A DNA stretch of 64,000 nucleotides. Origin: Halopseudomonas oceani (GTDB lineage: Bacteria > Pseudomonadota > Gammaproteobacteria > Pseudomonadales > Pseudomonadaceae). The position numbers were made by a program, and so were the translations under genes. The number at the start of each line of letters is the position of its first letter. The stretch's first letter is position 1. This document shows, in pieces, positions 1 through 64,000 of this stretch. Under the pieces are notes generated by a model that saw only the letters and a list, made by a program, of their open reading frames with translations, searched no databases and had not been told where the DNA came from. The stretch lies in contig NZ_PPSK01000014.1 in the NCBI RefSeq assembly GCF_002903165.1, forward strand, positions 1-64,000. The letters run 5' to 3'.

Positions 1-14
1 CCCGTACGCAGAGC

Positions 15-863
15 ATGACGTGGGACAGATTTGGCTACATTTGCCGCAAGGCAAGTAGCGAGCATACGGGCGCTGACACCGTGGCAGCGCGGCTAGGCAA
101 GGTCAGCGACGAAGACGCCTGCTCGCTCTACGGCCACAGGCTGGTGGCAAACACCTGGCCCGCGCAGCTGCTGACCCAGCTAGCCAACATGCGCGACCCT
201 GAACGCGCCGAGCGTGCCCTCGCTATCTACCAGCGACTCAATCTGGGCAGGCCGCTGGACACCCCGATCAAATTCAAGCGCGCGCTGGCGTACCTGAGCT
301 ACGTCACTCTGGTGTTCTACGCGGTCGCCGCCATTTATCAGTTGAAGGTCACTCCCGCCTTCAGCAGTGTCTTCGACAACCTCGGGGTAACACCACCCAC
401 CTATCTCGCGTTGTACCAAGCCTATTGGGGCGTATTCGTGCTCGCCATCTCGGTGCTGATCCTGCTGGCGCTGCTGAGCGCATTGCAAATGCGCCGGCTC
501 TTTCAGTTCGAGGTGAATGCCCAGAACCGGCTGCTCTGCTGCCTGTTGGTAATACCCGCTTGCCGGCGCGCCTATGCTCGCACCGTTGACGCCCTGCAAT
601 ATCCAACCCTCGACGAGCCAGCACAACCGGGCGAACAAGCGAGCTTGATACAGCAACATCTGCGGCAGGTTGAAGACAGCAGCATGGACCTGGCTGTCGA
701 GATTCAAACACTCGCAGAAGTACAGATGCAGGCTTTTTTGCAGGCCTGCGAAAAACAGCTCAAGGGCCTCACGACACTGATCGCCGTGGTCGTCATCGTC
801 GCGGTAATGATGTTCCTGTCCAGTGCCTATTCACCGATCTTCAGCCTGGGAGAAGCAATATGA
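15..863 (+). CDS. GspF/PilC-like inner-membrane protein (possibly 5'-truncated)
   Basis: Predicted inner-membrane platform protein related to type II secretion GspF and type IV pilus PilC. The protein has three hydrophobic segments (about residues 91-110, 136-157 and 250-269) separating charged helical cytoplasmic parts. The C-terminal helix followed by a short periplasmic tail is typical of the family, but 282 residues is short against about 400. The frame stays open to the window edge and the ATG at 15 has no clear ribosome binding site, so the true start may lie upstream. It overlaps the following pilin gene by an ATGA, which supports a pilus-assembly role. The family call rests on topology and context, not on strong motifs. 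Confidence 0.55.
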   Translation: MTWDRFGYICRKASSEHTGADTVAARLGKVSDEDACSLYGHRLVANTWPAQLLTQLANMRDPERAERALAIYQRLNLGRPLDTPIKFKRALAYLSYVTLVFYAVAAIYQLKVTPAFSSVFDNLGVTPPTYLALYQAYWGVFVLAISVLILLALLSALQMRRLFQFEVNAQNRLLCCLLVIPACRRAYARTVDALQYPTLDEPAQPGEQASLIQQHLRQVEDSSMDLAVEIQTLAEVQMQAFLQACEKQLKGLTTLIAVVVIVAVMMFLSSAYSPIFSLGEAI

Positions 864-1342
864 ACAGCAACCGCGGTTTCACCCTGATCGAGCTGATGGT
901 GGTGTGCGCAATCATCGGCATTCTGGCATCCATCGCCCTGCCGTCCTACCAGACCTACATCCAGCGCAGCGAAATTACCGAAGCGCTGAGTATGGCCGGC
1001 TCGCTGAAGAGCAGGGTAAACAACTACTACGAAGAGCGGCTGGCCTTCCCTGTCGACAATGCTGCCGCCGGCATGCCCGCGCCTCAGCAGTTGATCGGCA
1101 ACCGGATAACCGGCGTGGTCGTCGAGTCAGGCGCTATCCATGTGACCCTTGGCAACAAGGCCTCGCAGCCGCTGCAAGGTAAGACGCTGAGCTTTCGTCC
1201 GGCCGTGGTAACCGGCAGCCCGGAGAGCCCGATTGCCTGGCTATGCGGCTATGATGAACCGGTCACGGGCATGGAAACACGCGGCATCAACAAGACCGAC
1301 CTGCCCCGTGAGTTTCTGCCGGCCGCCTGCCGAGGCAGCTAG
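860..1342 (+). CDS. Type IV pilin
   Basis: Structural subunit of a type IV pilus or pseudopilus. A 6-residue basic leader ends in Gly before FTLIELM, the prepilin peptidase site with Glu at mature position 5, followed by the hydrophobic N-terminal helix. The C-terminus has two cysteines (WLCGY and PAACRGS), matching the disulfide-bonded D-loop of PilA-type pilins. At 160 residues it has the usual length. A GGGAGAAG ribosome binding site lies 5-12 bases before the ATG, inside the upstream GspF/PilC-like gene. Having a dedicated platform-like gene next to it is unusual for the main pilA and suggests an accessory pilus. Identity as a pilin is secure; which pilus it serves is not. Confidence 0.9.
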   Translation: MNSNRGFTLIELMVVCAIIGILASIALPSYQTYIQRSEITEALSMAGSLKSRVNNYYEERLAFPVDNAAAGMPAPQQLIGNRITGVVVESGAIHVTLGNKASQPLQGKTLSFRPAVVTGSPESPIAWLCGYDEPVTGMETRGINKTDLPREFLPAACRGS

Positions 1343-1741
1343 AACGCCGAGCCGGGGGTGCCTGCAAATCTCGCTGCAATCGTGAGGATTACCCGCCCAC
1401 CCTTGCTGTGCTTTCCCGGATATTTGCTAGGCTCTAAACAAGGTAAGGCGCATCTGCTGCTTGCCGCAGTGGGATCGACAACACCCTGACTGCCTGCGCC
1501 AGAGAGACGTTAACCGTGGTGAAACCGCTGTTGCCGAGACGAAGCCCAGCATGGAAACGGGCGCAACATGTATCACCGATGAAACAAAAGCAAATGCTTT
1601 GACTTTTTTGGTCAAGAGATAGGTGTACTAGCCGATAATCCGGTGGGCTCAGCCAAGCGCATCATCTGGATGATGCAAACCTGAAGCCAGACCTCTCTAT
1701 TTCTCGTTCGCCGCATAAGGATTGCGGCTTCTGGAGCCTCC
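1343..1741. other. Intergenic leader upstream of the chemoreceptor
   Basis: About 400 bases without a supportable gene. A weak sigma70-like pair (TTGCTG 1403-1408, TAGGCT 1428-1433, 19-base spacer) is the best promoter candidate. Near the chemoreceptor start there is a perfect 7-bp hairpin (1659-1676, loop CTGG) and a 6-bp hairpin (1710-1728, loop TAAGGAT). The segment GAAGCCAGA (1683-1691) can pair alternatively with GGCTTC (1727-1732) or with TCTGG (1730-1734), which reaches the GGAG ribosome binding site at 1733-1736. Confidence 0.4.
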
Positions 1742-3373
1742 ATGTCCATTAGAAACCTCAAAATAGGCCTCCGGGCCGGCCTCTGCTTTGCTGCCATGAC
1801 CGTGCTGATCATTGCGCTTGGCGTGATCACGGCCCTGCAAATGCAGCGCATGAACGATCTGTCCGACGAAATCGATCAAAACTGGTTGCCCGCCATCCTT
1901 TCCATCAATGATATGGGCATTGCGACCTCGCGGGTGCGCGCCTTGACGCTGCGCATGCTGACGCTGAGTGATGCCAGCGACATAAGCGACACGCGCGCAC
2001 GCCTGAACGACGCAGACCAGGCGATGGATACCGCCGAGCGGCGTTACGAAGCACTGATTTCCTCTGAGCGCGAGCGTGACGCCTATGAGGCGTTCACCAA
2101 GGCACGGGACACCTACATGACTCACCAAAGACAAGTCGTGGAACTGGTCAGCCAGGGCCAGAACGCGCAAGCGGAGGAAGTGGTCAATCGCTACCTGAAC
2201 GACGACGCCGATAATATGGTCCAGAAGCTCGCCTCCCTTACCGATATCAACGAGAAGGGGGCAACAGCAGCCACCGCCAGCAGCTCGGTCGTCTTCCGCG
2301 ACAGCCTCACCGTGGTGCTGTGTGTCGCCGCAGCCAGTCTGGTGCTGACGATTATCATGGCGATCATGCTGACCCGCAGTATCGTTACGCCGCTTGGTAA
2401 AGCGGTGCAGCTGGCCAATGTCATCGCCTCTGGCGACCTTACTCAACAGATGCAGGATCAGGGCAAAGATGAGCCGGCGGAACTGCTGGCGGCGCTAAAT
2501 ACCATGCAGCAGAACCTTGCGCAGACCATCCACGGGATCAACACCTCCTCTACCCAGCTGGCGTCGGCCGCAGAAGAGCTGAATGCGGTTACCGAAGATG
2601 CCAATCGCGGCATCCGCCAACAGAATCAGGAAATGGAGCAGGCCGCTACCGCAGTGAACGAAATGACCACGGCCGTTGAAGAAGTCGCGACCAACGCCGT
2701 CAGCACCTCGGAGGCATCGAAAGAAACCAACGAGCGCGCACAAAACGGTCAGCATCAGGTTCAGCAAACCGTCAGCTCGATCAATTCACTGACCAGCAAT
2801 ATCACCGAAACCGCTACCAGCGTGGAAACCCTGGCACAGGACGTCCGCAACATCGCCCAGGTGCTCGAGGTCATTCGCAGCGTGGCCGAGCAGACCAACC
2901 TGCTAGCACTGAACGCCGCGATTGAAGCAGCTCGAGCCGGCGAGCAGGGCCGCGGCTTTGCCGTTGTGGCCGACGAAGTGCGCGGCTTGGCGCACCGCAC
3001 ACAGCAGTCAACCGAAGAAATCGAGCGGATGATCGACACCGTGCAGAAAGGGGCCAGCAGTGCCGTTACTGCGATGCAAAGCAGCATGGGGCTGGCGACC
3101 TCGACCCTGAGCATGGCACAACAGGCTGGCGAGGCACTGGAGGATATTACCCGCGCTATTGGTTCGATCAACGAGCGCAATCTGGTGATTGCCAGCGCAT
3201 CCGAGCAACAGGCCCAGGTCGCCCGCGAGGTGGACCGCAACCTGGTCAACATCCGCGACCTGTCCATGCAGACTGCAGCTGGCGCCCAGCAGACCAACGC
3301 GGCCAGTCAGGAGCTGTCTCGCCTGGCAGTCGATCTGAACTCACTGGTAAGCCGCTTCCGGCTTACCTCTTGA
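1742..3373 (+). CDS. Methyl-accepting chemotaxis protein
   Basis: Transmembrane chemoreceptor that would control the CheA kinase. An N-terminal membrane anchor (about 10-31) precedes a periplasmic four-helix-bundle type sensor region (about 35-187). A second membrane segment (about 188-210) is followed by a HAMP domain and a long helical cytoplasmic signalling domain. The highly conserved hairpin tip ([20 protein letters not shown], from about residue 383) identifies the family clearly. GGAG lies 5 bases before the ATG. There is no CheR-binding pentapeptide at the C-terminus. The gene stands alone and converges on the heme receptor downstream. The ligand cannot be read from sequence. Confidence 0.95.
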
Positions 3374-3418
3374 GGGCGGGCCGCTGCAGCAGTCATGTCG
3401 GCTGCAGCAGCGGTCGAG

Positions 3419-5941
3419 TCAGAATGCGTAACTGACGCTGAACTTGGCGTTACGCCCCTGCGAGTAGGCGTTGTCACCGGACATCGCCGGACGATAGAAG
3501 CGGTTGAAGATGTTATCGACCGTCAGCTTGACGCTGAGGTCGGCCAATTGACCACTGCGCGGCGACCAGTCGGCGAACACCCGATGCACGTCATAACTGC
3601 CATTGGCGTAGCTATCCCAGTAGCGTTCACCACTGCCGTCATACTGGTCCGAGGGTTGCCGGTCGTTCTTGCGCACAAACTCGCCCTGCCAGCCCACCTG
3701 CATATCCAGTTCGGGAAGCTTCAGCCCCAGCATCGCCACCCATTTGGCCGGCGGGATATCCCGAGCCCAAACGTTCTGTGCCCAGGGGTTGCTGTAGGCG
3801 CCGTAATGACGGCCTTCGGTCCAGGAGTAGGACAGGCTGGCGAACAGGCGTTGGCTGTCGTAGTAACTCTCTACCTCTGCGCCACGAATGGTCAGGCCGT
3901 CCAGGTTCCGATAATTGGACAGCGGCAGCAGGTCACCGCAATTGTCGCTGATGCTGCCGCCGTTTTCTGCCTGCGCCTGACAGGCAATGGAGCGGAACTT
4001 GAATATCTCGTCACTGATCCGGTGACGGTAGAGCGTCGCCCGCACCTGCAGATTGTCGCCGGCGCTGATCAGGTCAGGCAGGGTAACCACCGCACCGCCG
4101 CGCACACCGCGCAGCCGCTCAGCATCCAGGTCGCGGCTGCTGCCGCTCAGGGTGGAGCTGCTCTGTACTTCGTACTGTTCATCCAGCACCGGTGCACGCC
4201 AGGTGCTGGCATAGTCGACGAACAGTCCGAGGTTCGGGTTTACTCGCCAGAACACTGACAACCGGGGCGACCAGCCGGTATAGGTGACCGGTCGATAATC
4301 GTGGTTCATCGCCGCATTGTTGTAGCGTAAGGCCAGGTTGCGCTTGCCCCTGTTGGTCACGTGATCGTAACGCAGCGACGGGGTAACGGTGACGTCTCCC
4401 AAGGTGATGGCATCCTCTAGGAACAGGCTGCGCACTTCCTGCTCGCCAGCCGGCATGAACTGCGGCTGATACCAGCCATAGTTGTAGTCCGGGTTGCTGT
4501 CGTAGGTAGGCAGATACATCAGCACACCGCGGGTATGCAGACGCCACTGCAGCCCGGCGGTCAGCTCATGGGCCAGCTCACCGGTGTCAAACAGACTGGT
4601 GTTGCGCAGGTCCAGAACCTTGTCGCGGTAGCGGGTGTTGATGTACTTGCCACCGGTCGAAGAGCTGTAGCTGGCATCGTCGTCACGCGTGTCCGTCTGG
4701 TCGGTATCAGACAGCGAGTAACTCAGCTCAAGATCAACCAACGGGTTGTCCTGCGGCTGGTAGTGATATTTGCCAACCCAGGTGGTGTCAATCAGCTCAC
4801 GATTGGACAACAAACGGTGCATGGCTGCCTCAAGGCTGCCATAGCGGTCGATCGACCATTTGCTGGGTACCAGAAAGGTTACGGCGCTGAACGGGGTACG
4901 CAGATCCAGCTTGCTGCGACTGTAGGTCAGCCCGAAGCTGTGTTCGTCAGTCGGGTTGAAGTTGCCCTTGAACAACACCGAGTCCTGATTCTGCGCGGTG
5001 TAGGGATAACGCTCTGGGTACAGATAGCCTTCGCCCTGATCGATGTGCCCGGCCAGCTTGATGTCATTGCTGTCGCGGTGGTTGAGATACAGCAGGCCGT
5101 CGAACATCCCATCGTCACTACGCCCGAACAGCGCGCCGGTATAGCTGCGTTGCTGGTCGTTGCTCTGGTAGCCATACTTGATCAGCGCGCCACTGTTGCG
5201 ACCCGGCTTGAGCATGTCAGTGGCATCGCGGGCCTCCATGTGGACGGTACCGCCAAAGCCACCGTTGCCAGTGTCTGCCGAGTACGGACCCTTCTCCACT
5301 TCAATCCGCTTGATCAACTCCGGCTCAATAAAAATCGTGCCCTGCTGGTAGCGCTCAAAACCGCTTTTGCTGGCACCATCGAGCGTGAACGGCACGTCCT
5401 CGGCATCACCCAGACCCCAGATGTTCATGGTCTGGCCGCCAGGCTTGGCGGAGCCGCCCATGGTCACACCCGGCAGGGTCTGCAGCAGACTGGGTATGTT
5501 GTTTGCTTGCTGCCGTTCGATATCACGGCGTCCCATCGTCGAGCGCCCGACATTGGCGGAATTGACCTCCAACCCATCGCCGACCACGGTAATGGTCTGC
5601 AGCGTCAGGCTGTTATCAGTGCTGGCAGGTACAGGCTGCGGTCGGATAACAAAGCCCTGGTTGACCGGTATCAGCTCCAGATTCGAGCCTTGAAGCAGCA
5701 ACCTCAGCGCGTCTTCCGGCTCGTAACGGCCCTGCAGGGCCGGTGCAGTAAACCCGTGCGTCTGCGCCTCATCAAACAAAATCTGCAGTTGGCCAGCCTG
5801 CGCCAGTCGGGTCAGCGACGAGGCCAGTGGCTGCATCGGCATGGACAGTTCAATCGGGGCAGCCTGCAATTGCAGGCTGACGGCAGCCAGTAACGACAGG
5901 GTCAGCCGGGACAGTGCAGAACGGGGCAGGCGGGGATTCAT
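3419..5941 (-). CDS. TonB-dependent receptor with STN domain, heme-receptor type
   Basis: Outer-membrane TonB-dependent transporter. I chose the ATG at 5941 because AAGGAG lies just upstream and a good signal peptide follows (ending LQLQAAP). After it come an STN signalling domain (about 28-95), a plug (about 115-235) and a 22-strand-type barrel ending in an aromatic residue (SVSYAF). The WRAP motif resembles the FRAP box of heme receptors of the HasR/HmuR group. The STN domain indicates transmembrane signalling to FecR, and the FecR/ECF genes lie directly upstream on the same strand. No HasA-like hemophore gene accompanies it. A ferric-siderophore substrate remains possible. Confidence 0.85.
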   Translation of the reverse strand: MNPRLPRSALSRLTLSLLAAVSLQLQAAPIELSMPMQPLASSLTRLAQAGQLQILFDEAQTHGFTAPALQGRYEPEDALRLLLQGSNLELIPVNQGFVIRPQPVPASTDNSLTLQTITVVGDGLEVNSANVGRSTMGRRDIERQQANNIPSLLQTLPGVTMGGSAKPGGQTMNIWGLGDAEDVPFTLDGASKSGFERYQQGTIFIEPELIKRIEVEKGPYSADTGNGGFGGTVHMEARDATDMLKPGRNSGALIKYGYQSNDQQRSYTGALFGRSDDGMFDGLLYLNHRDSNDIKLAGHIDQGEGYLYPERYPYTAQNQDSVLFKGNFNPTDEHSFGLTYSRSKLDLRTPFSAVTFLVPSKWSIDRYGSLEAAMHRLLSNRELIDTTWVGKYHYQPQDNPLVDLELSYSLSDTDQTDTRDDDASYSSSTGGKYINTRYRDKVLDLRNTSLFDTGELAHELTAGLQWRLHTRGVLMYLPTYDSNPDYNYGWYQPQFMPAGEQEVRSLFLEDAITLGDVTVTPSLRYDHVTNRGKRNLALRYNNAAMNHDYRPVTYTGWSPRLSVFWRVNPNLGLFVDYASTWRAPVLDEQYEVQSSSTLSGSSRDLDAERLRGVRGGAVVTLPDLISAGDNLQVRATLYRHRISDEIFKFRSIACQAQAENGGSISDNCGDLLPLSNYRNLDGLTIRGAEVESYYDSQRLFASLSYSWTEGRHYGAYSNPWAQNVWARDIPPAKWVAMLGLKLPELDMQVGWQGEFVRKNDRQPSDQYDGSGERYWDSYANGSYDVHRVFADWSPRSGQLADLSVKLTVDNIFNRFYRPAMSGDNAYSQGRNAKFSVSYAF

Positions 5942-6014
5942 CACGCTCTCCTTGGGTGTGCAGCAAGTGGATAACACCCCAGAAAACGCAGCAGCGGAGC
6001 AAACCCCCACCCCT

Positions 6015-6037
6015 CAAATGAAAAATATTTTCATTTG
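6015..6037. promoter_or_regulatory. AT-rich perfect inverted repeat between fecR and the receptor
   Basis: Two perfect 10-bp arms (beginning CAAATGAAAA, ending TTTTCATTTG) around an ATA centre, overlapping the stop codon of the fecR gene and about 74 bases before the receptor start. It is far too symmetrical to be chance. It could be an operator or a promoter element for the receptor, or an mRNA hairpin. It does not match the Fur consensus well. Confidence 0.6.
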
Positions 6038-6999
6038 CGTCCAGTCAGTTGAATCGAGCCGTCCGCCAGTTCGGTCAACTCGACCGGCAGCAACTGCGGC
6101 AACGCCCGCAGGAAACGATCCGGGTGATGGATGTCCAGCGTGCCGGACAGCCGTCGCGTCAGCAGCTCAGGATCCGTGACCCGAACCGCCTGACCACGGT
6201 AGCGAGCAAGCTCCTGCGCCAGCTCGGCCAACGGGCGGTCATGAAACACCAGCAGCCCGCTGCGCCAGCTGCCGACCTCGGCCAGCGGCAGCCGAGTGCT
6301 GCGCGCCGTTGCCGTGGCATAGTCGATCTCGATCCGTTGACCCGGCGTCAGCTCCTGAGCGGCAAGCTCGGGACGGCCCGGCTCGACCTTGACCCGGCCT
6401 TGCTCCACTGCGACCGCCAGCCCCGTGTCACTGCGCCGAACATTGAAGCGCGTACCAACGACCTCAACCTGCCCATCACCCGCCGAGATCCGGAACGGCC
6501 GCTCGGCATCCTTGGCCACCGCAAAAAACGCCTCGCCGGCAACCAGCGTTACCTCTCGCCGATCATCGTAGTAGCGCACTTCAGCCGTTGAGCCGAGGTT
6601 CAACGTCAGCTCACTGCCATCCTCCAGCAGGATATGGCGGATATCATCCAACCCGGCGCTGGCGGTGAGTTGCATCACCGGTGCTTGCCACTGCTGCAAC
6701 AGCAGCAGTCCGACGCCCAGCAGCACCGCCGCAGCCAACGCGGTAACGCTTCGCAGACGCCTGCGCCTGCTTGTCGTGATCGACCTGACCGTTGCCGGAC
6801 TGGCCAGCGCCGGCCGCTCCAGCAGATCACAGTCATCCCACAGCAGCTGTATGTCGGCATAGGCCTGGGCGTGCTCGGGACTGGCGGCCAGCCAGCGGGA
6901 AAACTCCGCCTGCTCAGCAGCCGACAATGCCCGCGCCTGACGCCGGGAGAACCAGACAGCGGCTTGCTCATCGATTTGGGCTGTGCACAAATCAGTCAC
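6031..6999 (-). CDS. FecR-family anti-sigma/sigma regulator
   Basis: Inner-membrane protein that relays receptor occupancy to the neighbouring ECF sigma factor. The N-terminal cytoplasmic region has the DUF4880-type pattern (WF.RR...AE...F..WL...PEH..AY). A single membrane segment (about 85-105) leads to a periplasmic FecR domain and a C-terminal region that would contact the receptor STN domain. GTG at 6999 is chosen because GGGAGG precedes it and it overlaps the sigma gene stop by 8 bases, implying translational coupling. Order sigma-FecR-receptor is the standard cell-surface signalling arrangement. Confidence 0.92.
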   Translation of the reverse strand: MTDLCTAQIDEQAAVWFSRRQARALSAAEQAEFSRWLAASPEHAQAYADIQLLWDDCDLLERPALASPATVRSITTSRRRRLRSVTALAAAVLLGVGLLLLQQWQAPVMQLTASAGLDDIRHILLEDGSELTLNLGSTAEVRYYDDRREVTLVAGEAFFAVAKDAERPFRISAGDGQVEVVGTRFNVRRSDTGLAVAVEQGRVKVEPGRPELAAQELTPGQRIEIDYATATARSTRLPLAEVGSWRSGLLVFHDRPLAELAQELARYRGQAVRVTDPELLTRRLSGTLDIHHPDRFLRALPQLLPVELTELADGSIQLTGRK

Positions 7000-7543
7000 G
7001 CGAACCTCCCGAACCCCCGGTCTGAGCGGTGCGCGCCTGTTTGCGGCAGTGCAGCAGAGCACTGGCAATGTGTTTTTCCACCATGCTCAGCGATATCCCC
7101 ATGCGCTCTGCCACGGCGGCTTGCGATAGTCCTTCAAACTTGTGCAGCACAAATGCCTCCTTGCGTTTAGGGGGCAAATCCTCCAACGCAATGGCCAACA
7201 GATGCAAGCGCTGTTGTTGCTCAAGCTGTCGCAATGGACCCTCCGTCTGCAAGGCGTCATCACTCTCTTCTGCGGAGTCGCTCAACTCCACCACACCGCT
7301 ACCGGTGCGCACCTGCTGGCGGCGCCAGTGGTCGTAAAGCAGGTTGCGGGCGATGCGAAACAGCAGCGGACGTGGCGGCACTGCCTGCTCATACACGCGG
7401 CTATCAAGCCAGCGAACCAGCGCATCCTGAGTCAGGTCGTCCGCGTCCTGGCTACTGCTCATGCGGCGGTCGAGAAACCGCCGCAACTCCGCACGCAGGC
7501 TCGTCAAATCAGCGCTACCAACCGGACCTGAGGCGTCACTCAC
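6992..7543 (-). CDS. ECF sigma factor, FecI type
   Basis: Extracytoplasmic-function sigma factor expected to transcribe the adjacent receptor gene. Region 2 is visible (RFLDRRMSSSQDADDLTQDA, RIARNLLYDHWRR) and region 4 has a helix-turn-helix (GLSQAAVAERMGISLSMVEKH). GTG at 7543 gives a 183-residue protein, normal for FecI. The in-frame TTG farther upstream would run into the Fur-like site and has no ribosome binding site. The exact start is uncertain by a few codons. The gene diverges from a second ECF gene across a 240-base regulatory region. Confidence 0.92.
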   Translation of the reverse strand: MSDASGPVGSADLTSLRAELRRFLDRRMSSSQDADDLTQDALVRWLDSRVYEQAVPPRPLLFRIARNLLYDHWRRQQVRTGSGVVELSDSAEESDDALQTEGPLRQLEQQQRLHLLAIALEDLPPKRKEAFVLHKFEGLSQAAVAERMGISLSMVEKHIASALLHCRKQARTAQTGGSGGSRD

Positions 7544-7639
7544 AACACAGCACCCGTACTGAACAGAAAATCGACAAGGGAAAGATCTCCGACATCGCGC
7601 GGGGGCACCACGCACGGCAATCAATAATAAATATCAAAT

Positions 7640-7658
7640 GATAATATTTATCATTATC
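7640..7658. promoter_or_regulatory. Fur box upstream of the leftward ECF gene
   Basis: GATAATATTTATCATTATC matches the 19-bp Fur consensus (GATAATGATAATCATTATC) at 16 of 19 positions. It sits about 97 bases upstream of the leftward ECF start and would make that signalling unit iron-repressed. The match is read directly; Fur binding is inferred. Confidence 0.85.
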
Positions 7659-7737
7659 CCGATATTCGACCTGCGCCTGTCAAGCCGGAGATCTGCTGCA
7701 AGCGGGATTGACAGACTCGATCAACTGGCCCAGCATT

Positions 7738-7756
7738 AATAATAAGCATTCTCATT
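7738..7756. promoter_or_regulatory. Fur-like box upstream of the rightward ECF gene
   Basis: AATAATAAGCATTCTCATT matches the Fur consensus at 11 of 19 positions and contains the typical ATTCTCATT half-site. It lies 27 bases before the ATG of the second ECF gene, a usual operator position. It is weaker than the site at 7640. Confidence 0.6.
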
Positions 7757-7783
7757 TAATTAGAGCCTGCAAGAACGCCTGCC

Positions 7784-8302
7784 ATGAACGCCAGAGATTC
7801 CGCCCTACAGCAGCAGATGGCCCAGCTCTACCATGATCACCAATCCTGGCTGTCTGCCTTCCTGCAGCGCCGGCTCGGCTGCTCACATAGCGCCGCTGAT
7901 CTGGTGCAGGACACTTATCTCCGGCTGTTGAGTAAAGGCAAGTTGCCCGAGCCAGCGCACTCGCGCGGCTACCTGACCCGCATCGCCAAAGGCTTGCTGA
8001 TAGACCTCTACCGACGGCGGCGCATTGAGCAGGCCTATCTCGACGAGCTGGCCGCTCAGCCCGAGCACACCCACCCCTCCCCTGAGCATTGCTCGGAGAT
8101 ACTTGAAGCCCTGGTAACCATTGACCGCCTGCTGCATGGCCTGCCGGTGAACGTTCGCCGGGCCTTGCTGATGCGCCGCCTGGACGGCATGAGCTATCGC
8201 GCCATCGCGGAGGAACTCGGCGTATCGATCTCCTCGGTCGAGAAGTACATCGCCCGGGCGCTGCAAAGCTGCCTGCAGGCCGCACAGGAACTCGAACGGT
8301 GA
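7784..8302 (+). CDS. ECF sigma factor, FecI/HasI type
   Basis: ECF sigma factor of 172 residues, the normal FecI length. Region 2 shows AADLVQDTYLRLL and RGYLTRIAKGLLIDLYRRRR. Region 4 shows the helix-turn-helix MSYRAIAEELGVSISSVEKYI. The gene is first in a rightward unit ending with the hemophore, Slam and heme oxygenase genes, so its likely target is the large receptor promoter. Its stop overlaps the next GTG in GTGA. A Fur-like site just upstream suggests iron repression. The heme role comes from the downstream genes, not from the sigma factor itself. Confidence 0.93.
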   Translation: MNARDSALQQQMAQLYHDHQSWLSAFLQRRLGCSHSAADLVQDTYLRLLSKGKLPEPAHSRGYLTRIAKGLLIDLYRRRRIEQAYLDELAAQPEHTHPSPEHCSEILEALVTIDRLLHGLPVNVRRALLMRRLDGMSYRAIAEELGVSISSVEKYIARALQSCLQAAQELER

Positions 8303-9243
8303 GCCAGCCGCAGCTGTCGCCCGAGCACATCCGCCAGGCCGCACACTGGCTGGCAAGACTCTGGTCGGAACAGGCAACCGCGGAGGACGAACAGGCCTGC
8401 GTGCACTGGCGCCAGAGTGACCCGGCCAACGAGTACGCCTGGCAGCAGCTGCAGCAATTGCAAGGGCACTTTGACAGCGTGCCCGCCCGCACAGGTCACC
8501 GTGTTCTTGCCTCGGGCAACAGGCTGTCGCGTCGCCAGTTACTGGTGATGACAGGGGTTATAGCGAGCGGTGCCGCCATAACGGGCATAGGTACTCGCCA
8601 GCAGTGGCAGCCATTGCTGGCCGACCAGCGCACCGCTACTGGCGAAATGCGCAGCCTGCGGCTAGCCGACGGGACACAACTCAAACTCAATACCGCGACC
8701 AGCCTTAACCTGCGCAGCGATGCAGCGGGCCATCGACTGCGGCTACTACGGGGCGAGCTGCTGGTCGAGCTGCCCGAAAACGCCCGCTCTCTGCAACTGA
8801 GCTGCCGTGACGGCGTCGTTCAGGCACACCATGGCCGCCTTTGCCTGCGCCAGCAGGCACACGACAGCCAACTGGCGGTGTATTCCGGCCAGGCCAGCGT
8901 GGAGCTGCAACGCATCGAGGGTGAAAGCGTCACGCTCAATGCTGGCGAAGCGGTCACCTTTTCCGCGCAACGGGTCCAGCCAGTCAGACCGGCAGACACC
9001 AATCAACTGGCCTGGATCGACGGCCGGCTGGTGGCAGAACGGATGCCGCTGACGCACTTTCTTGCCGAGCTGGGCCGCTACCGCCAAGGCATGCTGCGTG
9101 CCGATCCCGACCTCGCCCGGTTACAACTGACCGGCGTTTTCTCGCTGCGGAACACCGACGTCACCCTCGCCAGGTTGCCCGAGGTGCTGCCGGTGCGACT
9201 GCGCTATTTCAGCCGCTATTGGGTCAAAGTCGAGCCAGCCTGA
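8299..9243 (+). CDS. FecR-family regulator with twin-arginine motif
   Basis: Partner of the preceding ECF sigma factor. The N-terminal cytoplasmic region (HWLARLWSEQAT...W...DP.NE.AW) has the DUF4880 pattern and is followed at about residues 76-96 by a twin-arginine sequence (SRRQLL) and hydrophobic helix, then the periplasmic FecR domain and a C-terminal receptor-contact region. E. coli FecR is reported to use the Tat pathway, and the SRRQLL here fits that. Translation is coupled to the sigma gene by a 4-base overlap. At 314 residues the length is normal. Confidence 0.92.
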   Translation: MSQPQLSPEHIRQAAHWLARLWSEQATAEDEQACVHWRQSDPANEYAWQQLQQLQGHFDSVPARTGHRVLASGNRLSRRQLLVMTGVIASGAAITGIGTRQQWQPLLADQRTATGEMRSLRLADGTQLKLNTATSLNLRSDAAGHRLRLLRGELLVELPENARSLQLSCRDGVVQAHHGRLCLRQQAHDSQLAVYSGQASVELQRIEGESVTLNAGEAVTFSAQRVQPVRPADTNQLAWIDGRLVAERMPLTHFLAELGRYRQGMLRADPDLARLQLTGVFSLRNTDVTLARLPEVLPVRLRYFSRYWVKVEPA

Positions 9244-9251
9244 ACACGAAA

Positions 9252-9270
9252 GATAATAATATTTCGTATT
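9252..9270 (+). promoter_or_regulatory. Fur-like/promoter region before the large receptor
   Basis: GATAATAATATTTCGTATT matches the Fur consensus at 13 of 19 positions. It lies 8 bases after the FecR stop and about 68 bases before the receptor ATG. An internal ECF-dependent promoter would be expected here, since receptor operons of this class are transcribed by their own sigma factor. I cannot define -35 and -10 elements with confidence. Confidence 0.5.
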
Positions 9271-9337
9271 CGCATTGAGGGTTTCACCAGCTCACTCGGT
9301 GTATCGGGAAACACCGACACACGAGACAGAACCACTC

Positions 9338-12300
9338 ATGCTACGCGGCCAGACTCTACGCCATACACCCCTCACCATTGCACTGCACCTGGGATTAGGC
9401 ATCAGCTGCCTTGGCAGCAGCCTGCCGGGCTACGCCCAGACGGCAACCGCTCAGACGTTCAACATTCCGGCAGGCAGCCTGGACCAGGTACTCAACCGCT
9501 TTGCACTGGAGGCCGGCATCGAGCTGTATCTGGACGCCGCGCTTACTCAAGGCGTACAGAGCCCGGGGCTGCAGGGCCACTACAGCGTGGACCAGGCGCT
9601 CCACCAGCTGCTGGCCACCACCGGGCTGAGAGCACAACGCCAGGCTGACGGCGCATGGCGTCTGAGCGCCCTGGCCGCACAAGAAGACACCGATACCCTG
9701 ACTCCCCTGTTCATCGAAGCCGACGAATATCTGATCAGCCGCGACGAAGCAGGCCACGACAGCGTCTACGACGACAACATCTCCAGCGTTTATTCCGGCA
9801 AAGAGCAGATCGAACGCTACAAGGGTGCCAATCCGGCTGACCTGTTCAAGGGCATGCTCAACGTCTACACCGGCGACGCCCGCAACAGCGGCGGCCTGGA
9901 CCCGAACATTCGCGGCATTCAGGGCCCAGGCCGGGTGCCGCTGACCATCGACGGCACCGAGCAGGCCATGTCGGTCTGGCGCGGCTACAACGGCGCCTCC
10001 AACCGCAGCTACATCGACCCCAACCTGATCGGCGGTATCAAGGTCATCAAGGGCCCGAATATCGAGCGCAACGTCAACAGCTCGGTGGGTGGTGCCGTCG
10101 TGGCCAGCACCATCAACGTGGACGACATTTTGGCCGAGGGCGAGCGTTTTGGCGGTGAGCTAAAACTGGAGGCCGGCAACAACACCGTCAACCCGCGCAT
10201 CCCGCAGCTGCACACCGGTGAAATCTTCTACAACGTGCCGGGCTTCCCGATGAACCCGAGCGTGCCCAGCAGCGACCCTACCCTGCGCGTCAACCTCAAG
10301 ACCAGCAGCGACGACAAACTGCTGTCGGGCAACGATCACGCCTACCGGCTGGCGCTCGGCACCCGGCAGGAGCAGTTCGAGTTACTAGGCGCGTACGCCT
10401 TTCGCGAGCACGGCAACTACTTCTCCGGCAAGAACGGCGCAGGCTTCTATTCACAGCCGGATACCGGTGAGCGTACACAGGAGTACTCGCAAAGCCTGGC
10501 GCTGGATTTTCACCCTGGTGACGAGGTGCCCAACACCTCCAGCAAGATGGAATCCTGGCTGTTCAAGGCGCGCTGGAAGTTCGACGACGACCATAGCCTG
10601 ACCTTCGGTTACCGCGACACCGACATGCTCTATGGCGAAATCCTGCCTACCCGGCTGGCCAACGCCGACGACAAGGGCGCCGTGCAATGGCCGCTCAGCC
10701 ATGTGGATGCCAAAGCCTATAACCTGGAATACGAGTTCAATCCGGACAACCGCTGGATCGACCTGTACGCCAACCTCTGGACCACCCGTACCGAGAGCGA
10801 CACCTACAGCGCTGGCGGCTTTCCCAACTACGCCACCTGGGAAGACCCGGTGCTGCGTAACACCGCCGTGGCCAACGCCGATCAGAACCGCGTGGGCATC
10901 ACCCTGAGCAACCAGCTGGCGCTGGCCAGCAGCCTGGACCTGACCCTGGGCGGCAGTTACCAGCACGAGAAGCTGCGCTCCGGCGACGTTTACAACGGCG
11001 TCGACGACGGTTGGCGCATGTTTCCACGTGCCGGGCGCCGCGCCGAGAGCGAGTTCAACTTCAACTTCGACTGGCGCCCCACCGACTTTCTTACCCTGGA
11101 TCTGGGTGCCCGCTACTCATCCTACTGGGCCAAGGATGACTTTCTGGCCGAGCAGCAGGCGGCGGGCAATTTGATTAACACCGTGGTCCAAACGCACTAC
11201 GAAGCGACTTATCGCACTATCGAGACCTATACCGATGAAGAAATGGAGGCAAGGAGGGAAAGCACACGGCCACAGTTGGAAGGTTTCGGCTTCTCCGAGG
11301 CTGAAATTGCCGAGATTCTTGCCAACCTGAGCACCACCTACACCGCCACCCATGTGGTCGACTGGCGACCCGACAGCGATGGTCGCTACAGCCGAGCAAA
11401 CAATGCCTGCCTGAACGGCACCCTAGACAACATCGACAATCTTAGCGGCGACTGCACCATTGGCAGTGGCCCAGGCACAACGGCGGTCGTGGCCACCCCC
11501 GTCAAAACCCGCCGCGGTCACGACTGGACCCCGGTCGCCTCGGCCGCCCTGCGCCTGAGCGATGACAGCCGTGTCTACCTGCGCTACAGCGAGGCCGTGC
11601 GTTACCCCAGCATGTTCGAGAGCACCATCGGCTTTTCTGCCTCGCTCAACCCGTTCTACACCCTCAAACCTGAGCACGCGTTCAACTACGAGATCGGCTA
11701 CGTGCACAACCTCACCGGTCTGCTCAACGCCGAACGCTACGCCGATTTCAAGCTGGCCTACTACCAGCACCGCACCAAGGACGTGATCGAGCGCAGCACC
11801 AACTTCCTGTTCTACAACATTGACCAGCAAACCCTGCGCGGCATCGAGCTGCAAACCCGCTACGACAACGGCGGCCTGTTTGGTGACTTCAGCCTGGCCT
11901 GGAATTTGGAAAACGAAGTCTGCGACGAGAGTTCCGCCGCGCTGGCCGACCCGCGCTTTGGCTCGGTGCCCGACTGTGTCGAGAACGGTTTTATGGGTGG
12001 CTATCTGATTTCCCACGCTATCCCGCGTTACTCGGCCAACCTCAATTTTGGCGGCCGGCTGTTCAACGACAAGCTCGAACTCGGCAGCCGCGTCACCTAC
12101 TACAGCAAACACGAAAACAGCGACCTGGACGACTACAAGGCCAACGCAGAGACCAACAAACTCGCCATTTACAACCTGCCACTGTCCTGGGGCAGCGTGA
12201 CCACCTACGACGCCTACGTCAGCTTTCGGCCCCGAGACGACATCACCCTGGAGCTGGTCGGCAGCAACCTGACCGACGAGTACTACATCGACCCAACCAC

Positions 12301-12361
12301 CCGTTCCGCCGTCGCGGCCCCCGGCCGCGCGCTGAAACTGAGCCTCACGGCGCAGTTCTGA
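9338..12361 (+). CDS. Large TonB-dependent receptor with STN domain (hemophore receptor candidate)
   Basis: Outer-membrane receptor of 1007 residues from the ATG at 9338; an upstream in-frame TTG lacks a ribosome binding site. Signal peptide about 1-34, STN domain about 38-100, plug from about 140 (LTIDGTEQAM, VIKGPNIERNVNSSVGGAV), then the barrel ending LTAQF. A region of about 115 residues (about 608-725), partly helical and charged with a cysteine pair near 691 and 706, looks like an enlarged extracellular loop. Size and context resemble HphR/HasR-type receptors that take heme from a secreted hemophore, encoded 98 bases downstream. STN links it to the adjacent FecR/ECF pair. Confidence 0.88.
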   Translation: MLRGQTLRHTPLTIALHLGLGISCLGSSLPGYAQTATAQTFNIPAGSLDQVLNRFALEAGIELYLDAALTQGVQSPGLQGHYSVDQALHQLLATTGLRAQRQADGAWRLSALAAQEDTDTLTPLFIEADEYLISRDEAGHDSVYDDNISSVYSGKEQIERYKGANPADLFKGMLNVYTGDARNSGGLDPNIRGIQGPGRVPLTIDGTEQAMSVWRGYNGASNRSYIDPNLIGGIKVIKGPNIERNVNSSVGGAVVASTINVDDILAEGERFGGELKLEAGNNTVNPRIPQLHTGEIFYNVPGFPMNPSVPSSDPTLRVNLKTSSDDKLLSGNDHAYRLALGTRQEQFELLGAYAFREHGNYFSGKNGAGFYSQPDTGERTQEYSQSLALDFHPGDEVPNTSSKMESWLFKARWKFDDDHSLTFGYRDTDMLYGEILPTRLANADDKGAVQWPLSHVDAKAYNLEYEFNPDNRWIDLYANLWTTRTESDTYSAGGFPNYATWEDPVLRNTAVANADQNRVGITLSNQLALASSLDLTLGGSYQHEKLRSGDVYNGVDDGWRMFPRAGRRAESEFNFNFDWRPTDFLTLDLGARYSSYWAKDDFLAEQQAAGNLINTVVQTHYEATYRTIETYTDEEMEARRESTRPQLEGFGFSEAEIAEILANLSTTYTATHVVDWRPDSDGRYSRANNACLNGTLDNIDNLSGDCTIGSGPGTTAVVATPVKTRRGHDWTPVASAALRLSDDSRVYLRYSEAVRYPSMFESTIGFSASLNPFYTLKPEHAFNYEIGYVHNLTGLLNAERYADFKLAYYQHRTKDVIERSTNFLFYNIDQQTLRGIELQTRYDNGGLFGDFSLAWNLENEVCDESSAALADPRFGSVPDCVENGFMGGYLISHAIPRYSANLNFGGRLFNDKLELGSRVTYYSKHENSDLDDYKANAETNKLAIYNLPLSWGSVTTYDAYVSFRPRDDITLELVGSNLTDEYYIDPTTRSAVAAPGRALKLSLTAQF

Positions 12362-12459
12362 TTCACCCCACAACCAGGAGGGCACCACCGCATAAACCCG
12401 TAACCGCAACACCCAAGCAAGCGCAGTACAACTCACACATCAAACATAAGGTGATTCAC

Positions 12460-13206
12460 ATGAAAGCGATTTATCTGTCTGTTCTGGCCACCAGCCTGTT
12501 GAGTGTCAGCGCCCTGTCGCAGGCCGCCGTTATTGGTGCAGAAAGCGACGATACCAATATCGAGGTCGGCACCTCGAACGTTCCCTTCGGCCCACACACA
12601 GCTGGCCTGCCCGGAGTAGGGGTTTACACTACCGGCAAAGGTGCCAAGGTCGACTTTGCCGGCCTGAGCAGCTACAGCACCCAAAGCAACGGGGTGTATA
12701 CCCTAAGCGCGCCGATTGATGTGGACGAACCTGACCACAGTGGCATGGGCGTCTTCAACTTTGCCAAGGTCAGCAACGCCAATGTCTACTTTGGCGAGTG
12801 GTCACAAACCGGCGCCAGCGGCGACAGCAGCCGCACCGTGTACTACGTCGGCGACGACACCGGCACCAGCGTGCCCACCAGCGGCACGGCAACCTACAGC
12901 GTGGCCGGCATCAATGACTACTCCGGCAGCAACCTGATGAGCGGGACCTTCACTGCCAACTTTGGCACCAACAGCCTGACCGGTTCGCTGTCTAACAGCA
13001 GCCTGGCGGTGAATATCGGCAGCGCCAGCTTCGACAGTGCAGGCAACATCAGCAGCACAACCGCCACTGCCAACGGCTCGGCAGGCGTGGCAACCGGCGG
13101 CCAGGTCAGCGGCAACTTCTTCGGTAACGACGCAGCCGCCCTTGCGGGTATCGCCACCTTCAGCAACCGCGACTACGACACCGCCTTCGGCGGCACCAAA
13201 GACTAA
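12460..13206 (+). CDS. Hemophilin-like secreted hemophore (Slam substrate)
   Basis: Predicted secreted heme-binding protein. ATG at 12460 has AAGGTGA 6 bases upstream; an in-frame GTG 9 bases earlier does not. The signal peptide ends LSQA before AVIGAE and no lipobox cysteine is present, so the product should be soluble. The mature protein is small, Gly/Ser/Thr-rich and beta-strand-like, with a C-terminal half resembling the TbpB-type barrel recognised by Slam (VSGNFFG..AA.LAGIATF...TAFGGTKD). The precursor contains exactly two histidines (46 and 93), both in the N-terminal half where hemophilins bind heme. Receptor upstream and Slam downstream support an HphA-like role. Sequence identity cannot be computed here. 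Confidence 0.82.
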   Translation: MKAIYLSVLATSLLSVSALSQAAVIGAESDDTNIEVGTSNVPFGPHTAGLPGVGVYTTGKGAKVDFAGLSSYSTQSNGVYTLSAPIDVDEPDHSGMGVFNFAKVSNANVYFGEWSQTGASGDSSRTVYYVGDDTGTSVPTSGTATYSVAGINDYSGSNLMSGTFTANFGTNSLTGSLSNSSLAVNIGSASFDSAGNISSTTATANGSAGVATGGQVSGNFFGNDAAALAGIATFSNRDYDTAFGGTKD

Positions 13207-13245
13207 TCGCGCTTGCCTGCCACGGCCATGGCAGGTGCTGATACC

Positions 13246-13281
13246 GGGCCGAAGTCACCGCTGCAGAGGTGGCTTCGGCCC
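13246..13281 (+). terminator. Strong hairpin between hemophore and Slam genes
   Basis: 14-bp stem (one G-U pair) around an 8-base loop: GGGCCGAAGTCACC at 13246-13259 pairs with GGTGGCTTCGGCCC at 13268-13281, followed by TGCCCGTTT. A smaller 7-bp inverted repeat (CCTGCCA/TGGCAGG) precedes it. There is no long T-run, so partial termination or 3'-end protection of hemophore mRNA is more likely than full termination. Confidence 0.65.
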
Positions 13282-13326
13282 TGCCCGTTTCGGCCGCGCA
13301 ACACGGCCAGCCACGCAAGAGTTTCT

Positions 13327-14796
13327 ATGCTTCGCCACCATTTTCTTGTGCTTCCCGCCCTGCTCCTGCTACTCGCCAGCGCTGCGCTACAGGCCGCCGA
13401 CGAAGACACCAACCTGCGGCTCAACCAGCGCATTGAGGGCAACGCCAACGTTCAGGAGCAAGAGCTGCTGGAAGGCGAGTTGGATGAGCAGCCCAGCATT
13501 ACCCTCAATGGCGAAACCCTCGCCATCGGCAACAACGCCAACGATCTCGGCCGCGCGCTGTACCTGTCGCTCGGCCATCAACAATGGCAGGCCGCCAGCG
13601 CTTTTTTGCAACGCTACCGTGCCCTGCCCGACGCCGACCCCATGCTGCTGGCCTACGCCGACGGCATGTTGGCCCGCGTGCGCGGCAACTATGTCGAAGC
13701 ACAAGCGCACTTTCACCAGTTGCTGACGCTGCGCCCTGAGTTTCTGCCGGGCCAGCTGGAACTGGCGCGGGTGCTGTTCGAAGATCAGCAGGACCGCGCA
13801 GCCCAGGCCCTGTTTCAGCGGATACGGGCACGGCTTCCAGCTGATGACCCGCGCGCAGAGGGCGTGCGCACCAGCGTCGGCCGTTTTCTAGCCGCACTGG
13901 ATCAGCGCCAACGCTGGCAGGGCTCTATCAACCTCGGCGCGACCTGGAGCGACAACCTCAACCAAAGCTCCGAGAGCGACACCTGCCTGCTCAGTGCCGG
14001 CAGCGGCACCTGCATCGTGCGCCGCACCCTGCCCGAGGCGATCAGCGCCAGCGGCCTGGATTACGAGGCCACCCTAAACCGACGCGTCGCCCTCAGCGGC
14101 CATCACGGCGTTTACGCCCGCGCCTTGCTGTACGGCTACAGCTATCAAGACCACAGCGAGTACAACGAAAGCACGCTGATCACCAACCTGGGCTACAGCT
14201 ACCGCGACGCGCGCAACCACTACAGCCTGGCGCCGAGTTTCGAGACCAACCGGGTCGGCAACGAGGCCATGTACTCAGCCTGGGGCACACGGGCCGAGTG
14301 GCTGCACACCCTAAGCCAGCGCAGCGCGTTCAAGCTGGAGGCCAACTACCGCGACCTGCGCTACCGCGAGCAGGTGTATCGCTACAACAACGGTGACAAC
14401 AGCGCGTTGTACTTCACCACCTGGCACCAACTGTCGCCGCGCTGGACGCTGTTTGGCGGGCTGGACCTGAGTGAGCGGCGTACCGCAGAAAGCGCCTACG
14501 GCTATCTCCAGAGCGGTGTCAGGCTGGGGGCGTCAATGACCCTGCAGAGCGGCCTGCGTACGAGCCTGTTCAGCAGTTTCCGCCACCGCGAATACAACGA
14601 CTTCAACGCGCTGCTCGGCAGCCGCCGCCGCGATGATGAGTCCAGTCACACGCTGATCATCAGTGCGCCTCGCCTGGCGCTGCTCGGTTTCACCCCCAAC
14701 CTCTTGCTGAAACACACCCGGGTAAGCAGCAACATCGACTGGCTCTACTCCTATCAGCGCACACAGCTGAGCCTGCGTATGGAAAAGATTTTCTGA
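13327..14796 (+). CDS. Slam outer-membrane translocon (DUF560, TPR plus barrel)
   Basis: Surface lipoprotein assembly modulator-type protein, expected to move the hemophore across the outer membrane. ATG at 13327 is chosen because it opens a clear signal peptide (ending AALQAADED); a longer frame upstream would cover the intergenic hairpin. Residues about 60-190 have TPR-like helices (YADGMLARVRGNYVEAQAHF, LELARVLFEDQQDRAAQALF). From about 200 to 489 alternating beta-strands form a barrel with a C-terminal Phe (RMEKIF). A cysteine pair lies near 219-229. Length of 489 fits the family. Position after the hemophilin-like gene is the known cargo-translocon arrangement. Confidence 0.88.
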   Translation: MLRHHFLVLPALLLLLASAALQAADEDTNLRLNQRIEGNANVQEQELLEGELDEQPSITLNGETLAIGNNANDLGRALYLSLGHQQWQAASAFLQRYRALPDADPMLLAYADGMLARVRGNYVEAQAHFHQLLTLRPEFLPGQLELARVLFEDQQDRAAQALFQRIRARLPADDPRAEGVRTSVGRFLAALDQRQRWQGSINLGATWSDNLNQSSESDTCLLSAGSGTCIVRRTLPEAISASGLDYEATLNRRVALSGHHGVYARALLYGYSYQDHSEYNESTLITNLGYSYRDARNHYSLAPSFETNRVGNEAMYSAWGTRAEWLHTLSQRSAFKLEANYRDLRYREQVYRYNNGDNSALYFTTWHQLSPRWTLFGGLDLSERRTAESAYGYLQSGVRLGASMTLQSGLRTSLFSSFRHREYNDFNALLGSRRRDDESSHTLIISAPRLALLGFTPNLLLKHTRVSSNIDWLYSYQRTQLSLRMEKIF

Positions 14797-14912
14797 TTGG
14801 GCAAAAAAACCTGCTCGGCCATTACGGAAACGGGGTGCCTCGTTCGTTAAGTAGATAGAGACGTTGAACAGCACCGTCACCCAACCTCATCCCCCGCATG
14901 CAAGGATCGACC

Positions 14913-15539
14913 ATGACCTCGGCAGACATCATCACCGTGCCCCTGAGCCGCTACCTGAAAGAACAGACCACCTCGACCCACGAGAGCCTGGACCAGCGCA
15001 TCATGGCGCTGGCGCCGTTCTCAAGTCACGCCCGCTTTGCCTGCTTCCTGCGTATGCAGCTGCGCCTGCACCATGCCACCGCACCGCTCTACCAGCAGCC
15101 GGAACTGCAGGCGTTGCTGCCGGGTCTAGCCGACCGCAATCGGCTGCCGGCAATCCTGCTCGACTGCGCTGATTTCGCCATCAGTCAGGAGCAGCAGGAA
15201 CAAGACCGCCTGGCAGGGCAGGCAGCAGGACCGAAGAATGTCGCGCAGGCGCTGGGGTGGCTCTACACCCATGAGGGCTCGACGCTGGGTGCTGCCTTCC
15301 TGCTCAAGCAGGCCCGCGCAGAGCTGGGGCTCAGCGAAACCTTTGGTGCCCGCCATCTGGCCGGCCACAGCGGCGGTCGCGGCCTGCACTGGCGCGAATT
15401 CAAGCAGGCGCTGGACAGCCTGCCTCTGTCCGCCGAAGAGCGGGCCGAAGCGGTGACCGGTGCGCGTGACGCCTTCGCCTTTGTTCGCACGGCGGTAGAG
15501 GAGCTGATGGCAGGCCAGCAACCGGGCGCGGCGGTCTGA
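14913..15539 (+). CDS. hemO: Heme oxygenase
   Basis: Cytoplasmic enzyme that cleaves heme to biliverdin, CO and iron. ATG at 14913 follows AAGGA with 6-base spacing; another ATG 15 bases upstream does not. His23 (TSTHESLDQR) fits the proximal heme ligand and the distal-helix signature is seen in THEGSTLGAAFLLKQ. The 208-residue length fits bacterial HemO/PigA. The gene lies 116 bases after Slam, so imported heme can be degraded by a product of the same locus. Regiospecificity cannot be read from sequence. No heme ABC importer lies in this window. Confidence 0.93.
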   Translation: MTSADIITVPLSRYLKEQTTSTHESLDQRIMALAPFSSHARFACFLRMQLRLHHATAPLYQQPELQALLPGLADRNRLPAILLDCADFAISQEQQEQDRLAGQAAGPKNVAQALGWLYTHEGSTLGAAFLLKQARAELGLSETFGARHLAGHSGGRGLHWREFKQALDSLPLSAEERAEAVTGARDAFAFVRTAVEELMAGQQPGAAV

Positions 15540-15544
15540 GCGCT

Positions 15545-15919
15545 ATGCTGATACGCCTTGGCTGGCGCCTGCTGGCGCTGACATTCGTCGGGCTCGGCTT
15601 GATCGGTGCTGTGCTGCCGGGCATGCCCACCACCGTTTTCATGCTGCTGGCGGTCTGGGCCGCGGGCAAGGGCTGGCCGCCCCTGGCTGCTTGGCTGATC
15701 AACCACCCGCGCTTCGGGCCACCGATCCAGCAATGGCAGCAGCACCGGGCAATACCGCGCCGCGCCAAGTGGCTGGCCGCAATCAGCATGTTCGTCAGCA
15801 TGCCTCTGATCTGCCTGAGCGCTCCCAGTCCCTGGGTGCAGTGGCTGGTGCCCTCCAGTATGTGTCTGGTGCTGCTCTGGCTGTGTACCCGGCCGGAGTC
15901 AACCGGCGTTGGGGTCTGA
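15545..15919 (+). CDS. DUF454 (YbaN-like) inner-membrane protein, copy 1
   Basis: Small membrane protein of the DUF454/YbaN family, molecular role unknown. It begins 5 bases after the hemO stop and is probably co-translated. Two hydrophobic hairpins (about 4-40 and 78-115) flank a conserved central part: GAVLPGMPTTVFMLLAVWAA, then HPRFGPPIQQW and the basic HRAIPRRAKW. A second family member lies at 32695-33057. The position suggests a link to heme use or heme-stressed membranes, but that is only inferred from neighbourhood. Confidence 0.85.
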   Translation: MLIRLGWRLLALTFVGLGLIGAVLPGMPTTVFMLLAVWAAGKGWPPLAAWLINHPRFGPPIQQWQQHRAIPRRAKWLAAISMFVSMPLICLSAPSPWVQWLVPSSMCLVLLWLCTRPESTGVGV

Positions 15920-16112
15920 GCCACGGCAAGCCGTTATCTTGCTCAACGAGTCGACATTTCTATCGACCGGCGACCACAGGCTGGCGCATTTGCGGTAGAG
16001 TCGCCGCGCCCGAGTGAAAAACCCCGCTGGTTGACCCCGCAGCAGCGCCTGCCTGCGGCGGGCAGGGCACTTCACAGTGAACGTGAAACCTATTTCAGGA
16101 GAATACCGAGAT

Positions 16113-16829
16113 ATGAAATCCCCCCGCATCCAAGCAGCTCTGCTGAGCCTGATCGCCGCCGGCTTGCTGACAGCCACCCAGACCCACGCCTTCGGCCTGG
16201 ATTCGCTCAAGTCCGCCGCCGGTGCCGCCCTCAGCGCCAACGGCCAGGGCAGCGATAACGCCGGTGCCGACACCCTGGCACAACAGCAGGACGCGCTGAT
16301 GCAACGCTTCAACGCCAGCATGAACAACATGCTGACCGCCCAGGCCAAGACGCTGGAAGCCACCGGCCAGTCCGACCTCGCCAGCCGTACCCTGGCCGCT
16401 GCTGCCAACTACGCCCAAGGTGCTACCGCCGATGGTGCAACGATTGCAGCTGACACCGAACTGACCAGCAGCAACCAGGCGCTGATCCAGAGCCTGCTGT
16501 CGCAGACCGGCACCCTGAACGGCGAAAACCGCAATACCCTGGCCGAAGCCATCCCCTACTATCAGAACGGTCTGAAGGAAGGCTCCATGCTGAGCGGCGC
16601 TTTCCAGAGCTGGCTCGATAGCGCCAAGGGTAGCGCCGGTTCCCTGCTGTCCAACCCGATGGCAGCTGGTGAACTGACCAGCAGCATCAGCGAAGCCAGC
16701 ACCGTCGCCCGCAATCTGCCCAGCTTGATCAATGCCTGGAGCGGTACCTCGCAGTCGTTCCTGAGCCTGGCCAACGCCAACCAGTTGGACGCCGGCCAGA
16801 TCCAGTCGATCCTCGCTGCGCTCAACTGA
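16113..16829 (+). CDS. Exported alpha-helical protein of unknown function
   Basis: Not recognised. The start at 16113 (AGGAG 11 bases upstream) opens a signal peptide ending TQTHAFG. The mature protein is rich in Ala, Ser, Gln, Leu and Asn, has no cysteine, no lipobox and no further membrane segment. It is predicted largely helical with low-complexity stretches. A strong terminator follows, so it forms a single-gene unit separate from the heme locus. Likely periplasmic. An earlier in-frame GTG at 16077 is less likely because no signal peptide would start there. Confidence 0.75.
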   Translation: MKSPRIQAALLSLIAAGLLTATQTHAFGLDSLKSAAGAALSANGQGSDNAGADTLAQQQDALMQRFNASMNNMLTAQAKTLEATGQSDLASRTLAAAANYAQGATADGATIAADTELTSSNQALIQSLLSQTGTLNGENRNTLAEAIPYYQNGLKEGSMLSGAFQSWLDSAKGSAGSLLSNPMAAGELTSSISEASTVARNLPSLINAWSGTSQSFLSLANANQLDAGQIQSILAALN

Positions 16830-16846
16830 GTTCGGCCTCGCGCTAC

Positions 16847-16876
16847 CCGGGCGCCGTTCGTGCGCCCGGTCTTTTC
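16847..16876 (+). terminator. Rho-independent terminator
   Basis: Perfect 8-bp stem CCGGGCGC/GCGCCCGG (16847-16854 and 16862-16869) with a 7-base loop, followed by TCTTTTCC, 18 bases after the stop of the exported-protein gene. Confidence 0.85.
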
Positions 16877-16997
16877 CTCAACACCCTCACCCGTTGTTAC
16901 AGACTGTCGCCCCGGCGACAGATCAGGCATGACACCTGTCAATAAGGTGTTAGCCCGCCCAGGCAAATCAGCCTGCTCAACAACGGAGAACAAGAAA

Positions 16998-17852
16998 ATG
17001 GGTTTTGCTTCCAAGGTGGTATGGATCACCGGCGCCTCTTCGGGCATTGGTGAAGCGCTGGCCAAGGCCATGCTGGCGCAAGGTGCCAGCGTTATCCTGT
17101 CGGGTCGCCGGGCCGACGCACTGCAGGCACTGGCTGACACAGCACCGGACAACACACTGGTCTTGCCCTTTGAGACTACCGATTACGCTCGCCTGCCTGA
17201 GCTGGTTGAGCAAGCCTGGGCCTGGCAGGGACGCATCGACCTGCTGATCAACAACGCCGGCATCAGCCAGCGCAGCCTCGCGTTGGACACCGGCCTGCAG
17301 GTCTACCGCCAACTGATGGAGGTTGACTACCTCGCCCCGGTGGCGCTGACCCAGCTGCTATTGCCACGCCTGGTCGAACAGGGCAGCGGCCAACTGGCCG
17401 TCGTCAGCTCGGTCGCGGGCAAGATCGGCGTCCCGCTGCGCACCGGCTACTGCGGAGCCAAGCACGCGGTCGTGGGTTACTTCGAGGCGCTGCGCGCGGA
17501 GGTCGAGCAGGCTTATGGTATTGGCGTCAGTATCATCCTGCCCGGCTCGGTACGTACCGCGATCGCCGCCAACGCACTCGAAGGTGCCGGCAACGCGCGT
17601 GGTCGCTCGGATGCCAACATCGAGAACGGCATCGACCCGGATGACGCAGCGCGTACCATCCTCGACGAACTCAGCGCTGGCAAGCACGACATCATCATCG
17701 CTGAGGGCATGGAGCTGATGGCACTGCAGATGCGCGCCAGCGATCCCGAGCGCACCTTCGCGTTCACCGCCGCAGAAGGGGCCAAACTGGCGCAGCAACG
17801 GGCAGAGCTTGGCGCAGGCGCCTCTATTGATCCCAACGCCGTCAACACCTGA
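16998..17852 (+). CDS. Short-chain dehydrogenase/reductase
   Basis: NAD(P)-dependent oxidoreductase of the classical SDR family. The N-terminal dinucleotide-binding motif is TGASSGIG (about 11-18), followed by NNAG. The catalytic set is visible as VVSS and YCGAK (Ser, Tyr, Lys). Length of 284 is typical. ATG at 16998 has GGAG 9 bases upstream; an upstream in-frame extension overlaps the preceding terminator and is rejected. Substrate is unknown. The overall pattern resembles DHRS7-like reductases. Confidence 0.9.
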   Translation: MGFASKVVWITGASSGIGEALAKAMLAQGASVILSGRRADALQALADTAPDNTLVLPFETTDYARLPELVEQAWAWQGRIDLLINNAGISQRSLALDTGLQVYRQLMEVDYLAPVALTQLLLPRLVEQGSGQLAVVSSVAGKIGVPLRTGYCGAKHAVVGYFEALRAEVEQAYGIGVSIILPGSVRTAIAANALEGAGNARGRSDANIENGIDPDDAARTILDELSAGKHDIIIAEGMELMALQMRASDPERTFAFTAAEGAKLAQQRAELGAGASIDPNAVNT

Positions 17853-17897
17853 GCCCACAGTCTGTGGCGACTCGCTGGAGCAGCGGCTAACGTTTAT

Positions 17898-17933
17898 GGG
17901 GAAGCGCATCACAGGTGTGATGCGCACTGCCCC
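17898..17933 (+). other. Stem-loop in the leader of the small lipoprotein gene
   Basis: A perfect 9-bp stem GCGCATCAC/GTGATGCGC with loop AGGT (17904-17925), extended by GGGG (17898-17901) and CCCC (17930-17933). It ends a few bases before the AAGGA ribosome binding site. No T-run follows, so it is more likely an mRNA leader structure or processing site than a terminator. Confidence 0.55.
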
Positions 17934-17951
17934 TAGCGAAGGACCTGCCCG

Positions 17952-18161
17952 ATGAAACCACTGATCCTGGCGTTACTGTGCACCGTTGCTCTGGCTGGGT
18001 GTTCAAGCGAGTACATCATCAGCACCACCAGTGGCGAGCTGATCGCCACCGACAACAAACCCAAACTCGACGAGGACACCAGCATGTACCTGTTCGAAGA
18101 TGATGAAGGCCGCGAGCAGGCGATTCCTGCGTCCAGCGTCAAACAGATCATGGAGCGCTGA
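17952..18161 (+). CDS. Small YgdI/YgdR-type lipoprotein
   Basis: 69-residue lipoprotein precursor of the YgdI/YgdR (DUF903) group. A clear lipobox (ALAGC, Cys17) follows a short signal peptide. The mature part is a compact beta-rich domain (YIISTTSGELIATDNKPKL, YLFEDDEGREQAI). AAGGA precedes the ATG. Ser-Ser after the lipid cysteine suggests outer-membrane sorting. Function in the family is unknown. Confidence 0.9.
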   Translation: MKPLILALLCTVALAGCSSEYIISTTSGELIATDNKPKLDEDTSMYLFEDDEGREQAIPASSVKQIMER

Positions 18162-18183
18162 GCCGGGCAGTTATGCCACTCTG

Positions 18184-18624
18184 TCAGGCGGGATGCCCGG
18201 TAGGGCATTCTGCCGACAGGATACCAAGCACCGCCTGCCGATAGTCCGTCAGCTCGAACCAGAACGGCCCCAGCGACCGATAATCACGCTCCGGCCAGCC
18301 GCCCATCGTCCACTGCACCCAGCCTCTCTGTTCGCGTACGTCAGCGTAAAGCTGCGAACAGTCGACATCACCGCAGCCGCACCCCAGCAGCACCAGGCGG
18401 GCCGGGCGGCCTTCAGCACTGCGCTGCCAGGCAGAACGCGCATACCATGCCACGTCATCGGCCAGCAAAAAGGTATCGTCGAACGGCAGGTATCCCTGCG
18501 CCAACTCAAACTGCCGCACCAGAGCAGTCAACGGCTGGCCGTCAATCAGCACTTGCAGATGCTTGTCCTCAGCATTCCTTGCCTGGTCAGCAAGCGCGTG
18601 CCAGCGCAGTTGCAACGTGTTCAC
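18184..18624 (-). CDS. Conserved hypothetical protein with a CGCG..DC cysteine cluster
   Basis: Not recognised. GTG at 18624 is preferred because GGGAG sits a few bases upstream, giving 146 residues. The protein is soluble, has a tryptophan-rich C-terminal half (WVQWTMGGWPER) and a cluster of three cysteines in LLGCGCGDVDC, which could bind metal. The 3' end can form an imperfect hairpin with sequence just before it (18181-18219). It is convergent with the small lipoprotein gene. Confidence 0.7.
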   Translation of the reverse strand: MNTLQLRWHALADQARNAEDKHLQVLIDGQPLTALVRQFELAQGYLPFDDTFLLADDVAWYARSAWQRSAEGRPARLVLLGCGCGDVDCSQLYADVREQRGWVQWTMGGWPERDYRSLGPFWFELTDYRQAVLGILSAECPTGHPA

Positions 18625-18889
18625 ACAACTCTCCCGGTTCAGCGAAGACTCTAACGGCAAGCAGTATATCGGCCGCGCCGTTCAATGCCAGCCAGCGGAA
18701 GGCGGCGATGCCAGCACAGTACGCCTGGATACGAATAGTGGCCAGCCGAGCACTAGCCATTAGAGGTAAATTGAGGGCGATCCGTCGACATACCCGTCAT
18801 GCGCGCGTATCACTCACCTACAATGCCAGGCAGGGTAACTATCCGAACAACCAAGCGCACGCGAAGACGAAAGGAGCACGCAGAAACCA

Positions 18890-19537
18890 ATGAAGATACT
18901 CGTGGTAGACGACCACCAGTTGTTCATCGACGGAGTACGCTACCTGCTGCAACAGCTGGAGGATGAGGTCGAAGTCGTTGAATGCAACAACAGCGCGTCC
19001 GCTATCGAGTTGCTGGAGTCGCCAGCGACATTTGATCTGGTGCTGATTGATCTGGTCATGCCGGATCTCAACGGCATCTCGATTATCCAGCGCCTGCACT
19101 CACGCGGCGTCTGCCGCCCCCTGGTGGTGATGAGCGGCGAAGACAACCCACGAACCATCAAAGCGGCAATGGACGCCGGCGCACTAGGTTTTATTCCCAA
19201 GACCTTCGGCAGTAGCGCCATGCTCGACGCCCTGCGCCAGATTCTTACCGGTGAGCTATTTCTGCCAGAGGGCATGGAGCAACAAATAGCCGCCATGCCC
19301 CCTCGCCGTTCAGCGGTGGTGGGTGACATTACCCCACGCCAGCAGGTGGTGCTGGAGTTAATGGCGCTGGGCTACTCCAATCGCCAGATTGCAACCAGCC
19401 TGTTCCTGACCGAGCACACCGTCAAGGCCCACATTCGCACCCTGTTCCAGACCCTGCAGGCTGCCAACCGCACCGATTGTGTCCAACTGGCCCGACGCCG
19501 GGGGCTGCTTCAGGACACTGCCACCAGCGACAATTGA
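18890..19537 (+). CDS. NarL/LuxR-family response regulator
   Basis: Two-component transcription regulator, 215 residues. The receiver domain has the acidic pair (VVDDHQ), phosphorylation Asp near 53 (LVLIDLVMPDLNG) and Lys near 104 (FIPKT). A GerE-type helix-turn-helix follows (TPRQQVVLELMALGYSNRQIATSL, HTVKAHI). AAGGAG lies somewhat far (about 14 bases) before the ATG. Its 3' end overlaps by 28 bases with the convergent hybrid kinase, a tempting cognate partner. Target genes are unknown. Confidence 0.92.
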   Translation: MKILVVDDHQLFIDGVRYLLQQLEDEVEVVECNNSASAIELLESPATFDLVLIDLVMPDLNGISIIQRLHSRGVCRPLVVMSGEDNPRTIKAAMDAGALGFIPKTFGSSAMLDALRQILTGELFLPEGMEQQIAAMPPRRSAVVGDITPRQQVVLELMALGYSNRQIATSLFLTEHTVKAHIRTLFQTLQAANRTDCVQLARRRGLLQDTATSDN

Positions 19538-21267
19538 TGCTGGATGGCGCCACGTAGCTCCAGCGGGCGAACCGGCTTATGCAACAGTTTCAGGCCACTC
19601 TCTTCCGCTCGCTTCAGCTGCTCTCGGCTGGTTTCGCCGGTCACCAGCAGGCCCGCAACGGGCCTGTCGATCAACGCTCGTATCTGCGCGATCGCCGCCA
19701 CACCGTTGACACCGTCACCCAGATGCAGGTCCGACAGGACCAGGTCTGGTGCCCTGCCGCCAGAGCGCAAAACCTGCAGCGCATCGTCCAGGTGCTCACA
19801 GCTAAGCACGCTAAAGCGCCATCCTTTCAGCAGTGTTTCCATCGCGTTGAGCACATTGCGATCATCGTCGATTACCAGAATCAGCTTGCCTGCCGCACGC
19901 CAGCTGCTCTGCTCCTGACCTTGTTCAACCCGCCGGGCCAGCTGCGGGTTGCCCTGCGGTACGCTGAATGAAAAAACCGAACCGCGCCCCACCTCGGAGC
20001 GAAGCTGTAGCGGGTAGTCGAGCAGAGCACACAGCCGACGCACGATGGCCAGGCCGAAGCCCAGCCCCTTGTCACGTTCATCATTGCAGTGCTGCAATTG
20101 CTGAAATTCGGTGAATGCCTGTTCCTGCCGATCCGCCGGTATACCGACACCGGTATCCCAGACCTGCACCAGCACCTGGCTGCCCCGACGTCTGGCACTG
20201 ATCAGGACACCACCACGGTGGGTGTAGCGAAGAGCGTTGCTGATCAGGTTGCGCATGATCCGCTCCAGCAGAGCGCGGTCTGCCAGAACGACCACATCGG
20301 GCACATGCATGCGCAGCTGCAGTTCGTGCCGCTCGGCGGTGTCCCGGTATTCTTCGCACAGGCCAGCCAGCATGGTCGCCACATCAAAATGGCTGTATTC
20401 GGGCTGAACCACGTTGGCATCTAGGCGAGACATATCGAACAGCGCATCAAACAGCTTACGCATGGCATTCAGCGATTGATCAATCCGACCAAACACCCGA
20501 ACCTTCTCGCGCTCGTCCTCCACACCCTTGAGCGCATCAATGAACAACGACAGTGCATGCAGCGGCTGACGCAGGTCATGACTGGCTGTCGCCAACACCC
20601 GTGATTTGGCATGAATCGCTTCCTGCAGCGCCTCAGATTGCTGTTGCAGCTCCTCCGCCAACGCCGCTCCCTGATAGTGCAGTCGCATTTCCGAACGCAC
20701 GATGCCATTGAGCTTGCGGGTGAAGGCAACCGTTGCGATCAGGGTCGCCAATACCATCAGCGCCAGCGCCATGTAAGGCAGTTCACCCAGTAACATCAGC
20801 TTGATCGCCAGCGCCAACAGAATAGGCGCACCATAGCCGTAATACAGCGGCAGCCAATGGGTACCCGACGACAGCGAACCGACGCCCAGTGTTACCAGCA
20901 GGGTCACCAGAAACAGCTGGTGCGGTGCTGACGCTTCGACGAAGAACAGAAACGCAGCCGCGACCCAGAGCAGGCCACAATAAACGGAGGTCGCCAGCAG
21001 TCCGCGATGCCAGGGCTCGGCCGTATCTGGGGTAACCTCCGCCTTGCGATAGGCACGGGTAAGCACAAAGCGGGCATAAATGCCCAGCAACAGCAGCAGG
21101 AACCAGCCCAACAACAGCAGTGGTGGCTGCCACTGCCACATGACCAGCACCACAGTCAGGGGAACCAGCACCGTAAACGCCGACCACTCACGCATCGTTA
21201 CGAAGTGCGGGGCCAGTGCATCAAAGGTAATCTGTCGCTCAATCGGGTCCCTGATCGTCCGTGCCAT
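19510..21267 (-). CDS. Membrane hybrid sensor histidine kinase
   Basis: 585-residue kinase. N-terminal half has six or so hydrophobic segments (about 25-195). These lead through a coiled coil to the H-box SHDLRQPLHALSLFIDAL, the N-box LISNALRYTH, the ATP-lid GLGFGLAIV and a C-terminal receiver domain (VIDDDRNVLNAM; acceptor Asp in DLVLSDLHL; Lys in LLHKPVRP). ATG at 21267 has AAGGCGG upstream; a longer frame lacks support. The C-terminal receiver may act as a phosphate sink or pass phosphate to the overlapping LuxR-type regulator. Stimulus unknown. Confidence 0.93.
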   Translation of the reverse strand: MARTIRDPIERQITFDALAPHFVTMREWSAFTVLVPLTVVLVMWQWQPPLLLLGWFLLLLLGIYARFVLTRAYRKAEVTPDTAEPWHRGLLATSVYCGLLWVAAAFLFFVEASAPHQLFLVTLLVTLGVGSLSSGTHWLPLYYGYGAPILLALAIKLMLLGELPYMALALMVLATLIATVAFTRKLNGIVRSEMRLHYQGAALAEELQQQSEALQEAIHAKSRVLATASHDLRQPLHALSLFIDALKGVEDEREKVRVFGRIDQSLNAMRKLFDALFDMSRLDANVVQPEYSHFDVATMLAGLCEEYRDTAERHELQLRMHVPDVVVLADRALLERIMRNLISNALRYTHRGGVLISARRRGSQVLVQVWDTGVGIPADRQEQAFTEFQQLQHCNDERDKGLGFGLAIVRRLCALLDYPLQLRSEVGRGSVFSFSVPQGNPQLARRVEQGQEQSSWRAAGKLILVIDDDRNVLNAMETLLKGWRFSVLSCEHLDDALQVLRSGGRAPDLVLSDLHLGDGVNGVAAIAQIRALIDRPVAGLLVTGETSREQLKRAEESGLKLLHKPVRPLELRGAIQHQLSLVAVS

Positions 21268-21342
21268 CACACCGCCTTGTCCATGAGTTGACCGCCAAGC
21301 ATAGCAGGCGGGCAACAGCGCGGCGCGTCGGTGCAAACTCGC

Positions 21343-22815
21343 TCAGCCGCCCACCCTGGCAGTCGCCGCCCTGCGGCGCCGTCCCGGCCGCAGTCGCCGA
21401 TACCCAATCACAACACCGCTAACGCTGATCAGCATGCCACCCAGACTGAAGCCGACCATCCAAACATCCCACAATGGACGATGCTCCAGCAGCGGCAACC
21501 AGTCCCAACTGTGCAGCAGCGCAAACAGTACCCGCGAAACCCGCCGCGCCGGACTGCTTTGACCGAGCAGCGCGCCGGTCGCCGGGTCAACCTCCACCCA
21601 ACGGCCATCAGCGAAACGGGCACGTAACATCGGCAAGGGTTTTGGCAGGTGCCCAAGCATGCTGTGCTCGGCGCGCGGGTAGTAATAGAAATCGTGGGCC
21701 GTTAGCCATTCGAACTGCACCTGCTGCGTTGGTGCCATGGCCGCAATCGACGCTTGCAGCAGTTCACGCGGCAGCTGCCCGACCAGCGCACCAGTCTGCA
21801 GGTCCAGCACCCGCTGCTCACCGACCGCGTTGCTTGCGCTCACCCAGTAGCGGCCAGCGATCCTCCGCCATTGCAGCTCGACCGGCTGCCAGCCACCCAC
21901 CTGCAGGCGCCGCAGTATGTCGCCAACATCCGTCTGCGCAGGCGGCCCTGGCGAGCCGCTGTACGCAGCTACGGCCAGGGTTGGTGCGCGGCTGAAAATG
22001 CCCCAGGGGTTCATTGACATCAATCCGCTGAAGATCCAGCAAATCAGCAGCAATCCGGCCACCAGACCGGTAATGTGGTGCCAGCGTGCCCAGCCACGGT
22101 AGGGCGAATGACTGCCGCTGCGGTAGCGCCGTCGACGCCAGCGCAGCACACCAATGATCATGCCCAGCAGCCCCATCACGGTGGCGGCCAGCGACAGCCA
22201 GATCACGGTGTCCGTCCAGATCGGCTGCAGCGCATTACCGCGTAGCGGATACAGCCAGTGAATCCAGGTACCGACCCAGTTCCAGGCCCGTTCAGTGCCA
22301 GTAGCATCACGCACGACCGCACCGGTCTGGCTGGATACATAGATCAGCCGACGCTGTGCGTCGTGCAGCGCAATACGGTAGAGCGGCCGGTCAGCGTCCA
22401 GCGCCCGCGAGTGGGTCCAGGCATCCTCGTTGATCAGCGCTTGCAGCTCGGCCGGTGCCCCCGGCGCGAACTGGGCTGCGGCTGCCAGCGCCCGCTCCGC
22501 ATCCACAGGCCCGGCAGGAATTCCTGTTCGCGCGTCAAGCACCTGCGCAACCTGGCCTGGACGTGGCAGCAGATACACCGGCTCCCCGCCGATGCTGCTC
22601 AGGACCAACCCTGCGGGCCAGTCGGCACCAGCCCTCACCGGTGCAGCACAGCAGCCCTCAACTGGCAGCGCCGGCAGGTGCGCCAGATGCTCACGAGGGG
22701 TCAGCTTGGGGTAGCCAACATAGAGCATCACCACACCCGAGAAGAACCACATGGCCATAAACAGGCACAGGGCAATGCCCAGCCAGCGATGCCATAAGTA
22801 CAGATAACGTTTCAT
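21343..22815 (-). CDS. PepSY-associated membrane protein
   Basis: 490-residue PepSY_TM-type inner-membrane protein. Four main hydrophobic segments are visible: about 10-35, 200-225, 253-275 and near 455-475, with periplasmic PepSY-like stretches between them (VLDARTGIPAGPVD, VLDLQTGALVG). ATG at 22815 follows AGGAGATCCCG. It lies 46 bases after the TonB receptor stop on the same strand. In such pairs the protein is thought to act as an inner-membrane partner, often in ferric-siderophore reduction; this is established for some relatives and inferred here. Confidence 0.88.
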   Translation of the reverse strand: MKRYLYLWHRWLGIALCLFMAMWFFSGVVMLYVGYPKLTPREHLAHLPALPVEGCCAAPVRAGADWPAGLVLSSIGGEPVYLLPRPGQVAQVLDARTGIPAGPVDAERALAAAAQFAPGAPAELQALINEDAWTHSRALDADRPLYRIALHDAQRRLIYVSSQTGAVVRDATGTERAWNWVGTWIHWLYPLRGNALQPIWTDTVIWLSLAATVMGLLGMIIGVLRWRRRRYRSGSHSPYRGWARWHHITGLVAGLLLICWIFSGLMSMNPWGIFSRAPTLAVAAYSGSPGPPAQTDVGDILRRLQVGGWQPVELQWRRIAGRYWVSASNAVGEQRVLDLQTGALVGQLPRELLQASIAAMAPTQQVQFEWLTAHDFYYYPRAEHSMLGHLPKPLPMLRARFADGRWVEVDPATGALLGQSSPARRVSRVLFALLHSWDWLPLLEHRPLWDVWMVGFSLGGMLISVSGVVIGYRRLRPGRRRRAATARVGG

Positions 22816-22861
22816 CGGGATCTCCTGACCGCCGGCCTGCACGGCCGGCGGCACGATTGCA

Positions 22862-25024
22862 TCAGAAACGCGTCTGCAGGCTCAGCTCGACGCTGCGCGG
22901 TGCACCCAGATACAGCATGCTGCTCCCGGCCTGCCGGGCGTATACCTCATCGGTCAGGTTGCGCCCACGCAGGGTCAGCTCGGTCTCAGCGCTGAGCTGG
23001 TAACGCACATGCGCCCCAAACAGGGTATAGGACGGCACCCACAGGGTATTGGCCGAATCGGCATAGACCGAGGACACATAGCGGGTATCCAGCCCCAGCA
23101 GCCAGTCGGTGACCGGTTCCCAGGTCAGCCAGAGGTTGGCGACCCGCTTGGGTACGTTGCTCGGCCGGTTGCCCGCGTAGGACACAGCGCTGCCGCCGAC
23201 GTTGGCATTAAACTCGTCGTACTCGGCATCGACCCAGGCCATGTTGCCCTCGGCGCGCACGCTGTCGGTAACCTGCAGCGCCGCTGCCAGTTCGATGCCA
23301 CGGGCTGACTGCTTGCCGACCGGCAGGGTCTGACCCGGGTTGTTCGGGTCCGCGGTAGAAAGGTCTTCACGCTCCAGCTGATACAGCGACACAGTGGCCG
23401 AGCCGCGTCCGTCGAGGAAATCCAGCTTGCTGCCGATTTCCCACTGCTCGCCGGTGGTCAGGTCAAAGTCCTGCACCTGCTTGAAACTGGCAGTGGTGAG
23501 AATGCCGGACGGCGGGTCCGCCGCCGTACTGTACTGGACGTAGACGTTAGCTGCCGGCGTGAGTTGGTAGACCAGGCCCAGACGGCCGGTGGTCGGCTCG
23601 TAGTTCTGGCTGAAAAACGCCGGATTGGTCGCCGACGGCGTCTGATGGTTGGTGACCTCCAGGTCGATCCAGTCGTGACGCAGGGCGCTGATCAGCGCCA
23701 GCCGGTCGGTCAGCTCGGTGCGATTTTCCAGGTACAGTGCCCAGGTATCCACCTCGTTGGTGCGCTGCGGATCGTGGCCGGGGGTCATACCGGGAATATC
23801 GTAGAACTGGCCCGGATTGAAGTGATCCGGGTCCACCACATCAAATACCGCCGAGATCGAGCGCGGGTAGCGGGTCTGCACGTTGTGGCTGTAGTCCAGC
23901 CCCAGCGACCAGTCGCTGCGCCGTGACCAGAGCATGCCCTCATGCAACAGGTCGACGCGGTTGCCGTTCAGCTCCTGATCGTGACGCTGCAGCAATGCAG
24001 AGGACCGGCTGATCTGGCTGTTGTCGGCGGTGTAGGTGTAACGCTCCAGATTGCGGTAATCACGCTCGGTGTTGTAGTGGTAATAGGTATTGCGCAGGCG
24101 GGTCTGGTCACTCAGCTGATACTCGGTGATCGAGCGCAGCCAGCGCACCCGCTGCTCGTAACGTCCGTCCTCGACGTTGTAGTTCTCAAAACGACGACTG
24201 TCATCGACCTTCATCTCGCCACCCAGCGGCTGCAGCGCCGGGGTGCCCCAGTAGGGACTGTCGACCTGCTCGTTCTGATACTCCAGCGCCAGGGTATGCG
24301 ACAGCCGTTCGTTGAAATCGGTGCGTAACGACAGCGCGCCGGTAAAGGCGCTGCGCTCTTCGCGGTCAGCCCAACCGTTGCTGTCGGTCTGGCTGATATC
24401 CAGCCGCAGCGTATTGCGCACGGGCCCCTCGGTCAGCAGTTGATTGACGCCCAGCGCCAACTCACGGCTGTCAAAGCTGCCATAGCGGATGCGCGCCTCG
24501 CGAAACGACTCGCTCGGGTCGGCCAGTTTGGTGATGTAGTTGATTGAGCCGCCAACCCCGCCGGCGCCATTGAGAAAGCTGGAAGCGCCGCCGATGGCCT
24601 CAACGCGGTCAAAGATCCAGCTGTCGACCGGGCGGGCGGCGATGCTGTCGTACTGCACGGTGATGCCGTTGAACATCTGCGTCACCTGCGCGCCGGTAAA
24701 GCCGCGCCAGGACACAAAACCGGCCTGGCCGGGCGGCGACGCAGCGGTGACACCCGGCACGCCGGAGAGAATATCCTGAGTATCCAGCGCATCACGCTGT
24801 TCGATTTGCTCACGGCCAACCACGCTGACCGAGGCGGGGGTTTCCCGCGGCGTCAGCCCAAGCCGCGAACCAGACTCGGCAGGGGTATCAAGTTGCAGGT
24901 CGGTGGTCCGATGAACCTTGCCGGTTACGATCAGGGTCGGCAGGTCGGTGGCGTTTTCAGCGTGCACAAGCAAAGCAGGGGCGCACAGCAGTACGCCGCA
25001 AAGGGAATATCGCGAATATTTCAT
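22862..25024 (-). CDS. TonB-dependent siderophore-type receptor (no STN domain)
   Basis: Outer-membrane receptor of 720 residues starting at 25024 (AGGA upstream). The signal peptide ends VHAENA. The TonB-box region reads TLIVTG. The plug (about 60-180) has the siderophore-receptor pattern RETPASVSVV...DILSGVPGVTA, and the barrel ends in LQTRF. No N-terminal STN domain, so unlike the two heme-type receptors here it should not signal to a FecR. Neighbours are a PepSY protein and a DUF2946 protein; DUF2946 is also seen beside copper receptors, so metal specificity is open. No Fur-like site was found immediately upstream. Confidence 0.88.
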   Translation of the reverse strand: MKYSRYSLCGVLLCAPALLVHAENATDLPTLIVTGKVHRTTDLQLDTPAESGSRLGLTPRETPASVSVVGREQIEQRDALDTQDILSGVPGVTAASPPGQAGFVSWRGFTGAQVTQMFNGITVQYDSIAARPVDSWIFDRVEAIGGASSFLNGAGGVGGSINYITKLADPSESFREARIRYGSFDSRELALGVNQLLTEGPVRNTLRLDISQTDSNGWADREERSAFTGALSLRTDFNERLSHTLALEYQNEQVDSPYWGTPALQPLGGEMKVDDSRRFENYNVEDGRYEQRVRWLRSITEYQLSDQTRLRNTYYHYNTERDYRNLERYTYTADNSQISRSSALLQRHDQELNGNRVDLLHEGMLWSRRSDWSLGLDYSHNVQTRYPRSISAVFDVVDPDHFNPGQFYDIPGMTPGHDPQRTNEVDTWALYLENRTELTDRLALISALRHDWIDLEVTNHQTPSATNPAFFSQNYEPTTGRLGLVYQLTPAANVYVQYSTAADPPSGILTTASFKQVQDFDLTTGEQWEIGSKLDFLDGRGSATVSLYQLEREDLSTADPNNPGQTLPVGKQSARGIELAAALQVTDSVRAEGNMAWVDAEYDEFNANVGGSAVSYAGNRPSNVPKRVANLWLTWEPVTDWLLGLDTRYVSSVYADSANTLWVPSYTLFGAHVRYQLSAETELTLRGRNLTDEVYARQAGSSMLYLGAPRSVELSLQTRF

Positions 25025-25114
25025 TGGTATTGTCCTGACAGAAACACAAGCTCGCCGACGCAACACAACGGCGCAGGCGAGACACAGGGTGGCGTCGAAT
25101 AAACGCCGGATAGG

Positions 25115-25495
25115 TCAGAACAACGGAGAGGCGCGAGGGTTGGCCGGAGGCCAGGCGTGACGCGGTGACACGCGGCGGAACACCGAGCGCACCATGGGCA
25201 AACGGGGGCGGCGCAGCAGCCGCAACCAGAACATGGCAAACAGCAGGCCGATTGCCAGGTTGACACCACCGCAGACCGGACAGCTGAAGCTCATCATGGC
25301 CGCAGCATCGGCCGCCCCATCCTCCGCGGCCAGATCAATCGAGGCACTGCCAAGCGAACAAAACACCACGCCCGCGCCACTGAGCTGCATGCCCAGCATC
25401 TGCCCGTGCAGCAGACCACAGGTCGGCACATTGAGCAGGATGCTGACGTACAGCAACCAGGTAAACAGAGATCGATGGGGGTGGGTCGAGAACAT
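25115..25495 (-). CDS. DUF2946-type small membrane protein
   Basis: 126-residue protein with an N-terminal hydrophobic segment (about 10-30), a CPVCGG motif near residue 80 followed by a second hydrophobic segment, and a basic Pro/Arg-rich tail. This resembles DUF2946 proteins, often located beside copper or siderophore TonB receptors. It lies 90 bases upstream of the receptor on the same strand. The ATG at 25495 lacks a strong ribosome binding site and a GTG nine codons earlier is an alternative. The cysteines may bind metal; function is unknown. Confidence 0.7.
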   Translation of the reverse strand: MFSTHPHRSLFTWLLYVSILLNVPTCGLLHGQMLGMQLSGAGVVFCSLGSASIDLAAEDGAADAAAMMSFSCPVCGGVNLAIGLLFAMFWLRLLRRPRLPMVRSVFRRVSPRHAWPPANPRASPLF

Positions 25496-25598
25496 GCGGC
25501 GAAGTCTAGCAGCGCGATGCACAGAGCGGAATGGCGGCGATGTCGCAGCCGGTCACCAAGGCAGCGCCCGACCGCAGGCGGGCGCGGAACGATGAAAA

Positions 25599-25754
25599 TC
25601 AGAAGCGGCTGAAAATATCGCTGACAAATACAGCCGGGATACCGGCAAAGGAAGGCGTCGGCAGATCAGACTGCTCAGAAACGATCAGGGTGGCGGCACT
25701 GAAGGCCACCGCAAGCACAGCGGGCATCAGCCATGCGGAATAGCGACGAGTCAT
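25599..25754 (-). CDS. Small 51-residue membrane/exported protein
   Basis: Short gene supported by AAGGAG exactly 6 bases before the ATG and by a coherent product: basic N-terminus (MTRRYS), one hydrophobic segment (WLMPAVLAVAFSAATLIV) and a 27-residue tail ending SDIFSRF. It could be a single-pass membrane protein or an exported peptide. It lies between the metal ATPase and DUF2946 genes on the same strand. No known family recognised. Confidence 0.65.
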   Translation of the reverse strand: MTRRYSAWLMPAVLAVAFSAATLIVSEQSDLPTPSFAGIPAVFVSDIFSRF

Positions 25755-25891
25755 GTCGTTCTCCTTGCATGCCTCCCGTAGGGGCACACGTATATTGTTG
25801 TTATTCGCGAAAAACAGTCTGTTGCAGAAAACGCCACTCGTCCAGCAAAAAATGATACCAATTGTCGGATCGGCTCAGCACCGGCCCTGTT

Positions 25892-28075
25892 CTAGAGGGT
25901 GTCACGCAGCAACCGCAGGCCATTGAAGACCACCAGCAGGCTCACCCCCATGTCGGCAAACACGGCCATCCACATGGTCGCCGACCCGGCCAGCGTCAGG
26001 CCGACAAACACCGCCTTTATACCCAGCGCCAGCCAGATGTTCTGGCGCAGCACCCGCAGGGTCCGGCGGGAAAGACGAATGAAGGCCGGCAGTTTACGCA
26101 GATCGTCATCCATCAAGGCGACATCAGCGGTCTCGATGGCCGTATCACTGCCGGCAGCGGCCATGGCAAAACCGATATCGGCCGCTGCCAGCGCGGGCGT
26201 ATCGTTGATACCGTCGCCGACCATGGCGACCCGCCGGCCCGCATTGCTCGCCTGGCGAATCAAGGCAAGCTTGTCGTCGGGCAGCAGGTTGCCGTGAGCG
26301 GTGTCGATCCCGACCTGGGTTGCAATGGCCTGTACCGTCGGGGCGTTGTCACCACTTAGGATCATGCTCTCAACACCCAGCGCATGGAGCTCGCGTATGG
26401 CGTCACGGCTGCCCAGCTTGAGCGTATCCGCCACGGCAAACAAACCGAGCGCCTGTTGCTCGCTGCATAGCAACACCAGCGACTTGCCCTCGCGCTCCAG
26501 CTGGCTCAGACGATCCTGAATGTCGCTGGTCATCAACCCGCGACCAACCGCGAGCCGCGCATTACCAAGGTAATAGCGCTCACCGTTGAGCAGGCCGCTG
26601 ACACCCTGACCCGGTATCGCTGTAAAAGCGTCCACCTCCAGCAGTGGCTGCTGATTGGCACTGGCCAGCGCACGGGAGACCGGGTGGTCCGACCGCGCTG
26701 CCAGGCTCGCCGCCAACTGCTGAGCACGCTCGGCATTGCCCCCTGCAAGCAGCTCAAAATCGGTCTGGACCGGGCGCCCCTCGGTCAAGGTGCCCGTCTT
26801 GTCGAGCGCAATCAGATTGAGCTGTCCGCCCTGCTCCAGATGCACCCCACCCTTGATCAGCAGGCCGCGACGAGCCCCCGCCGCAAGCGCACTGACAATA
26901 GTTACCGGGGTCGATATGACCAGCGCACAGGGGCACGCCACAACCAGCAGAACCAAGGCCCGATAGATCCAGTCATACCAGCCGCCCCCCAGAAATAGCG
27001 GTGGCAGCACGGCCATTAGTAGCGCTAGCAGGCAGACGGCCGGGGTGTAAAGGGCAGCAAAGCGATCGACAAAACGCTGGGTCGGGGCCTGTTCACTTTG
27101 CGCCTGCTCCACCGCGTGAATGATGCGCGCCAGCGTGGTCTGTCCGGCAGCCGCAGTAACTCGGTATTCGAGCGTGCCATTCTGGTTGATGGTGCCGGCA
27201 AAGACGCTGTCACCGGTCTGCTTCTCAACCGGCATGCTCTCGCCGGTGATCGGCGCCTGATTGACCGTCGAACGCCCGCCAACCACGGTACCGTCGAGCG
27301 CAACCCGCTCACCCGGCCGCACCCGAACGCGCGCGCCAACCGCAATCTCCGTTGCGGCAATACCGCGCCAGCTGCCATCCTCCTGCTGCACACTGGCCTG
27401 CTCGGGGGCGAGCGCCAACAGCCCACTGATAGCGTCGCGAGCTCGTCCCAGCGAGCGAGCTTCAATGTGCTCGGCAATCGCAAACAGCACCATCACCATC
27501 GCCGCTTCCGGCCACTGGCCGATCAACACAGCGCCGGTGACGGCGATGCTCATCAGCGCATTGATATTGAGCGTCCGGTGGCGCAGGGCGACCCAGCCCT
27601 TGCGGTAGGTTTCAACCCCGCTAATCAGGATCGCCAACAGCGCCAGGGCCGCACCCAGCCAGGCCGCACCGCCAGCAAAATGCACCACTTCGGCAGCCAG
27701 CGCTACAACACCGGCCAGCGCCAACGGCCACCAGGGCTTGTGCTGTGTCGGCTCCGGACGCGCATCGTCAACCAGCAGCCGCGGGCTGAACCCCAGCTCG
27801 CGAATCGCCGCGATAACGGCCTCGCGCCGCTCCGGCATGTGACTCACTGACAGCACCCGCTGCAACAGATTGAACTGCAGCGCACCAACCCCGGTCATGC
27901 CCGTCAGTTGCTGCCGGATCAAGCGTTCTTCGGTCGGGCAATCCATCTGCTCGATATGGATGCGGCTGACCTGCTCCCCCGCCGCGGGCGTGAGCGCCTG
28001 CTCCGGTGATGCGGGTTGAGCGGCACAGCAACGGCTGGCAGGGGTAGCGTGATCATGTGAGTGGTGGGCGGACAT
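25892..28075 (-). CDS. cadA: Zn/Cd/Pb-exporting P1B-type ATPase
   Basis: Heavy-metal efflux pump of 727 residues. A His-rich N-terminus (MSAHHSHDH) precedes one metal-associated domain carrying DCPTE instead of the usual GMDCxxC. Later come the phosphatase motif TGES, the intramembrane CPC (VACPCALVIS), the phosphorylation site DKTGTLT, the HP motif (RSDHPVSRAL) and GDGINDTPALA. These features fit the P1B-2 group (ZntA/CadA). ATG at 28075 follows GGAGG. The divergent MerR-type gene with operator explains regulation. DCPTE in the N-terminal domain is known from Pseudomonas CadA2-like pumps. Confidence 0.94.
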   Translation of the reverse strand: MSAHHSHDHATPASRCCAAQPASPEQALTPAAGEQVSRIHIEQMDCPTEERLIRQQLTGMTGVGALQFNLLQRVLSVSHMPERREAVIAAIRELGFSPRLLVDDARPEPTQHKPWWPLALAGVVALAAEVVHFAGGAAWLGAALALLAILISGVETYRKGWVALRHRTLNINALMSIAVTGAVLIGQWPEAAMVMVLFAIAEHIEARSLGRARDAISGLLALAPEQASVQQEDGSWRGIAATEIAVGARVRVRPGERVALDGTVVGGRSTVNQAPITGESMPVEKQTGDSVFAGTINQNGTLEYRVTAAAGQTTLARIIHAVEQAQSEQAPTQRFVDRFAALYTPAVCLLALLMAVLPPLFLGGGWYDWIYRALVLLVVACPCALVISTPVTIVSALAAGARRGLLIKGGVHLEQGGQLNLIALDKTGTLTEGRPVQTDFELLAGGNAERAQQLAASLAARSDHPVSRALASANQQPLLEVDAFTAIPGQGVSGLLNGERYYLGNARLAVGRGLMTSDIQDRLSQLEREGKSLVLLCSEQQALGLFAVADTLKLGSRDAIRELHALGVESMILSGDNAPTVQAIATQVGIDTAHGNLLPDDKLALIRQASNAGRRVAMVGDGINDTPALAAADIGFAMAAAGSDTAIETADVALMDDDLRKLPAFIRLSRRTLRVLRQNIWLALGIKAVFVGLTLAGSATMWMAVFADMGVSLLVVFNGLRLLRDTL

Positions 28076-28101
28076 GTGACCTCCGGGCAACTTTGAGGCA
28101 C

Positions 28102-28132
28102 AGTAGAAACCCTATAGCCACTACAGAGTCAA
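28102..28132 (-). promoter_or_regulatory. MerR/CadR-type promoter-operator of the ATPase gene
   Basis: On the minus strand TTGACT (28132-28127) and TCTACT (28107-28102) are separated by 19 bases, the stretched spacing typical of MerR-family activated promoters. The spacer holds an imperfect dyad (28109-28129) with halves ACCCTATAG and CTACAGAGT around CCA. This matches the CadR/ZntR operator style. Confidence 0.85.
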
Positions 28133-28149
28133 GAACTCAGGAGACGTCT

Positions 28150-28596
28150 GTGAAAATCGGCGAACTGGCAAGGCGAACAGACTGCACCGTCGAGACCATC
28201 CGCTACTACGAACGCGAAGGCCTGTTGCCCGAACCGCAACGCAGCGAAGGGAACTATCGGCAATATGGCGAACGCCATGTCGAGCAGCTGGTGTTCATCC
28301 GCAACTGTCGCCTGCTCGACATGACCCACGTCGAGATTCGGGAACTACTGCAGCTTCGCCGCCAGCCCAATGCCAGCTGTGGCAATGTCAACGGCCTGAT
28401 TGATGCGCATATCGGTCATGTCAGCGAGCGCATCGCCGCCCTGAGCCTGCTGCAACAGCAACTGGTCGAGCTGCGTCAGCAGTGCCGGGAGGGTAATGAC
28501 GTCGACCACTGCGGCATCATCGCCCAGTTGGAAACCAGCGGCAGCGTGAGCCCGCCCGAGGCGGACTCGCATGTTGGCCGCAGCCACCGGCACTGA
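28150..28596 (+). CDS. cadR: MerR-family metal regulator CadR
   Basis: Metal-responsive regulator, 148 residues from the GTG at 28150, with AGGAG 6-7 bases upstream. N-terminal MerR helix-turn-helix (KIGELARRTDCTVETIRYYEREGLL) is followed by the dimer helix. Cysteines at 77, 112 and 121 correspond to the metal site of CadR/PbrR-like proteins. The C-terminus is His-containing (HVGRSHRH), a CadR trait. It diverges from the ATPase across a MerR-type operator. Cd/Zn/Pb selectivity is inferred. Confidence 0.92.
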   Translation: MKIGELARRTDCTVETIRYYEREGLLPEPQRSEGNYRQYGERHVEQLVFIRNCRLLDMTHVEIRELLQLRRQPNASCGNVNGLIDAHIGHVSERIAALSLLQQQLVELRQQCREGNDVDHCGIIAQLETSGSVSPPEADSHVGRSHRH

Positions 28597-28646
28597 CACT
28601 TAGGCAAGCCCTGATCAATTCCACTCGCCCAGCGGGGTGTCCAGGC

Positions 28647-29321
28647 TTAGACTGTGGTTGCCTGACGCTCCAGCTCGGTGCGCAGCTGCGGGTCCAGCCG
28701 CAGCTGACTGGCCAGCTCCTGTAGATAGGCACGCTCCATGAAGTTCTGCTCATCGACGACCAACAGACTGGCCAGATACATCTCGGCCGCCATCTCTGGT
28801 GTCTGCGCTGCCTGAGCGATTTCGACCGGGTCCAGCGGTTTGCGCAGCTCGGCGTCGAACCAGGCGTGCAGTTGCGCATCGCCGGTCAGCTTGGCAATCT
28901 CGCCATCGATCAGCTCGCGCTCACGATCATCGATATGGCCATCGGCCTTGGCCGCCCCAATCAGCGCCCGCAAAATCCCATGGCTGTGCTGCTCAGCCTG
29001 CGGCGCAGGCAGCCGATCAACGGTCTGCGGCTCGCCTTGCGGCGCACTGCTACTGTTTTGTTGCCAGTGCTGCCAAGCCTTGTAGGCCACCACGCCGAGT
29101 GCCGCCAAACCACCATATTTGACCGCCTTGCCGCCAATCTTGCGTGCCTTCTTGCTCCCCAACAGCAGGCCCACGGCGCCGGCTGCCAGCGCACCGCCAC
29201 CCGCACCGGACAGCAGGCTGCCAAGCTGGCCGGTGCCAGACTTGCCCTGGTTATCTGCGGTGCCGGAAAGCGCGCCACCGGCTGACTTCAACAACTGATC
29301 AAGCAGACTCTGGGTGTTCAT
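28647..29321 (-). CDS. DUF533 (YebE-like) membrane protein
   Basis: 224-residue protein with a Gly/Ser-rich N-terminal part, a hydrophobic segment (GGGALAAGAVGLLLGSKKARK, about 41-60) and a second weak one (YGGLAALGVVAYKAWQHW). The C-terminal helical domain resembles TerB/DUF533 proteins (ALIGAAKADGHIDDRERELID). GGAGACGTAA precedes the ATG. Cellular role of the family is unknown; E. coli YebE is envelope-stress regulated, which need not apply here. Confidence 0.85.
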   Translation of the reverse strand: MNTQSLLDQLLKSAGGALSGTADNQGKSGTGQLGSLLSGAGGGALAAGAVGLLLGSKKARKIGGKAVKYGGLAALGVVAYKAWQHWQQNSSSAPQGEPQTVDRLPAPQAEQHSHGILRALIGAAKADGHIDDRERELIDGEIAKLTGDAQLHAWFDAELRKPLDPVEIAQAAQTPEMAAEMYLASLLVVDEQNFMERAYLQELASQLRLDPQLRTELERQATTV

Positions 29322-29487
29322 TTACGTCTCCGCTATTGGCATCTCGTTTGCTTCGACCACAGGAGCAACGCGGGGGTCCTGACGGCCAAGCCACACTTTG
29401 TTGCGGTATTTTTCCGCACGCTGGCAGCCAGTGTGGATAACTTGGGCTTAACTGGACCTTAATACCGCTACCACCGGGGGAACATGG

Positions 29488-30156
29488 ATGGACGACAACA
29501 AAGGCAAGACGTTGCTGGTGCTGGGCGGCAGCGGCCTGGTCGGCATGGAAATACTGCGTCAGGCGCTCGCCAACCCGGCGATCAGCCGCGTTATCGCGCC
29601 AACCCGATCGCCGCTGTCGATGGCGGTCAGACACTTCGCGCACCTGGAAAACCCGCAGGTTGACTTCAGCGCACTGCCCGAGGACGCCGACTGGTGGCAA
29701 GCTGATGCGGCAGTCTGCGCGCTGGGCACCACCCGCCAGCAGGCAGGTTCCAGGGATGCCTTTCGCGCGGTTGACCGCGGCTACGTCACTGCCTGTGCAC
29801 GCCACGCTCGCCGCGCGGGCACGCGCACCTTCGTGCTCAATTCATCCCTGGGCGCCAGCCCGCGCTCGGGGTCGTTCTACCTGCGAGTCAAGGGTGAGGT
29901 GGAGCAGGACCTGACGTCGATGGACTTCCGCTCACTGACGCTGGTACGGCCCTCGCTACTCGACGGTGCCCGTTCGCAGGACCGCCCGGCCGAGCTGGTT
30001 GGGCTACTGTTGTCGCGGACCTTCAAGCCAGTGATTCCCAAGCGCCTGCGCGCAGTCCGAGCCAGTGACGTCGCTGCGGCCATGTTGCAGGCCGCGCTGA
30101 TGGCGCCAAGCGGCAGACATGTCATCGAATCGGATGCCATCGCCCGTCGGCATTGA
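29488..30156 (+). CDS. NAD(P)H-binding protein (atypical SDR)
   Basis: 222-residue protein with an N-terminal Rossmann motif LVLGGSGLVG (Gly-x-Gly-x-x-Gly) and extended/atypical SDR features, similar to NmrA or HTATIP2-like oxidoreductases. Conserved parts include VCALGTTRQQAGS, FVLNSSLGAS, YLRVKGEVEQ and LVRPSLLDG. The Lys in YLRVKGE occupies the place of the catalytic YxxxK. Single gene; substrate unknown. Confidence 0.82.
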   Translation: MDDNKGKTLLVLGGSGLVGMEILRQALANPAISRVIAPTRSPLSMAVRHFAHLENPQVDFSALPEDADWWQADAAVCALGTTRQQAGSRDAFRAVDRGYVTACARHARRAGTRTFVLNSSLGASPRSGSFYLRVKGEVEQDLTSMDFRSLTLVRPSLLDGARSQDRPAELVGLLLSRTFKPVIPKRLRAVRASDVAAAMLQAALMAPSGRHVIESDAIARRH

Positions 30157-30293
30157 TGACTGAAGCACATTGTGGACCGCCCGTTCTGCGGTTCTGCCGG
30201 GTCGATCAGTAATGGCGCTTTGATTTCACTGTATACTTGCGCGCAACGTCTAGACTGGTTAATGCAACTCAACAGCAGGAATACAGCGTAATC

Positions 30294-31898
30294 ATGATCG
30301 TCTACAGCAACACACGCTTTCTGGTAGTCGATGACTTCAGCGACTTTCGCTCGTCGGTGAAGGCCATGCTGACCCAGATGGGGGCGCAGCATATCGACCT
30401 TGCAGCCAGTGGCGCAGAGACGGTCGCGCTGTGCAACAAGTCCCGCTACGACATCATTTTGCACGACTACAATCTGGGCGACGGCAAAAACGGCCAGCAG
30501 GTACTGGAAGAATTGCACCAGGCCAAGCTGATCGGGCCGCACTGCATCTTCGTCATGGTGACCGCCGAGAGCAGCCAGGCCATGGTGATGGCAGCGCTGG
30601 AATATGAACCCGATGCCTATCTGACCAAACCCTTCAACCGCGCCAGCCTACAGCAGCGGCTGGACCGCCTGGTCGAACGCAAGCAGCTCCTGGCACCGAT
30701 ACTCGACGCCCTCGCAGCAAACAACCAGGCCGGTGTCTTGCAGGCCTGCGATAGCCTGCTGCAACGCCAACCTCGCCTGGCACCGTTATGCCAGCGCTAC
30801 CGCGCCAAGGCGCTTGCCGCCCTGGGACGAAGCGCCGACCTTGAGGCCATGCTGCAGGCAATCATCGACGAGCGGCCGCTACCCTGGGCGCTGGTCATGC
30901 TGGCCGATCACCTGCTCGACAACAATGACATCGACCGCGCAGAGGCGCTGTACGAGCAGGGCGTCAGCCTGTTCCCGATGCTGCCGACCCTGTACGACGG
31001 ACTTGCGCGAGCCAAGCAGTTGCGCGGTGAGCAGCTCAAGGCCCAGGTGTTTCTTGAGCAGGCGGTAAAGATCTCACCCAACAACCCGCAGCGTCAGGCC
31101 GAGCTGGGCCGCGTGGCCCGGGCAAATCAGGACCCGGATCGCGCGGTGCGCGCCTTCCGTCAGGCAGTCAACCTTGGGCGTCACTCGGCGTTTCGCGACC
31201 CCGAGCACCACCTGAATCTGGCCGACAGCCTCTGCGCCCAGGCCGGTGACGCCGCGCCGGGCCCGAAGGTGCTGCTGGAAATCCGTCAGACCATGGACGA
31301 CATGCACAACGGCTGGCGCGACAACGACGGCCTGGCCGCGCGTGGCGAGCTGCTGCAAGCCTCTGCCCTCAAACGCGCAGGCAAGACAGCCGAAGCCGAA
31401 CAACTGGCCAGCAGCGCCGCCGAGCGGTTGAGCACGCTGGACGATTTCTTCTCCGCCGACACGGCACTGCAGGTCGCAGCCCAGCTACGCGCACTGGGTC
31501 AGAACGCACAGGCCGATCAGATGCTCAGCAGCTGCGTCGAAATTTACGGCGACGATCCCAAGGTCATGGCTGGCATTGCCGAACAGACCAGCGACCCGGA
31601 CATTCTGCGCAGCGGCGATCAGGCAATGGAACTGAACCGCCAGGGCATGGCGCTGTACCAGAAGAAGCACTTCCCCGAAGCACTGGAAGCGTTCCGCAGC
31701 GCGCTGGCGCTGCAACCGCGCAATATCAGCTACGCGCTGAACACCGCCCAGTCGCTGCTGCGCCTGCTGTTGAGCAACCCGGACGAAGCCCTGCGCGAGG
31801 AGTGCCTGGACTGCCTCAGCCGGGTACGCAACATGCCCGCCAGCGACGCTCGCTTTGAACGCTATACCAAGCTGCGGGAAAAGGCCGAGTCGCTATGA
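30294..31898 (+). CDS. Response regulator with TPR domain
   Basis: 534-residue signalling protein. Receiver domain at 1-125 (LVVDDFSDFR; acceptor Asp in ILHDYNLGDGKNG; Lys in YLTKPFN), then a long helical TPR region with recognizable repeats (AEALYEQGVSLFP, AKVFLEQAVKISP-like, EALEAFRSALALQP). No DNA-binding or enzymatic output domain, so output is presumably by protein interaction. The ATG at 30294 begins the receiver fold. Its stop overlaps the next gene's ATG in ATGA, which pairs it with a small histidine kinase. Confidence 0.9.
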   Translation: MIVYSNTRFLVVDDFSDFRSSVKAMLTQMGAQHIDLAASGAETVALCNKSRYDIILHDYNLGDGKNGQQVLEELHQAKLIGPHCIFVMVTAESSQAMVMAALEYEPDAYLTKPFNRASLQQRLDRLVERKQLLAPILDALAANNQAGVLQACDSLLQRQPRLAPLCQRYRAKALAALGRSADLEAMLQAIIDERPLPWALVMLADHLLDNNDIDRAEALYEQGVSLFPMLPTLYDGLARAKQLRGEQLKAQVFLEQAVKISPNNPQRQAELGRVARANQDPDRAVRAFRQAVNLGRHSAFRDPEHHLNLADSLCAQAGDAAPGPKVLLEIRQTMDDMHNGWRDNDGLAARGELLQASALKRAGKTAEAEQLASSAAERLSTLDDFFSADTALQVAAQLRALGQNAQADQMLSSCVEIYGDDPKVMAGIAEQTSDPDILRSGDQAMELNRQGMALYQKKHFPEALEAFRSALALQPRNISYALNTAQSLLRLLLSNPDEALREECLDCLSRVRNMPASDARFERYTKLREKAESL

Positions 31899-32593
31899 GC
31901 GAGCAACCTGAAGAGCAGTCGCTCGACTTCTCCACCGTCATCGCCTCCACGGTGCATGACATGAAGAACTCGCTGGGGCTGCTCATGCAGTCCTACGGGC
32001 AACTGGTCGAGCGCCTGCCCGCCAATGAACAGGACAGCCCCGAGCGTGGCGTCATCGAGTACGAGTTCCTGCGACTCAACGGCATGCTGGTGCAAATGCT
32101 TGGGCTGTACAAACTCGGGGTCAACCAGCTGCCCCTGCGGCCCAGCTACCTCGATGTCGAGGAGTTTCTGGAAGATCAACTGGCCCGCCACGACGACATT
32201 CTGCGCTCACGCCACATCCAGGGCAGCTACGAGGTTGACGAGTTCGGCTTGATGGGTTTCTTTGACGCCGAGCTGGTCGGCTCGGTGGTCGGCAATGTAA
32301 TCAACAACGCAATCCGTTACACCCGCTCGGCGATCCACTTGCGCGCGGGCCTGGATGGCGAACAACTGGTGATCACCATCAGCGACGATGGCAGCGGTTA
32401 CCCCGCTGCGATGCTGGAGAACCAGTCCGATTATATTCTGGGGATCAACATGAGCACCGGCAGCACTGGCCTGGGCCTCTACTTCGGCGGGCGCATCGCT
32501 CAACTGCACCAGCGCAGCGGCATTACCGGACGTATAGCCCTGAGCAACGGTGGCGAGCTCGGTGGTGGCGAGTTTCGCATCTGGCTGCCTTGA
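31895..32593 (+). CDS. Small soluble sensor histidine kinase
   Basis: 232 residues with no membrane segment or sensor domain. The H-box is unusual and short (STVHDMKNSLGLL). The ATP-binding domain shows NVINNAIRYT, DDGSGYP and GLGLYFGG. Translationally coupled to the receiver-TPR protein, which is the likely partner. Input might come from that protein's TPR domain, since the kinase has no sensor of its own; that is inference. Confidence 0.9.
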   Translation: MSEQPEEQSLDFSTVIASTVHDMKNSLGLLMQSYGQLVERLPANEQDSPERGVIEYEFLRLNGMLVQMLGLYKLGVNQLPLRPSYLDVEEFLEDQLARHDDILRSRHIQGSYEVDEFGLMGFFDAELVGSVVGNVINNAIRYTRSAIHLRAGLDGEQLVITISDDGSGYPAAMLENQSDYILGINMSTGSTGLGLYFGGRIAQLHQRSGITGRIALSNGGELGGGEFRIWLP

Positions 32594-32694
32594 GTGGCGG
32601 TGACGCCTACACCTGCTTCGGGATAAGCTGGCATCATCTCCCACGGAAGCCGAGCCATGCTCCATCAACACCCCTCCAGCCTGCAGGTCATCCG

Positions 32695-33057
32695 ATGATC
32701 TGGTTCTGGCGCTCACTGGCCTCGCTGTGCGTTACCCTCGGCGCAATCGGTGTAGTCGTCCCGGGACTGCCGACAACCCCCTTCCTGTTGGTCGCTGCCT
32801 GGGCAGCAGGGCGCGGCTGGCCTGAGCTGGAAGCGCGCCTGCTGCTGCACCCGCACTACGGCCCACTGATACGCGATTGGCGCGAGCACCGCGCGGTGCC
32901 ACGCCGTGCCAAATGGGCTGCGAGCCTGCTGATGCTGAGCAGTGTGCTGATGATCTGGCTACTGCCTTCGCCGGACTGGCTGCGCTGGGCGCTACCGCTG
33001 TTCCTCTGTTGCGTTGCTGGCTGGCTCTGGCGTCGACCGGAGCCGGCACCGCGCTAG
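32695..33057 (+). CDS. DUF454 (YbaN-like) inner-membrane protein, copy 2
   Basis: Second DUF454 family member in the window, 120 residues. It shares the pattern GVVVPGLPTTPFLLVAAWAAGRGWP, HPHYGPLIRDW and HRAVPRRAKW with the copy next to hemO. The ATG at 32695 has CAGGT upstream. Its stop overlaps by 4 bases with the end of the convergent Amt-GGDEF-EAL gene. Function unknown. It may be the ancestral housekeeping copy and the hemO-linked one the mobile copy; only a phylogeny could tell. Confidence 0.87.
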   Translation: MIWFWRSLASLCVTLGAIGVVVPGLPTTPFLLVAAWAAGRGWPELEARLLLHPHYGPLIRDWREHRAVPRRAKWAASLLMLSSVLMIWLLPSPDWLRWALPLFLCCVAGWLWRRPEPAPR

Positions 33058-36000
33058 CGCGGCATCATCCGCACCCCATCCAGCTCGCTCAAAGGCTGCG
33101 GGCGACCAAGGTGATAGCCTTGAGCGTAATCCACGCCAAGCTCGCGTAGCTGATCCAGAATCTCTTCGTTTTCGACAAACTCTGCCACCGTCTGCAGCCC
33201 CATTTCATGGCCGATGGTGTTGATTGAGGCAACCATCGCGCGGGCGATGGGATCGGCCACGATATCTTTGACAAAAACGCCGTCGATTTTCAGATAATCC
33301 ACCGGCAACGACTTGAGATAGGCGAACGACGATAGCCCCGAGCCGAAGTCATCCAGCGCAAACTGACAACCGATGTCCTTGAGCCGCCGCATGAACGCAA
33401 TGGCCTTGTTCAGGTTGGCAATAGCGCTGGTTTCGGTGATTTCAAAGCACACCAGTTGGGGCGGAACCTGATGGCGCTCGATAGTTTCGAGCACATATTC
33501 CAGAAAGCTCTCTTCGCCAATCGAGGCCGCCGACAGGTTGATCGAGTAGCTGCTCACCGGCCCACCCTGACGGCGGTTGTAGTCCCCCAGCCAAGCCAGA
33601 AAATTACCCACCACCCAGCGATCAATCGCCGATGCCAGATCATAGCGCTCGGCCGCAGGCATGAAGGCACCGGGGGGGATGGCCTGCCCATCCTCACCCA
33701 GCATACGAACCAGCACTTCGTAGCCGGGCAACATGTTCTGCTCACTGATGGCGTGAATCGGCTGCACATACAGCCTCAACAAGTCAGAGTCCAAGGCCTG
33801 GCGCAGGCGGTTGACCCACTGCATTTCACCCCGCCGCTCCTGCATCTGAGCGTCGTCAGCCTGGTACAGGTGAATACGGTTGCGGCCGGCGTCCTTGGCC
33901 GCATAGCAGGCGCTGTCTGCGGCACTGAGCAATACATCCAGGCTGGCCACCTGCTCCTCGATTTGCACCAGTCCAATACTCACCCCGACGGCAAACGTCT
34001 TGCCTTCCCAGCTGAAACGGTACTCCTCCACCAGTGCGCGGATGCCATCAACGACCGGAATGGCTTCTTCCAGCGTACAGCCGCTGAGCAGCAGCCCGAA
34101 TTCGTCACCACCCAGCCGTGCCAGCACGTCGGAACTGCGAATATGCGACTGAAACAGCTTGGCCAACTGACGCAACAGCTCATCGCCGGCGGCGTGGCCA
34201 CAGGTATCGTTGACGATCTTGAACTGATCAAGGTCCATGTAGCACAACACCTGATCGCCTCGCTGACCCGGCCCGCGTTGCAGCGCTTGGCCAACCCGGC
34301 GTTCAAATTCCTTGCGGTTGACCAGCCCGGTCAGGGTGTCATGGGCGGCCTGATGCGACAATTCCAGCGCCAGCCGTCGATTCACAGTGACGTCGCGGAA
34401 GGTCAGTACGGCCCCAATGATGTGCCCTTCAGCGTCGCGAATCGGCGCCACCGCATCCTGCACCGTGACCTCGCTACCGTCGCGGCGACGCAGTTGATTC
34501 ATCCCGCCAGCCTTGCGGCTAAGCGCCTGTCGATAACGGCGCAGCAGGGCACTGACCGGATTGAGTAGCCTTTCCCCGGTGCTTTCGTCAAACAGGCAAT
34601 AGACCTCATCCAACGGTTTGCCAACCACCTCCGACTCGCGCCAGCCGGTAAGCTGCTCGGCGACGGGATTGAGATAGCGAACCCGGGCGTCCGGCCCGGT
34701 GGTGATGACCCCGTCACCGATGGAAGCCAGCGTCACCTGTGCCAGCATCTTTTCCTGGAACAGCTGCTGCTCGATACGTCGGCGCTCGGTGATGTCGCGA
34801 ATCATGCAGGTGTAAAGCTCATCCTCCAACGAGCCGCTGCTGACGGTCAGCTCGGCAACGAACTGGTCATGCTCACTACGGCTGAACAGCACTTCCTGCT
34901 TGATCTCACTGCCGGCTTCCGGCAACGGCAGGCCGGACCAGTCGCGCTCCGCCACCAGGCGCGCCATCGGCTGCCCGATCAGCGCACCGGCTGGCAGCCC
35001 GAACAGCCGTTCGGCACCAGGGTTGCAGGTCGCCAAGATCCCATCCCGGTTGCAGGTAACCACGCCATCGCGGATGTCGCGAATGATGCTCTGGGTCACC
35101 CCAACCGCACGCCGCAGGGCATGGATGACCTTGTTGTACTGCGCTGCGATCTGGCCCACTTCGGTAAAGGGCTCAACCGGCACATCGCGCTCGAAATGGC
35201 CGTCGCGCTGATGCGCGGCCATCGCCTCCAGCAGCTCAATCAGCTCGGTTCGTGCGCCATGCTCAGACACATTCAGACCGGCCAGCTCTTCCTCCGGCGT
35301 GACCCGCATTGGCCAGAAGCGATTGACCGCCCGCAGCAGCAGCCAGGTCAGACCAAAGGCCCACAGCCCGGCCACCACGATACCCTCAAGCTGGGCGATG
35401 AACTGCTGGGTACGCGTCAGCCCGGTACCCAGCGCCGTCAGGTCAGCAAACAGCGCGACCGCCAGCGTACCCCAGATACCACTGGCCAGGTGCACAGGCA
35501 CGGCACCGACCGCATCATCGATCTGCAGCCGGAGCAGCAGCCGATCCGCCAGATACATTACGACCGCACCAATCAGGCCGATAAAGAACGCAGACGGCGC
35601 ATCGACCACATGCGCACCGGCGGTCACCGCGACCATGCCGGCAATCATGCCGTTGAGCGGATAGACCGGATCCACCAGCCGCCAGCGCAGCCAGGACATC
35701 ACCATGCCACCGAGCGTCCCGGCAATCGCAGCCAGCACCGTATTGGCAATGATGCCCGGTACCCGACCGTCAAAGCTCAGGGTGCTGCCGCCGTTGAAGC
35801 CGAACCAGCCGAACATCAACATCAACGCGCCCAGCATCGCCAGCGGCAGGTTGGAGCCCGGCATGCTGCGACCATCCCGGTCCTGATCAAAGCGGCCCTG
35901 ACGCGGCCCCAGAATCAGAATTACCGCTAGCGCCACCCAGCCACCTACACCGTGCACCACGGTGGAGCCAGCAAAATCGACAAAGCCGCGCTCGGCCAGC

Positions 36001-36443
36001 CAGCCCAGCCCGTCAGCAAACACGCCGCCCCAGGCCCAGTGGCCGAACAGCGGGTAGATAAAACCAGCGATGACCAAGGTCACCAACAGGTAGGAGGAAA
36101 AGCGCATGCGCTCGGCCGCCGCGCCGGAAACAATGGTTGCCGCCGTGGTGCAGAACATCGCCTGAAACAGAAAGAACGCCGAATGCCAGGTATCGGAAAA
36201 CGGCAGCATGGAGAAACCTTCGCCGTACCAGCCACCAGCGCTGCCGCCAAACATCAGCCCAAAACCAAACAGCCAGTAGCAGAACACCGCCACGCTCAGG
36301 TCGGCCATGTTCTTGACCGCGACGTTAATCGCGTTCTTGCTGCGGGTCAGCCCCGACTCCAGACACAGAAAGCCAATCTGCATGTTGAACACCAGGCCGG
36401 CACACAACACCAACCACAGAACATCAATCATCGGGATGGGCAT
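33054..36443 (-). CDS. Ammonium transporter-PAS-PAS-GGDEF-EAL fusion
   Basis: 1129-residue membrane protein joining an Amt ammonium channel (about 1-390) to two PAS domains (about 455-560 and 570-690), a GGDEF domain (about 695-860) and an EAL domain (about 870-1120). The Amt part keeps both pore histidines (STVVHGVGG and VPVHLASGIWG) and the Asp before FAGS. GGDEF is intact and preceded by an RxxD inhibitory site (RSSD, five residues upstream). EAL reads EVLVR, with NLS, EITET, DDFGSG and K of LKIDG present. So both synthesis and breakdown of c-di-GMP look possible. Ammonium or transport activity would be the likely input. Confidence 0.93.
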   Translation of the reverse strand: MPIPMIDVLWLVLCAGLVFNMQIGFLCLESGLTRSKNAINVAVKNMADLSVAVFCYWLFGFGLMFGGSAGGWYGEGFSMLPFSDTWHSAFFLFQAMFCTTAATIVSGAAAERMRFSSYLLVTLVIAGFIYPLFGHWAWGGVFADGLGWLAERGFVDFAGSTVVHGVGGWVALAVILILGPRQGRFDQDRDGRSMPGSNLPLAMLGALMLMFGWFGFNGGSTLSFDGRVPGIIANTVLAAIAGTLGGMVMSWLRWRLVDPVYPLNGMIAGMVAVTAGAHVVDAPSAFFIGLIGAVVMYLADRLLLRLQIDDAVGAVPVHLASGIWGTLAVALFADLTALGTGLTRTQQFIAQLEGIVVAGLWAFGLTWLLLRAVNRFWPMRVTPEEELAGLNVSEHGARTELIELLEAMAAHQRDGHFERDVPVEPFTEVGQIAAQYNKVIHALRRAVGVTQSIIRDIRDGVVTCNRDGILATCNPGAERLFGLPAGALIGQPMARLVAERDWSGLPLPEAGSEIKQEVLFSRSEHDQFVAELTVSSGSLEDELYTCMIRDITERRRIEQQLFQEKMLAQVTLASIGDGVITTGPDARVRYLNPVAEQLTGWRESEVVGKPLDEVYCLFDESTGERLLNPVSALLRRYRQALSRKAGGMNQLRRRDGSEVTVQDAVAPIRDAEGHIIGAVLTFRDVTVNRRLALELSHQAAHDTLTGLVNRKEFERRVGQALQRGPGQRGDQVLCYMDLDQFKIVNDTCGHAAGDELLRQLAKLFQSHIRSSDVLARLGGDEFGLLLSGCTLEEAIPVVDGIRALVEEYRFSWEGKTFAVGVSIGLVQIEEQVASLDVLLSAADSACYAAKDAGRNRIHLYQADDAQMQERRGEMQWVNRLRQALDSDLLRLYVQPIHAISEQNMLPGYEVLVRMLGEDGQAIPPGAFMPAAERYDLASAIDRWVVGNFLAWLGDYNRRQGGPVSSYSINLSAASIGEESFLEYVLETIERHQVPPQLVCFEITETSAIANLNKAIAFMRRLKDIGCQFALDDFGSGLSSFAYLKSLPVDYLKIDGVFVKDIVADPIARAMVASINTIGHEMGLQTVAEFVENEEILDQLRELGVDYAQGYHLGRPQPLSELDGVRMMPR

Positions 36444-36662
36444 GGGGACACCTGTTCCATTTGCTAACTGGCACTTTGATAGCGCAGCGGTTCAGGCCGT
36501 GCACCCGATCAGTGCAGCGATTGGGCGACTTCGCGCTATGCGGCTCAGGATAGTGCAGACAGATGCAGGTTTTGTACCAAAATTCGCCGAACTGGTGGTA
36601 AACGTGCAACCAGCAAGGCGTCAGTGCAGGGCCCGAAACGGGCAGAGGATGGGAAGCTAGTG

Positions 36663-36696
36663 CGCCATTTCGGGCGCTTGAGCACCCGAAATGGCG
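36663..36696. terminator. Perfect 12-bp hairpin downstream of the CurA-type gene
   Basis: CGCCATTTCGGG (36663-36674) and CCCGAAATGGCG (36685-36696) pair perfectly around a 10-base loop, 11 bases past the stop of the minus-strand reductase gene. There is no T-run on either side, so it may be a weak terminator or 3'-end stabilizer. Confidence 0.55.
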
Positions 36697-36707
36697 GTAA
36701 CAGCAAA

Positions 36708-37730
36708 TCAGTCGGCGATGTGCACCAGTTGTTTGCCAAAGTTCTTGCCTTTGAGCATGCCCTTGAACGCCTCAACGGCATTCTCCAGGCCTTCAGCCAC
36801 GGTCTCGCTGTACTTCAGCTTGCCGGAAGCCACCTGCTCAGCCAGCAGCGCGGTGATCTCCTGGTGCTTGTCCTGCCACTCGGTGACCAGGAAGAAGCGG
36901 TGTTCCGGCTTGGGATCAAGCGCACCAAAGATATGGAACGGCGTTTCGACCTTGCTCTGGTCTTCGGCGTTATAGGCCGATACATAACCACAGATCGGCA
37001 CGCGAGCACCCGGATTGATCAGCTTGGCCACCGCCTTGGCCACCTCGCCACCGACGTTTTCGAAGTACACGTCAATGCCGTTCGGGCAAGCGGCTGCCAG
37101 GTCCGCATCCAGGTTGCCGGCCTTGTAGTCGATGCAGGCGTCAAAGCCCAGCTCTTCAACCACATAGCGGCACTTCTCCGGGCCACCGGCGATACCGACA
37201 ACACGGCAACCTTCCTGCTTAGCAGTCTGGCCAACCACAGTGCCGACCGGGCCGGACGCTGCGGCAACCACGACGGTTTCGCCCGCCTTGGGTTTACCCA
37301 CGTACATCAGGCCGCAGTAACCGGTACGGCCCGGCATGCCGGCCACGCCCAGGTAGGTCTGCAGCGGTACGCCCTGATCCTTGATCTTGTAAACCATCTC
37401 GGCGTTGCCTGGAATGATGCAGTATTCCTGCCAGCCGGAATAGACGGTAACCACGTCACCTACGGCGTAGTTATCGGACTTCGACTCAACCACCCGGCCA
37501 ACGCTCTCGCCGACAATCGGCGCACCGATTTCAATCGGATCCATGTAACCCTTGCTGTCATTCATGCGCGGACGCATGTAGGGGTCAAGCGACAGCCACA
37601 GGGTCTTGATCAGAACCTCGCCATCCTTGAGCTCGCGAACCGGCTCCTCCTTCAGAACCAGGTCACCATCCTGAATTTCGCCCTGCGGACGCTTGTTGAG
37701 CACGATCTTGCGGTTGATATGAGCAGACAT
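36708..37730 (-). CDS. NADP-dependent oxidoreductase, CurA/leukotriene B4 dehydrogenase type
   Basis: 340-residue zinc-independent medium-chain reductase. It starts at 37730 with AGAGG upstream. N-terminal substrate domain contains the family pattern LSLDPYMRPRM. Nucleotide-binding motif reads AAASGPVGTVVGQ with GIAGGPEKC after it, and IDVYFENVGG is also typical. These fit the CurA/YncB group of double-bond reductases acting on enones. It is monocistronic. Physiological substrate unknown. Confidence 0.9.
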   Translation of the reverse strand: MSAHINRKIVLNKRPQGEIQDGDLVLKEEPVRELKDGEVLIKTLWLSLDPYMRPRMNDSKGYMDPIEIGAPIVGESVGRVVESKSDNYAVGDVVTVYSGWQEYCIIPGNAEMVYKIKDQGVPLQTYLGVAGMPGRTGYCGLMYVGKPKAGETVVVAAASGPVGTVVGQTAKQEGCRVVGIAGGPEKCRYVVEELGFDACIDYKAGNLDADLAAACPNGIDVYFENVGGEVAKAVAKLINPGARVPICGYVSAYNAEDQSKVETPFHIFGALDPKPEHRFFLVTEWQDKHQEITALLAEQVASGKLKYSETVAEGLENAVEAFKGMLKGKNFGKQLVHIAD

Positions 37731-37872
37731 GAGATGCCTCTTGCATAAATGGATGAATGGGCGGAAAACTCCGCGAACTCCCGGATCATAAACGAACCGG
37801 GACGACTACCAGACCCGGCAGACCTACTATTCACAGACCTGATTGCCTGCCAATCCGTAGGCCGAAACGCAC

Positions 37873-38943
37873 TCAGGCAATATCACTGACCACTAACGCT
37901 CCGCCGGAACTGACCACCCGGTTGCGGCCGTAGGCCTTGCCGCGATAGAGCCGTTGATCGGCGCAGCGGTAGAGCCCGGCGGCATCGCTGGCGTCACGGG
38001 GCCAGCAGGCAACCCCAAAAGTAGCAGTAATCGGCAGCGGCTGGCCCTGCCAGAGCAACGGCGTACGTTCAAGCTGCTGGCACAGCGTCTGCACCAATTG
38101 CTCGGCGGCAACCGCGTCGGTGTTACGCAACACCAGTCCGAACTCCTCGCCACCCAGCCGTCCAATAACATCATCGCTGCGCAAGCGCTGCCCCAGCACC
38201 CGACACAGGTGCTGAAGAGCACGGTCACCGGCCTCATGACCCCAGCTATCATTGACCTGCTTGAAGTGATCGACATCCAGCAGCACCAGGGCAAAAGCAT
38301 CGCTGCTGCGCTGGCTTTGCTCGATGCACTGGGCAAACAGCTGATGGAAGCGAGCGCGGTTGAGCACACCAGTCAGCCCATCCGTTTCTGCCATGAGCTG
38401 CAGTGAGCGTTGCGCCAGCGCACGCCTGCCCTCATAGAAATGCACAAACAGCAGAATCATCAGACCGCAGACGACGGCATTGCCAATATCGATCAGTCCG
38501 GCAGCCGACTCGGGATTCGCATAACGCCAGAGGTAAAGCAACAACGCCGCAACCATGAAGGGAATCGAGAGTAGCAAGCCAGCCCGACGTCCAAGCAGCA
38601 GATAGGCGAGCACCGGCACCATGTATACCCAGACAAACGCGGTGACCGAGGCATTAGGCATCAACATGATGTAGAGCTGAAAGCAGAAGGTCGGCAGCAG
38701 GTAGCCGTAGATCCAGGGGGTCAGCCAGCGAACCCGGGTAATATTCCAGGCCGACCAGAGCAGGAACAGGCCGACGAGAATTTCCAGTACGGCCAGTATC
38801 GGGTTGTCATTGCGAAACTGCAGCAGGGCAAAACCGCACAGCACCCAGCCGGTGCAGGCAAAAATAAGCCGCAGTAGTGACCGCCTCGCCGAATCCTCGA
38901 GCCCGGTTCCCGCTTGTCGCTGTGTATCGTGCTCTGAATCCAC
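37873..38943 (-). CDS. Membrane diguanylate cyclase (GGDEF)
   Basis: 356-residue protein with about six membrane segments (25-185) and a C-terminal GGDEF domain. The active site reads RLGGEEFGLV and is preceded by an RSDD inhibitory site at the usual five-residue distance, so product feedback is likely. GTG at 38943 is the start (AGG 8 bases upstream). Sensor signal unknown. No partner phosphodiesterase adjoins it, though the Amt fusion lies 1.4 kb away. Confidence 0.92.
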   Translation of the reverse strand: MDSEHDTQRQAGTGLEDSARRSLLRLIFACTGWVLCGFALLQFRNDNPILAVLEILVGLFLLWSAWNITRVRWLTPWIYGYLLPTFCFQLYIMLMPNASVTAFVWVYMVPVLAYLLLGRRAGLLLSIPFMVAALLLYLWRYANPESAAGLIDIGNAVVCGLMILLFVHFYEGRRALAQRSLQLMAETDGLTGVLNRARFHQLFAQCIEQSQRSSDAFALVLLDVDHFKQVNDSWGHEAGDRALQHLCRVLGQRLRSDDVIGRLGGEEFGLVLRNTDAVAAEQLVQTLCQQLERTPLLWQGQPLPITATFGVACWPRDASDAAGLYRCADQRLYRGKAYGRNRVVSSGGALVVSDIA

Positions 38944-38996
38944 TGGCTTGCCTGCCCGCTAAACGTCCGTAGCGGTGCAGTATAGCGAAGGGCGTC

Positions 38997-39542
38997 TCAA
39001 CTGGAGGCCCAGTTTTCCAGCAGATGCTGATCCTTCAGGCGAACATAGTTGGCCGCCGAGTAGGTGAAGAACGCCCGTTCCTTGTCGGTCAGCGCCCGCA
39101 CCTGCTTGGCAGGACTGCCCATGTAGAGGTATCCGCTTTCCAGCGTACGGTTGGCCGGCACCAGAGAGCCGGCACCGATGATCACCTCGTCTTCGACCAC
39201 CGCACCATCCATGACAATGCTGCCCATGCCGACCAGCACCCGGCTACCGATGCTGCAGCCGTGCAGCAGCACCTTGTGGCCAATGGTCACGTCATCGCCG
39301 ATATTCAGCGGATAACCGTCCGGATTGAACGGACCAGCGTGGGTGATATGCAGTACGCTGCCGTCCTGCACACTGGTGCGGTCGCCGATGCGAATGCTGT
39401 GCATATCGCCGCGGATGATCGCGCCGGGCCAGACCGAGCAATCATCGCCAAGCTGCACATTGCCCAGCACCACCGCCGACGGGTCAACAAATACCCGGTC
39501 GCCAAGCACCGGCTGCCAGTCCCTGAATCCACGTACGTTCAT
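38997..39542 (-). CDS. Gamma-class carbonic anhydrase-like protein
   Basis: Left-handed beta-helix protein of the gamma-carbonic anhydrase/PaaY/YrdA family, 181 residues from the ATG at 39542 (AAGGG 8 bases upstream). Hexapeptide repeats run through the protein, with metal-binding histidines in VLHITHAG and TIGHKVLLHG. In Pseudomonas this gene is found beside prlC, as here where it diverges from it. Enzymatic activity in this subfamily is not always demonstrated. Confidence 0.9.
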   Translation of the reverse strand: MNVRGFRDWQPVLGDRVFVDPSAVVLGNVQLGDDCSVWPGAIIRGDMHSIRIGDRTSVQDGSVLHITHAGPFNPDGYPLNIGDDVTIGHKVLLHGCSIGSRVLVGMGSIVMDGAVVEDEVIIGAGSLVPANRTLESGYLYMGSPAKQVRALTDKERAFFTYSAANYVRLKDQHLLENWASS

Positions 39543-39670
39543 TGTCTTACCCTTGAAATTTGCGGCTATCGCCGTCATTGAAAACAACTAACACCGTTAC
39601 GATGCCAAGCGCGTCCGCGTCGATTACCATGGACGCATTGTAAGTCATCGCCCGAATCAGGATACCCGCC

Positions 39671-41713
39671 ATGCCCAATCCGCTGCTGCAACCCTACGAT
39701 CTGCCGCCCTTTGCCGAGATCCGTGCCGAACACGTCAAACCGGCCATCGAGCAGATTCTGGCCGACAACCGTGCACAGCTTGATGCCCTGCTGGCCAACC
39801 CGCCAGCGCAGTGGACCTGGGCCAACCTGATTGAGCCACAGGATGACATGGGTGAGCGTCTGGGCCGTGCCTGGTCGCCGGTCAGCCATCTCAACGCGGT
39901 CATGAACAGCCCCGAGCTGCGTGAAGCCTATGAAAGTTGCCTGCCGCTGCTGAGCCAGTACTACACCGAGATGGGGCAGAATCAGGCGCTGTTTGAGGCC
40001 TACCAGCAGCTCGCCTCCAGCGACGAGTTCGCCACACTGGACACCGCCCAGCAGACCATCCTTGAGCACGCGCTGCGCGACTTCAAGCTGTCCGGTATTG
40101 CCCTGCCGCCAGAGCAGCAAAAACGCTACGGCGAGCTGCAGATGCGCCTGTCCGAGCTGCAGAGCACCTTCTCCAACCAGGTGCTCGACGCCACCCAGGC
40201 GTGGACCAAACACATCACCGATGCGAGCCAGCTCGATGGCCTGCCGGAGTCCGCCCTGGCGCAGGCCAAACAGGCCGCTGAAGCCCGCGAGCTGGACGGC
40301 TGGCTGATCACTCTGGAGTTTCCGAGCTACTTCCCGGTGATGACCTACGCCTCGGACCGGGCGCTACGCCAGGAGGTTTACACCGCTTTCTGCACCCGCG
40401 CCTCCGACCAGGGTCCGAACGCTGGTCAGTTCGACAACGGCCCGATCATCGACGAGATTCTGCTGCTGCGTCAGGAGCTGGCTGAGCTGCTGGGGTTTGC
40501 CAACTACGCCGAGCTGTCGCTGGCAACCAAGATGGCCGAAAGCACCGATCAGGTTCTTGGCTTCCTGCGTGACTTGGGCGAGCGCAGCAAACCCTTTGCC
40601 GAACAGGATCTGGCCGCACTGCGCGCCTTTGCTGCCGAACAGGGGTGCGATGACCTGCAGCCCTGGGACGTCGGCTACTACAGCGAGCAACTACGCCAGC
40701 AGCGTTACGCCATCTCGCAGGAAATGCTGCGTCCCTACTTCCCGATCGACACCGTGATCAACGGCATGTTCGCTATCGTCCAGAAGCTGTACGGCATCGA
40801 GCTGCGTGAGGTCGCCGAGTTCGAACGCTGGCACAAGGACGCGCGCCTGTTCAAGGTCATCGAGCAGGGCGAAGTCATCGGCCGCTTCTTCCTCGACCTC
40901 TATGCCCGCGGCAACAAGCGCGGCGGCGCCTGGATGGACGGCTGCCGTGACCGCCGCCTGCTGCCCGACGGCGCTCTGCAGCGCCCCATCGCTTATCTGG
41001 TCTGCAACTTCACGCCAGCGGTTGGCGGCAAGCCGGCACTGCTGACCCACGACGAAGTAACCACCCTGTTCCACGAGTTCGGCCACGGCCTGCATCACCT
41101 GCTGACCCGGGTCAACTACGCCTCCGCCAGCGGCATCAACGGCGTGGCCTGGGACGCGGTCGAGCTGCCGAGCCAGTTCATGGAAAACTGGTGCTGGGAG
41201 CCGGAAGGTCTGGCGCTGATCTCCAGCCACTATGAAACCGGCGAGCCGCTGCCGCAGGACCTGCTGGACAAGATGCTGGCGGCCAAGAACTTCCAGTCCG
41301 GCCTGGGCATGCTACGCCAGATCGAGTTCTCGCTGTTTGACTTTGAATTGCATGTGCGCAAGCAGCCCGAACTGAGCGTGCAGCAGGTGCTGGATCAAGT
41401 GCGTGAGGAGATTGCGGTCATCAAGGTGCCGTCCTTCAACCGCTTCCAGAATGGCTTCAGCCACATCTTCGCTGGCGGCTATGCGGCGGGCTACTACAGC
41501 TACAAGTGGGCAGAAGTGCTGTCGGCTGATGCCTTCTCGCGCTTCGAGGAGGAAGGCGTGCTGAACGCCGAAACCGGCCGCGCCTTCCGCGACAACATCC
41601 TTGCCCGAGGCGGCAGCGAGGCACCGATGGCGCTGTTCGTGGCCTTCCGTGGCCGCGAGCCGTCAATCGACCCGCTGCTGCGCCACTCGGGCCTGACCGG
41701 AGAAGCAGCATGA
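39671..41713 (+). CDS. prlC: Oligopeptidase A
   Basis: Zinc metallopeptidase of family M3 (thimet oligopeptidase type), 680 residues, cytoplasmic. The zinc motif HEFGH (His468, Glu469, His472) is followed downstream by the third ligand region (QFMENWCWEPE). Degrades short peptides such as cleaved signal peptides. AGGA lies 8 bases before the ATG. The stop overlaps the yheV start in ATGA. Length matches E. coli PrlC. Confidence 0.96.
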   Translation: MPNPLLQPYDLPPFAEIRAEHVKPAIEQILADNRAQLDALLANPPAQWTWANLIEPQDDMGERLGRAWSPVSHLNAVMNSPELREAYESCLPLLSQYYTEMGQNQALFEAYQQLASSDEFATLDTAQQTILEHALRDFKLSGIALPPEQQKRYGELQMRLSELQSTFSNQVLDATQAWTKHITDASQLDGLPESALAQAKQAAEARELDGWLITLEFPSYFPVMTYASDRALRQEVYTAFCTRASDQGPNAGQFDNGPIIDEILLLRQELAELLGFANYAELSLATKMAESTDQVLGFLRDLGERSKPFAEQDLAALRAFAAEQGCDDLQPWDVGYYSEQLRQQRYAISQEMLRPYFPIDTVINGMFAIVQKLYGIELREVAEFERWHKDARLFKVIEQGEVIGRFFLDLYARGNKRGGAWMDGCRDRRLLPDGALQRPIAYLVCNFTPAVGGKPALLTHDEVTTLFHEFGHGLHHLLTRVNYASASGINGVAWDAVELPSQFMENWCWEPEGLALISSHYETGEPLPQDLLDKMLAAKNFQSGLGMLRQIEFSLFDFELHVRKQPELSVQQVLDQVREEIAVIKVPSFNRFQNGFSHIFAGGYAAGYYSYKWAEVLSADAFSRFEEEGVLNAETGRAFRDNILARGGSEAPMALFVAFRGREPSIDPLLRHSGLTGEAA

Positions 41714-41976
41714 ACCAAGGCCCGATCAAACGCTTCATCGCCGGGGCCGTCTGCCCGGCGTGCAGCGCAATGGATAGCATCAGAATGTACGAAGAGGACG
41801 GCGTACCCCACCGCGAATGTGTCAAATGCGGCTACGCCGACACTCTGGATGCCCGCGGCAACTCGGTTCCGAAAGAGCTCACCACCCGCGTCAACGAAAC
41901 CCGCAAGGCACCCGCCAAGCCAACTTCGCAGACCGTGCAGTTCTTTCCAAACCCGCGGCTGAAGAAAAAAGACTAA
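41710..41976 (+). CDS. yheV: YheV-like zinc-ribbon protein
   Basis: 88-residue protein with a two-pair zinc ribbon (CPAC at 15-18 and CVKC at 37-40) and a basic C-terminal tail, matching the YheV family. Coupled to prlC by an ATGA overlap. Function unknown; nucleic-acid or protein binding through the ribbon is plausible. Confidence 0.9.
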   Translation: MNQGPIKRFIAGAVCPACSAMDSIRMYEEDGVPHRECVKCGYADTLDARGNSVPKELTTRVNETRKAPAKPTSQTVQFFPNPRLKKKD

Positions 41977-41981
41977 CCAGA

Positions 41982-42009
41982 CGACCGGCTCGGCCTGCCG
42001 AGCCGGTCG
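41982..42009. terminator. Hairpin between convergent yheV and hypothetical gene
   Basis: Perfect 12-bp stem CGACCGGCTCGG/CCGAGCCGGTCG with a CCTG loop lies 5 bases after the yheV stop and 3 bases before the convergent gene's stop, well placed as a shared bidirectional terminator. T-runs are lacking. Confidence 0.65.
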
Positions 42010-42012
42010 CCC

Positions 42013-42657
42013 TCAGGCCGCACCACGCAGTTCGATATCAACGCCCAACTGCCGTGACATGCAGGACCATTGCGACCATAGCTCACGTACTCTGTCAGGG
42101 TCCTGCTCGGCCTGATAGGCCTTAAAGGCGGGCGACTGGAACAGATCGTCCGGCAACAGGCCGGCGACCGCCGCTTCCACCGCCAGATCCAACTTGTTGG
42201 CAAAAGCATCCCCCAGCAGTTGGTGCACGATCAGATTGGCCCGCGTGATATCCATCGGAATCAGCGGGGCGATGCCATTGGCAACGTAGCGATCGTTGAC
42301 CTCTTCGACCAGACGGTGCGCCAGATAGGCCTCATCCAACAGCGTAATCAACCCCTTATGCTCGCTCGGCAGGTCCGGCGGCTGCAGCAAAAAGGCCTCA
42401 GCCACCTTCAAAACCGGCAGGATGCGTTCACGCAGCCGGGCTGACTGGGCCACCGCAGCAGCGGCCTCAAGCACATCCGGAACCTGCTCGATATAAGCCT
42501 GGGCAAAACTCTGCAGGGTATCGATCTGGTCATTCTCAAGACGAATGGCGGGGTGTAACGCCGGAACCCGGGACGCCAGCCAGCGCCGCATGCCCGCGAC
42601 CGAGTCCGGTTGCGCCATAGCATCGGCAATACGGCTTTTCAGGCCAGTTATATTCAT
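42013..42657 (-). CDS. Conserved hypothetical helical protein
   Basis: Not recognised as a named family. From ATG 42657 (GGAG 7 bases upstream) the product is 214 residues, mostly helical and soluble, without cysteine clusters or membrane segments. Conserved-looking parts are PALHPAIRLENDQIDTLQSF, LLDEAYLAHRLVEEVND and PMDITRANLIVHQLLGD. Position next to prlC/yheV resembles the Pseudomonas order. Confidence 0.75.
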   Translation of the reverse strand: MNITGLKSRIADAMAQPDSVAGMRRWLASRVPALHPAIRLENDQIDTLQSFAQAYIEQVPDVLEAAAAVAQSARLRERILPVLKVAEAFLLQPPDLPSEHKGLITLLDEAYLAHRLVEEVNDRYVANGIAPLIPMDITRANLIVHQLLGDAFANKLDLAVEAAVAGLLPDDLFQSPAFKAYQAEQDPDRVRELWSQWSCMSRQLGVDIELRGAA

Positions 42658-43141
42658 TTTTACGCTCCACAACGACGGCTAAATGCTGCAAGCGGGGCAA
42701 CAGCAGATTGATATCATTCGCATTTACGGAAAGCTAGCAGAGGCCTGCCATTCCGTCAAAGTGGCTCACCCCAAGTCATTAGACCAAATTGTAATAAAAC
42801 AGCCGGCCTGCAAACGCCCCTGCCGGCAGCCCTCACTGCGCCTGGCCCCCAGCCAGATCGCCGAATAGAGGCACAACATTGCGAAGGTAAAACCCCTGTC
42901 TATACTCGACATGTCGGTAGCCTGTGGGGGAGTTCCGGCCGGGGGTGACTCAACGCGATCTTCGCGCTGCCCATCCTGCGGTTAGAGCAGGCCGTTGAAA
43001 AACGTGATCGAGACAGCCAGCGCAAGACCCGGGCAGTTCAGACCTTTTTTCAGCAGCCTGCCTCGGTATCTGCGCAGTGTTTTGCTTGATACCCCCTGTT
43101 CGTGCACCGGAAGCGATAAAAACAATAAAGGGGAACCGGGA
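42658..43141 (+). other. Long intergenic region upstream of the cox operon
   Basis: 484 bases without a supportable gene; short open frames here lack ribosome binding sites or coherent products. It holds the cox promoter candidate at 42879-42906, a 10-bp palindrome at the presumed transcription start and a leader of about 230 bases. AAAGGGGAACCGGGA precedes the coxB ATG. Confidence 0.6.
42879..42906 (+). promoter_or_regulatory. Sigma70-type promoter of the cox operon
   Basis: TTGCGA (42879-42884) and TATACT (42901-42906) with a 16-base spacer. A perfect palindrome CGACATGTCG (42907-42916) follows immediately, spanning the expected start point, and could be an operator. This gives a leader of about 230 bases before coxB. 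Confidence 0.6.
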
Positions 43142-44266
43142 ATGTTGCGAGCTGCAATCACCTGGCCAGTTGGCCTGTCCCTGTCCGCGCTTGGCCTGTC
43201 GGCTCAGGCCGAATGGGGTGTCAACATGCGGCGGGGCGTCACTGAAGTCAGTCAGTCCGTGTTCGATCTGCACATGACCATCTTCTGGATCTGCGTGGTC
43301 ATCGGCATCGTGGTGTTCGGTGTGATGTTCTGGTCGATGCTGATGCATCGCAAATCCGAGGACAGCAAACCGGCTACCTTCCACGAGCACGTCGGCGTGG
43401 AAATTCTCTGGACGGTCATTCCGCTGGTCATCCTCATCGTCATGGCGATTCCGGCCACCAAAACCCTGATCGATATCTACGATGCTGACGAAGCCGACGT
43501 CGATATTCTGGTCACCGGTTATCAATGGCGCTGGCAATACCAGTACGTGAACGAAGGGGTCAGCTTCTTCAGCACCCTGACCACGCCCCGGGATGAAATC
43601 ACCAACGTCAGCGCCAAGAGCCCCGATTACCTGCTGGAAGTCGACAATCCACTGGTTATCCCGGTCGGCAAGAAGGTGCGCTTCCTGGTGACCGCCTCCG
43701 ACGTTATCCACTCCTGGTGGGTACCTGATTTCGCAGTCAAGAAAGACGCCATCCCCGGCTTTATCAACGAGGCCTGGACCCGGGTTGAAGAGCCCGGCAT
43801 CTATCGCGGTCAGTGCACCGAACTGTGCGGCAAGGACCACGGTTTCATGCCGGTGGTGGTACAGGTGCTGCCACAGGATGAATACGATGCCTGGCTGGCA
43901 GAGCAGAAAGCAGCGGCCGCCAGAGAGGCCGAACTGCGCGAGAAAGACTGGACGCTGGCAGAGCTGGTCGAGCGCGGCGAAAAAGTCTACGCCACCGCCT
44001 GCGCCTCCTGCCACCAACCCAACGGCGAAGGCCTACCTCCGATGTTCCCGGCCCTCAAGGGCAGCCCCGTCGTTACCCAGGACATGGCAGAGCACCTGAA
44101 TGTAGTACTGCACGGGCGGCCCGGCACCGCCATGGCAGCCTTCGGCAAGCAGCTGTCTGAAGTCGACGTCGCTGCCGTGATCACCTTCGAGCGCAACGCC
44201 TGGGGCAACGACACCGGCGAAATGCTCTCCCCCGTCGATGTGCTGAAAGCCAAAGAAGGCCAATAG
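43142..44266 (+). CDS. coxB: Cytochrome c oxidase subunit II with fused cytochrome c
   Basis: Subunit II of an aa3/caa3-type oxidase, 374 residues. Signal peptide ends LSAQAEW; two membrane segments follow (about 43-65, 90-110). The CuA site appears as CTELCGKDHGFM with the upstream His in VIHSWW. The C-terminal extension carries a c-type heme motif (CASCH, near residue 288) and its Met region (PPMFPALKGSP). The fused cytochrome c would accept electrons directly from the periplasmic donor. An upstream in-frame extension is rejected because AAAGGGG sits before the ATG at 43142. Confidence 0.95.
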   Translation: MLRAAITWPVGLSLSALGLSAQAEWGVNMRRGVTEVSQSVFDLHMTIFWICVVIGIVVFGVMFWSMLMHRKSEDSKPATFHEHVGVEILWTVIPLVILIVMAIPATKTLIDIYDADEADVDILVTGYQWRWQYQYVNEGVSFFSTLTTPRDEITNVSAKSPDYLLEVDNPLVIPVGKKVRFLVTASDVIHSWWVPDFAVKKDAIPGFINEAWTRVEEPGIYRGQCTELCGKDHGFMPVVVQVLPQDEYDAWLAEQKAAAAREAELREKDWTLAELVERGEKVYATACASCHQPNGEGLPPMFPALKGSPVVTQDMAEHLNVVLHGRPGTAMAAFGKQLSEVDVAAVITFERNAWGNDTGEMLSPVDVLKAKEGQ

Positions 44267-44276
44267 GAGACCTGCC

Positions 44277-45860
44277 ATGAGTGCTGTGATCGATACCCAT
44301 CACCACGACCATGCCCACGGTCCGGCCAAGGGCCTGATGCGCTGGGTGCTGACGACCAACCACAAGGACATCGGCACCATGTACCTGTGGTTCAGCTTTG
44401 CCATGTTCCTGCTCGGCGGCTCGATGGCCATGGTCATTCGTGCCGAACTGTTCCAGCCGGGCCTGCAGCTGGTGCAGCCCGAGTTCTTCAACCAGATGAC
44501 CACCACCCACGGCCTGATCATGGTGTTCGGCGCGGTCATGCCCGCCTTCGTCGGCCTAGCTAACTGGATGATTCCCCTGATGATCGGCGCGCCAGACATG
44601 GCCCTGCCGCGGATGAACAATTTCAGCTTCTGGCTGCTGCCGATGGCCTTCGGGCTGCTGGTATCGACATTGTTCATGGAAGGGGGCGGCCCGAACTTCG
44701 GCTGGACCTTCTATGCACCGCTGTCGACCACCTACGCGCCGCCCAGCGTCACCTTTTTCATCTTCGCCATTCACCTGGCGGGCATCAGCTCGATCATGGG
44801 CGCAATCAACATCATCGCGACCATCCTCAACCTGCGCGCCCCCGGCATGACGTTGATGAAGATGCCGCTGTTCGTCTGGACCTGGCTGATTACCGCCTTC
44901 CTGCTGATCGCCGTCATGCCGGTACTGGCCGGCGTGGTGACCATGATGCTGATGGACATCCACTTCGGTACCAGTTTCTTCAATGCGGCCGGCGGCGGCG
45001 ACCCGGTCATGTTCCAGCACATTTTCTGGTTCTTCGGCCATCCCGAGGTCTACATCATGATCCTGCCGGCGTTCGGTGCGGTCAGCCAGATCATCCCGAC
45101 ATTCAGCCGCAAGCCGCTGTTCGGGTATACCTCGATGGTCTACGCCACCGCGTCGATCGCCTTCCTGTCGTTTATCGTCTGGGCGCACCACATGTTCACC
45201 GTCGGTATTCCGATTACCGGCGAGCTGTTCTTCATGTACGCCACCATGCTGATCGCCGTCCCGACCGGGGTGAAGGTATTCAACTGGGTGACCACCATGT
45301 TCCGCGGCGCGCTGACCTTTGAAGCGCCCATGCTGTTCGCCGTGGCCTTCGTCATCCTGTTCACCATCGGCGGTTTCTCCGGCCTGATGCTGGCGATTGC
45401 GCCGGCCGACTTCCAGTATCACGACACCTATTTTGTTGTCGCACACTTCCACTACGTGCTGGTGCCGGGTGCGATCTTCGGCATCTTCGCCTCGGCTTAC
45501 TACTGGCTGCCCAAGTGGACCGGCCACATGTACGACGAGACGCTGGCCAAGACCCATTTCTGGATGAGCTTCATCGGCATGAACCTGGCGTTCTTCCCGA
45601 TGCACTTTGTCGGTCTGGCCGGGATGCCCCGGCGGATTCCCGATTACAACGTGATGTTCGCCAACTTCAACATGCTGTCGTCGATTGGTGCCTTCATGTT
45701 CGGGGTTACTCAGTTGCTGTTTTTGTTCATCGTCATCAAGTGCATCAAGGGTGGCAAGAAGGCAGCAGCCAACCCGTGGGAGGGCGCCGAAGGGCTGGAG
45801 TGGACGGTGCCGTCACCTGCGCCCTATCACACCTTCACCACCCCACCCGAGGTGAAATGA
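44277..45860 (+). CDS. coxA: Cytochrome c oxidase subunit I
   Basis: Catalytic heme a/heme a3-CuB subunit of 527 residues with 12 membrane helices. Low-spin heme His in TTHGLIM and CuB ligands in FGHPEVY and WAHHMFTVG are visible, along with the Tyr of HPEVY that crosslinks to His. The a3 and a ligands lie in HDTYFVVAHFHYV. Starts 10 bases after coxB. Confidence 0.97.
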   Translation: MSAVIDTHHHDHAHGPAKGLMRWVLTTNHKDIGTMYLWFSFAMFLLGGSMAMVIRAELFQPGLQLVQPEFFNQMTTTHGLIMVFGAVMPAFVGLANWMIPLMIGAPDMALPRMNNFSFWLLPMAFGLLVSTLFMEGGGPNFGWTFYAPLSTTYAPPSVTFFIFAIHLAGISSIMGAINIIATILNLRAPGMTLMKMPLFVWTWLITAFLLIAVMPVLAGVVTMMLMDIHFGTSFFNAAGGGDPVMFQHIFWFFGHPEVYIMILPAFGAVSQIIPTFSRKPLFGYTSMVYATASIAFLSFIVWAHHMFTVGIPITGELFFMYATMLIAVPTGVKVFNWVTTMFRGALTFEAPMLFAVAFVILFTIGGFSGLMLAIAPADFQYHDTYFVVAHFHYVLVPGAIFGIFASAYYWLPKWTGHMYDETLAKTHFWMSFIGMNLAFFPMHFVGLAGMPRRIPDYNVMFANFNMLSSIGAFMFGVTQLLFLFIVIKCIKGGKKAAANPWEGAEGLEWTVPSPAPYHTFTTPPEVK

Positions 45861-45875
45861 GCGGAGGCGCTGGCC

Positions 45876-46442
45876 ATGAGCGAGCAGCAGTCCAACAAAC
45901 CGGTAGTCATGCGTCTGGTTCTGACCGTGGTCGGCATGTTTGCCTTCGGCTTTCTGATGGTGCCGTTGTATGACGTGATGTGCGATGCCCTGGGCATCAA
46001 CGGTAAGACCAGCGGCACCGCCTATCAGCAGGAAGTGGAGCACATCGACGACAGCCGAACGCTGCGGGTGCAGTTCGTCACGACCCGGGCGCAGGGCATG
46101 TCCTGGGACTTCAGTCCGAATGCTGAGCAACTGAGCCTGCATCCGGGGGAAACCCGCGAGATGCTGTTCTATGCCCACAACCCGACTGACCGGCCGATGG
46201 TAGCGCAAGCCATTCCCAGCGTTTCGCCATCCAAGGCCGCTGCTTTTTTTCACAAGACCGAATGCTTCTGTTTTACCCAGCAGGTGTTGCAACCGGGGGA
46301 AAGCGTGGAGATGCCGGTGCGCTTCATTGTCGACCCGGCCCTGCCAGTCGACGTGAAACACCTGACTCTGGCCTACACCCTGTTTGATGTTTCGGAGCGG
46401 ATGCCTGACAAGCTGGCGAGCGCGTCAGCCCAGGCTCACTGA
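45876..46442 (+). CDS. ctaG: Cytochrome c oxidase assembly protein CtaG/Cox11
   Basis: Copper chaperone that loads CuB into subunit I. One N-terminal membrane segment (about 12-32) and a periplasmic domain with the Cu-binding motif CFCF (KTECFCFTQQ). 188 residues is the normal length. GGAGG precedes the ATG; it lies 15 bases after coxA. Confidence 0.95.
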   Translation: MSEQQSNKPVVMRLVLTVVGMFAFGFLMVPLYDVMCDALGINGKTSGTAYQQEVEHIDDSRTLRVQFVTTRAQGMSWDFSPNAEQLSLHPGETREMLFYAHNPTDRPMVAQAIPSVSPSKAAAFFHKTECFCFTQQVLQPGESVEMPVRFIVDPALPVDVKHLTLAYTLFDVSERMPDKLASASAQAH

Positions 46443-46471
46443 GCACGATTGCCGGATAAGGAGAACAACAG

Positions 46472-47359
46472 ATGGCCAATCACGAAACCTATTATGTCCC
46501 GGCACAGAGCAAGTGGCCGATCATAGCCTCGGTCGGCCTGCTACTGACCGTCTTTGGCGGCGGCAGCATGATGAATGGCGATACCGCAGGTGCTGGTGGC
46601 AGCCTAGGTAAATGGATCTTCTTTGCCGGCGCCCTGACCATTGCCTACATGATGTTCGGCTGGTTCAGCAACGTTGTGAAGGAAAGCCGCGAGGGGCTCT
46701 ACAGCGCGCAGATGGATCGTTCGTTCCGAATGGGCATGGGCTGGTTCATCTTTTCCGAAGTGATGTTCTTTGCCGCGTTCTTCGGTGCCCTGTTCTACGT
46801 GCGCACCTTCGCCGGCCCGTGGCTCGGCGGCGAAGGTGACAAGGGCGTTGCCAACATGCTGTGGCCGGAGTTCAGCTTCCAGTGGCCGCTGATGGTCAAC
46901 CCCGATCCGGCTGCCTTCCCCGGCCCGAAAGAGGTGATCAGTGCCTGGCAACTGCCGCTGCTCAACACCATCCTGCTGATCTCCTCCAGCGTGACGGTGA
47001 CCTTCGCCCACCATGCCTTACGGGCTGACAAACGGGCCGCCACCAAAGTCTGGCTTGGTCTGACGGTGGCGCTGGGCACCGCGTTTCTGATACTTCAGGC
47101 GCTGGAATACCAGCACGCCTATCACGACCTGGGGCTGACCCTGAACTCCGGCATTTACGGCGCGACCTTCTTCATGCTGACCGGTTTCCACGGCGCCCAC
47201 GTCACCATGGGCACGCTGATTCTGGCGATCATGCTGATCCGCATCACCAAAGGCCACTTCACGCCCCAACATCATTTCGGCTTCGAGGCGGCCAGCTGGT
47301 ACTGGCACTTCGTAGATGTAGTCTGGGTCGGCCTGTTCATCTTCGTATACATCTTCTAA
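46472..47359 (+). CDS. coxC: Cytochrome c oxidase subunit III
   Basis: 295-residue subunit with seven predicted membrane helices (first at about 15-35). Family motifs include FSEVMFFAAFFGALFY, GFHGAHVTMGT and YWHFVDVVW. AAGGAG precedes the ATG. Completes the core coxBA-ctaG-coxC order. The next plus-strand gene begins after a small convergent gene. Confidence 0.96.
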   Translation: MANHETYYVPAQSKWPIIASVGLLLTVFGGGSMMNGDTAGAGGSLGKWIFFAGALTIAYMMFGWFSNVVKESREGLYSAQMDRSFRMGMGWFIFSEVMFFAAFFGALFYVRTFAGPWLGGEGDKGVANMLWPEFSFQWPLMVNPDPAAFPGPKEVISAWQLPLLNTILLISSSVTVTFAHHALRADKRAATKVWLGLTVALGTAFLILQALEYQHAYHDLGLTLNSGIYGATFFMLTGFHGAHVTMGTLILAIMLIRITKGHFTPQHHFGFEAASWYWHFVDVVWVGLFIFVYIF

Positions 47360-47380
47360 GCAATGCGGGCGCGCATGTTT

Positions 47381-47593
47381 TCAATGCAGCCAGGGCGTAT
47401 TCCAGACCAGGTTGCCCGACCAGAAGCCCCAGGCGATCAGGCCTACCAGCAGGATCGTCAGGGTGATGCGCACGCTCAGGGCGGTAACCAGTCGTCCGCT
47501 CCCGTCACTGTCCTTCATCAGGAAAAACAGCCCGCTAAACAGACTGATCACAATCAGCACCAGCAGGATCAAAATGGCCAATTTGAGCCACAT
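47381..47593 (-). CDS. DUF2909-type twin-transmembrane small protein
   Basis: 70-residue protein with two membrane helices (LKLAILILLVLIVISLFSGL and ITLTILLVGLIAWGFWSG) around a short polar loop (MKDSDGSGR). AAGGGG sits 7 bases before the ATG. It is the only minus-strand gene within the cox locus, between coxC and SURF1. The same small gene is found in Pseudomonas cox clusters, so conservation supports it. Probably an oxidase accessory; unproven. Confidence 0.88.
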   Translation of the reverse strand: MWLKLAILILLVLIVISLFSGLFFLMKDSDGSGRLVTALSVRITLTILLVGLIAWGFWSGNLVWNTPWLH

Positions 47594-47645
47594 GGCCGTC
47601 CCCTTCTTGTTGTTATGGTCGGCTCCAGTATAGCGAGGGCAGACC

Positions 47646-48410
47646 ATGCTGCTTGCTGAGTCCTCCCTGCGCGGCCGGCGTTTCGCGCCAGGCTGGCCGC
47701 TCTGGCTGTTCACCTTGCTTCTGCTGCCGGTGTTGCTCGGCCTTGGCAGCTGGCAACTGCAGCGGGCGACGGAAAAGCGCGCCATGCAGGCGTCGATTGA
47801 TGCCCTGCATCAGACCCCGGCACGGCCAGTCGCAGCCTTCGCGCAGACGCAGCCGTCCGACTGGCAGCCGTTGATTCTACGCGGCCAACTGGACCCTCGG
47901 CATATCTGGCTGCTCGACAACCGGACCCGTGACGGGCGCGCCGGTGTCGAGGTCCTGCAGGCCTTCCAAGACACCAGTGGCCGTTGGCTGCTGGTCAACC
48001 GGGGCTGGCTGGCCTGGCCCGACCGGCGCCAGCTACCACAGGTGACGACACCCGCTGGCGAGCTGCAACTGCTGGCCGAAAAGCTGCCCGCCAAGGGCGC
48101 TGGCTGGCGCCCCGGCAATCATCAATGCAACGCGCAGCGCGGCCCCTGTGTGCTGGCTCAGCTCGACCTGGCAGCGTTGCGCGAGGAGTCCGGTATTGCC
48201 CTGCAAGACTGGAGCGTCCGTCTGACTGGCGAAGGCTCAACCGCTGCGCTGCAGCTCGAGTGGCCGGCGCTGCCGATGAGCGCCAGCCGCCATACCGGGT
48301 ATGCAATCCAGTGGTTCAGCCTTGCCGCAGCGCTGATCACACTGTTTATCTGGGCCGGTTTTCGGCCTGACCATCGGGGGAATAATAATGATGAGCCTGA
48401 CCGAGCCTGA
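47646..48410 (+). CDS. SURF1-family cytochrome oxidase assembly protein
   Basis: 254-residue SURF1/Shy1 homolog, a heme A delivery factor for subunit I. Two terminal membrane helices (about 18-37 and 222-242) bracket a periplasmic domain. Typical motifs are LGSWQLQRA, RGQLDPRHIWLLDNR and LVNRGWL. Its 3' end overlaps the next gene by 23 bases. Confidence 0.92.
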   Translation: MLLAESSLRGRRFAPGWPLWLFTLLLLPVLLGLGSWQLQRATEKRAMQASIDALHQTPARPVAAFAQTQPSDWQPLILRGQLDPRHIWLLDNRTRDGRAGVEVLQAFQDTSGRWLLVNRGWLAWPDRRQLPQVTTPAGELQLLAEKLPAKGAGWRPGNHQCNAQRGPCVLAQLDLAALREESGIALQDWSVRLTGEGSTAALQLEWPALPMSASRHTGYAIQWFSLAAALITLFIWAGFRPDHRGNNNDEPDRA

Positions 48411-48990
48411 CCAGACCCGACAACGCCCGCGCGGCCAGCTCAAGCTGCTGGCCGTGATTGCCGTAGTCGTAGTACCCATTCTGATCGCCGCGCTGATGGC
48501 GCACTTTCGCATCGGCGTACCTCAGGCGCACTCGAACAAATCCGCCATGGTTGAACCGGCCGTTCAGGTTAGCGACTGGCAGCTGGCGCTGGATCCGCTC
48601 GGCTACGGCGCACCCTGGCGGCTGGTGGTGACGCATACAGGCGCCTGCGAGCGCGAGTGCATGGCGCTGATCCACGAAGCACGGCAGATCAACGTGGCCG
48701 TCGGCCGCGAGGCAGATCGCGTTGAGCATGTACTGGCCTCTCCAGTTGCCCTGCGTGACGATGAGCTTGCCCGGCTGGAGACCGCATTCCCTCGGCTCCA
48801 GCGCACCCGCTTCGACAGCAACGCCTACCTGCACAGCCTGCAGACTCAGCCCGACAGCTGGTTGATCGGTCCACAGCTATGGCTGGTTGACCCGCTGGGG
48901 CGGGTAGTGTTGCACCACAGCAACAGCCAGCCCGGCAAAGACCTGCTAGATGACCTCAAGCGATTGCTGAAACTCTCGAAGGTGGGCTGA
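48388..48990 (+). CDS. SCO/thioredoxin-like membrane protein of the cox locus
   Basis: 200-residue protein with one N-terminal membrane helix (about 19-40) and a periplasmic domain that looks like a diverged SCO/thioredoxin fold. CxxxC near residues 87-91 (CEREC) sits where SCO proteins have CxxxCP, though the trailing Pro is replaced. GGGGAATAAT precedes the ATG. Located between SURF1 and ctaA as in Pseudomonas. It may be a copper or redox helper; a canonical SCO lies at the end of the cluster. Confidence 0.8.
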   Translation: MMSLTEPDQTRQRPRGQLKLLAVIAVVVVPILIAALMAHFRIGVPQAHSNKSAMVEPAVQVSDWQLALDPLGYGAPWRLVVTHTGACERECMALIHEARQINVAVGREADRVEHVLASPVALRDDELARLETAFPRLQRTRFDSNAYLHSLQTQPDSWLIGPQLWLVDPLGRVVLHHSNSQPGKDLLDDLKRLLKLSKVG

Positions 48991-48993
48991 GCC

Positions 48994-50079
48994 ATGCGCA
49001 AACCGGGCTACAAACTCGCTCTGGCAGGGACCGCACTCTGCTTTATCGTCGTGATTCTCGGTGCCTACACCCGGCTGGTTCACGCCGGACTCGGTTGCCC
49101 TGACTGGCCCGGCTGTTACGGTTTTCTGACCGTACCGCAGAGCGATCATGCGCTGGAGGCAGCGCAGCTGCGCTTCCCGGACGACCCGGTAGAGGCCTTC
49201 AAGGCCTGGGCCGAAATGATCCACCGCTACGCCGCCGGGACACTCGGTCTGGTCATTCTCAGCCTGGCGCTGATCGCTATCAGGCAACGCCGCAACCCCG
49301 ACTACCCTACTGGTTTGTGCCTTGGCCTGCTGGCGCTGGTGGTGTGTCAGGCGCTGTTCGGCATGTGGACCGTTACCCTCAAGCTCTGGCCACAGGTGGT
49401 GACCGCACACCTGCTCGGCGGCTTCGCCACCCTGAGCCTGCTACTGCTGCTGGTGTTGCGACTGTCCGGTCGCCTGCCAGCGCTCATGCCAAGCCGAGCA
49501 CTGGTACGGCTGCGCACGCTGGCAAAGTTGACGCTGGCGGTGGTGATCCTGCAAATCATGCTCGGCGGCTGGACCAGTACCAACTACGCGGCAGTGGCCT
49601 GCATCGACCTGCCGACCTGCCACGGCGAGTGGTGGCCGGAGATGGATTTTCACACCGGGTTTAACCTGCTGCACCAGGAAATCGGCCCGAACTACCTTGG
49701 CGGCATGCTGGAAGGACCGGGGCGCACCGCCATCCATTTCACCCACCGCCTGGGTGCGCTGCTGACCTCTTTCTTTGTGCTGCTGCTCGGCTGGCAGCTC
49801 TGGCGGGCGCGACTGCGTGGGCTTTCCGTCCTGCTGTGCCTGGCCCTGATGGCGCAGGTCAGTCTCGGCATCACCAACGTACTGGCAGCGCTGCCGCTAG
49901 CAGTGGCCGTTGCGCACAATGGCATGGCCGCCTTGTTGCTGCTTTGCACCCTGACCGTCAACTACCGGGTGCGCGCACCGGCACCGGCGCGGGTAAAACT
50001 GATAGCCAAACCACAGCACGCGCTGGCGGGTCGGCTGCTGGGCAGCCATACTGCGAGAACAACAACACAGGTGCGCTAA
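48994..50079 (+). CDS. ctaA: Heme A synthase
   Basis: COX15/CtaA homolog, 361 residues, eight membrane helices. Converts heme O to heme A. First-loop motif RLVHAGLGCPDWPGCYG has the paired cysteines; His residues in MIHRYAAG, HLLGGF, HFTHRLGAL and AHNGMAA are ligand candidates. Lies 3 bases after the SCO-like gene. Confidence 0.95.
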   Translation: MRKPGYKLALAGTALCFIVVILGAYTRLVHAGLGCPDWPGCYGFLTVPQSDHALEAAQLRFPDDPVEAFKAWAEMIHRYAAGTLGLVILSLALIAIRQRRNPDYPTGLCLGLLALVVCQALFGMWTVTLKLWPQVVTAHLLGGFATLSLLLLLVLRLSGRLPALMPSRALVRLRTLAKLTLAVVILQIMLGGWTSTNYAAVACIDLPTCHGEWWPEMDFHTGFNLLHQEIGPNYLGGMLEGPGRTAIHFTHRLGALLTSFFVLLLGWQLWRARLRGLSVLLCLALMAQVSLGITNVLAALPLAVAVAHNGMAALLLLCTLTVNYRVRAPAPARVKLIAKPQHALAGRLLGSHTARTTTQVR

Positions 50080-50103
50080 ACGTACCGACAGGGGGAACAG
50101 ACC

Positions 50104-51009
50104 ATGGCGAGCATCTCTCACGCGGCGCAGGTCAGGGCTGGCTGGCGCGACTATCTGGAGCTGACCAAACCCAAGGTCGTCGCCCTGATGATCATCACCT
50201 CGGCCATCGGCATGCTACTGGCCAGCGAGCAGGCAGTACCCTGGAGCACCCTGCTGCTCGGCAATCTCGGCATCGCCCTGTGCGCTGGTTCTGCCGCTGC
50301 GGTGAATCACGTGGTCGACCGCCGGATCGACATTCATATGGCGCGTACTCAGCGGCGCCCACTGGCGCAGGGCCGCGTCGAGCCGCTGGACGCAGTGCTG
50401 TTCGCCATCCTGCTCGGCAGCGCCGGGCTGGCGGTCCTGCTGTCATGGACCAACGCGCTCACGGCGTTACTGACCTTGGCGTCGCTGCTCGGCTATGCAC
50501 TGATTTACACAGCCTTTCTCAAGCGCGCAACGCCGCAAAACATCGTCATTGGCGGTGTCGCCGGCGCGGCTCCGCCGCTGCTTGGCTGGACCGCCGTCAC
50601 CGGGCAGATACAAGCCGAAGGGTTACTGCTTGTGCTGATCATCTTCGCCTGGACACCGCCGCACTTCTGGGCCCTGGCGATTCATCGCAAGGCAGAATAT
50701 GCCAAGGTAGACATTCCAATGCTGCCGGTTACGCACGGCGAGCACTACACCAAGCTGCACATTCTGCTGTATACCTTTATCCTGCTCGCTGTGAGCCTGT
50801 TGCCGTTCGTGATCCACATGAGCGGCCCGCTCTATCTGGTGGCCGCAGTGGCGCTGGGCCTGCGCTTTATCGACTGGGCCATCGCCCTGCTGCGCGACAG
50901 CCGTCCGCACGCGGCCATCAAGACCTTCAAGTATTCACTGTGGTACCTACTGTGGCTATTTGTAGCCCTGTTGCTGGACCACTATATCGAGGTGGCTGGA
51001 TGGCTTTGA
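50104..51009 (+). CDS. cyoE: Protoheme IX farnesyltransferase
   Basis: UbiA-type prenyltransferase making heme O from heme B, 301 residues, about nine membrane helices. The first Asp-rich motif ([20 protein letters not shown]) and second ([11 protein letters not shown]) are both present. With ctaA it supplies heme A to the oxidase encoded upstream. The stop overlaps the SCO gene by 10 bases. The symbol ctaB is equally used. Confidence 0.96.
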
Positions 51010-51635
51010 CCGGGGTACAGAAAACCGTACTGGTGTGCGTGGCCAGCATTGCGCTGGTAGTGGGAGCAGTCGTCAACAAGGTGATGCAACCAGCGCCGCT
51101 GGATCGCACCTCACTGCAACAGGCAGGTATCTACCTGTTCGACAATCCAAGGCCGATTCCCGACATCCGCCTGCAATCGGCAGCAGCCCAGCCTTGGGGG
51201 CGCGACAACCTGAATGGCCAGTGGGACCTGCTGTTTTTCGGCTACACCTTCTGCCCTGACATCTGCCCGACCACTCTGGCAGAGCTACGGCAGTTGATGC
51301 AAAAGCTGCCCGAGACTGCTCGCAGCCAACTGCAGGTTACGTTTATCAGCGTTGATCCGAACCGCGACACGCCGGAGCAGATGGCAACCTATCTGAACTT
51401 TTTCAACGCCGGCTTCGCTGGCGCAACCGGCGAGTCAGAGCAGTTGGCAACACTGGCCAAGGCCCTGTCGATCGCCTATATCGAGCCGGACACCAGCAGC
51501 GAAAACTACTTGGTCGATCACAGCGGTCAGGTGGTGATTGTTGATCCCAGCGGCCGCTACGTCGGCTTTATCCGGCCGCCTCTGGACACCGACAAACTGG
51601 CCCAGTGGCTGCCACGGATAATGAGCGCGGAATAG
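51000..51635 (+). CDS. SCO1/SenC copper chaperone
   Basis: 211-residue membrane-anchored thioredoxin-fold protein that supplies copper to CuA. It starts at ATG 51000 inside the end of cyoE (GAGGTGG upstream). The copper motif CPDICP (Cys85, Cys89) and the distal His (YLVDHSGQ) are intact, as are GYTFCPD and [11 protein letters not shown] much longer in-frame reading frame upstream is a shadow of ctaA/cyoE. Confidence 0.94.
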
Positions 51636-51642
51636 GCTCTGG

Positions 51643-52428
51643 TCAGGCGCGGCGAGGGATCGCCAGCGCCAGCATGAACATCGCCGCTGCGCAGACCACA
51701 ATCGAAGGTCCTGCCGGGGTATCCAACTGCCAGGACAGCGCCAGACCACCGAGCACCGCCAGCATGCCGAGCACGCTGGCACCCAATGCCATCTGCTCCG
51801 GCGTACGCGCATGACGCTGCGCCGCCGCTGGCGGAATGATCAGCAGCGAGGTAATCAGCAGCACGCCCACTACCTTCATCGCCACCGCAATGACGATGGC
51901 GATCAGCAGCATCAAGGCAAGCCGGATCGCCGTTACCGGCAACCCCTCAACCCGCGCCAGCTCCTCATGTACGGTAATCGACAGCAGACTGCGCCAAAGC
52001 AGACTCATCAGGACCAGCACGACCATCAGGCCACCCAGCATCCAGCCGAGTTCATTCAGACTAATGGCGAGCAGATCCCCGAACAGATACGCCATCAGGT
52101 CAACCCGGACGTTTTCGGTCAGCGCCAGTACCACCAGTCCAAGCGACAGGGTACTGTGCGCCAGAATCCCCAGCAGGGTATCGCTGGCCAGCCATTCCTT
52201 GTGCTGCAGGGCGACCAGCAGCACCGCGATCAACACACAGCCTACCGTCACCGCCAGCGTCAGATTGATGTCCAGCAACATGCCCAGCGCGACGCCGAGC
52301 AGCGCCGAGTGTGAAAGCGTGTCACCGAAATAGGCCATCCGCCGCCAGACCACAAAGGAACCCAGCGGACCGGCCACCAGCGCCAGCGCCAGCCCGGCCA
52401 ACAGCGCGTAAACAAGAAAATCAGGCAT
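51643..52428 (-). CDS. znuB: Zinc ABC transporter permease ZnuB
   Basis: 261-residue ABC-3 family permease with about eight membrane helices. Motifs [26 protein letters not shown] and [16 protein letters not shown] are typical. Overlaps znuC by 8 bases. Imports zinc with ZnuC and ZnuA. Confidence 0.95.
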
Positions 52429-53191
52429 GCTTGCAGTCAGGTCCGTGGCTGTGTTCGTGGGGCACTACTTCGCCGTGCAGATCATGGGCGTGGTCGTGAT
52501 GGTGGTTGTAGACGGCAAGGGCACTGGCCTGCTCGCCGAACATGGCGACAAAGGCCGGGTCGAGGCTGACCTGCTCGGGATGACCCGAGCAGCAGACGTG
52601 ACGGTTAAGGCAAACCACCGTATTGGTGGTCGCCATGACCAGGTGCAGATCGTGGGAAACCATCAACACGCCGCAACCATAGCGGTCGCGCAGTCGGGTA
52701 ATCAGCTGATACAGCTCGATCTGGCCATTGACGTCGACGCCCTGTACCGGCTCATCGAGCACCAGCAGATCGGGCTGGCGCAGCAGTGCCCGCGCCAGCA
52801 GGATGCGCTGCAGCTCACCACCGGACACCTGCTGCAGTGGCCGCGCAATAAGATGCTCAGCTCCCACCTCTGCCAGCGCCGCCTCAACCGCGGGACGCTT
52901 GGTTCCAGGCACCAGCAGCAGAAAACGCAGTACTGTCAGTGGCAGCGACGGATCAATCTGCAGCTTCTGCGGCATATAGCCGATGCGCAGGCGCGAACGT
53001 CGCCAGACCTTGCCCCCGCTCGCCTTGAGCAGTCCGAGCACGATCCGCACAAGACTGGTCTTGCCGGCGCCATTGGGACCAATCAGAGTGACGATCTCGC
53101 CACGCCTGACGCTCAGGTTCACGCCCTCTAGCACGTCGGTCGCGTTCAGCCGCAGACTGACATTGCTGAGTGACAGCAGCTCGTCCTTCAT
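52421..53191 (-). CDS. znuC: Zinc ABC transporter ATPase ZnuC
   Basis: 256-residue ATPase with Walker [10 protein letters not shown], signature VSGGELQ, Walker B LLVLDEP and H-loop SHD. The C-terminus is rich in His (HHHDHAHD...HEHSHG..CKH), probably a zinc sensor or buffer. ATG at 53191 overlaps the zur stop in ATGA. Confidence 0.95.
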
Positions 53192-53682
53192 GCCGCCGCC
53201 TGACACTGGGCACACAGCCCGCTGACCTCAACGGTTTCGCTACTCACACTAAAGCCATGCGCCGCAGCAGCCTCGGCAATAGCGTCGCTGATAGTGGATT
53301 GCGCCAGCTCAATCGCGATATGGCAATTCAGGCAGATCAGAAAGTGGCCCTGATGGCGATGCTCCGGGCTCGGGCAACCAATGAAGGCGTTCAGCGAAGC
53401 AATACGGTGAACCAGTCCCTGCTCCTGCAGAAAGTCCAGCGCCCGGTATACCGTTGGCGGCGCGGCACGACGACCGTCATCGCGCGACAGGGTCTCCAGA
53501 ATATCGTACGCACCGAGCGGTTTGTGGCTCTGCCATACCAGCTCAAGTACCCGCTTGCGCAGTGCGGTGAAGCGCGCACCGTCACGGGCGCACACCTGCT
53601 CGGCAGCAGAAAGTGCATGGCTGACACAATGCGCATGATTATGCGGTTGCTGGGGATCGGGAAGGTGCTGAGAGTCGCTCAT
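53188..53682 (-). CDS. zur: Zinc uptake regulator Zur (Fur family)
   Basis: 164-residue Fur-family repressor. Winged-helix region ([18 protein letters not shown]) followed by the metal-binding dimer domain with [14 protein letters not shown] and terminal CAQC structural-zinc cysteines. His-rich N-terminus (HNHAHC). First gene of zur-znuC-znuB, divergent from znuA across a Zur box. In zinc-replete cells it would repress both units. Confidence 0.95.
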
Positions 53683-53747
53683 GGTCTGCCTCGCTGGCTG
53701 CGCCGCAGTGCCGTTTGGCGGCGGGGGTCGTTTCAGAGGTCAATGGG

Positions 53748-53764
53748 CTGTTATCATATAACAG
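53748..53764. promoter_or_regulatory. Zur box
   Basis: CTGTTATCATATAACAG has perfect 7-bp arms around CAT and agrees with the TGTTAT..ATAACA core of gammaproteobacterial Zur sites. It lies 25 bases before the znuA ATG and 66 bases from the zur start, so one dimer could control both. Confidence 0.88.
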
Positions 53765-53788
53765 TTCTGATTCCCGAGGTATTCCCCC

Positions 53789-54688
53789 ATGTCGATCCGT
53801 TCCCTGCTGGCACTGACCGCCGGTCTGCTGCTCTCGTTCTCCGCCCTGGCAGACAGTCGCGTGCTGACCAGCATCAAGCCAATTCAGCAGATCAGCGCCG
53901 CCCTGCTCGACGGTATCGACGAGCCCGCCGTGTTGCTGCCGCCCGGCGCCTCTCCCCACGCCTTTGCTCTGCGCCCCTCAGACCGCCGCGCCCTGGCTAC
54001 CGCCGAGCGCATCTACTGGATCGGCCCCGATCTGGAGCGTTTCCTCGACAGCCTGCTGCACGACAATCCGCAGGCACGCGAGCTGATGAGGGTCCCGGGC
54101 TTGAGCCTGCGCGAATTCGATGAAGAGCACGCCGAACACGGTCACGACGACCACCACCACGACGCCGACAACCTGGACCCCCACATCTGGCTGTCACCGA
54201 CCAATGCGCTGGCCATCGCCCGCTGGATGAAAACCGATCTGGCGCCGCTGTATCCGGAGCAGCAAGCTCAACTCGACGCCAACCTGCAGCAGTTCGAAAC
54301 CCGCATCAGTACCGTGGAACAACAGCTCCAGGCCCGTTTTGCGCCGCTCAAGGCCAAGCCTTACTTCGTGTTCCATGATGGTTATGGCTACCTGGAAGAG
54401 TACCTCGGCATCGAACACCGCGGCGTCTTTACCCTGGCCCACGAGATCCAGCCTGGTGCACGCCACGTCAACAGCCTGCGCGAACAGCTACGCAGTGCTG
54501 GCCGCGCCTGTGTGTTCAGCGAGCCACAGTTTACCCCGCGGCTGGTTGCCAGCCTGACCGAAGGTCTGCCGGTCGAAACCGCCCAGCTCGATCCGTTGGG
54601 CGCAAACGTCGCCATCAGTGCAGACGGCTACATTAAGCTGCTCGAGACGCTGACCAGCAGTTGGGCAGGCTGCCTGGAGTCACTGTAA
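53789..54688 (+). CDS. znuA: Zinc-binding periplasmic protein ZnuA
   Basis: 299-residue solute-binding protein of the cluster A-I family. Signal peptide ends FSALADS. Zinc ligands lie in GASPHAF, DPHIWLSP and YFVFHDGYGYL. A His/Asp-rich loop (EEHAEHGHDDHHHDAD) typical of ZnuA sits at about 110-130. Two cysteines near the C-terminus could form a disulfide. Divergent from zur. Confidence 0.95.
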   Translation: MSIRSLLALTAGLLLSFSALADSRVLTSIKPIQQISAALLDGIDEPAVLLPPGASPHAFALRPSDRRALATAERIYWIGPDLERFLDSLLHDNPQARELMRVPGLSLREFDEEHAEHGHDDHHHDADNLDPHIWLSPTNALAIARWMKTDLAPLYPEQQAQLDANLQQFETRISTVEQQLQARFAPLKAKPYFVFHDGYGYLEEYLGIEHRGVFTLAHEIQPGARHVNSLREQLRSAGRACVFSEPQFTPRLVASLTEGLPVETAQLDPLGANVAISADGYIKLLETLTSSWAGCLESL

Positions 54689-54697
54689 AAACCGCGA

Positions 54698-55225
54698 TCA
54701 GCGGCCCTCGACGGCCGTCGCATCAGGCATCCAGCTGCGCCTGATGCGCCAGCGCCAAAACGCCCAGCCGCAGATCGCTAGTTCGACCAGAAAGACCCAG
54801 TGCACGACGAAGTTCAGCCACCATGGCTTGTAACGGGCGGTGACCGTGACCAGCGCAAAGCGTTGGTCAACGAAGGGAGCCAGCCACCAGATGTCCCCGG
54901 CCAACGTATCCAGCAACACGTGCAGCATGCCGCCCAGACTGAAAGTCAGGGCCAGCCAGCTAACCACCGACCTACTGCGAAAACGCATCAGCACCAGTGA
55001 CCCGGCAATCAGCCCCAGCCAGAGCAACGGCCAGTGACTTGGGTAGCGATGGTGGTGCTTCATGCCCATATCGACGAAGTGGAAATAGAACATATCGAAG
55101 TCCGGCGCGACGGCGCCCAGCATGCCAGCAATCAGAAGCCAAAAGGGCCGCATGGGCAAACAGCGCGCACGCTCCACCAAGTAACTGGAAAGAACGTAGC
55201 CGGATGGCAGGTGGGCAATCAGCAT
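54698..55225 (-). CDS. DUF457/YdjM-type membrane-bound metal-dependent hydrolase-like protein
   Basis: 175-residue integral membrane protein with four to five helices, matching the YdjM/DUF457 family: IAHLPSGYVLS, AVAPDFDMFYFHF, HHHRYPSHW and LHVLLDTLAGD. The conserved His and Asp residues suggest metal binding. ATG at 55225 has GGAG about 10 bases upstream. A biological role has not been established for most members. Confidence 0.85.
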   Translation of the reverse strand: MLIAHLPSGYVLSSYLVERARCLPMRPFWLLIAGMLGAVAPDFDMFYFHFVDMGMKHHHRYPSHWPLLWLGLIAGSLVLMRFRSRSVVSWLALTFSLGGMLHVLLDTLAGDIWWLAPFVDQRFALVTVTARYKPWWLNFVVHWVFLVELAICGWAFWRWRIRRSWMPDATAVEGR

Positions 55226-55544
55226 GCAACAGCAACTCCGGGACGACGACACGGGATTGTATCGTTACCTGCGCTAAGACTCCCGCTGACGCGACTGGTT
55301 CGCTTTTCGTATAAAGCCACCTTCTCTTGGCGGCCAAGCACATCCTTGGCACCCGCCTGCCGCACCTTCGCCAAAACAATTGCATACAATTACACAGATA
55401 ATTGTGCACAATACGTGGCTGATCGACCTGAAAACAGCAATCAGCCATTGAACCTGCGATATCGACGCAAGGTCGGCTCTAGCCGATTTTCGGAACAGAA
55501 TCTGCAGCGTGACCGGCGCACACAACAAGATGCAGGCAGCAGCC
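55226..55544. other. Intergenic region upstream of the NCS1 permease
   Basis: About 320 bases without a supportable gene, containing the paired ATTG-N4-CAAT sites at 55379-55412. Longer permease starts (GTG 55509, ATG 55530) are possible within it. Confidence 0.5.
55379..55412. promoter_or_regulatory. Paired palindromic operator candidate
   Basis: ATTGCATACAAT (55379-55390) and ATTGTGCACAAT (55401-55412) share the pattern ATTG-N4-CAAT with centres 22 bases apart, two helical turns. The second is a perfect palindrome. This looks like a tandem dimer site for a repressor (GntR- or TetR-type, unknown) controlling the permease. Confidence 0.6.
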
Positions 55545-56981
55545 ATGAACAACGATGACTATCAGATCACGCACATTGACCCAACACTACACAACGAGGA
55601 TCTCGCCCCCTTGCCGCCAGGCAAACGCCACTGGGGCTGGTTCGAGATATTCAACGTGTGGTCCAACGATATTCAGAGCCTGTTCGGCTATACCCTCGCC
55701 GCCACACTCTTCATATCCTACGGACTGAGCGGCTGGGCAGTGCTCGCCGGCATCGTACTGGCCGGCTTTATCGTCATGGGCCTGGTCCAGCTGACCGGCA
55801 AACCAAGTGTGAGGTACGGTATTCCCTTCCCTGTTATGGCCCGGTCCAGCATGGGTGTGCGCGGTGCCAACTTCCCGGCTCTGGTCCGAGGTATCGTCGC
55901 GATTTTCTGGTATGGCGTGCAAACCTACTTTGCATCGACCGCGCTCGCGCTGCTGCTCAATGCGCTGCTGGAGCCTGCCGCGGACGCCCCAACGCTGCTC
56001 GGCATCACCGCTATCGGTTGGATTTCGTACTGCCTGGTCTGCGCGTTTCAGGTGCTGCTGTTCGTCCGCGGCATGGCCTGGATTACCCGCTTCCTGAACT
56101 GGGCTGGCCCGCTGGTCTACCTGGTGATGATCGCCCTGATGATCATCATCTGGTATCAGGCGGGCCCTAGCCTGCTGACCGAACTGGGTACCATTTTCAG
56201 TGGTAGTGGGGAGTATGAGGCAGGCCCGGTAGCCGCTTTCTTCGCCGTGGTCGGCACCATGGTGGCCTACTTCGCTGCAGTGGTTATCAACTATGGCGAC
56301 TTTGCCCGCTTCGTCAAAAGCGAAAGGCAGATGACCGTCGGCAATCTTCTCGGGCTGCCGGTAAGTCTGGCGATCTTCTCAATCATAGCGCTGGTGATCA
56401 CCGCCGGTACCGTCGTCGTCTTCGGCGAGACGCTGACCAACCCAACCGACATCATCGCCCGCGTCGACAACCTCACCCTGACGATCATCGCCGCGCTGAC
56501 CTTCTTCGCCGCAACCGTTGGCATCAACCTGGTCGCAAACTTCATCCCGCCCGCCTACGATATTGCCAACCTCGCACCGGCCCACATCAGCGCACGTACC
56601 GGTGGCTTTATCACAGCAGCCATTGCCTTTTTCATTGGCGCCCTGTGGGTAGCGTTCATCAGCCAGGTAGGCGTAGCGGCCTTTGTCGATACCCTCGGGG
56701 CGATTCTGGCACCGCTCTACGGGATCATCGTTGCCGACTACTACCTCGTTCGCAAGCAGCACCTGAACCTGCAGCACCTGTTCAGCGCGCAACCAGGCAC
56801 CGACTATTACTTCAGCAAGGGCTGGAACCGCAAAGCCATGATCGCGTTCGCGGTCGCATCGATTTTCTCTGTCGCCTCGGTATGGGTCCCTGCGGTTAGC
56901 CAGCTACACGGGTACGCGTGGCTGCTTGGCGCCGTGCTTGGAGCTGCGCTGCACTATCTGTTGATGCTCAACCATCGCTGA
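55545..56981 (+). CDS. NCS1-family nucleobase:cation symporter
   Basis: Permease of the NCS1 family (cytosine, uracil, allantoin or hydantoin), 478 residues from ATG 55545. About 12 membrane helices. The family pattern is seen at FEIFNVWSNDIQSLFGYTL, IPFPVMARSSMGVRGANFPALVRGIVAIFWYGVQ and NYGDFARFVKS. Substrate cannot be fixed. The start is chosen for an AGG 8 bases upstream; ATG 55530 or GTG 55509 are alternatives. The stop abuts the convergent thrB stop with no spacer. Confidence 0.9.
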   Translation: MNNDDYQITHIDPTLHNEDLAPLPPGKRHWGWFEIFNVWSNDIQSLFGYTLAATLFISYGLSGWAVLAGIVLAGFIVMGLVQLTGKPSVRYGIPFPVMARSSMGVRGANFPALVRGIVAIFWYGVQTYFASTALALLLNALLEPAADAPTLLGITAIGWISYCLVCAFQVLLFVRGMAWITRFLNWAGPLVYLVMIALMIIIWYQAGPSLLTELGTIFSGSGEYEAGPVAAFFAVVGTMVAYFAAVVINYGDFARFVKSERQMTVGNLLGLPVSLAIFSIIALVITAGTVVVFGETLTNPTDIIARVDNLTLTIIAALTFFAATVGINLVANFIPPAYDIANLAPAHISARTGGFITAAIAFFIGALWVAFISQVGVAAFVDTLGAILAPLYGIIVADYYLVRKQHLNLQHLFSAQPGTDYYFSKGWNRKAMIAFAVASIFSVASVWVPAVSQLHGYAWLLGAVLGAALHYLLMLNHR

Positions 56982-57935
56982 CTAGAGGGCCAGCGGCAGT
57001 CTGATCTCGACCGTCTGATGACGCTGCAGCAGTTGCAGAAAGTGCCCTGGATCCTTGACCAGCACCCCAGCCTGGCCCGCATGACGCTCTGCCGCGATCT
57101 GCCGCGACAACCAAAAGCGCAACGCAGCCAGCCGCAGCATGTCAGGCCAGCACGCCTGTTCGGTCGGGGTAAAGCCGCGCAGTGCAGCATACCCCGCCAG
57201 CAACGCACGCGTGCGTCGCGGCTCCAGTGCACCAGCCTGATCCAGACACCAGTCATTTACCGCGATGGCGACATCGTAGAGTGCCCAGCCGCTGGCGGCG
57301 TTATAGAAATCGATAACGCCGCTCAAATGGTGGCCGTCAAACATCACATTGTCGCGAAACAGATCCGCATGCAGGACAGCCCGGGGCAGCTCCGGCACCT
57401 GTTGCTGCCAACCGCCAATCAATTCAATCAGCGGCTGCAGCAACGCAACGGTTGATGCGGGCTGGCGCGCCAATTGCTCGCTCGCCTGAGCCCGCATCCA
57501 GGCCAGGCCACGCTCACTCTGACGGGTCAGAGAGGTAGCCCTGGTTGCGGCATGCAGCTGCGCCAGCCAGCGACCAACTGCTTCACAGTGCGCGGCATCC
57601 GGCCGTTCGACATGCCGCCCGGCCAGCCGCGGCTGCAGCAGCGCCTGCTTGCCGTTGAGTTGATGCAGCGCGTTACCCTGCCGGTCAGCGACGGCATACG
57701 GCACCGCAAGACCAGCCTGGTGCAGGCAGTCGAGCAGTTCGACAAAGAACGGCAAGGCCTGGGGATCACCCCGCTCGATCAGGGTGAGAACAAACTCCCC
57801 GCCGGTACAGCTGACGAAAAAGTTGCTGTTTTCGCTGCCCCCATCGATGCCCTGAAAGTCGATTAGCCGACCGACCTCAAACCCGGCCAGAAAGGCGTCC
57901 AGCTGCTCGCGGCTGACCGGGGTAAAAACGGACAT
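56982..57935 (-). CDS. thrB: Homoserine kinase (aminoglycoside-phosphotransferase fold)
   Basis: 317-residue kinase for homoserine phosphorylation in threonine synthesis. Pseudomonas uses this APH-fold type rather than the GHMP type. The catalytic motif HADLFRDNVMF and the Asp of GVIDFYNAASG are present. It precedes DUF2782/polA as in P. aeruginosa. It lies 8 bases after the DUF2782 gene stop. Confidence 0.92.
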   Translation of the reverse strand: MSVFTPVSREQLDAFLAGFEVGRLIDFQGIDGGSENSNFFVSCTGGEFVLTLIERGDPQALPFFVELLDCLHQAGLAVPYAVADRQGNALHQLNGKQALLQPRLAGRHVERPDAAHCEAVGRWLAQLHAATRATSLTRQSERGLAWMRAQASEQLARQPASTVALLQPLIELIGGWQQQVPELPRAVLHADLFRDNVMFDGHHLSGVIDFYNAASGWALYDVAIAVNDWCLDQAGALEPRRTRALLAGYAALRGFTPTEQACWPDMLRLAALRFWLSRQIAAERHAGQAGVLVKDPGHFLQLLQRHQTVEIRLPLAL

Positions 57936-57943
57936 ACCTCAGC

Positions 57944-58228
57944 TCACCATTCGAAGATTTTCCACGACGGAATACGCAAGCCGTTGGGCTGGTCGGAACG
58001 GACGTAGTTACCATCCTCATCCACCGCCACCAGGTAATAGGGCGCGCCGGTTTTCGGCGTTACCTTGATGGCATAGAGAAAACCGTTAACCCGGTATTCC
58101 TCGACCGTGCGATCACCTTCCTGACGGATGGTTACCTCAGGCTCGGTAGGAACCGCGTCCTGCGCCATGACCGAAACACTGCCCAACAGCAGGAAAGCGG
58201 CCAATCCAAAGCCAAGTTTGCGAATCAT
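57944..58228 (-). CDS. DUF2782 exported protein
   Basis: 94-residue exported protein with signal peptide ending VSVMAQDA and a small beta-rich domain (VTIRQEGDRTVEEYRVNGFLYAIKV-like, PYYLVAVDEDG). Conserved beside polA in Pseudomonas. Function unknown. Probably cotranscribed with thrB, divergent from polA. Confidence 0.9.
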   Translation of the reverse strand: MIRKLGFGLAAFLLLGSVSVMAQDAVPTEPEVTIRQEGDRTVEEYRVNGFLYAIKVTPKTGAPYYLVAVDEDGNYVRSDQPNGLRIPSWKIFEW

Positions 58229-58300
58229 GTTAGTCTTGTCCTTTGCTTGAGTGATGTGCCCATTCTAGCCCCAATGACTCTCAAATTGTTGACCTGACGC

Positions 58301-61042
58301 ATGACAGATACTACTCCGCTCGTCCTCGTGGACGGCTCGTCCTACCTTTATCGCGCCTTCCACGCCTTGCCACCGCTGACCACCAGCAAGGGCTTGCCTA
58401 CCGGTGCGGTCAAAGGCGTTCTGAACATGCTCAAGAGTCTGCGCAAGCAGTACCCGAACAGCCCCTTCGCCGTGGTCTTCGACGCCAAAGGGCCGACCTT
58501 CCGCGACCACATGTTCGAACAGTACAAATCGCACCGCCCGCCAATGCCAGACGAGCTGCGTGCTCAGATCGAGCCGCTGCACGCGGCGGTGCGCGCACTC
58601 GGGCTGCCGCTACTGTGCGTTGAGGGCGTCGAAGCAGATGATGTGATCGGCACCCTGGCACGGCAGAGCGCCGACGCCGGCCGCGAGGTCGTGATCTCCA
58701 CCGGCGACAAGGACATGGCCCAACTGGTTGACCAGCACATCACGCTGGTCAACACCATGACCAACACGGTCATGGATATCCAGGGCGTACACGACAAGTT
58801 CGGCATCGGCCCGGAGCTGATCATCGACTACCTGGCACTGATGGGCGACAAGGTCGACAACATTCCGGGCGTACCCGGCGTCGGCGAGAAGACCGCGCTC
58901 GGCCTGCTGACCGGCGTCGGCGGCGGCCTGGACGTCATCTACAGCAGTCTCGACAAGGTGCCGGAACTGCCGATTCGCGGCGCCAAGAAGCTGCCGGAGA
59001 AGCTGGAAGAGCACAAGGAGATGGCCTACCTCTCCTATCAGTTGGCGACCATCAAGCTGGACGTCGAACTGGAGGTCAGGGCCGACGCCCTGATGCCGGG
59101 CGAGGTCGACCGCGATGCGCTGATCGAGTTGTACCGCGAAATGGAATTTAAAACCTGGCTGGACGACCTGTTGCGTGAAGCCAAGGCTGATTCCAGCGCA
59201 GACACTGGCAGCGAGCCCAGCTCAGAAACCGAAAAGCGCTACGAAATCATCACCGAGCAGGCCGACTTTGAGCGTTGGCTGGACAAACTGAAGAGCGCAG
59301 AGCTGTTTGCCTTTGATACCGAAACCACCAGTATCGACGCCCAGCGCGCCGAGCTGGTCGGCGTTTCGCTGGCGGTCGAAGCCAACGAAGCCGCCTATAT
59401 CCCGGTCGCACACAGCTACATGGGCGTACCCGACCAGTTGGATCGCGACGCGGTGCTGGCCGCACTCAAGCCGTATCTGGAAGACCCGAACAAGGCCAAG
59501 GTCGCGCAGCACGCCAAATACGACATCAATGTGCTGGCCCATTACGATATCCGCGTGCAGGGTGTGGCGTTCGATACCATGCTCGAATCCTATGTGCTCG
59601 ATGCCACCGCAACGCGCCACGATATGGACAGTCTGTCGCTCAAGTATCTGGGCCAAAGCACCATCAAGTTCGAAGAGATCGCCGGCAAGGGCAGCAAGCA
59701 GCTGACCTTCGATCAGATCGCGCTGGAACAGGCCGGCCCCTATGCCGCCGAAGACGCCGACGTGACCCTGCGCCTGCATCAGGCCCTGTGGGCCAAACTG
59801 CAGCCACTGCCATCGCTGGCCAAAGTACTGCAGGACATCGAAATGCCGCTGATGCCGGTACTGGCCGGCATCGAACGCAACGGCGCGCTGGTTGACGCCA
59901 AGCTGCTCGGCGAACAGAGCATCGAGCTGGGCGAGAAAATGGTGGCACTGGAGCGCCAGGCATTCGAGCTGGCCGGTGAGGAGTTCAACCTCGGCTCACC
60001 CAAGCAGCTGGGCGCCATTCTGTATGAAAAGCAGGGCCTACCGGTGCTGTCGAAAACCGCCAAGGGCCAGCCATCGACCGCTGAAGCAGTGCTGGCCGAG
60101 CTGGCCGAGCAAGGCTTCGAGCTACCGCAGGTGATCATGCAGTATCGTAGCGTCAGCAAGCTCAAGAGCACCTACACCGACCGCCTGCCGGAGCAGATCA
60201 ACCCGCGCACAGGGCGCATCCACACCTCCTACCACCAGGCGGTAGCGGCGACCGGGCGACTGTCATCTTCTGACCCGAACCTGCAGAACATTCCGATCCG
60301 CACCGCCGAAGGGCGCCGCATCCGCCAGGCCTTTATCGCCCCCAAGGGCTATAAGCTGCTGGCGGCGGACTATTCACAGATCGAGCTGCGGATCATGGCC
60401 CATCTGGCGCAGGACGCCGGCCTGCTCGATGCCTTCCGCCACGACCTCGACGTTCACCGCGCCACTGCCGCTGAAGTGTTCGGCGTGCCGCTTGAGGAGG
60501 TCACCAGCGACCAGCGCCGCAGCGCCAAGGCGATCAACTTCGGGCTGATCTACGGCATGAGCGCCTTTGGGCTGGCCAAACAGATCGGGGTCGACCGTAA
60601 GCAGGCCCAGGCCTATATCGATCGCTATTTCGCCCGCTATCCTGGCGTATTGGCCTATATGGAGCGCACTCGGGAACAGGCAGGCGAGCAGGGCTACGTT
60701 GAGACCCTGTTCGGTCGCCGTCTGTACCTGCCGGAAATTCATGCCAAAAACCAGGCCATGCGCAAGGCCGCCGAGCGCACCGCCATCAACGCACCAATGC
60801 AGGGCACCGCTGCCGACATCATCAAGCGCGCCATGATCAAGGTAGCCCAGTGGCTGGACGACAGCGCGCTGGACGCCCGCGTGATCATGCAGGTGCACGA
60901 CGAACTGGTGCTGGAAGTGCGTGAAGACCAGATCCAGGCCGTCAGCCAAGGTCTCAAGGAACGAATGGGGCAGGCCGCAGAACTGGACGTACCACTGGTG
61001 GTCGAGGTCGGCGTGGGCGACAACTGGGACGAGGCACACTGA
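58301..61042 (+). CDS. polA: DNA polymerase I
   Basis: 913-residue repair polymerase. 5'-3' exonuclease domain about 1-290 ([40 protein letters not shown]). 3'-5' exonuclease domain about 310-500 with the catalytic DTE ([11 protein letters not shown]). Polymerase domain from about 520 with motif A (DYSQIELRI), motif B ([14 protein letters not shown]) and motif C (VHDEL). All key residues are intact, so both exonuclease activities should be retained. Confidence 0.98.
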
Positions 61043-61061
61043 GGGCGGCCCTTTGGGCCGA

Positions 61062-61113
61062 GCTGCAAGCTGCAAGCTGCAAGCTGCAAGCTGCAAGCTG
61101 CAAGCTGCAAGCT
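61062..61113. repeat. 7-bp tandem repeat (GCTGCAA)7
   Basis: Seven perfect copies of GCTGCAA from 61062 to 61110 plus a partial copy. It starts 19 bases after the polA stop. The unit is 7 bp, so copy-number change would not matter for a coding frame here. The complementary motif occurs at 61220-61250. Confidence 0.97.
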
Positions 61114-61219
61114 TAATCAGGATGTGCGCGATAGCGAGGTGGTCAACGGTTTTCTAGTCGCTTTACTGCGACACGTCATCTCAAGAAAGTCCGCGTGGCT
61201 CGCCCCCGCGCCGGCCCAA

Positions 61220-61250
61220 CTTGCGGCTTGAGGCTTGCAGCTTGCGGCTG
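61220..61250. repeat. Inverted partner of the GCTGCAA repeat
   Basis: GCTTGCAGCT at 61233-61242 is the exact reverse complement of AGCTGCAAGC in the tandem array; flanking CTTGCGGCTTG copies are degenerate versions. With the array it could form a large stem-loop enclosing about 110 bases. Confidence 0.8.
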
Positions 61251-61280
61251 AAAACGGCAGCGCCTAAGCGCTGCCGTTTT
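61251..61280. terminator. Bidirectional Rho-independent terminator downstream of polA
   Basis: Perfect 13-bp stem AAAACGGCAGCGC/GCGCTGCCGTTTT with loop CTAA. The A-run and T-run on the two sides allow termination in both directions. It insulates polA from the sRNA. Confidence 0.93.
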
Positions 61281-61308
61281 CATAATCTTTCCGTCTAAAA
61301 CTTTTTTT

Positions 61309-61336
61309 GAACTTATCCCGAACCTGCCCGGTCAGA
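61309..61336 (+). promoter_or_regulatory. AlgU (sigma22/RpoE-type) promoter of the sRNA
   Basis: GAACTT (61309-61314) and TCAGA (61332-61336) with a 17-base spacer fit the Pseudomonas AlgU consensus GAACTT-N16/17-TCTGA with one mismatch. It lies between the polA terminator and the sRNA. Confidence 0.82.
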
Positions 61337-61341
61337 ACTTA

Positions 61342-61476
61342 TGAACGGCTTAAGAGCCATTCATGCTCCTTAGATGTGATTTAGTGTTGGCAGAAAACCG
61401 GGCACTCCCTTTCCTAGCACAGCCCGGTTCGTTGAACCCCGAGCCTCCCTCCCCATAGAAGCTCGGGGTTTTTTTT
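61342..61476 (+). ncRNA. ersA: ErsA-like small RNA
   Basis: Predicted envelope-stress sRNA of about 135 bases, placed between polA and engB, the position known for ErsA in Pseudomonas and Spot 42 in enterics. An AlgU-type promoter precedes it, as reported for ErsA. It ends in a terminator stem AACCCCGAGC/GCTCGGGGTT (61435-61470) with a pyrimidine-rich loop CTCCCTCCCC and a T-run. Length agrees with the 132 bases of P. aeruginosa ErsA. The C-rich loop is a plausible target-pairing region. The 5' end is estimated from the promoter. Confidence 0.82.
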
Positions 61477-61501
61477 ATCTTTTTTTGCCAACCCCGGCGC
61501 G

Positions 61502-62152
61502 TCAGGACTCCCCGTCTGCCTGACCAGCTTCGACTTCCGGCGGGAACAACCAGCCCGCCAGTACCTCATGGGCCTGCTCAACCCCTTGTCGCTTGGGTGA
61601 CGAAAACAGCTGCACAGTCGCGTCGGAACGCAGCTCCTTGCGCATCCTCGCCTGCACCTTGAGTAACTCATTCTTGGCTGCGCCAAAGGCCAGCTTGTCG
61701 GCCTTGCTCAGCAGCACATGGGCAGGAATACCGCTTTTACGCGCCCATTCCAGCATCATGCAGTCAAAATCGGACAGCGGGTGGCGCAGATCCATCACCA
61801 GCACCAGGCCAGCCAGACTACGTCGCCCGGTCAGGTAAGCATCCAGGTGCTGCTGCCAGTGCGCCTTTAGCTCCAGCGGCACCTTGGCGTAGCCATAACC
61901 GGGCAAATCGACCAGCCGACGCTCTTCGTCAAGGCGAAAGAAGTTGATCAACTGCGTGCGTCCCGGCGTTTTTGAAGTGCGCGCCAGCCGAGCATGGGTC
62001 AAGGTATTGAGTGCGCTGGACTTGCCCGCATTGGAACGCCCCGCGAAGGCCACTTCCAGTCCGATATCAGGTGGGCACTGGGTAACCAGGCTCGCACTTT
62101 TGATGAAAGTCGCTTGCTGGCAAAGAGAAACAAGAGGAGTACTGGAGGACAT
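61502..62152 (-). CDS. engB: Ribosome-biogenesis GTPase EngB (YihA/YsxC)
   Basis: 216-residue essential GTPase for large-subunit assembly. Motifs G1 [10 protein letters not shown]2 [10 protein letters not shown]3 DLPGYGYA and G4 LLSKADKL are clear. The C-terminus has a variable acidic tail. Neighbour of polA as in many gammaproteobacteria. Confidence 0.96.
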
Positions 62153-62472
62153 GGGATTTCCATTTTGGCCGGCATGCTAGGACCGGCACTGATGACATTC
62201 ACGTTTGCGGCGCGCTTAGTATATAATGCCGCGGTTGTGGGAAGCACGGATGAATTGGCCAGCGTCAAGACGCACCGCCAACCACCGGCATCCCGAGGAC
62301 TCATGAGCGTCGCAGGTGCGGCCAAGGGTGCGGCATTTCAGCCATTGCACCCCGGGCAGCGCGCCGCTAGCATGGGCACACAATCACGGCTGCCTGCCAT
62401 GATAACGCGGTCAACAAGGCCGGACTGCAGGCACTGCCAACCGTTTTCTTTTAGCCGTTATTGGATTAGCCG
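62153..62472 (+). other. Intergenic region upstream of cytochrome c4
   Basis: 320 bases without a supported gene. It contains the promoter at 62198-62227 and a leader of about 240 bases with no strong hairpin that I could see. GGTGCGGC is repeated directly around 62315-62335. The ribosome binding site of the cytochrome gene is weak. Confidence 0.5.
62198..62227 (+). promoter_or_regulatory. Sigma70 promoter of the cytochrome c4 gene
   Basis: Consensus -10 TATAAT (62222-62227) with TTCACG (62198-62203) 18 bases upstream. It gives a leader of about 240 bases before the ATG at 62473. Confidence 0.6.
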
Positions 62473-63081
62473 ATGAATAAATTACTCGTTAGTCTGGCGT
62501 TGACCCTGGGTGTCGCCACTGCCGCGCACGCCGTTGAGGGTAACGCTGAAGCTGGCCAGGCCAAGGCTGCCGTGTGCGGCGCCTGCCACGGTGCAGACGG
62601 CAATAGCCCTGCGCCAAACTTCCCGAAGCTGGCCGGCCAGGGCGAGCGCTACCTGCTCAAGCAGATCACTGACATCAAGGAAGGTCGTCGCACTGTGATC
62701 GAAATGACCGGCATCCTTGACGGCATGAGCGAGCAGGACATGGCTGACGTAGCGGCATACTTCGCATCCCAGACCGCTAGCCTGGGCGCAGCCGACCCGG
62801 CGCTGGCTGCTCGTGGCGAAGAGATCTTCCGCGGCGGCAACCTGGAAACCGGCCTGCCGGCTTGCACCGGTTGCCACTCGCCGACTGGTCAGGGCAACCC
62901 GCCGGCAGGTTATCCACACCTGGCTGGCCAGCACGCAACCTACACTGCCAAGCAGCTGACCGACTTCCGCGAAGGCAACCGCACCAATGACGGCGACAGC
63001 ATGATCATGCGCACCGTCGCCAGCCGCCTGAGCAATAAGGATATTGAGGCTGTTGCCAGCTATATCCAGGGCCTGCGTTAA
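62473..63081 (+). CDS. cc4: Cytochrome c4 (diheme)
   Basis: 202-residue periplasmic diheme cytochrome c. Signal peptide ends ATAAHAVEG. Two heme motifs, CGACH at 35-39 and CTGCH at 131-135, each followed by its own Met-containing axial region, reflect an internal duplication. A likely electron donor to the oxidases, including the caa3-type one encoded here; this is known for the family. Confidence 0.95.
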   Translation: MNKLLVSLALTLGVATAAHAVEGNAEAGQAKAAVCGACHGADGNSPAPNFPKLAGQGERYLLKQITDIKEGRRTVIEMTGILDGMSEQDMADVAAYFASQTASLGAADPALAARGEEIFRGGNLETGLPACTGCHSPTGQGNPPAGYPHLAGQHATYTAKQLTDFREGNRTNDGDSMIMRTVASRLSNKDIEAVASYIQGLR

Positions 63082-63101
63082 GCGCTCGCATCGTTGCAGA
63101 A

Positions 63102-63134
63102 AAAAGGGGTAGCCGATGGCTACCCCTTTTTTTC
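63102..63134 (+). terminator. Rho-independent terminator after cytochrome c4
   Basis: AAAAGGGGTAGCC (63102-63114) pairs with GGCTACCCCTTTT (63118-63130) across a 3-base loop and is followed by further Ts. Confidence 0.93.
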
Positions 63135-63244
63135 ATGGGCCCTTCGCAGCCGTCATCCGACGCTACAGTTACGTCTGGTAATCACGGAATCTTTCCTCTA
63201 CTGTCGGGTCTGAAACCTGTCACTACCCCGTTATGGAGAACTAC

Positions 63245-63883
63245 ATGCGTGCGTTGTTCAGCGTTGCCCTGATCTGGCTGCTCGGCAGCTTTGCTCTGGC
63301 CCAGGCCCAGGAGGCCACCTATCAGGAAGGCGTGCATTACGTGGTCCTGCCAAACCCGGCTCCCACCCAGGATCCGGACAAGATTGAGGTCGCCGAGCTG
63401 TTCTGGTACGGCTGCCCGCATTGCTACGCCTTCCAGCCGACCATCGAAGCCTGGTCCAAGACTCTGCCAGAAGACGTCAACTTCCGCCCGGTTCCGGCCA
63501 TGTTCGGCGGACTGTGGAACAAGCACGGTCAACTGTTCTACACCCTGGAAAGCCTCGGCAAGCTGGAAGAAACCCATGACGCCGTGTTCAGCGCGATTCA
63601 CCGCGAAAGGAATCATCTCGACAGCGAAGACGCCATGATCGAATTCCTCGAACCCTATGGCATCACCCGGGATCAATTCGAGCGGGCCTGGTCGTCGTTC
63701 GGCGTCAAGAGCCGCGTCGAACAGGCCGGACGGCTGGCCCGCGACTACCGCGCCACCGGCGTGCCTTGCCTGATCGTCAACGGCAAATACCGCATCGAAG
63801 GCAAGATGGCCGGCACCTTCGAAAACATGCTGAAGATTGCCGAGTACCTGGTCGAGCAGGAACGCCAGGCCAACCAGGGCTAA
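63245..63883 (+). CDS. dsbA: Thiol:disulfide interchange protein DsbA
   Basis: 212-residue periplasmic disulfide oxidase. ATG at 63245 follows GGAG by 7 bases; signal peptide ends LAQAQEAT. The active site is CPHC (Cys57, Cys60) with the cis-Pro loop TGVPCLIV. Position next to cytochrome c4 and engB matches Pseudomonas. Confidence 0.96.
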   Translation: MRALFSVALIWLLGSFALAQAQEATYQEGVHYVVLPNPAPTQDPDKIEVAELFWYGCPHCYAFQPTIEAWSKTLPEDVNFRPVPAMFGGLWNKHGQLFYTLESLGKLEETHDAVFSAIHRERNHLDSEDAMIEFLEPYGITRDQFERAWSSFGVKSRVEQAGRLARDYRATGVPCLIVNGKYRIEGKMAGTFENMLKIAEYLVEQERQANQG

Positions 63884-63886
63884 ATC

Positions 63887-64000
63887 ATGCTGTCCGTCGG
63901 CAATATCAGCTCGACCCGCACCACCCGGGGCCACATGGCACCGGGTGAGCTGCGGATCAACAGCCAGTGCCAGACCGACCAGCGCCCCCTCCCGGAAATA
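63887..64000 (+). CDS. 5' end of an unidentified gene cut by the window edge
   Basis: Open frame of 38 codons from ATG 63887, 3 bases after dsbA, reading to the window end (begins MLSVGNISSTRTTRGH). No ribosome binding site is obvious and codon use is only fair. In Pseudomonas an endonuclease/exonuclease/phosphatase-type gene can follow dsbA; I cannot confirm that here. Confidence 0.4.
   Translation, partial: MLSVGNISSTRTTRGHMAPGELRINSQCQTDQRPLPEI

Follow-up and report, generated by a model that had tools for sequence, protein, structure and literature searches.

Does Halopseudomonas oceani carry a complete hemophore system that is exported by a Slam protein and signalled from the cell surface, and would such a system be new? 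The question is raised by a seven-gene unit on the forward strand at 7784-15919 of the window, i.e. the stretch of 64,000 nucleotides analysed here. Profile matches to open reading frames give the order FecI-FecR-HphR-HphA-Slam-HemO-DUF454, and the locus is most likely a putative Fur-repressed, cell-surface-signalled hemophore system.

Results

Organization of the locus

The first-pass annotation had placed an ECF sigma factor, FecR, a receptor, a secreted protein, Slam, a heme oxygenase and DUF454 in one rightward unit, and all seven were recovered at the same or nearby coordinates. All seven genes are open and retain their domains, and they are spaced, in order, by -4, 94, 98, 120, 101 and 5 bp. 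The FecI-type ECF sigma factor (7784..8302, + strand; Sigma70_r2 9.9e-14, Sigma70_r4_2 9.8e-18) scores above the cut-off of TIGR02937 (sigma70-ECF) and strongly matches FecI-type NCBIfam models, yet below their curated cut-offs. Its gene overlaps by 4 bp that of the FecR-type anti-sigma factor (8299..9243, +; FecR 8.6e-14, DUF4880 2.3e-12). HphR (9338..12361, +) is a HasR-like TonB-dependent receptor with STN signalling, Plug and barrel domains, for which we took ATG 9338 as start (TTG 9275 in the list of open reading frames). With 1007 aa and an STN match of 2.1e-10, it is indeed the very large STN-type receptor that had been described. Its matches to the heme-receptor models TIGR01786 (3.8e-67) and TIGR01785 (6.5e-64) are both under the cut-offs, and the PDB chains most closely related to it are those of HasR (4.7e-33). 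A strongly conserved 98-bp leader (12362..12459, +), with 96/98 bases identical in the P. abyssi MT5 locus and 84/98 in H. pelagia, precedes hphA (12460..13206, +).

The type XI secretion outer-membrane protein Slam (13327..14796, +) has the TPR part (TPR_Slam 3.9e-23) and the DUF560 barrel (SlipAM 2.4e-53) that the earlier reading assigned to it, and is the sole PF04575 match in the genome. ATG 13327, which is followed by a signal-peptide-like stretch, was taken as start instead of the listed TTG 13213. Slam lies less than 500 bp 3' of hphA in all 79 named loci. The 120-nt hphA-slam gap contains a 14-bp stem-loop (13246..13281, +), and its folding energy (MFE -59.2, z -2.67) was matched by 2 of 200 shuffles; two congeners have a similar predicted stem, at weak z values of -1.51 and -1.41. 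The stem-loop possibly causes a step-down of expression between hphA and slam. A quick tree of 89 rows puts the three Halopseudomonas Slams on a branch of their own, separate from the Pseudomonas/Stutzerimonas clade, with weak deeper placement.

The genome has a single PF01126 match, HemO (14898..15539, +; PF01126 8.2e-23; alternative start ATG 14913), which matches Neisseria HemO (1j77) at 2.9e-36. The DUF454 small membrane protein (15545..15919, +; PF04304 7.9e-35) begins 5 bp 3' of hemO, and the two genes adjoin in 10 of the 16 HemO-bearing genomes of the genus, H. oceani included. HasA or Phu systems had been named as the usual route in pseudomonads, a remark that fits the H. oceani genome, in which we found no match to HasA (PF06438) or to HemS/PhuS (PF05171); the HasA search was positive in a congener (G022, 1.5e-59), as was the E. 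coli control for HemS/PhuS. Based on these absent matches, the Has and Phu routes were ruled out for this genome.

HphA has a predicted hemophilin fold

The product of 12460-13206 matches the Pfam families HphA_N (7.7e-36) and HphA_C (8e-32), both above the Pfam cut-offs. Of its 248 aa, none is cysteine, in agreement with its earlier description as lipobox-free, and two are histidine, H46 and H93. The start is signal-peptide-like as judged by eye, consistent with predicted soluble export and no lipobox. A TbpB-like C-terminal barrel, likewise proposed earlier, is supported by a PF01298 match (2.9e-7; residues 129-249 of a 251-aa reading) and by TbpB chains among the fold-search matches. In a PDB sequence search up to E 10, all six matches are named hemophilin, haemophore or transferrin-binding-protein-like, with Stenotrophomonas maltophilia HphA (8gmm_A) the best (1.5e-51).

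HphA was modelled with AlphaFold2 (pLDDT 89.4, pTM 0.86) from an alignment of 67 rows, which took in 65 of the 79 named loci as well as the window and L024, with L049, L055, L057, L059, L062, L075, L076, L080, L085, L087, L088, L092, L100 and L102 omitted. An earlier model from 12 rows (pLDDT 47) was discarded. The first eight Foldseek hits are all hemophilins or the haemophore of H. haemolyticus; the model aligns to solved hemophilins with Z 26.9-32.3, the next fold having Z 17.4. It is nearest to the holo-heme structures 8gmm and 8gm3, with Z 32.3, 2.0 A, 215 aligned residues and 53% identity for S. maltophilia holo-HphA (8gmm). The model has the N-terminal clamp and 8-stranded C-terminal barrel of hemophilins. 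Comparison of a predicted structure with HphA had been proposed as a check; the hemophilin barrel is present in the model, and the best PDB matches by both sequence and fold are hemophilins. Both heme-ligand histidines are present as well. A fold lacking the barrel had been named as a refutation, and the model thus does not refute the original reading.

In the sequence alignment, H46 and H93 occupy the positions of the two heme ligands in A. baumannii HphA; counted by hand, H93 pairs with the A. baumannii histidine 63 residues past the loop histidine, which is the H43-H106 spacing. The heme-ligand roles of H43 and H106 are described in an excerpt of PMC8560813. Among the 67 aligned sequences, the window included, histidine is found at H46 in 63 and at H93 in 64.

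Signalling genes and regulatory elements

An ECF sigma factor, FecR and an STN receptor are encoded together, as in FecIRA-type systems. Across 75 loci, FecR is immediately upstream of hphR in 40 of the 41 with an STN domain, while FecI and FecR are both absent from all 34 without it (adjacent FecR, 0/34), four of which have a short flank, so that FecI/FecR might fall outside the stretch. The association is phylogenetically clustered, 31 of the 34 loci without STN being from Photorhabdus or Xenorhabdus.

A second FecI/FecR/STN-receptor module, which the first-pass annotation did not contain, is transcribed divergently (3419-7624, - strand). It consists of FecI (6992..7624, -; Sigma70_r2 2.2e-12, Sigma70_r4_2 2.5e-14) and FecR (6031..7068, -; FecR 1.8e-21), both with uncertain starts, and a heme-type, PhuR/HxuA-like TonB receptor with STN, Plug and barrel (3419..5941, -). 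This receptor exceeds the cut-off of the heme-receptor model TIGR01785 (410.6 versus 316.85 bits) and matches PhuR (8the) at 1.7e-28.

The divergent intergenic region contains a predicted Fur box (7640..7658) with two mismatches on the - strand, and three on the + strand, to the 19-bp Fur consensus; the chance expectation is 0.00. Two congeners share the right half of the box, TTATCATTATC, exactly, and the left half is variable. A second, Fur-box-like candidate element 5' of fecI (7735..7757) is conserved in three species and was not picked up in the consensus scan at up to three mismatches. TTGACA at 7708-7713 is also conserved in three species. A scan of both strands of 7550-16200 for sigma-70 promoters gave none (1.3 expected), and Rfam at gathering thresholds gave no match in 3000-17000. 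A conserved block in the 94-bp gap 5' of hphR was considered as an ECF promoter and was not assignable; the terminator scan (5 found, 7.2 expected) was not used.

Distribution of filled and empty loci

HphA_N was found in 3 of 37 genomes of the genus, H. oceani included, and in 13 of 398 Pseudomonadaceae genomes. FecI-FecR-HphR-HphA-Slam with no HemO match is the arrangement in 13 of the 14 loci titled Pseudomonas (P. abyssi set aside). Two congeners, G010 and G017, have a divergent-type module beside hemO-DUF454 and no five-gene hemophilin block, and a third, G011, has only an hphR tail left, beside hemO, which looks like loss of the block. In a tree of the left receptor, filled and empty loci are interleaved (G000/G001 with empty G010, G012 with empty G017), implying at least two gains or at least two losses of the hemophilin block. 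The HemO tree differs in that G012 groups with G010, with several weak forks.

Discussion

The gene set with its single PF01126 heme oxygenase, the Fur box, the modelled hemophilin fold with its pair of heme-ligand histidines, and the combination of an STN domain with FecI/FecR suggest that this Halopseudomonas locus very probably encodes hemophore uptake that depends on Slam, of the type known from the A. baumannii hemO cluster. In this model, Fur would leave the divergent promoter region at low iron, and FecI and FecR would be made. HphA would enter the Sec pathway, be cleaved by signal peptidase I and be carried across the outer membrane by Slam. It would hold heme between H46 and H93 and pass it to HphR, through which heme would be moved inward by TonB energy. 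The STN domain would signal via FecR and FecI for more hphR-hphA-slam, and possibly hemO, expression. Inside the cell, HemO would open the heme ring and free the iron; DUF454 is a candidate helper for passage across the inner membrane.

The system may also switch on its own operon, heme-loaded HphA being the signal that acts via the HphR STN domain, FecR and FecI; we regard this as possible rather than probable. As a further step, DUF454 might assist HemO at the inner membrane when heme enters, as its partner there. If the autoinduction reading is true, Has-type autoinduction would arise from an unrelated TbpB-type, Slam-exported hemophore, and hemO-DUF454 would come under hemophore control where the five-gene block separates the shared promoter region and hemO.

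HphA could instead work mainly as a weapon that starves neighbours of heme, like the hemophilin of H. haemolyticus, for which a part of PMC10964412 reports reduced colonization by non-typeable H. influenzae via heme sequestration. We consider this unlikely as the main role: hphA belongs to an uptake unit that also encodes a receptor, a signalling pair and HemO, which makes self-feeding the simpler role, although both could hold. It is highly improbable that HphA is a hemophilin-fold relative for another tetrapyrrole or a metal. Hemophilins of S. kirkiae (L104) and P. parafulva (L095) do lack the two ligand positions, both histidines apparently having been lost, and a section of PMC12282271 lists a cobalt receptor protein, CrpC, as T11SS cargo; H. 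oceani HphA, however, keeps both histidines and no others, its gene is grouped with a heme oxygenase gene, and its nearest structures (8gmm, 8gm3) are holo-heme. Finally, it is highly improbable that the locus is silent or being lost, as its patchy presence (3/37 genomes) and the reduction of the G011 locus to an hphR tail beside hemO might suggest: it retains seven open genes with their domains as well as H46 and H93.

The preferred reading, a hemophore uptake system, extends the ECF/FecR-headed hemophilin-Slam locus from A. baumannii to a marine Halopseudomonas whose genome gave one PF01126 heme oxygenase and neither a HasA nor a HemS-type match. Environmental strains of this kind would lend themselves to asking whether a hemophore exported by Slam serves as a signalling ligand, and to studying how heme passes the inner membrane, with the empty-site congeners as natural controls.

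Comparison with known systems

The Hrp-type loci of Xenorhabdus/Photorhabdus (HrpABC, described in part of PMC8406197) also have a hemophilin gene adjoining those for Slam and a TonB receptor. However, their order is hphA-slam-receptor, the receptor is without STN, and there is no FecI/FecR or HemO match. The Has system (HasI-HasS-HasR-HasA) is alike on paper in combining a hemophore, an STN receptor and an ECF/anti-sigma pair, and the closest PDB chains to HphR are from HasR; by contrast, HasA is an unrelated hemophore, without a PF06438 counterpart in H. oceani, and leaves the cell by type I secretion, according to an excerpt of PMC11442138. The module at 3419-7624 is made up like HxuIRA of P. 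aeruginosa, which is described in a part of PMC12670364, of an ECF sigma factor, an anti-sigma factor and an STN heme-type receptor, and that name is used by analogy.

The closest parallel is the A. baumannii hemO cluster, with the order ECF sigma factor, anti-sigma factor, hphR, hphA, hsmA, TonB-related gene, heme oxygenase and hypothetical protein (PMC10483418). Unlike A. baumannii, H. oceani shares its intergenic region with a divergent second heme-type signalling module, and its unit lacks a TonB-related gene, with a 101-bp slam-hemO gap where A. baumannii has that gene, which was included when the A. baumannii system was reconstituted in E. coli; this absence is a point against the proposed reading. 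The heme oxygenase gene is followed by DUF454 in H. oceani and by the gene for a hypothetical protein in A. baumannii; a section of PMC12282271 names both HemO and DUF454 among the neighbours of Slam. The nearest solved structure to H. oceani HphA is that of S. maltophilia (8gmm), and A. baumannii HphA shares the fold with 42-43% identity by structural alignment. In both A. baumannii and Halopseudomonas, the locus is present or absent at one fixed site. The earlier proposal of a complete signalled hemophilin system thus holds for this locus at the level of sequence and model, while its novelty falls to the A. baumannii cluster, which already has an ECF/anti-sigma head (PMC10483418), and to other Pseudomonadaceae loci. 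From the regulators through receptor, hemophore and Slam to the heme oxygenase, the genes follow one another as in A. baumannii, and both HemO and DUF454 are on record beside Slam; the H. oceani locus is thus a well-supported further example of a kind already known from Acinetobacter.

Results

The seven co-directional genes at 7784-15919 (+ strand), separated by intergenic gaps of -4, 94, 98, 120, 101 and 5 bp, match Pfam and NCBIfam families for an ECF sigma factor, FecR, an STN-Plug-barrel receptor (HphR), HphA, Slam, heme oxygenase (HemO) and DUF454. These matches confirm the gene list of the first-pass annotation, with the preferred starts of hphR and slam refined to ATG 9338 and ATG 13327, respectively. 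That this is a hemophilin-Slam heme uptake locus with FecI/FecR at its head is well supported.

HphA (12460-13206; 248 aa) matches the Pfam families HphA_N and HphA_C far above their cut-offs. All six PDB sequences found by phmmer at E up to 10 are named hemophilin, haemophore or transferrin-binding-protein-like solute binding protein, the best being 8gmm (1.5e-51). A first structure model, from an alignment of 12 rows, had a pLDDT of 47 and was discarded; the model from 67 rows has a pLDDT of 89.4 and a pTM of 0.86. With the latter model, the eight top-ranked Foldseek hits are all hemophilins or the H. haemolyticus haemophore. By VIA-align, S. maltophilia holo-HphA scores highest, at Z 32.3 (2.0 Å over 215 residues), followed by the proteins of V. 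harveyi (32.1) and A. baumannii (30.4) and the two from Haemophilus (27.3 and 26.9), before Z falls to 17.4 for the next fold, HpuA. The comparison with HphA proposed in the first-pass annotation therefore yields a predicted hemophilin fold, and its description of the protein as lipobox-free holds, because HphA contains no cysteine and cannot be a lipoprotein.

H46 and H93 are the only histidines of HphA. PMC8560813 gives H43 and H106 as the heme ligands of A. baumannii HphA. In the phmmer alignments, H46 aligns exactly with a histidine of 8gmm and H93 with the histidine in the PPSHS stretch of the A. baumannii chain, which by hand count lies 63 residues past the loop histidine, equal to 106 minus 43. 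Among 67 aligned sequences, histidine occupies column 46 in 63 (the exceptions being the partial matches L094 and L097, and L095 and L104, which lack it; L-numbers denote loci from other genomes) and column 93 in 64 (exceptions L095, L104 and L024, the last of which has a histidine one residue away). The hemophilin-like proteins of L104 (Stutzerimonas kirkiae) and L095 (Pseudomonas parafulva, with no HphR match nearby) thus lack both heme-ligand histidines and may bind another ligand. Seven loci (L033, L051, L065, L068, L083, L086 and L091) have at least two hphA-like matches each.

Slam gives the genome's single PF04575 match. A pattern scan of species genomes gave 79 named loci among the best 80 of 84 relatives, and in 79/79 of these slam lies within 500 bp 3' of hphA. 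The best PDB relatives of HphR are HasR chains (4.7e-33); it matches two NCBIfam heme-receptor models at 3.8e-67 and 6.5e-64, both below the model cut-offs. The genome has a single PF01126 match, HemO, which most resembles Neisseria HemO (2.9e-36) and then the P. aeruginosa enzyme (8.5e-32). The genome has no match to PF05171 (HemS/PhuS) or to HasA; the HasA search works in the genus because it gives 1.5e-59 in the congener G022. In G022, one 19-kb stretch (L139, C17:95000-114000) has matches to HasA and FecI/FecR, STN-receptor-like matches and a paired HemO and DUF454.

By comparison of match positions, DUF454 directly adjoins HemO in 10 of the 16 Halopseudomonas genomes with a PF01126 match, own included (the G023 HemO match is a fragment). 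The other six are G006, G009, G013, G020, G032 and G034, and the HemO proteins of G006, G009, G013 and G034 are 27-35% identical to that of H. oceani. Within the best 80 of 84 relatives, DUF454 follows HemO within 200 bp in 19 of 23 named loci with HemO. In PMC12282271, heme oxygenase is already reported for 137 and DUF454 for 118 of 1,111 Slam neighbourhoods. A second DUF454 gene lies at 32701-33042 (+), away from the genome's only PF01126 heme oxygenase.

We asked whether the STN domain of HphR co-occurs with FecI/FecR in 75 of the 79 named loci (best 80 of 84 relatives), leaving out L094 (a stub only), L095, L097 and L098, which have no usable hphR, and scoring STN as present if the match to the H. 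oceani protein begins at residue 60 or earlier. FecR lies immediately upstream in 40 of the 41 loci with an STN-bearing hphR, the exception being S. kirkiae L104, which has no FecI/FecR match nearby; FecI and FecR are both present in 38 of the 41. None of the 34 loci without STN has a FecI/FecR match, four of them having a short flank. Because 31 of these 34 are from Photorhabdus or Xenorhabdus, the counts are not independent.

Own genome included, HphA_N occurs in 3/37 genomes of the genus, 13/398 genomes (3/19 genera) of the family and 11/390 genomes (7/143 genera) of the order. Left of fecI, on the opposite strand (3419-7624), is a second FecI, FecR and STN receptor set, whose receptor scores above the TIGR01785 heme-receptor cut-off and occurs in 6/37 genus genomes, own included (E 1e-50). 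Two congeners, G001 and G012, retain the entire double locus. The left module of G010 and G017 directly adjoins hemO-DUF454; fecI-fecR-hphR-hphA-slam is missing at that site, and neither genome has an HphA_N match. The HemO of G011 is 98% identical to its G001 counterpart; the G011 locus retains only an hphR tail ahead of the slam-hemO spacer (L136 11330-11539; 170 bp by blastn, 65 codons by tblastn), apparently a scar from loss of the hemophilin block. Filled and empty loci are interleaved in the left-receptor tree and grouped otherwise in the HemO tree, in which forks are weak. The five-gene block therefore behaves like a unit that is either present or absent at a single site.

From the 3' end of hphR to slam, the locus is 81-98% identical to that of P. 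abyssi MT5 (L028), except at 12955-13104 in hphA (residues 166-215), where identity is 55%; identity is also lower for fecI/fecR (67-73%), hemO (78%) and DUF454 (82%). This pattern suggests intra-genus exchange of the block between the hphR 3' end and slam, which would enclose a hypervariable segment of the barrel.

A Fur box at 7640-7658 has two mismatches to the consensus (0.00 expected by chance), and two congeners carry an identical right half. A second Fur-like element lies closer to fecI, and Fur-like sequence is visible by eye in the G010 and G017 spacers. The 98-bp hphA leader shares 98% identity with its counterpart in P. abyssi MT5 and 86% with the one in H. pelagia. A 14-bp stem between hphA and slam has a z of -2.67 (-1.51 and -1.41 in congeners). 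The sigma-70 promoter scan gave no candidate.

Discussion

Judged by its gene matches, L139 of G022 is a Has-type solution within the same genus as the hemophilin-Slam locus. The features local to the H. oceani locus are the second heme-type signalling module and the nested five-gene block; in its architecture, the locus is a further example of what is already known from A. baumannii. There, according to PMC10483418, the hemO cluster likewise behaves as a presence/absence unit.
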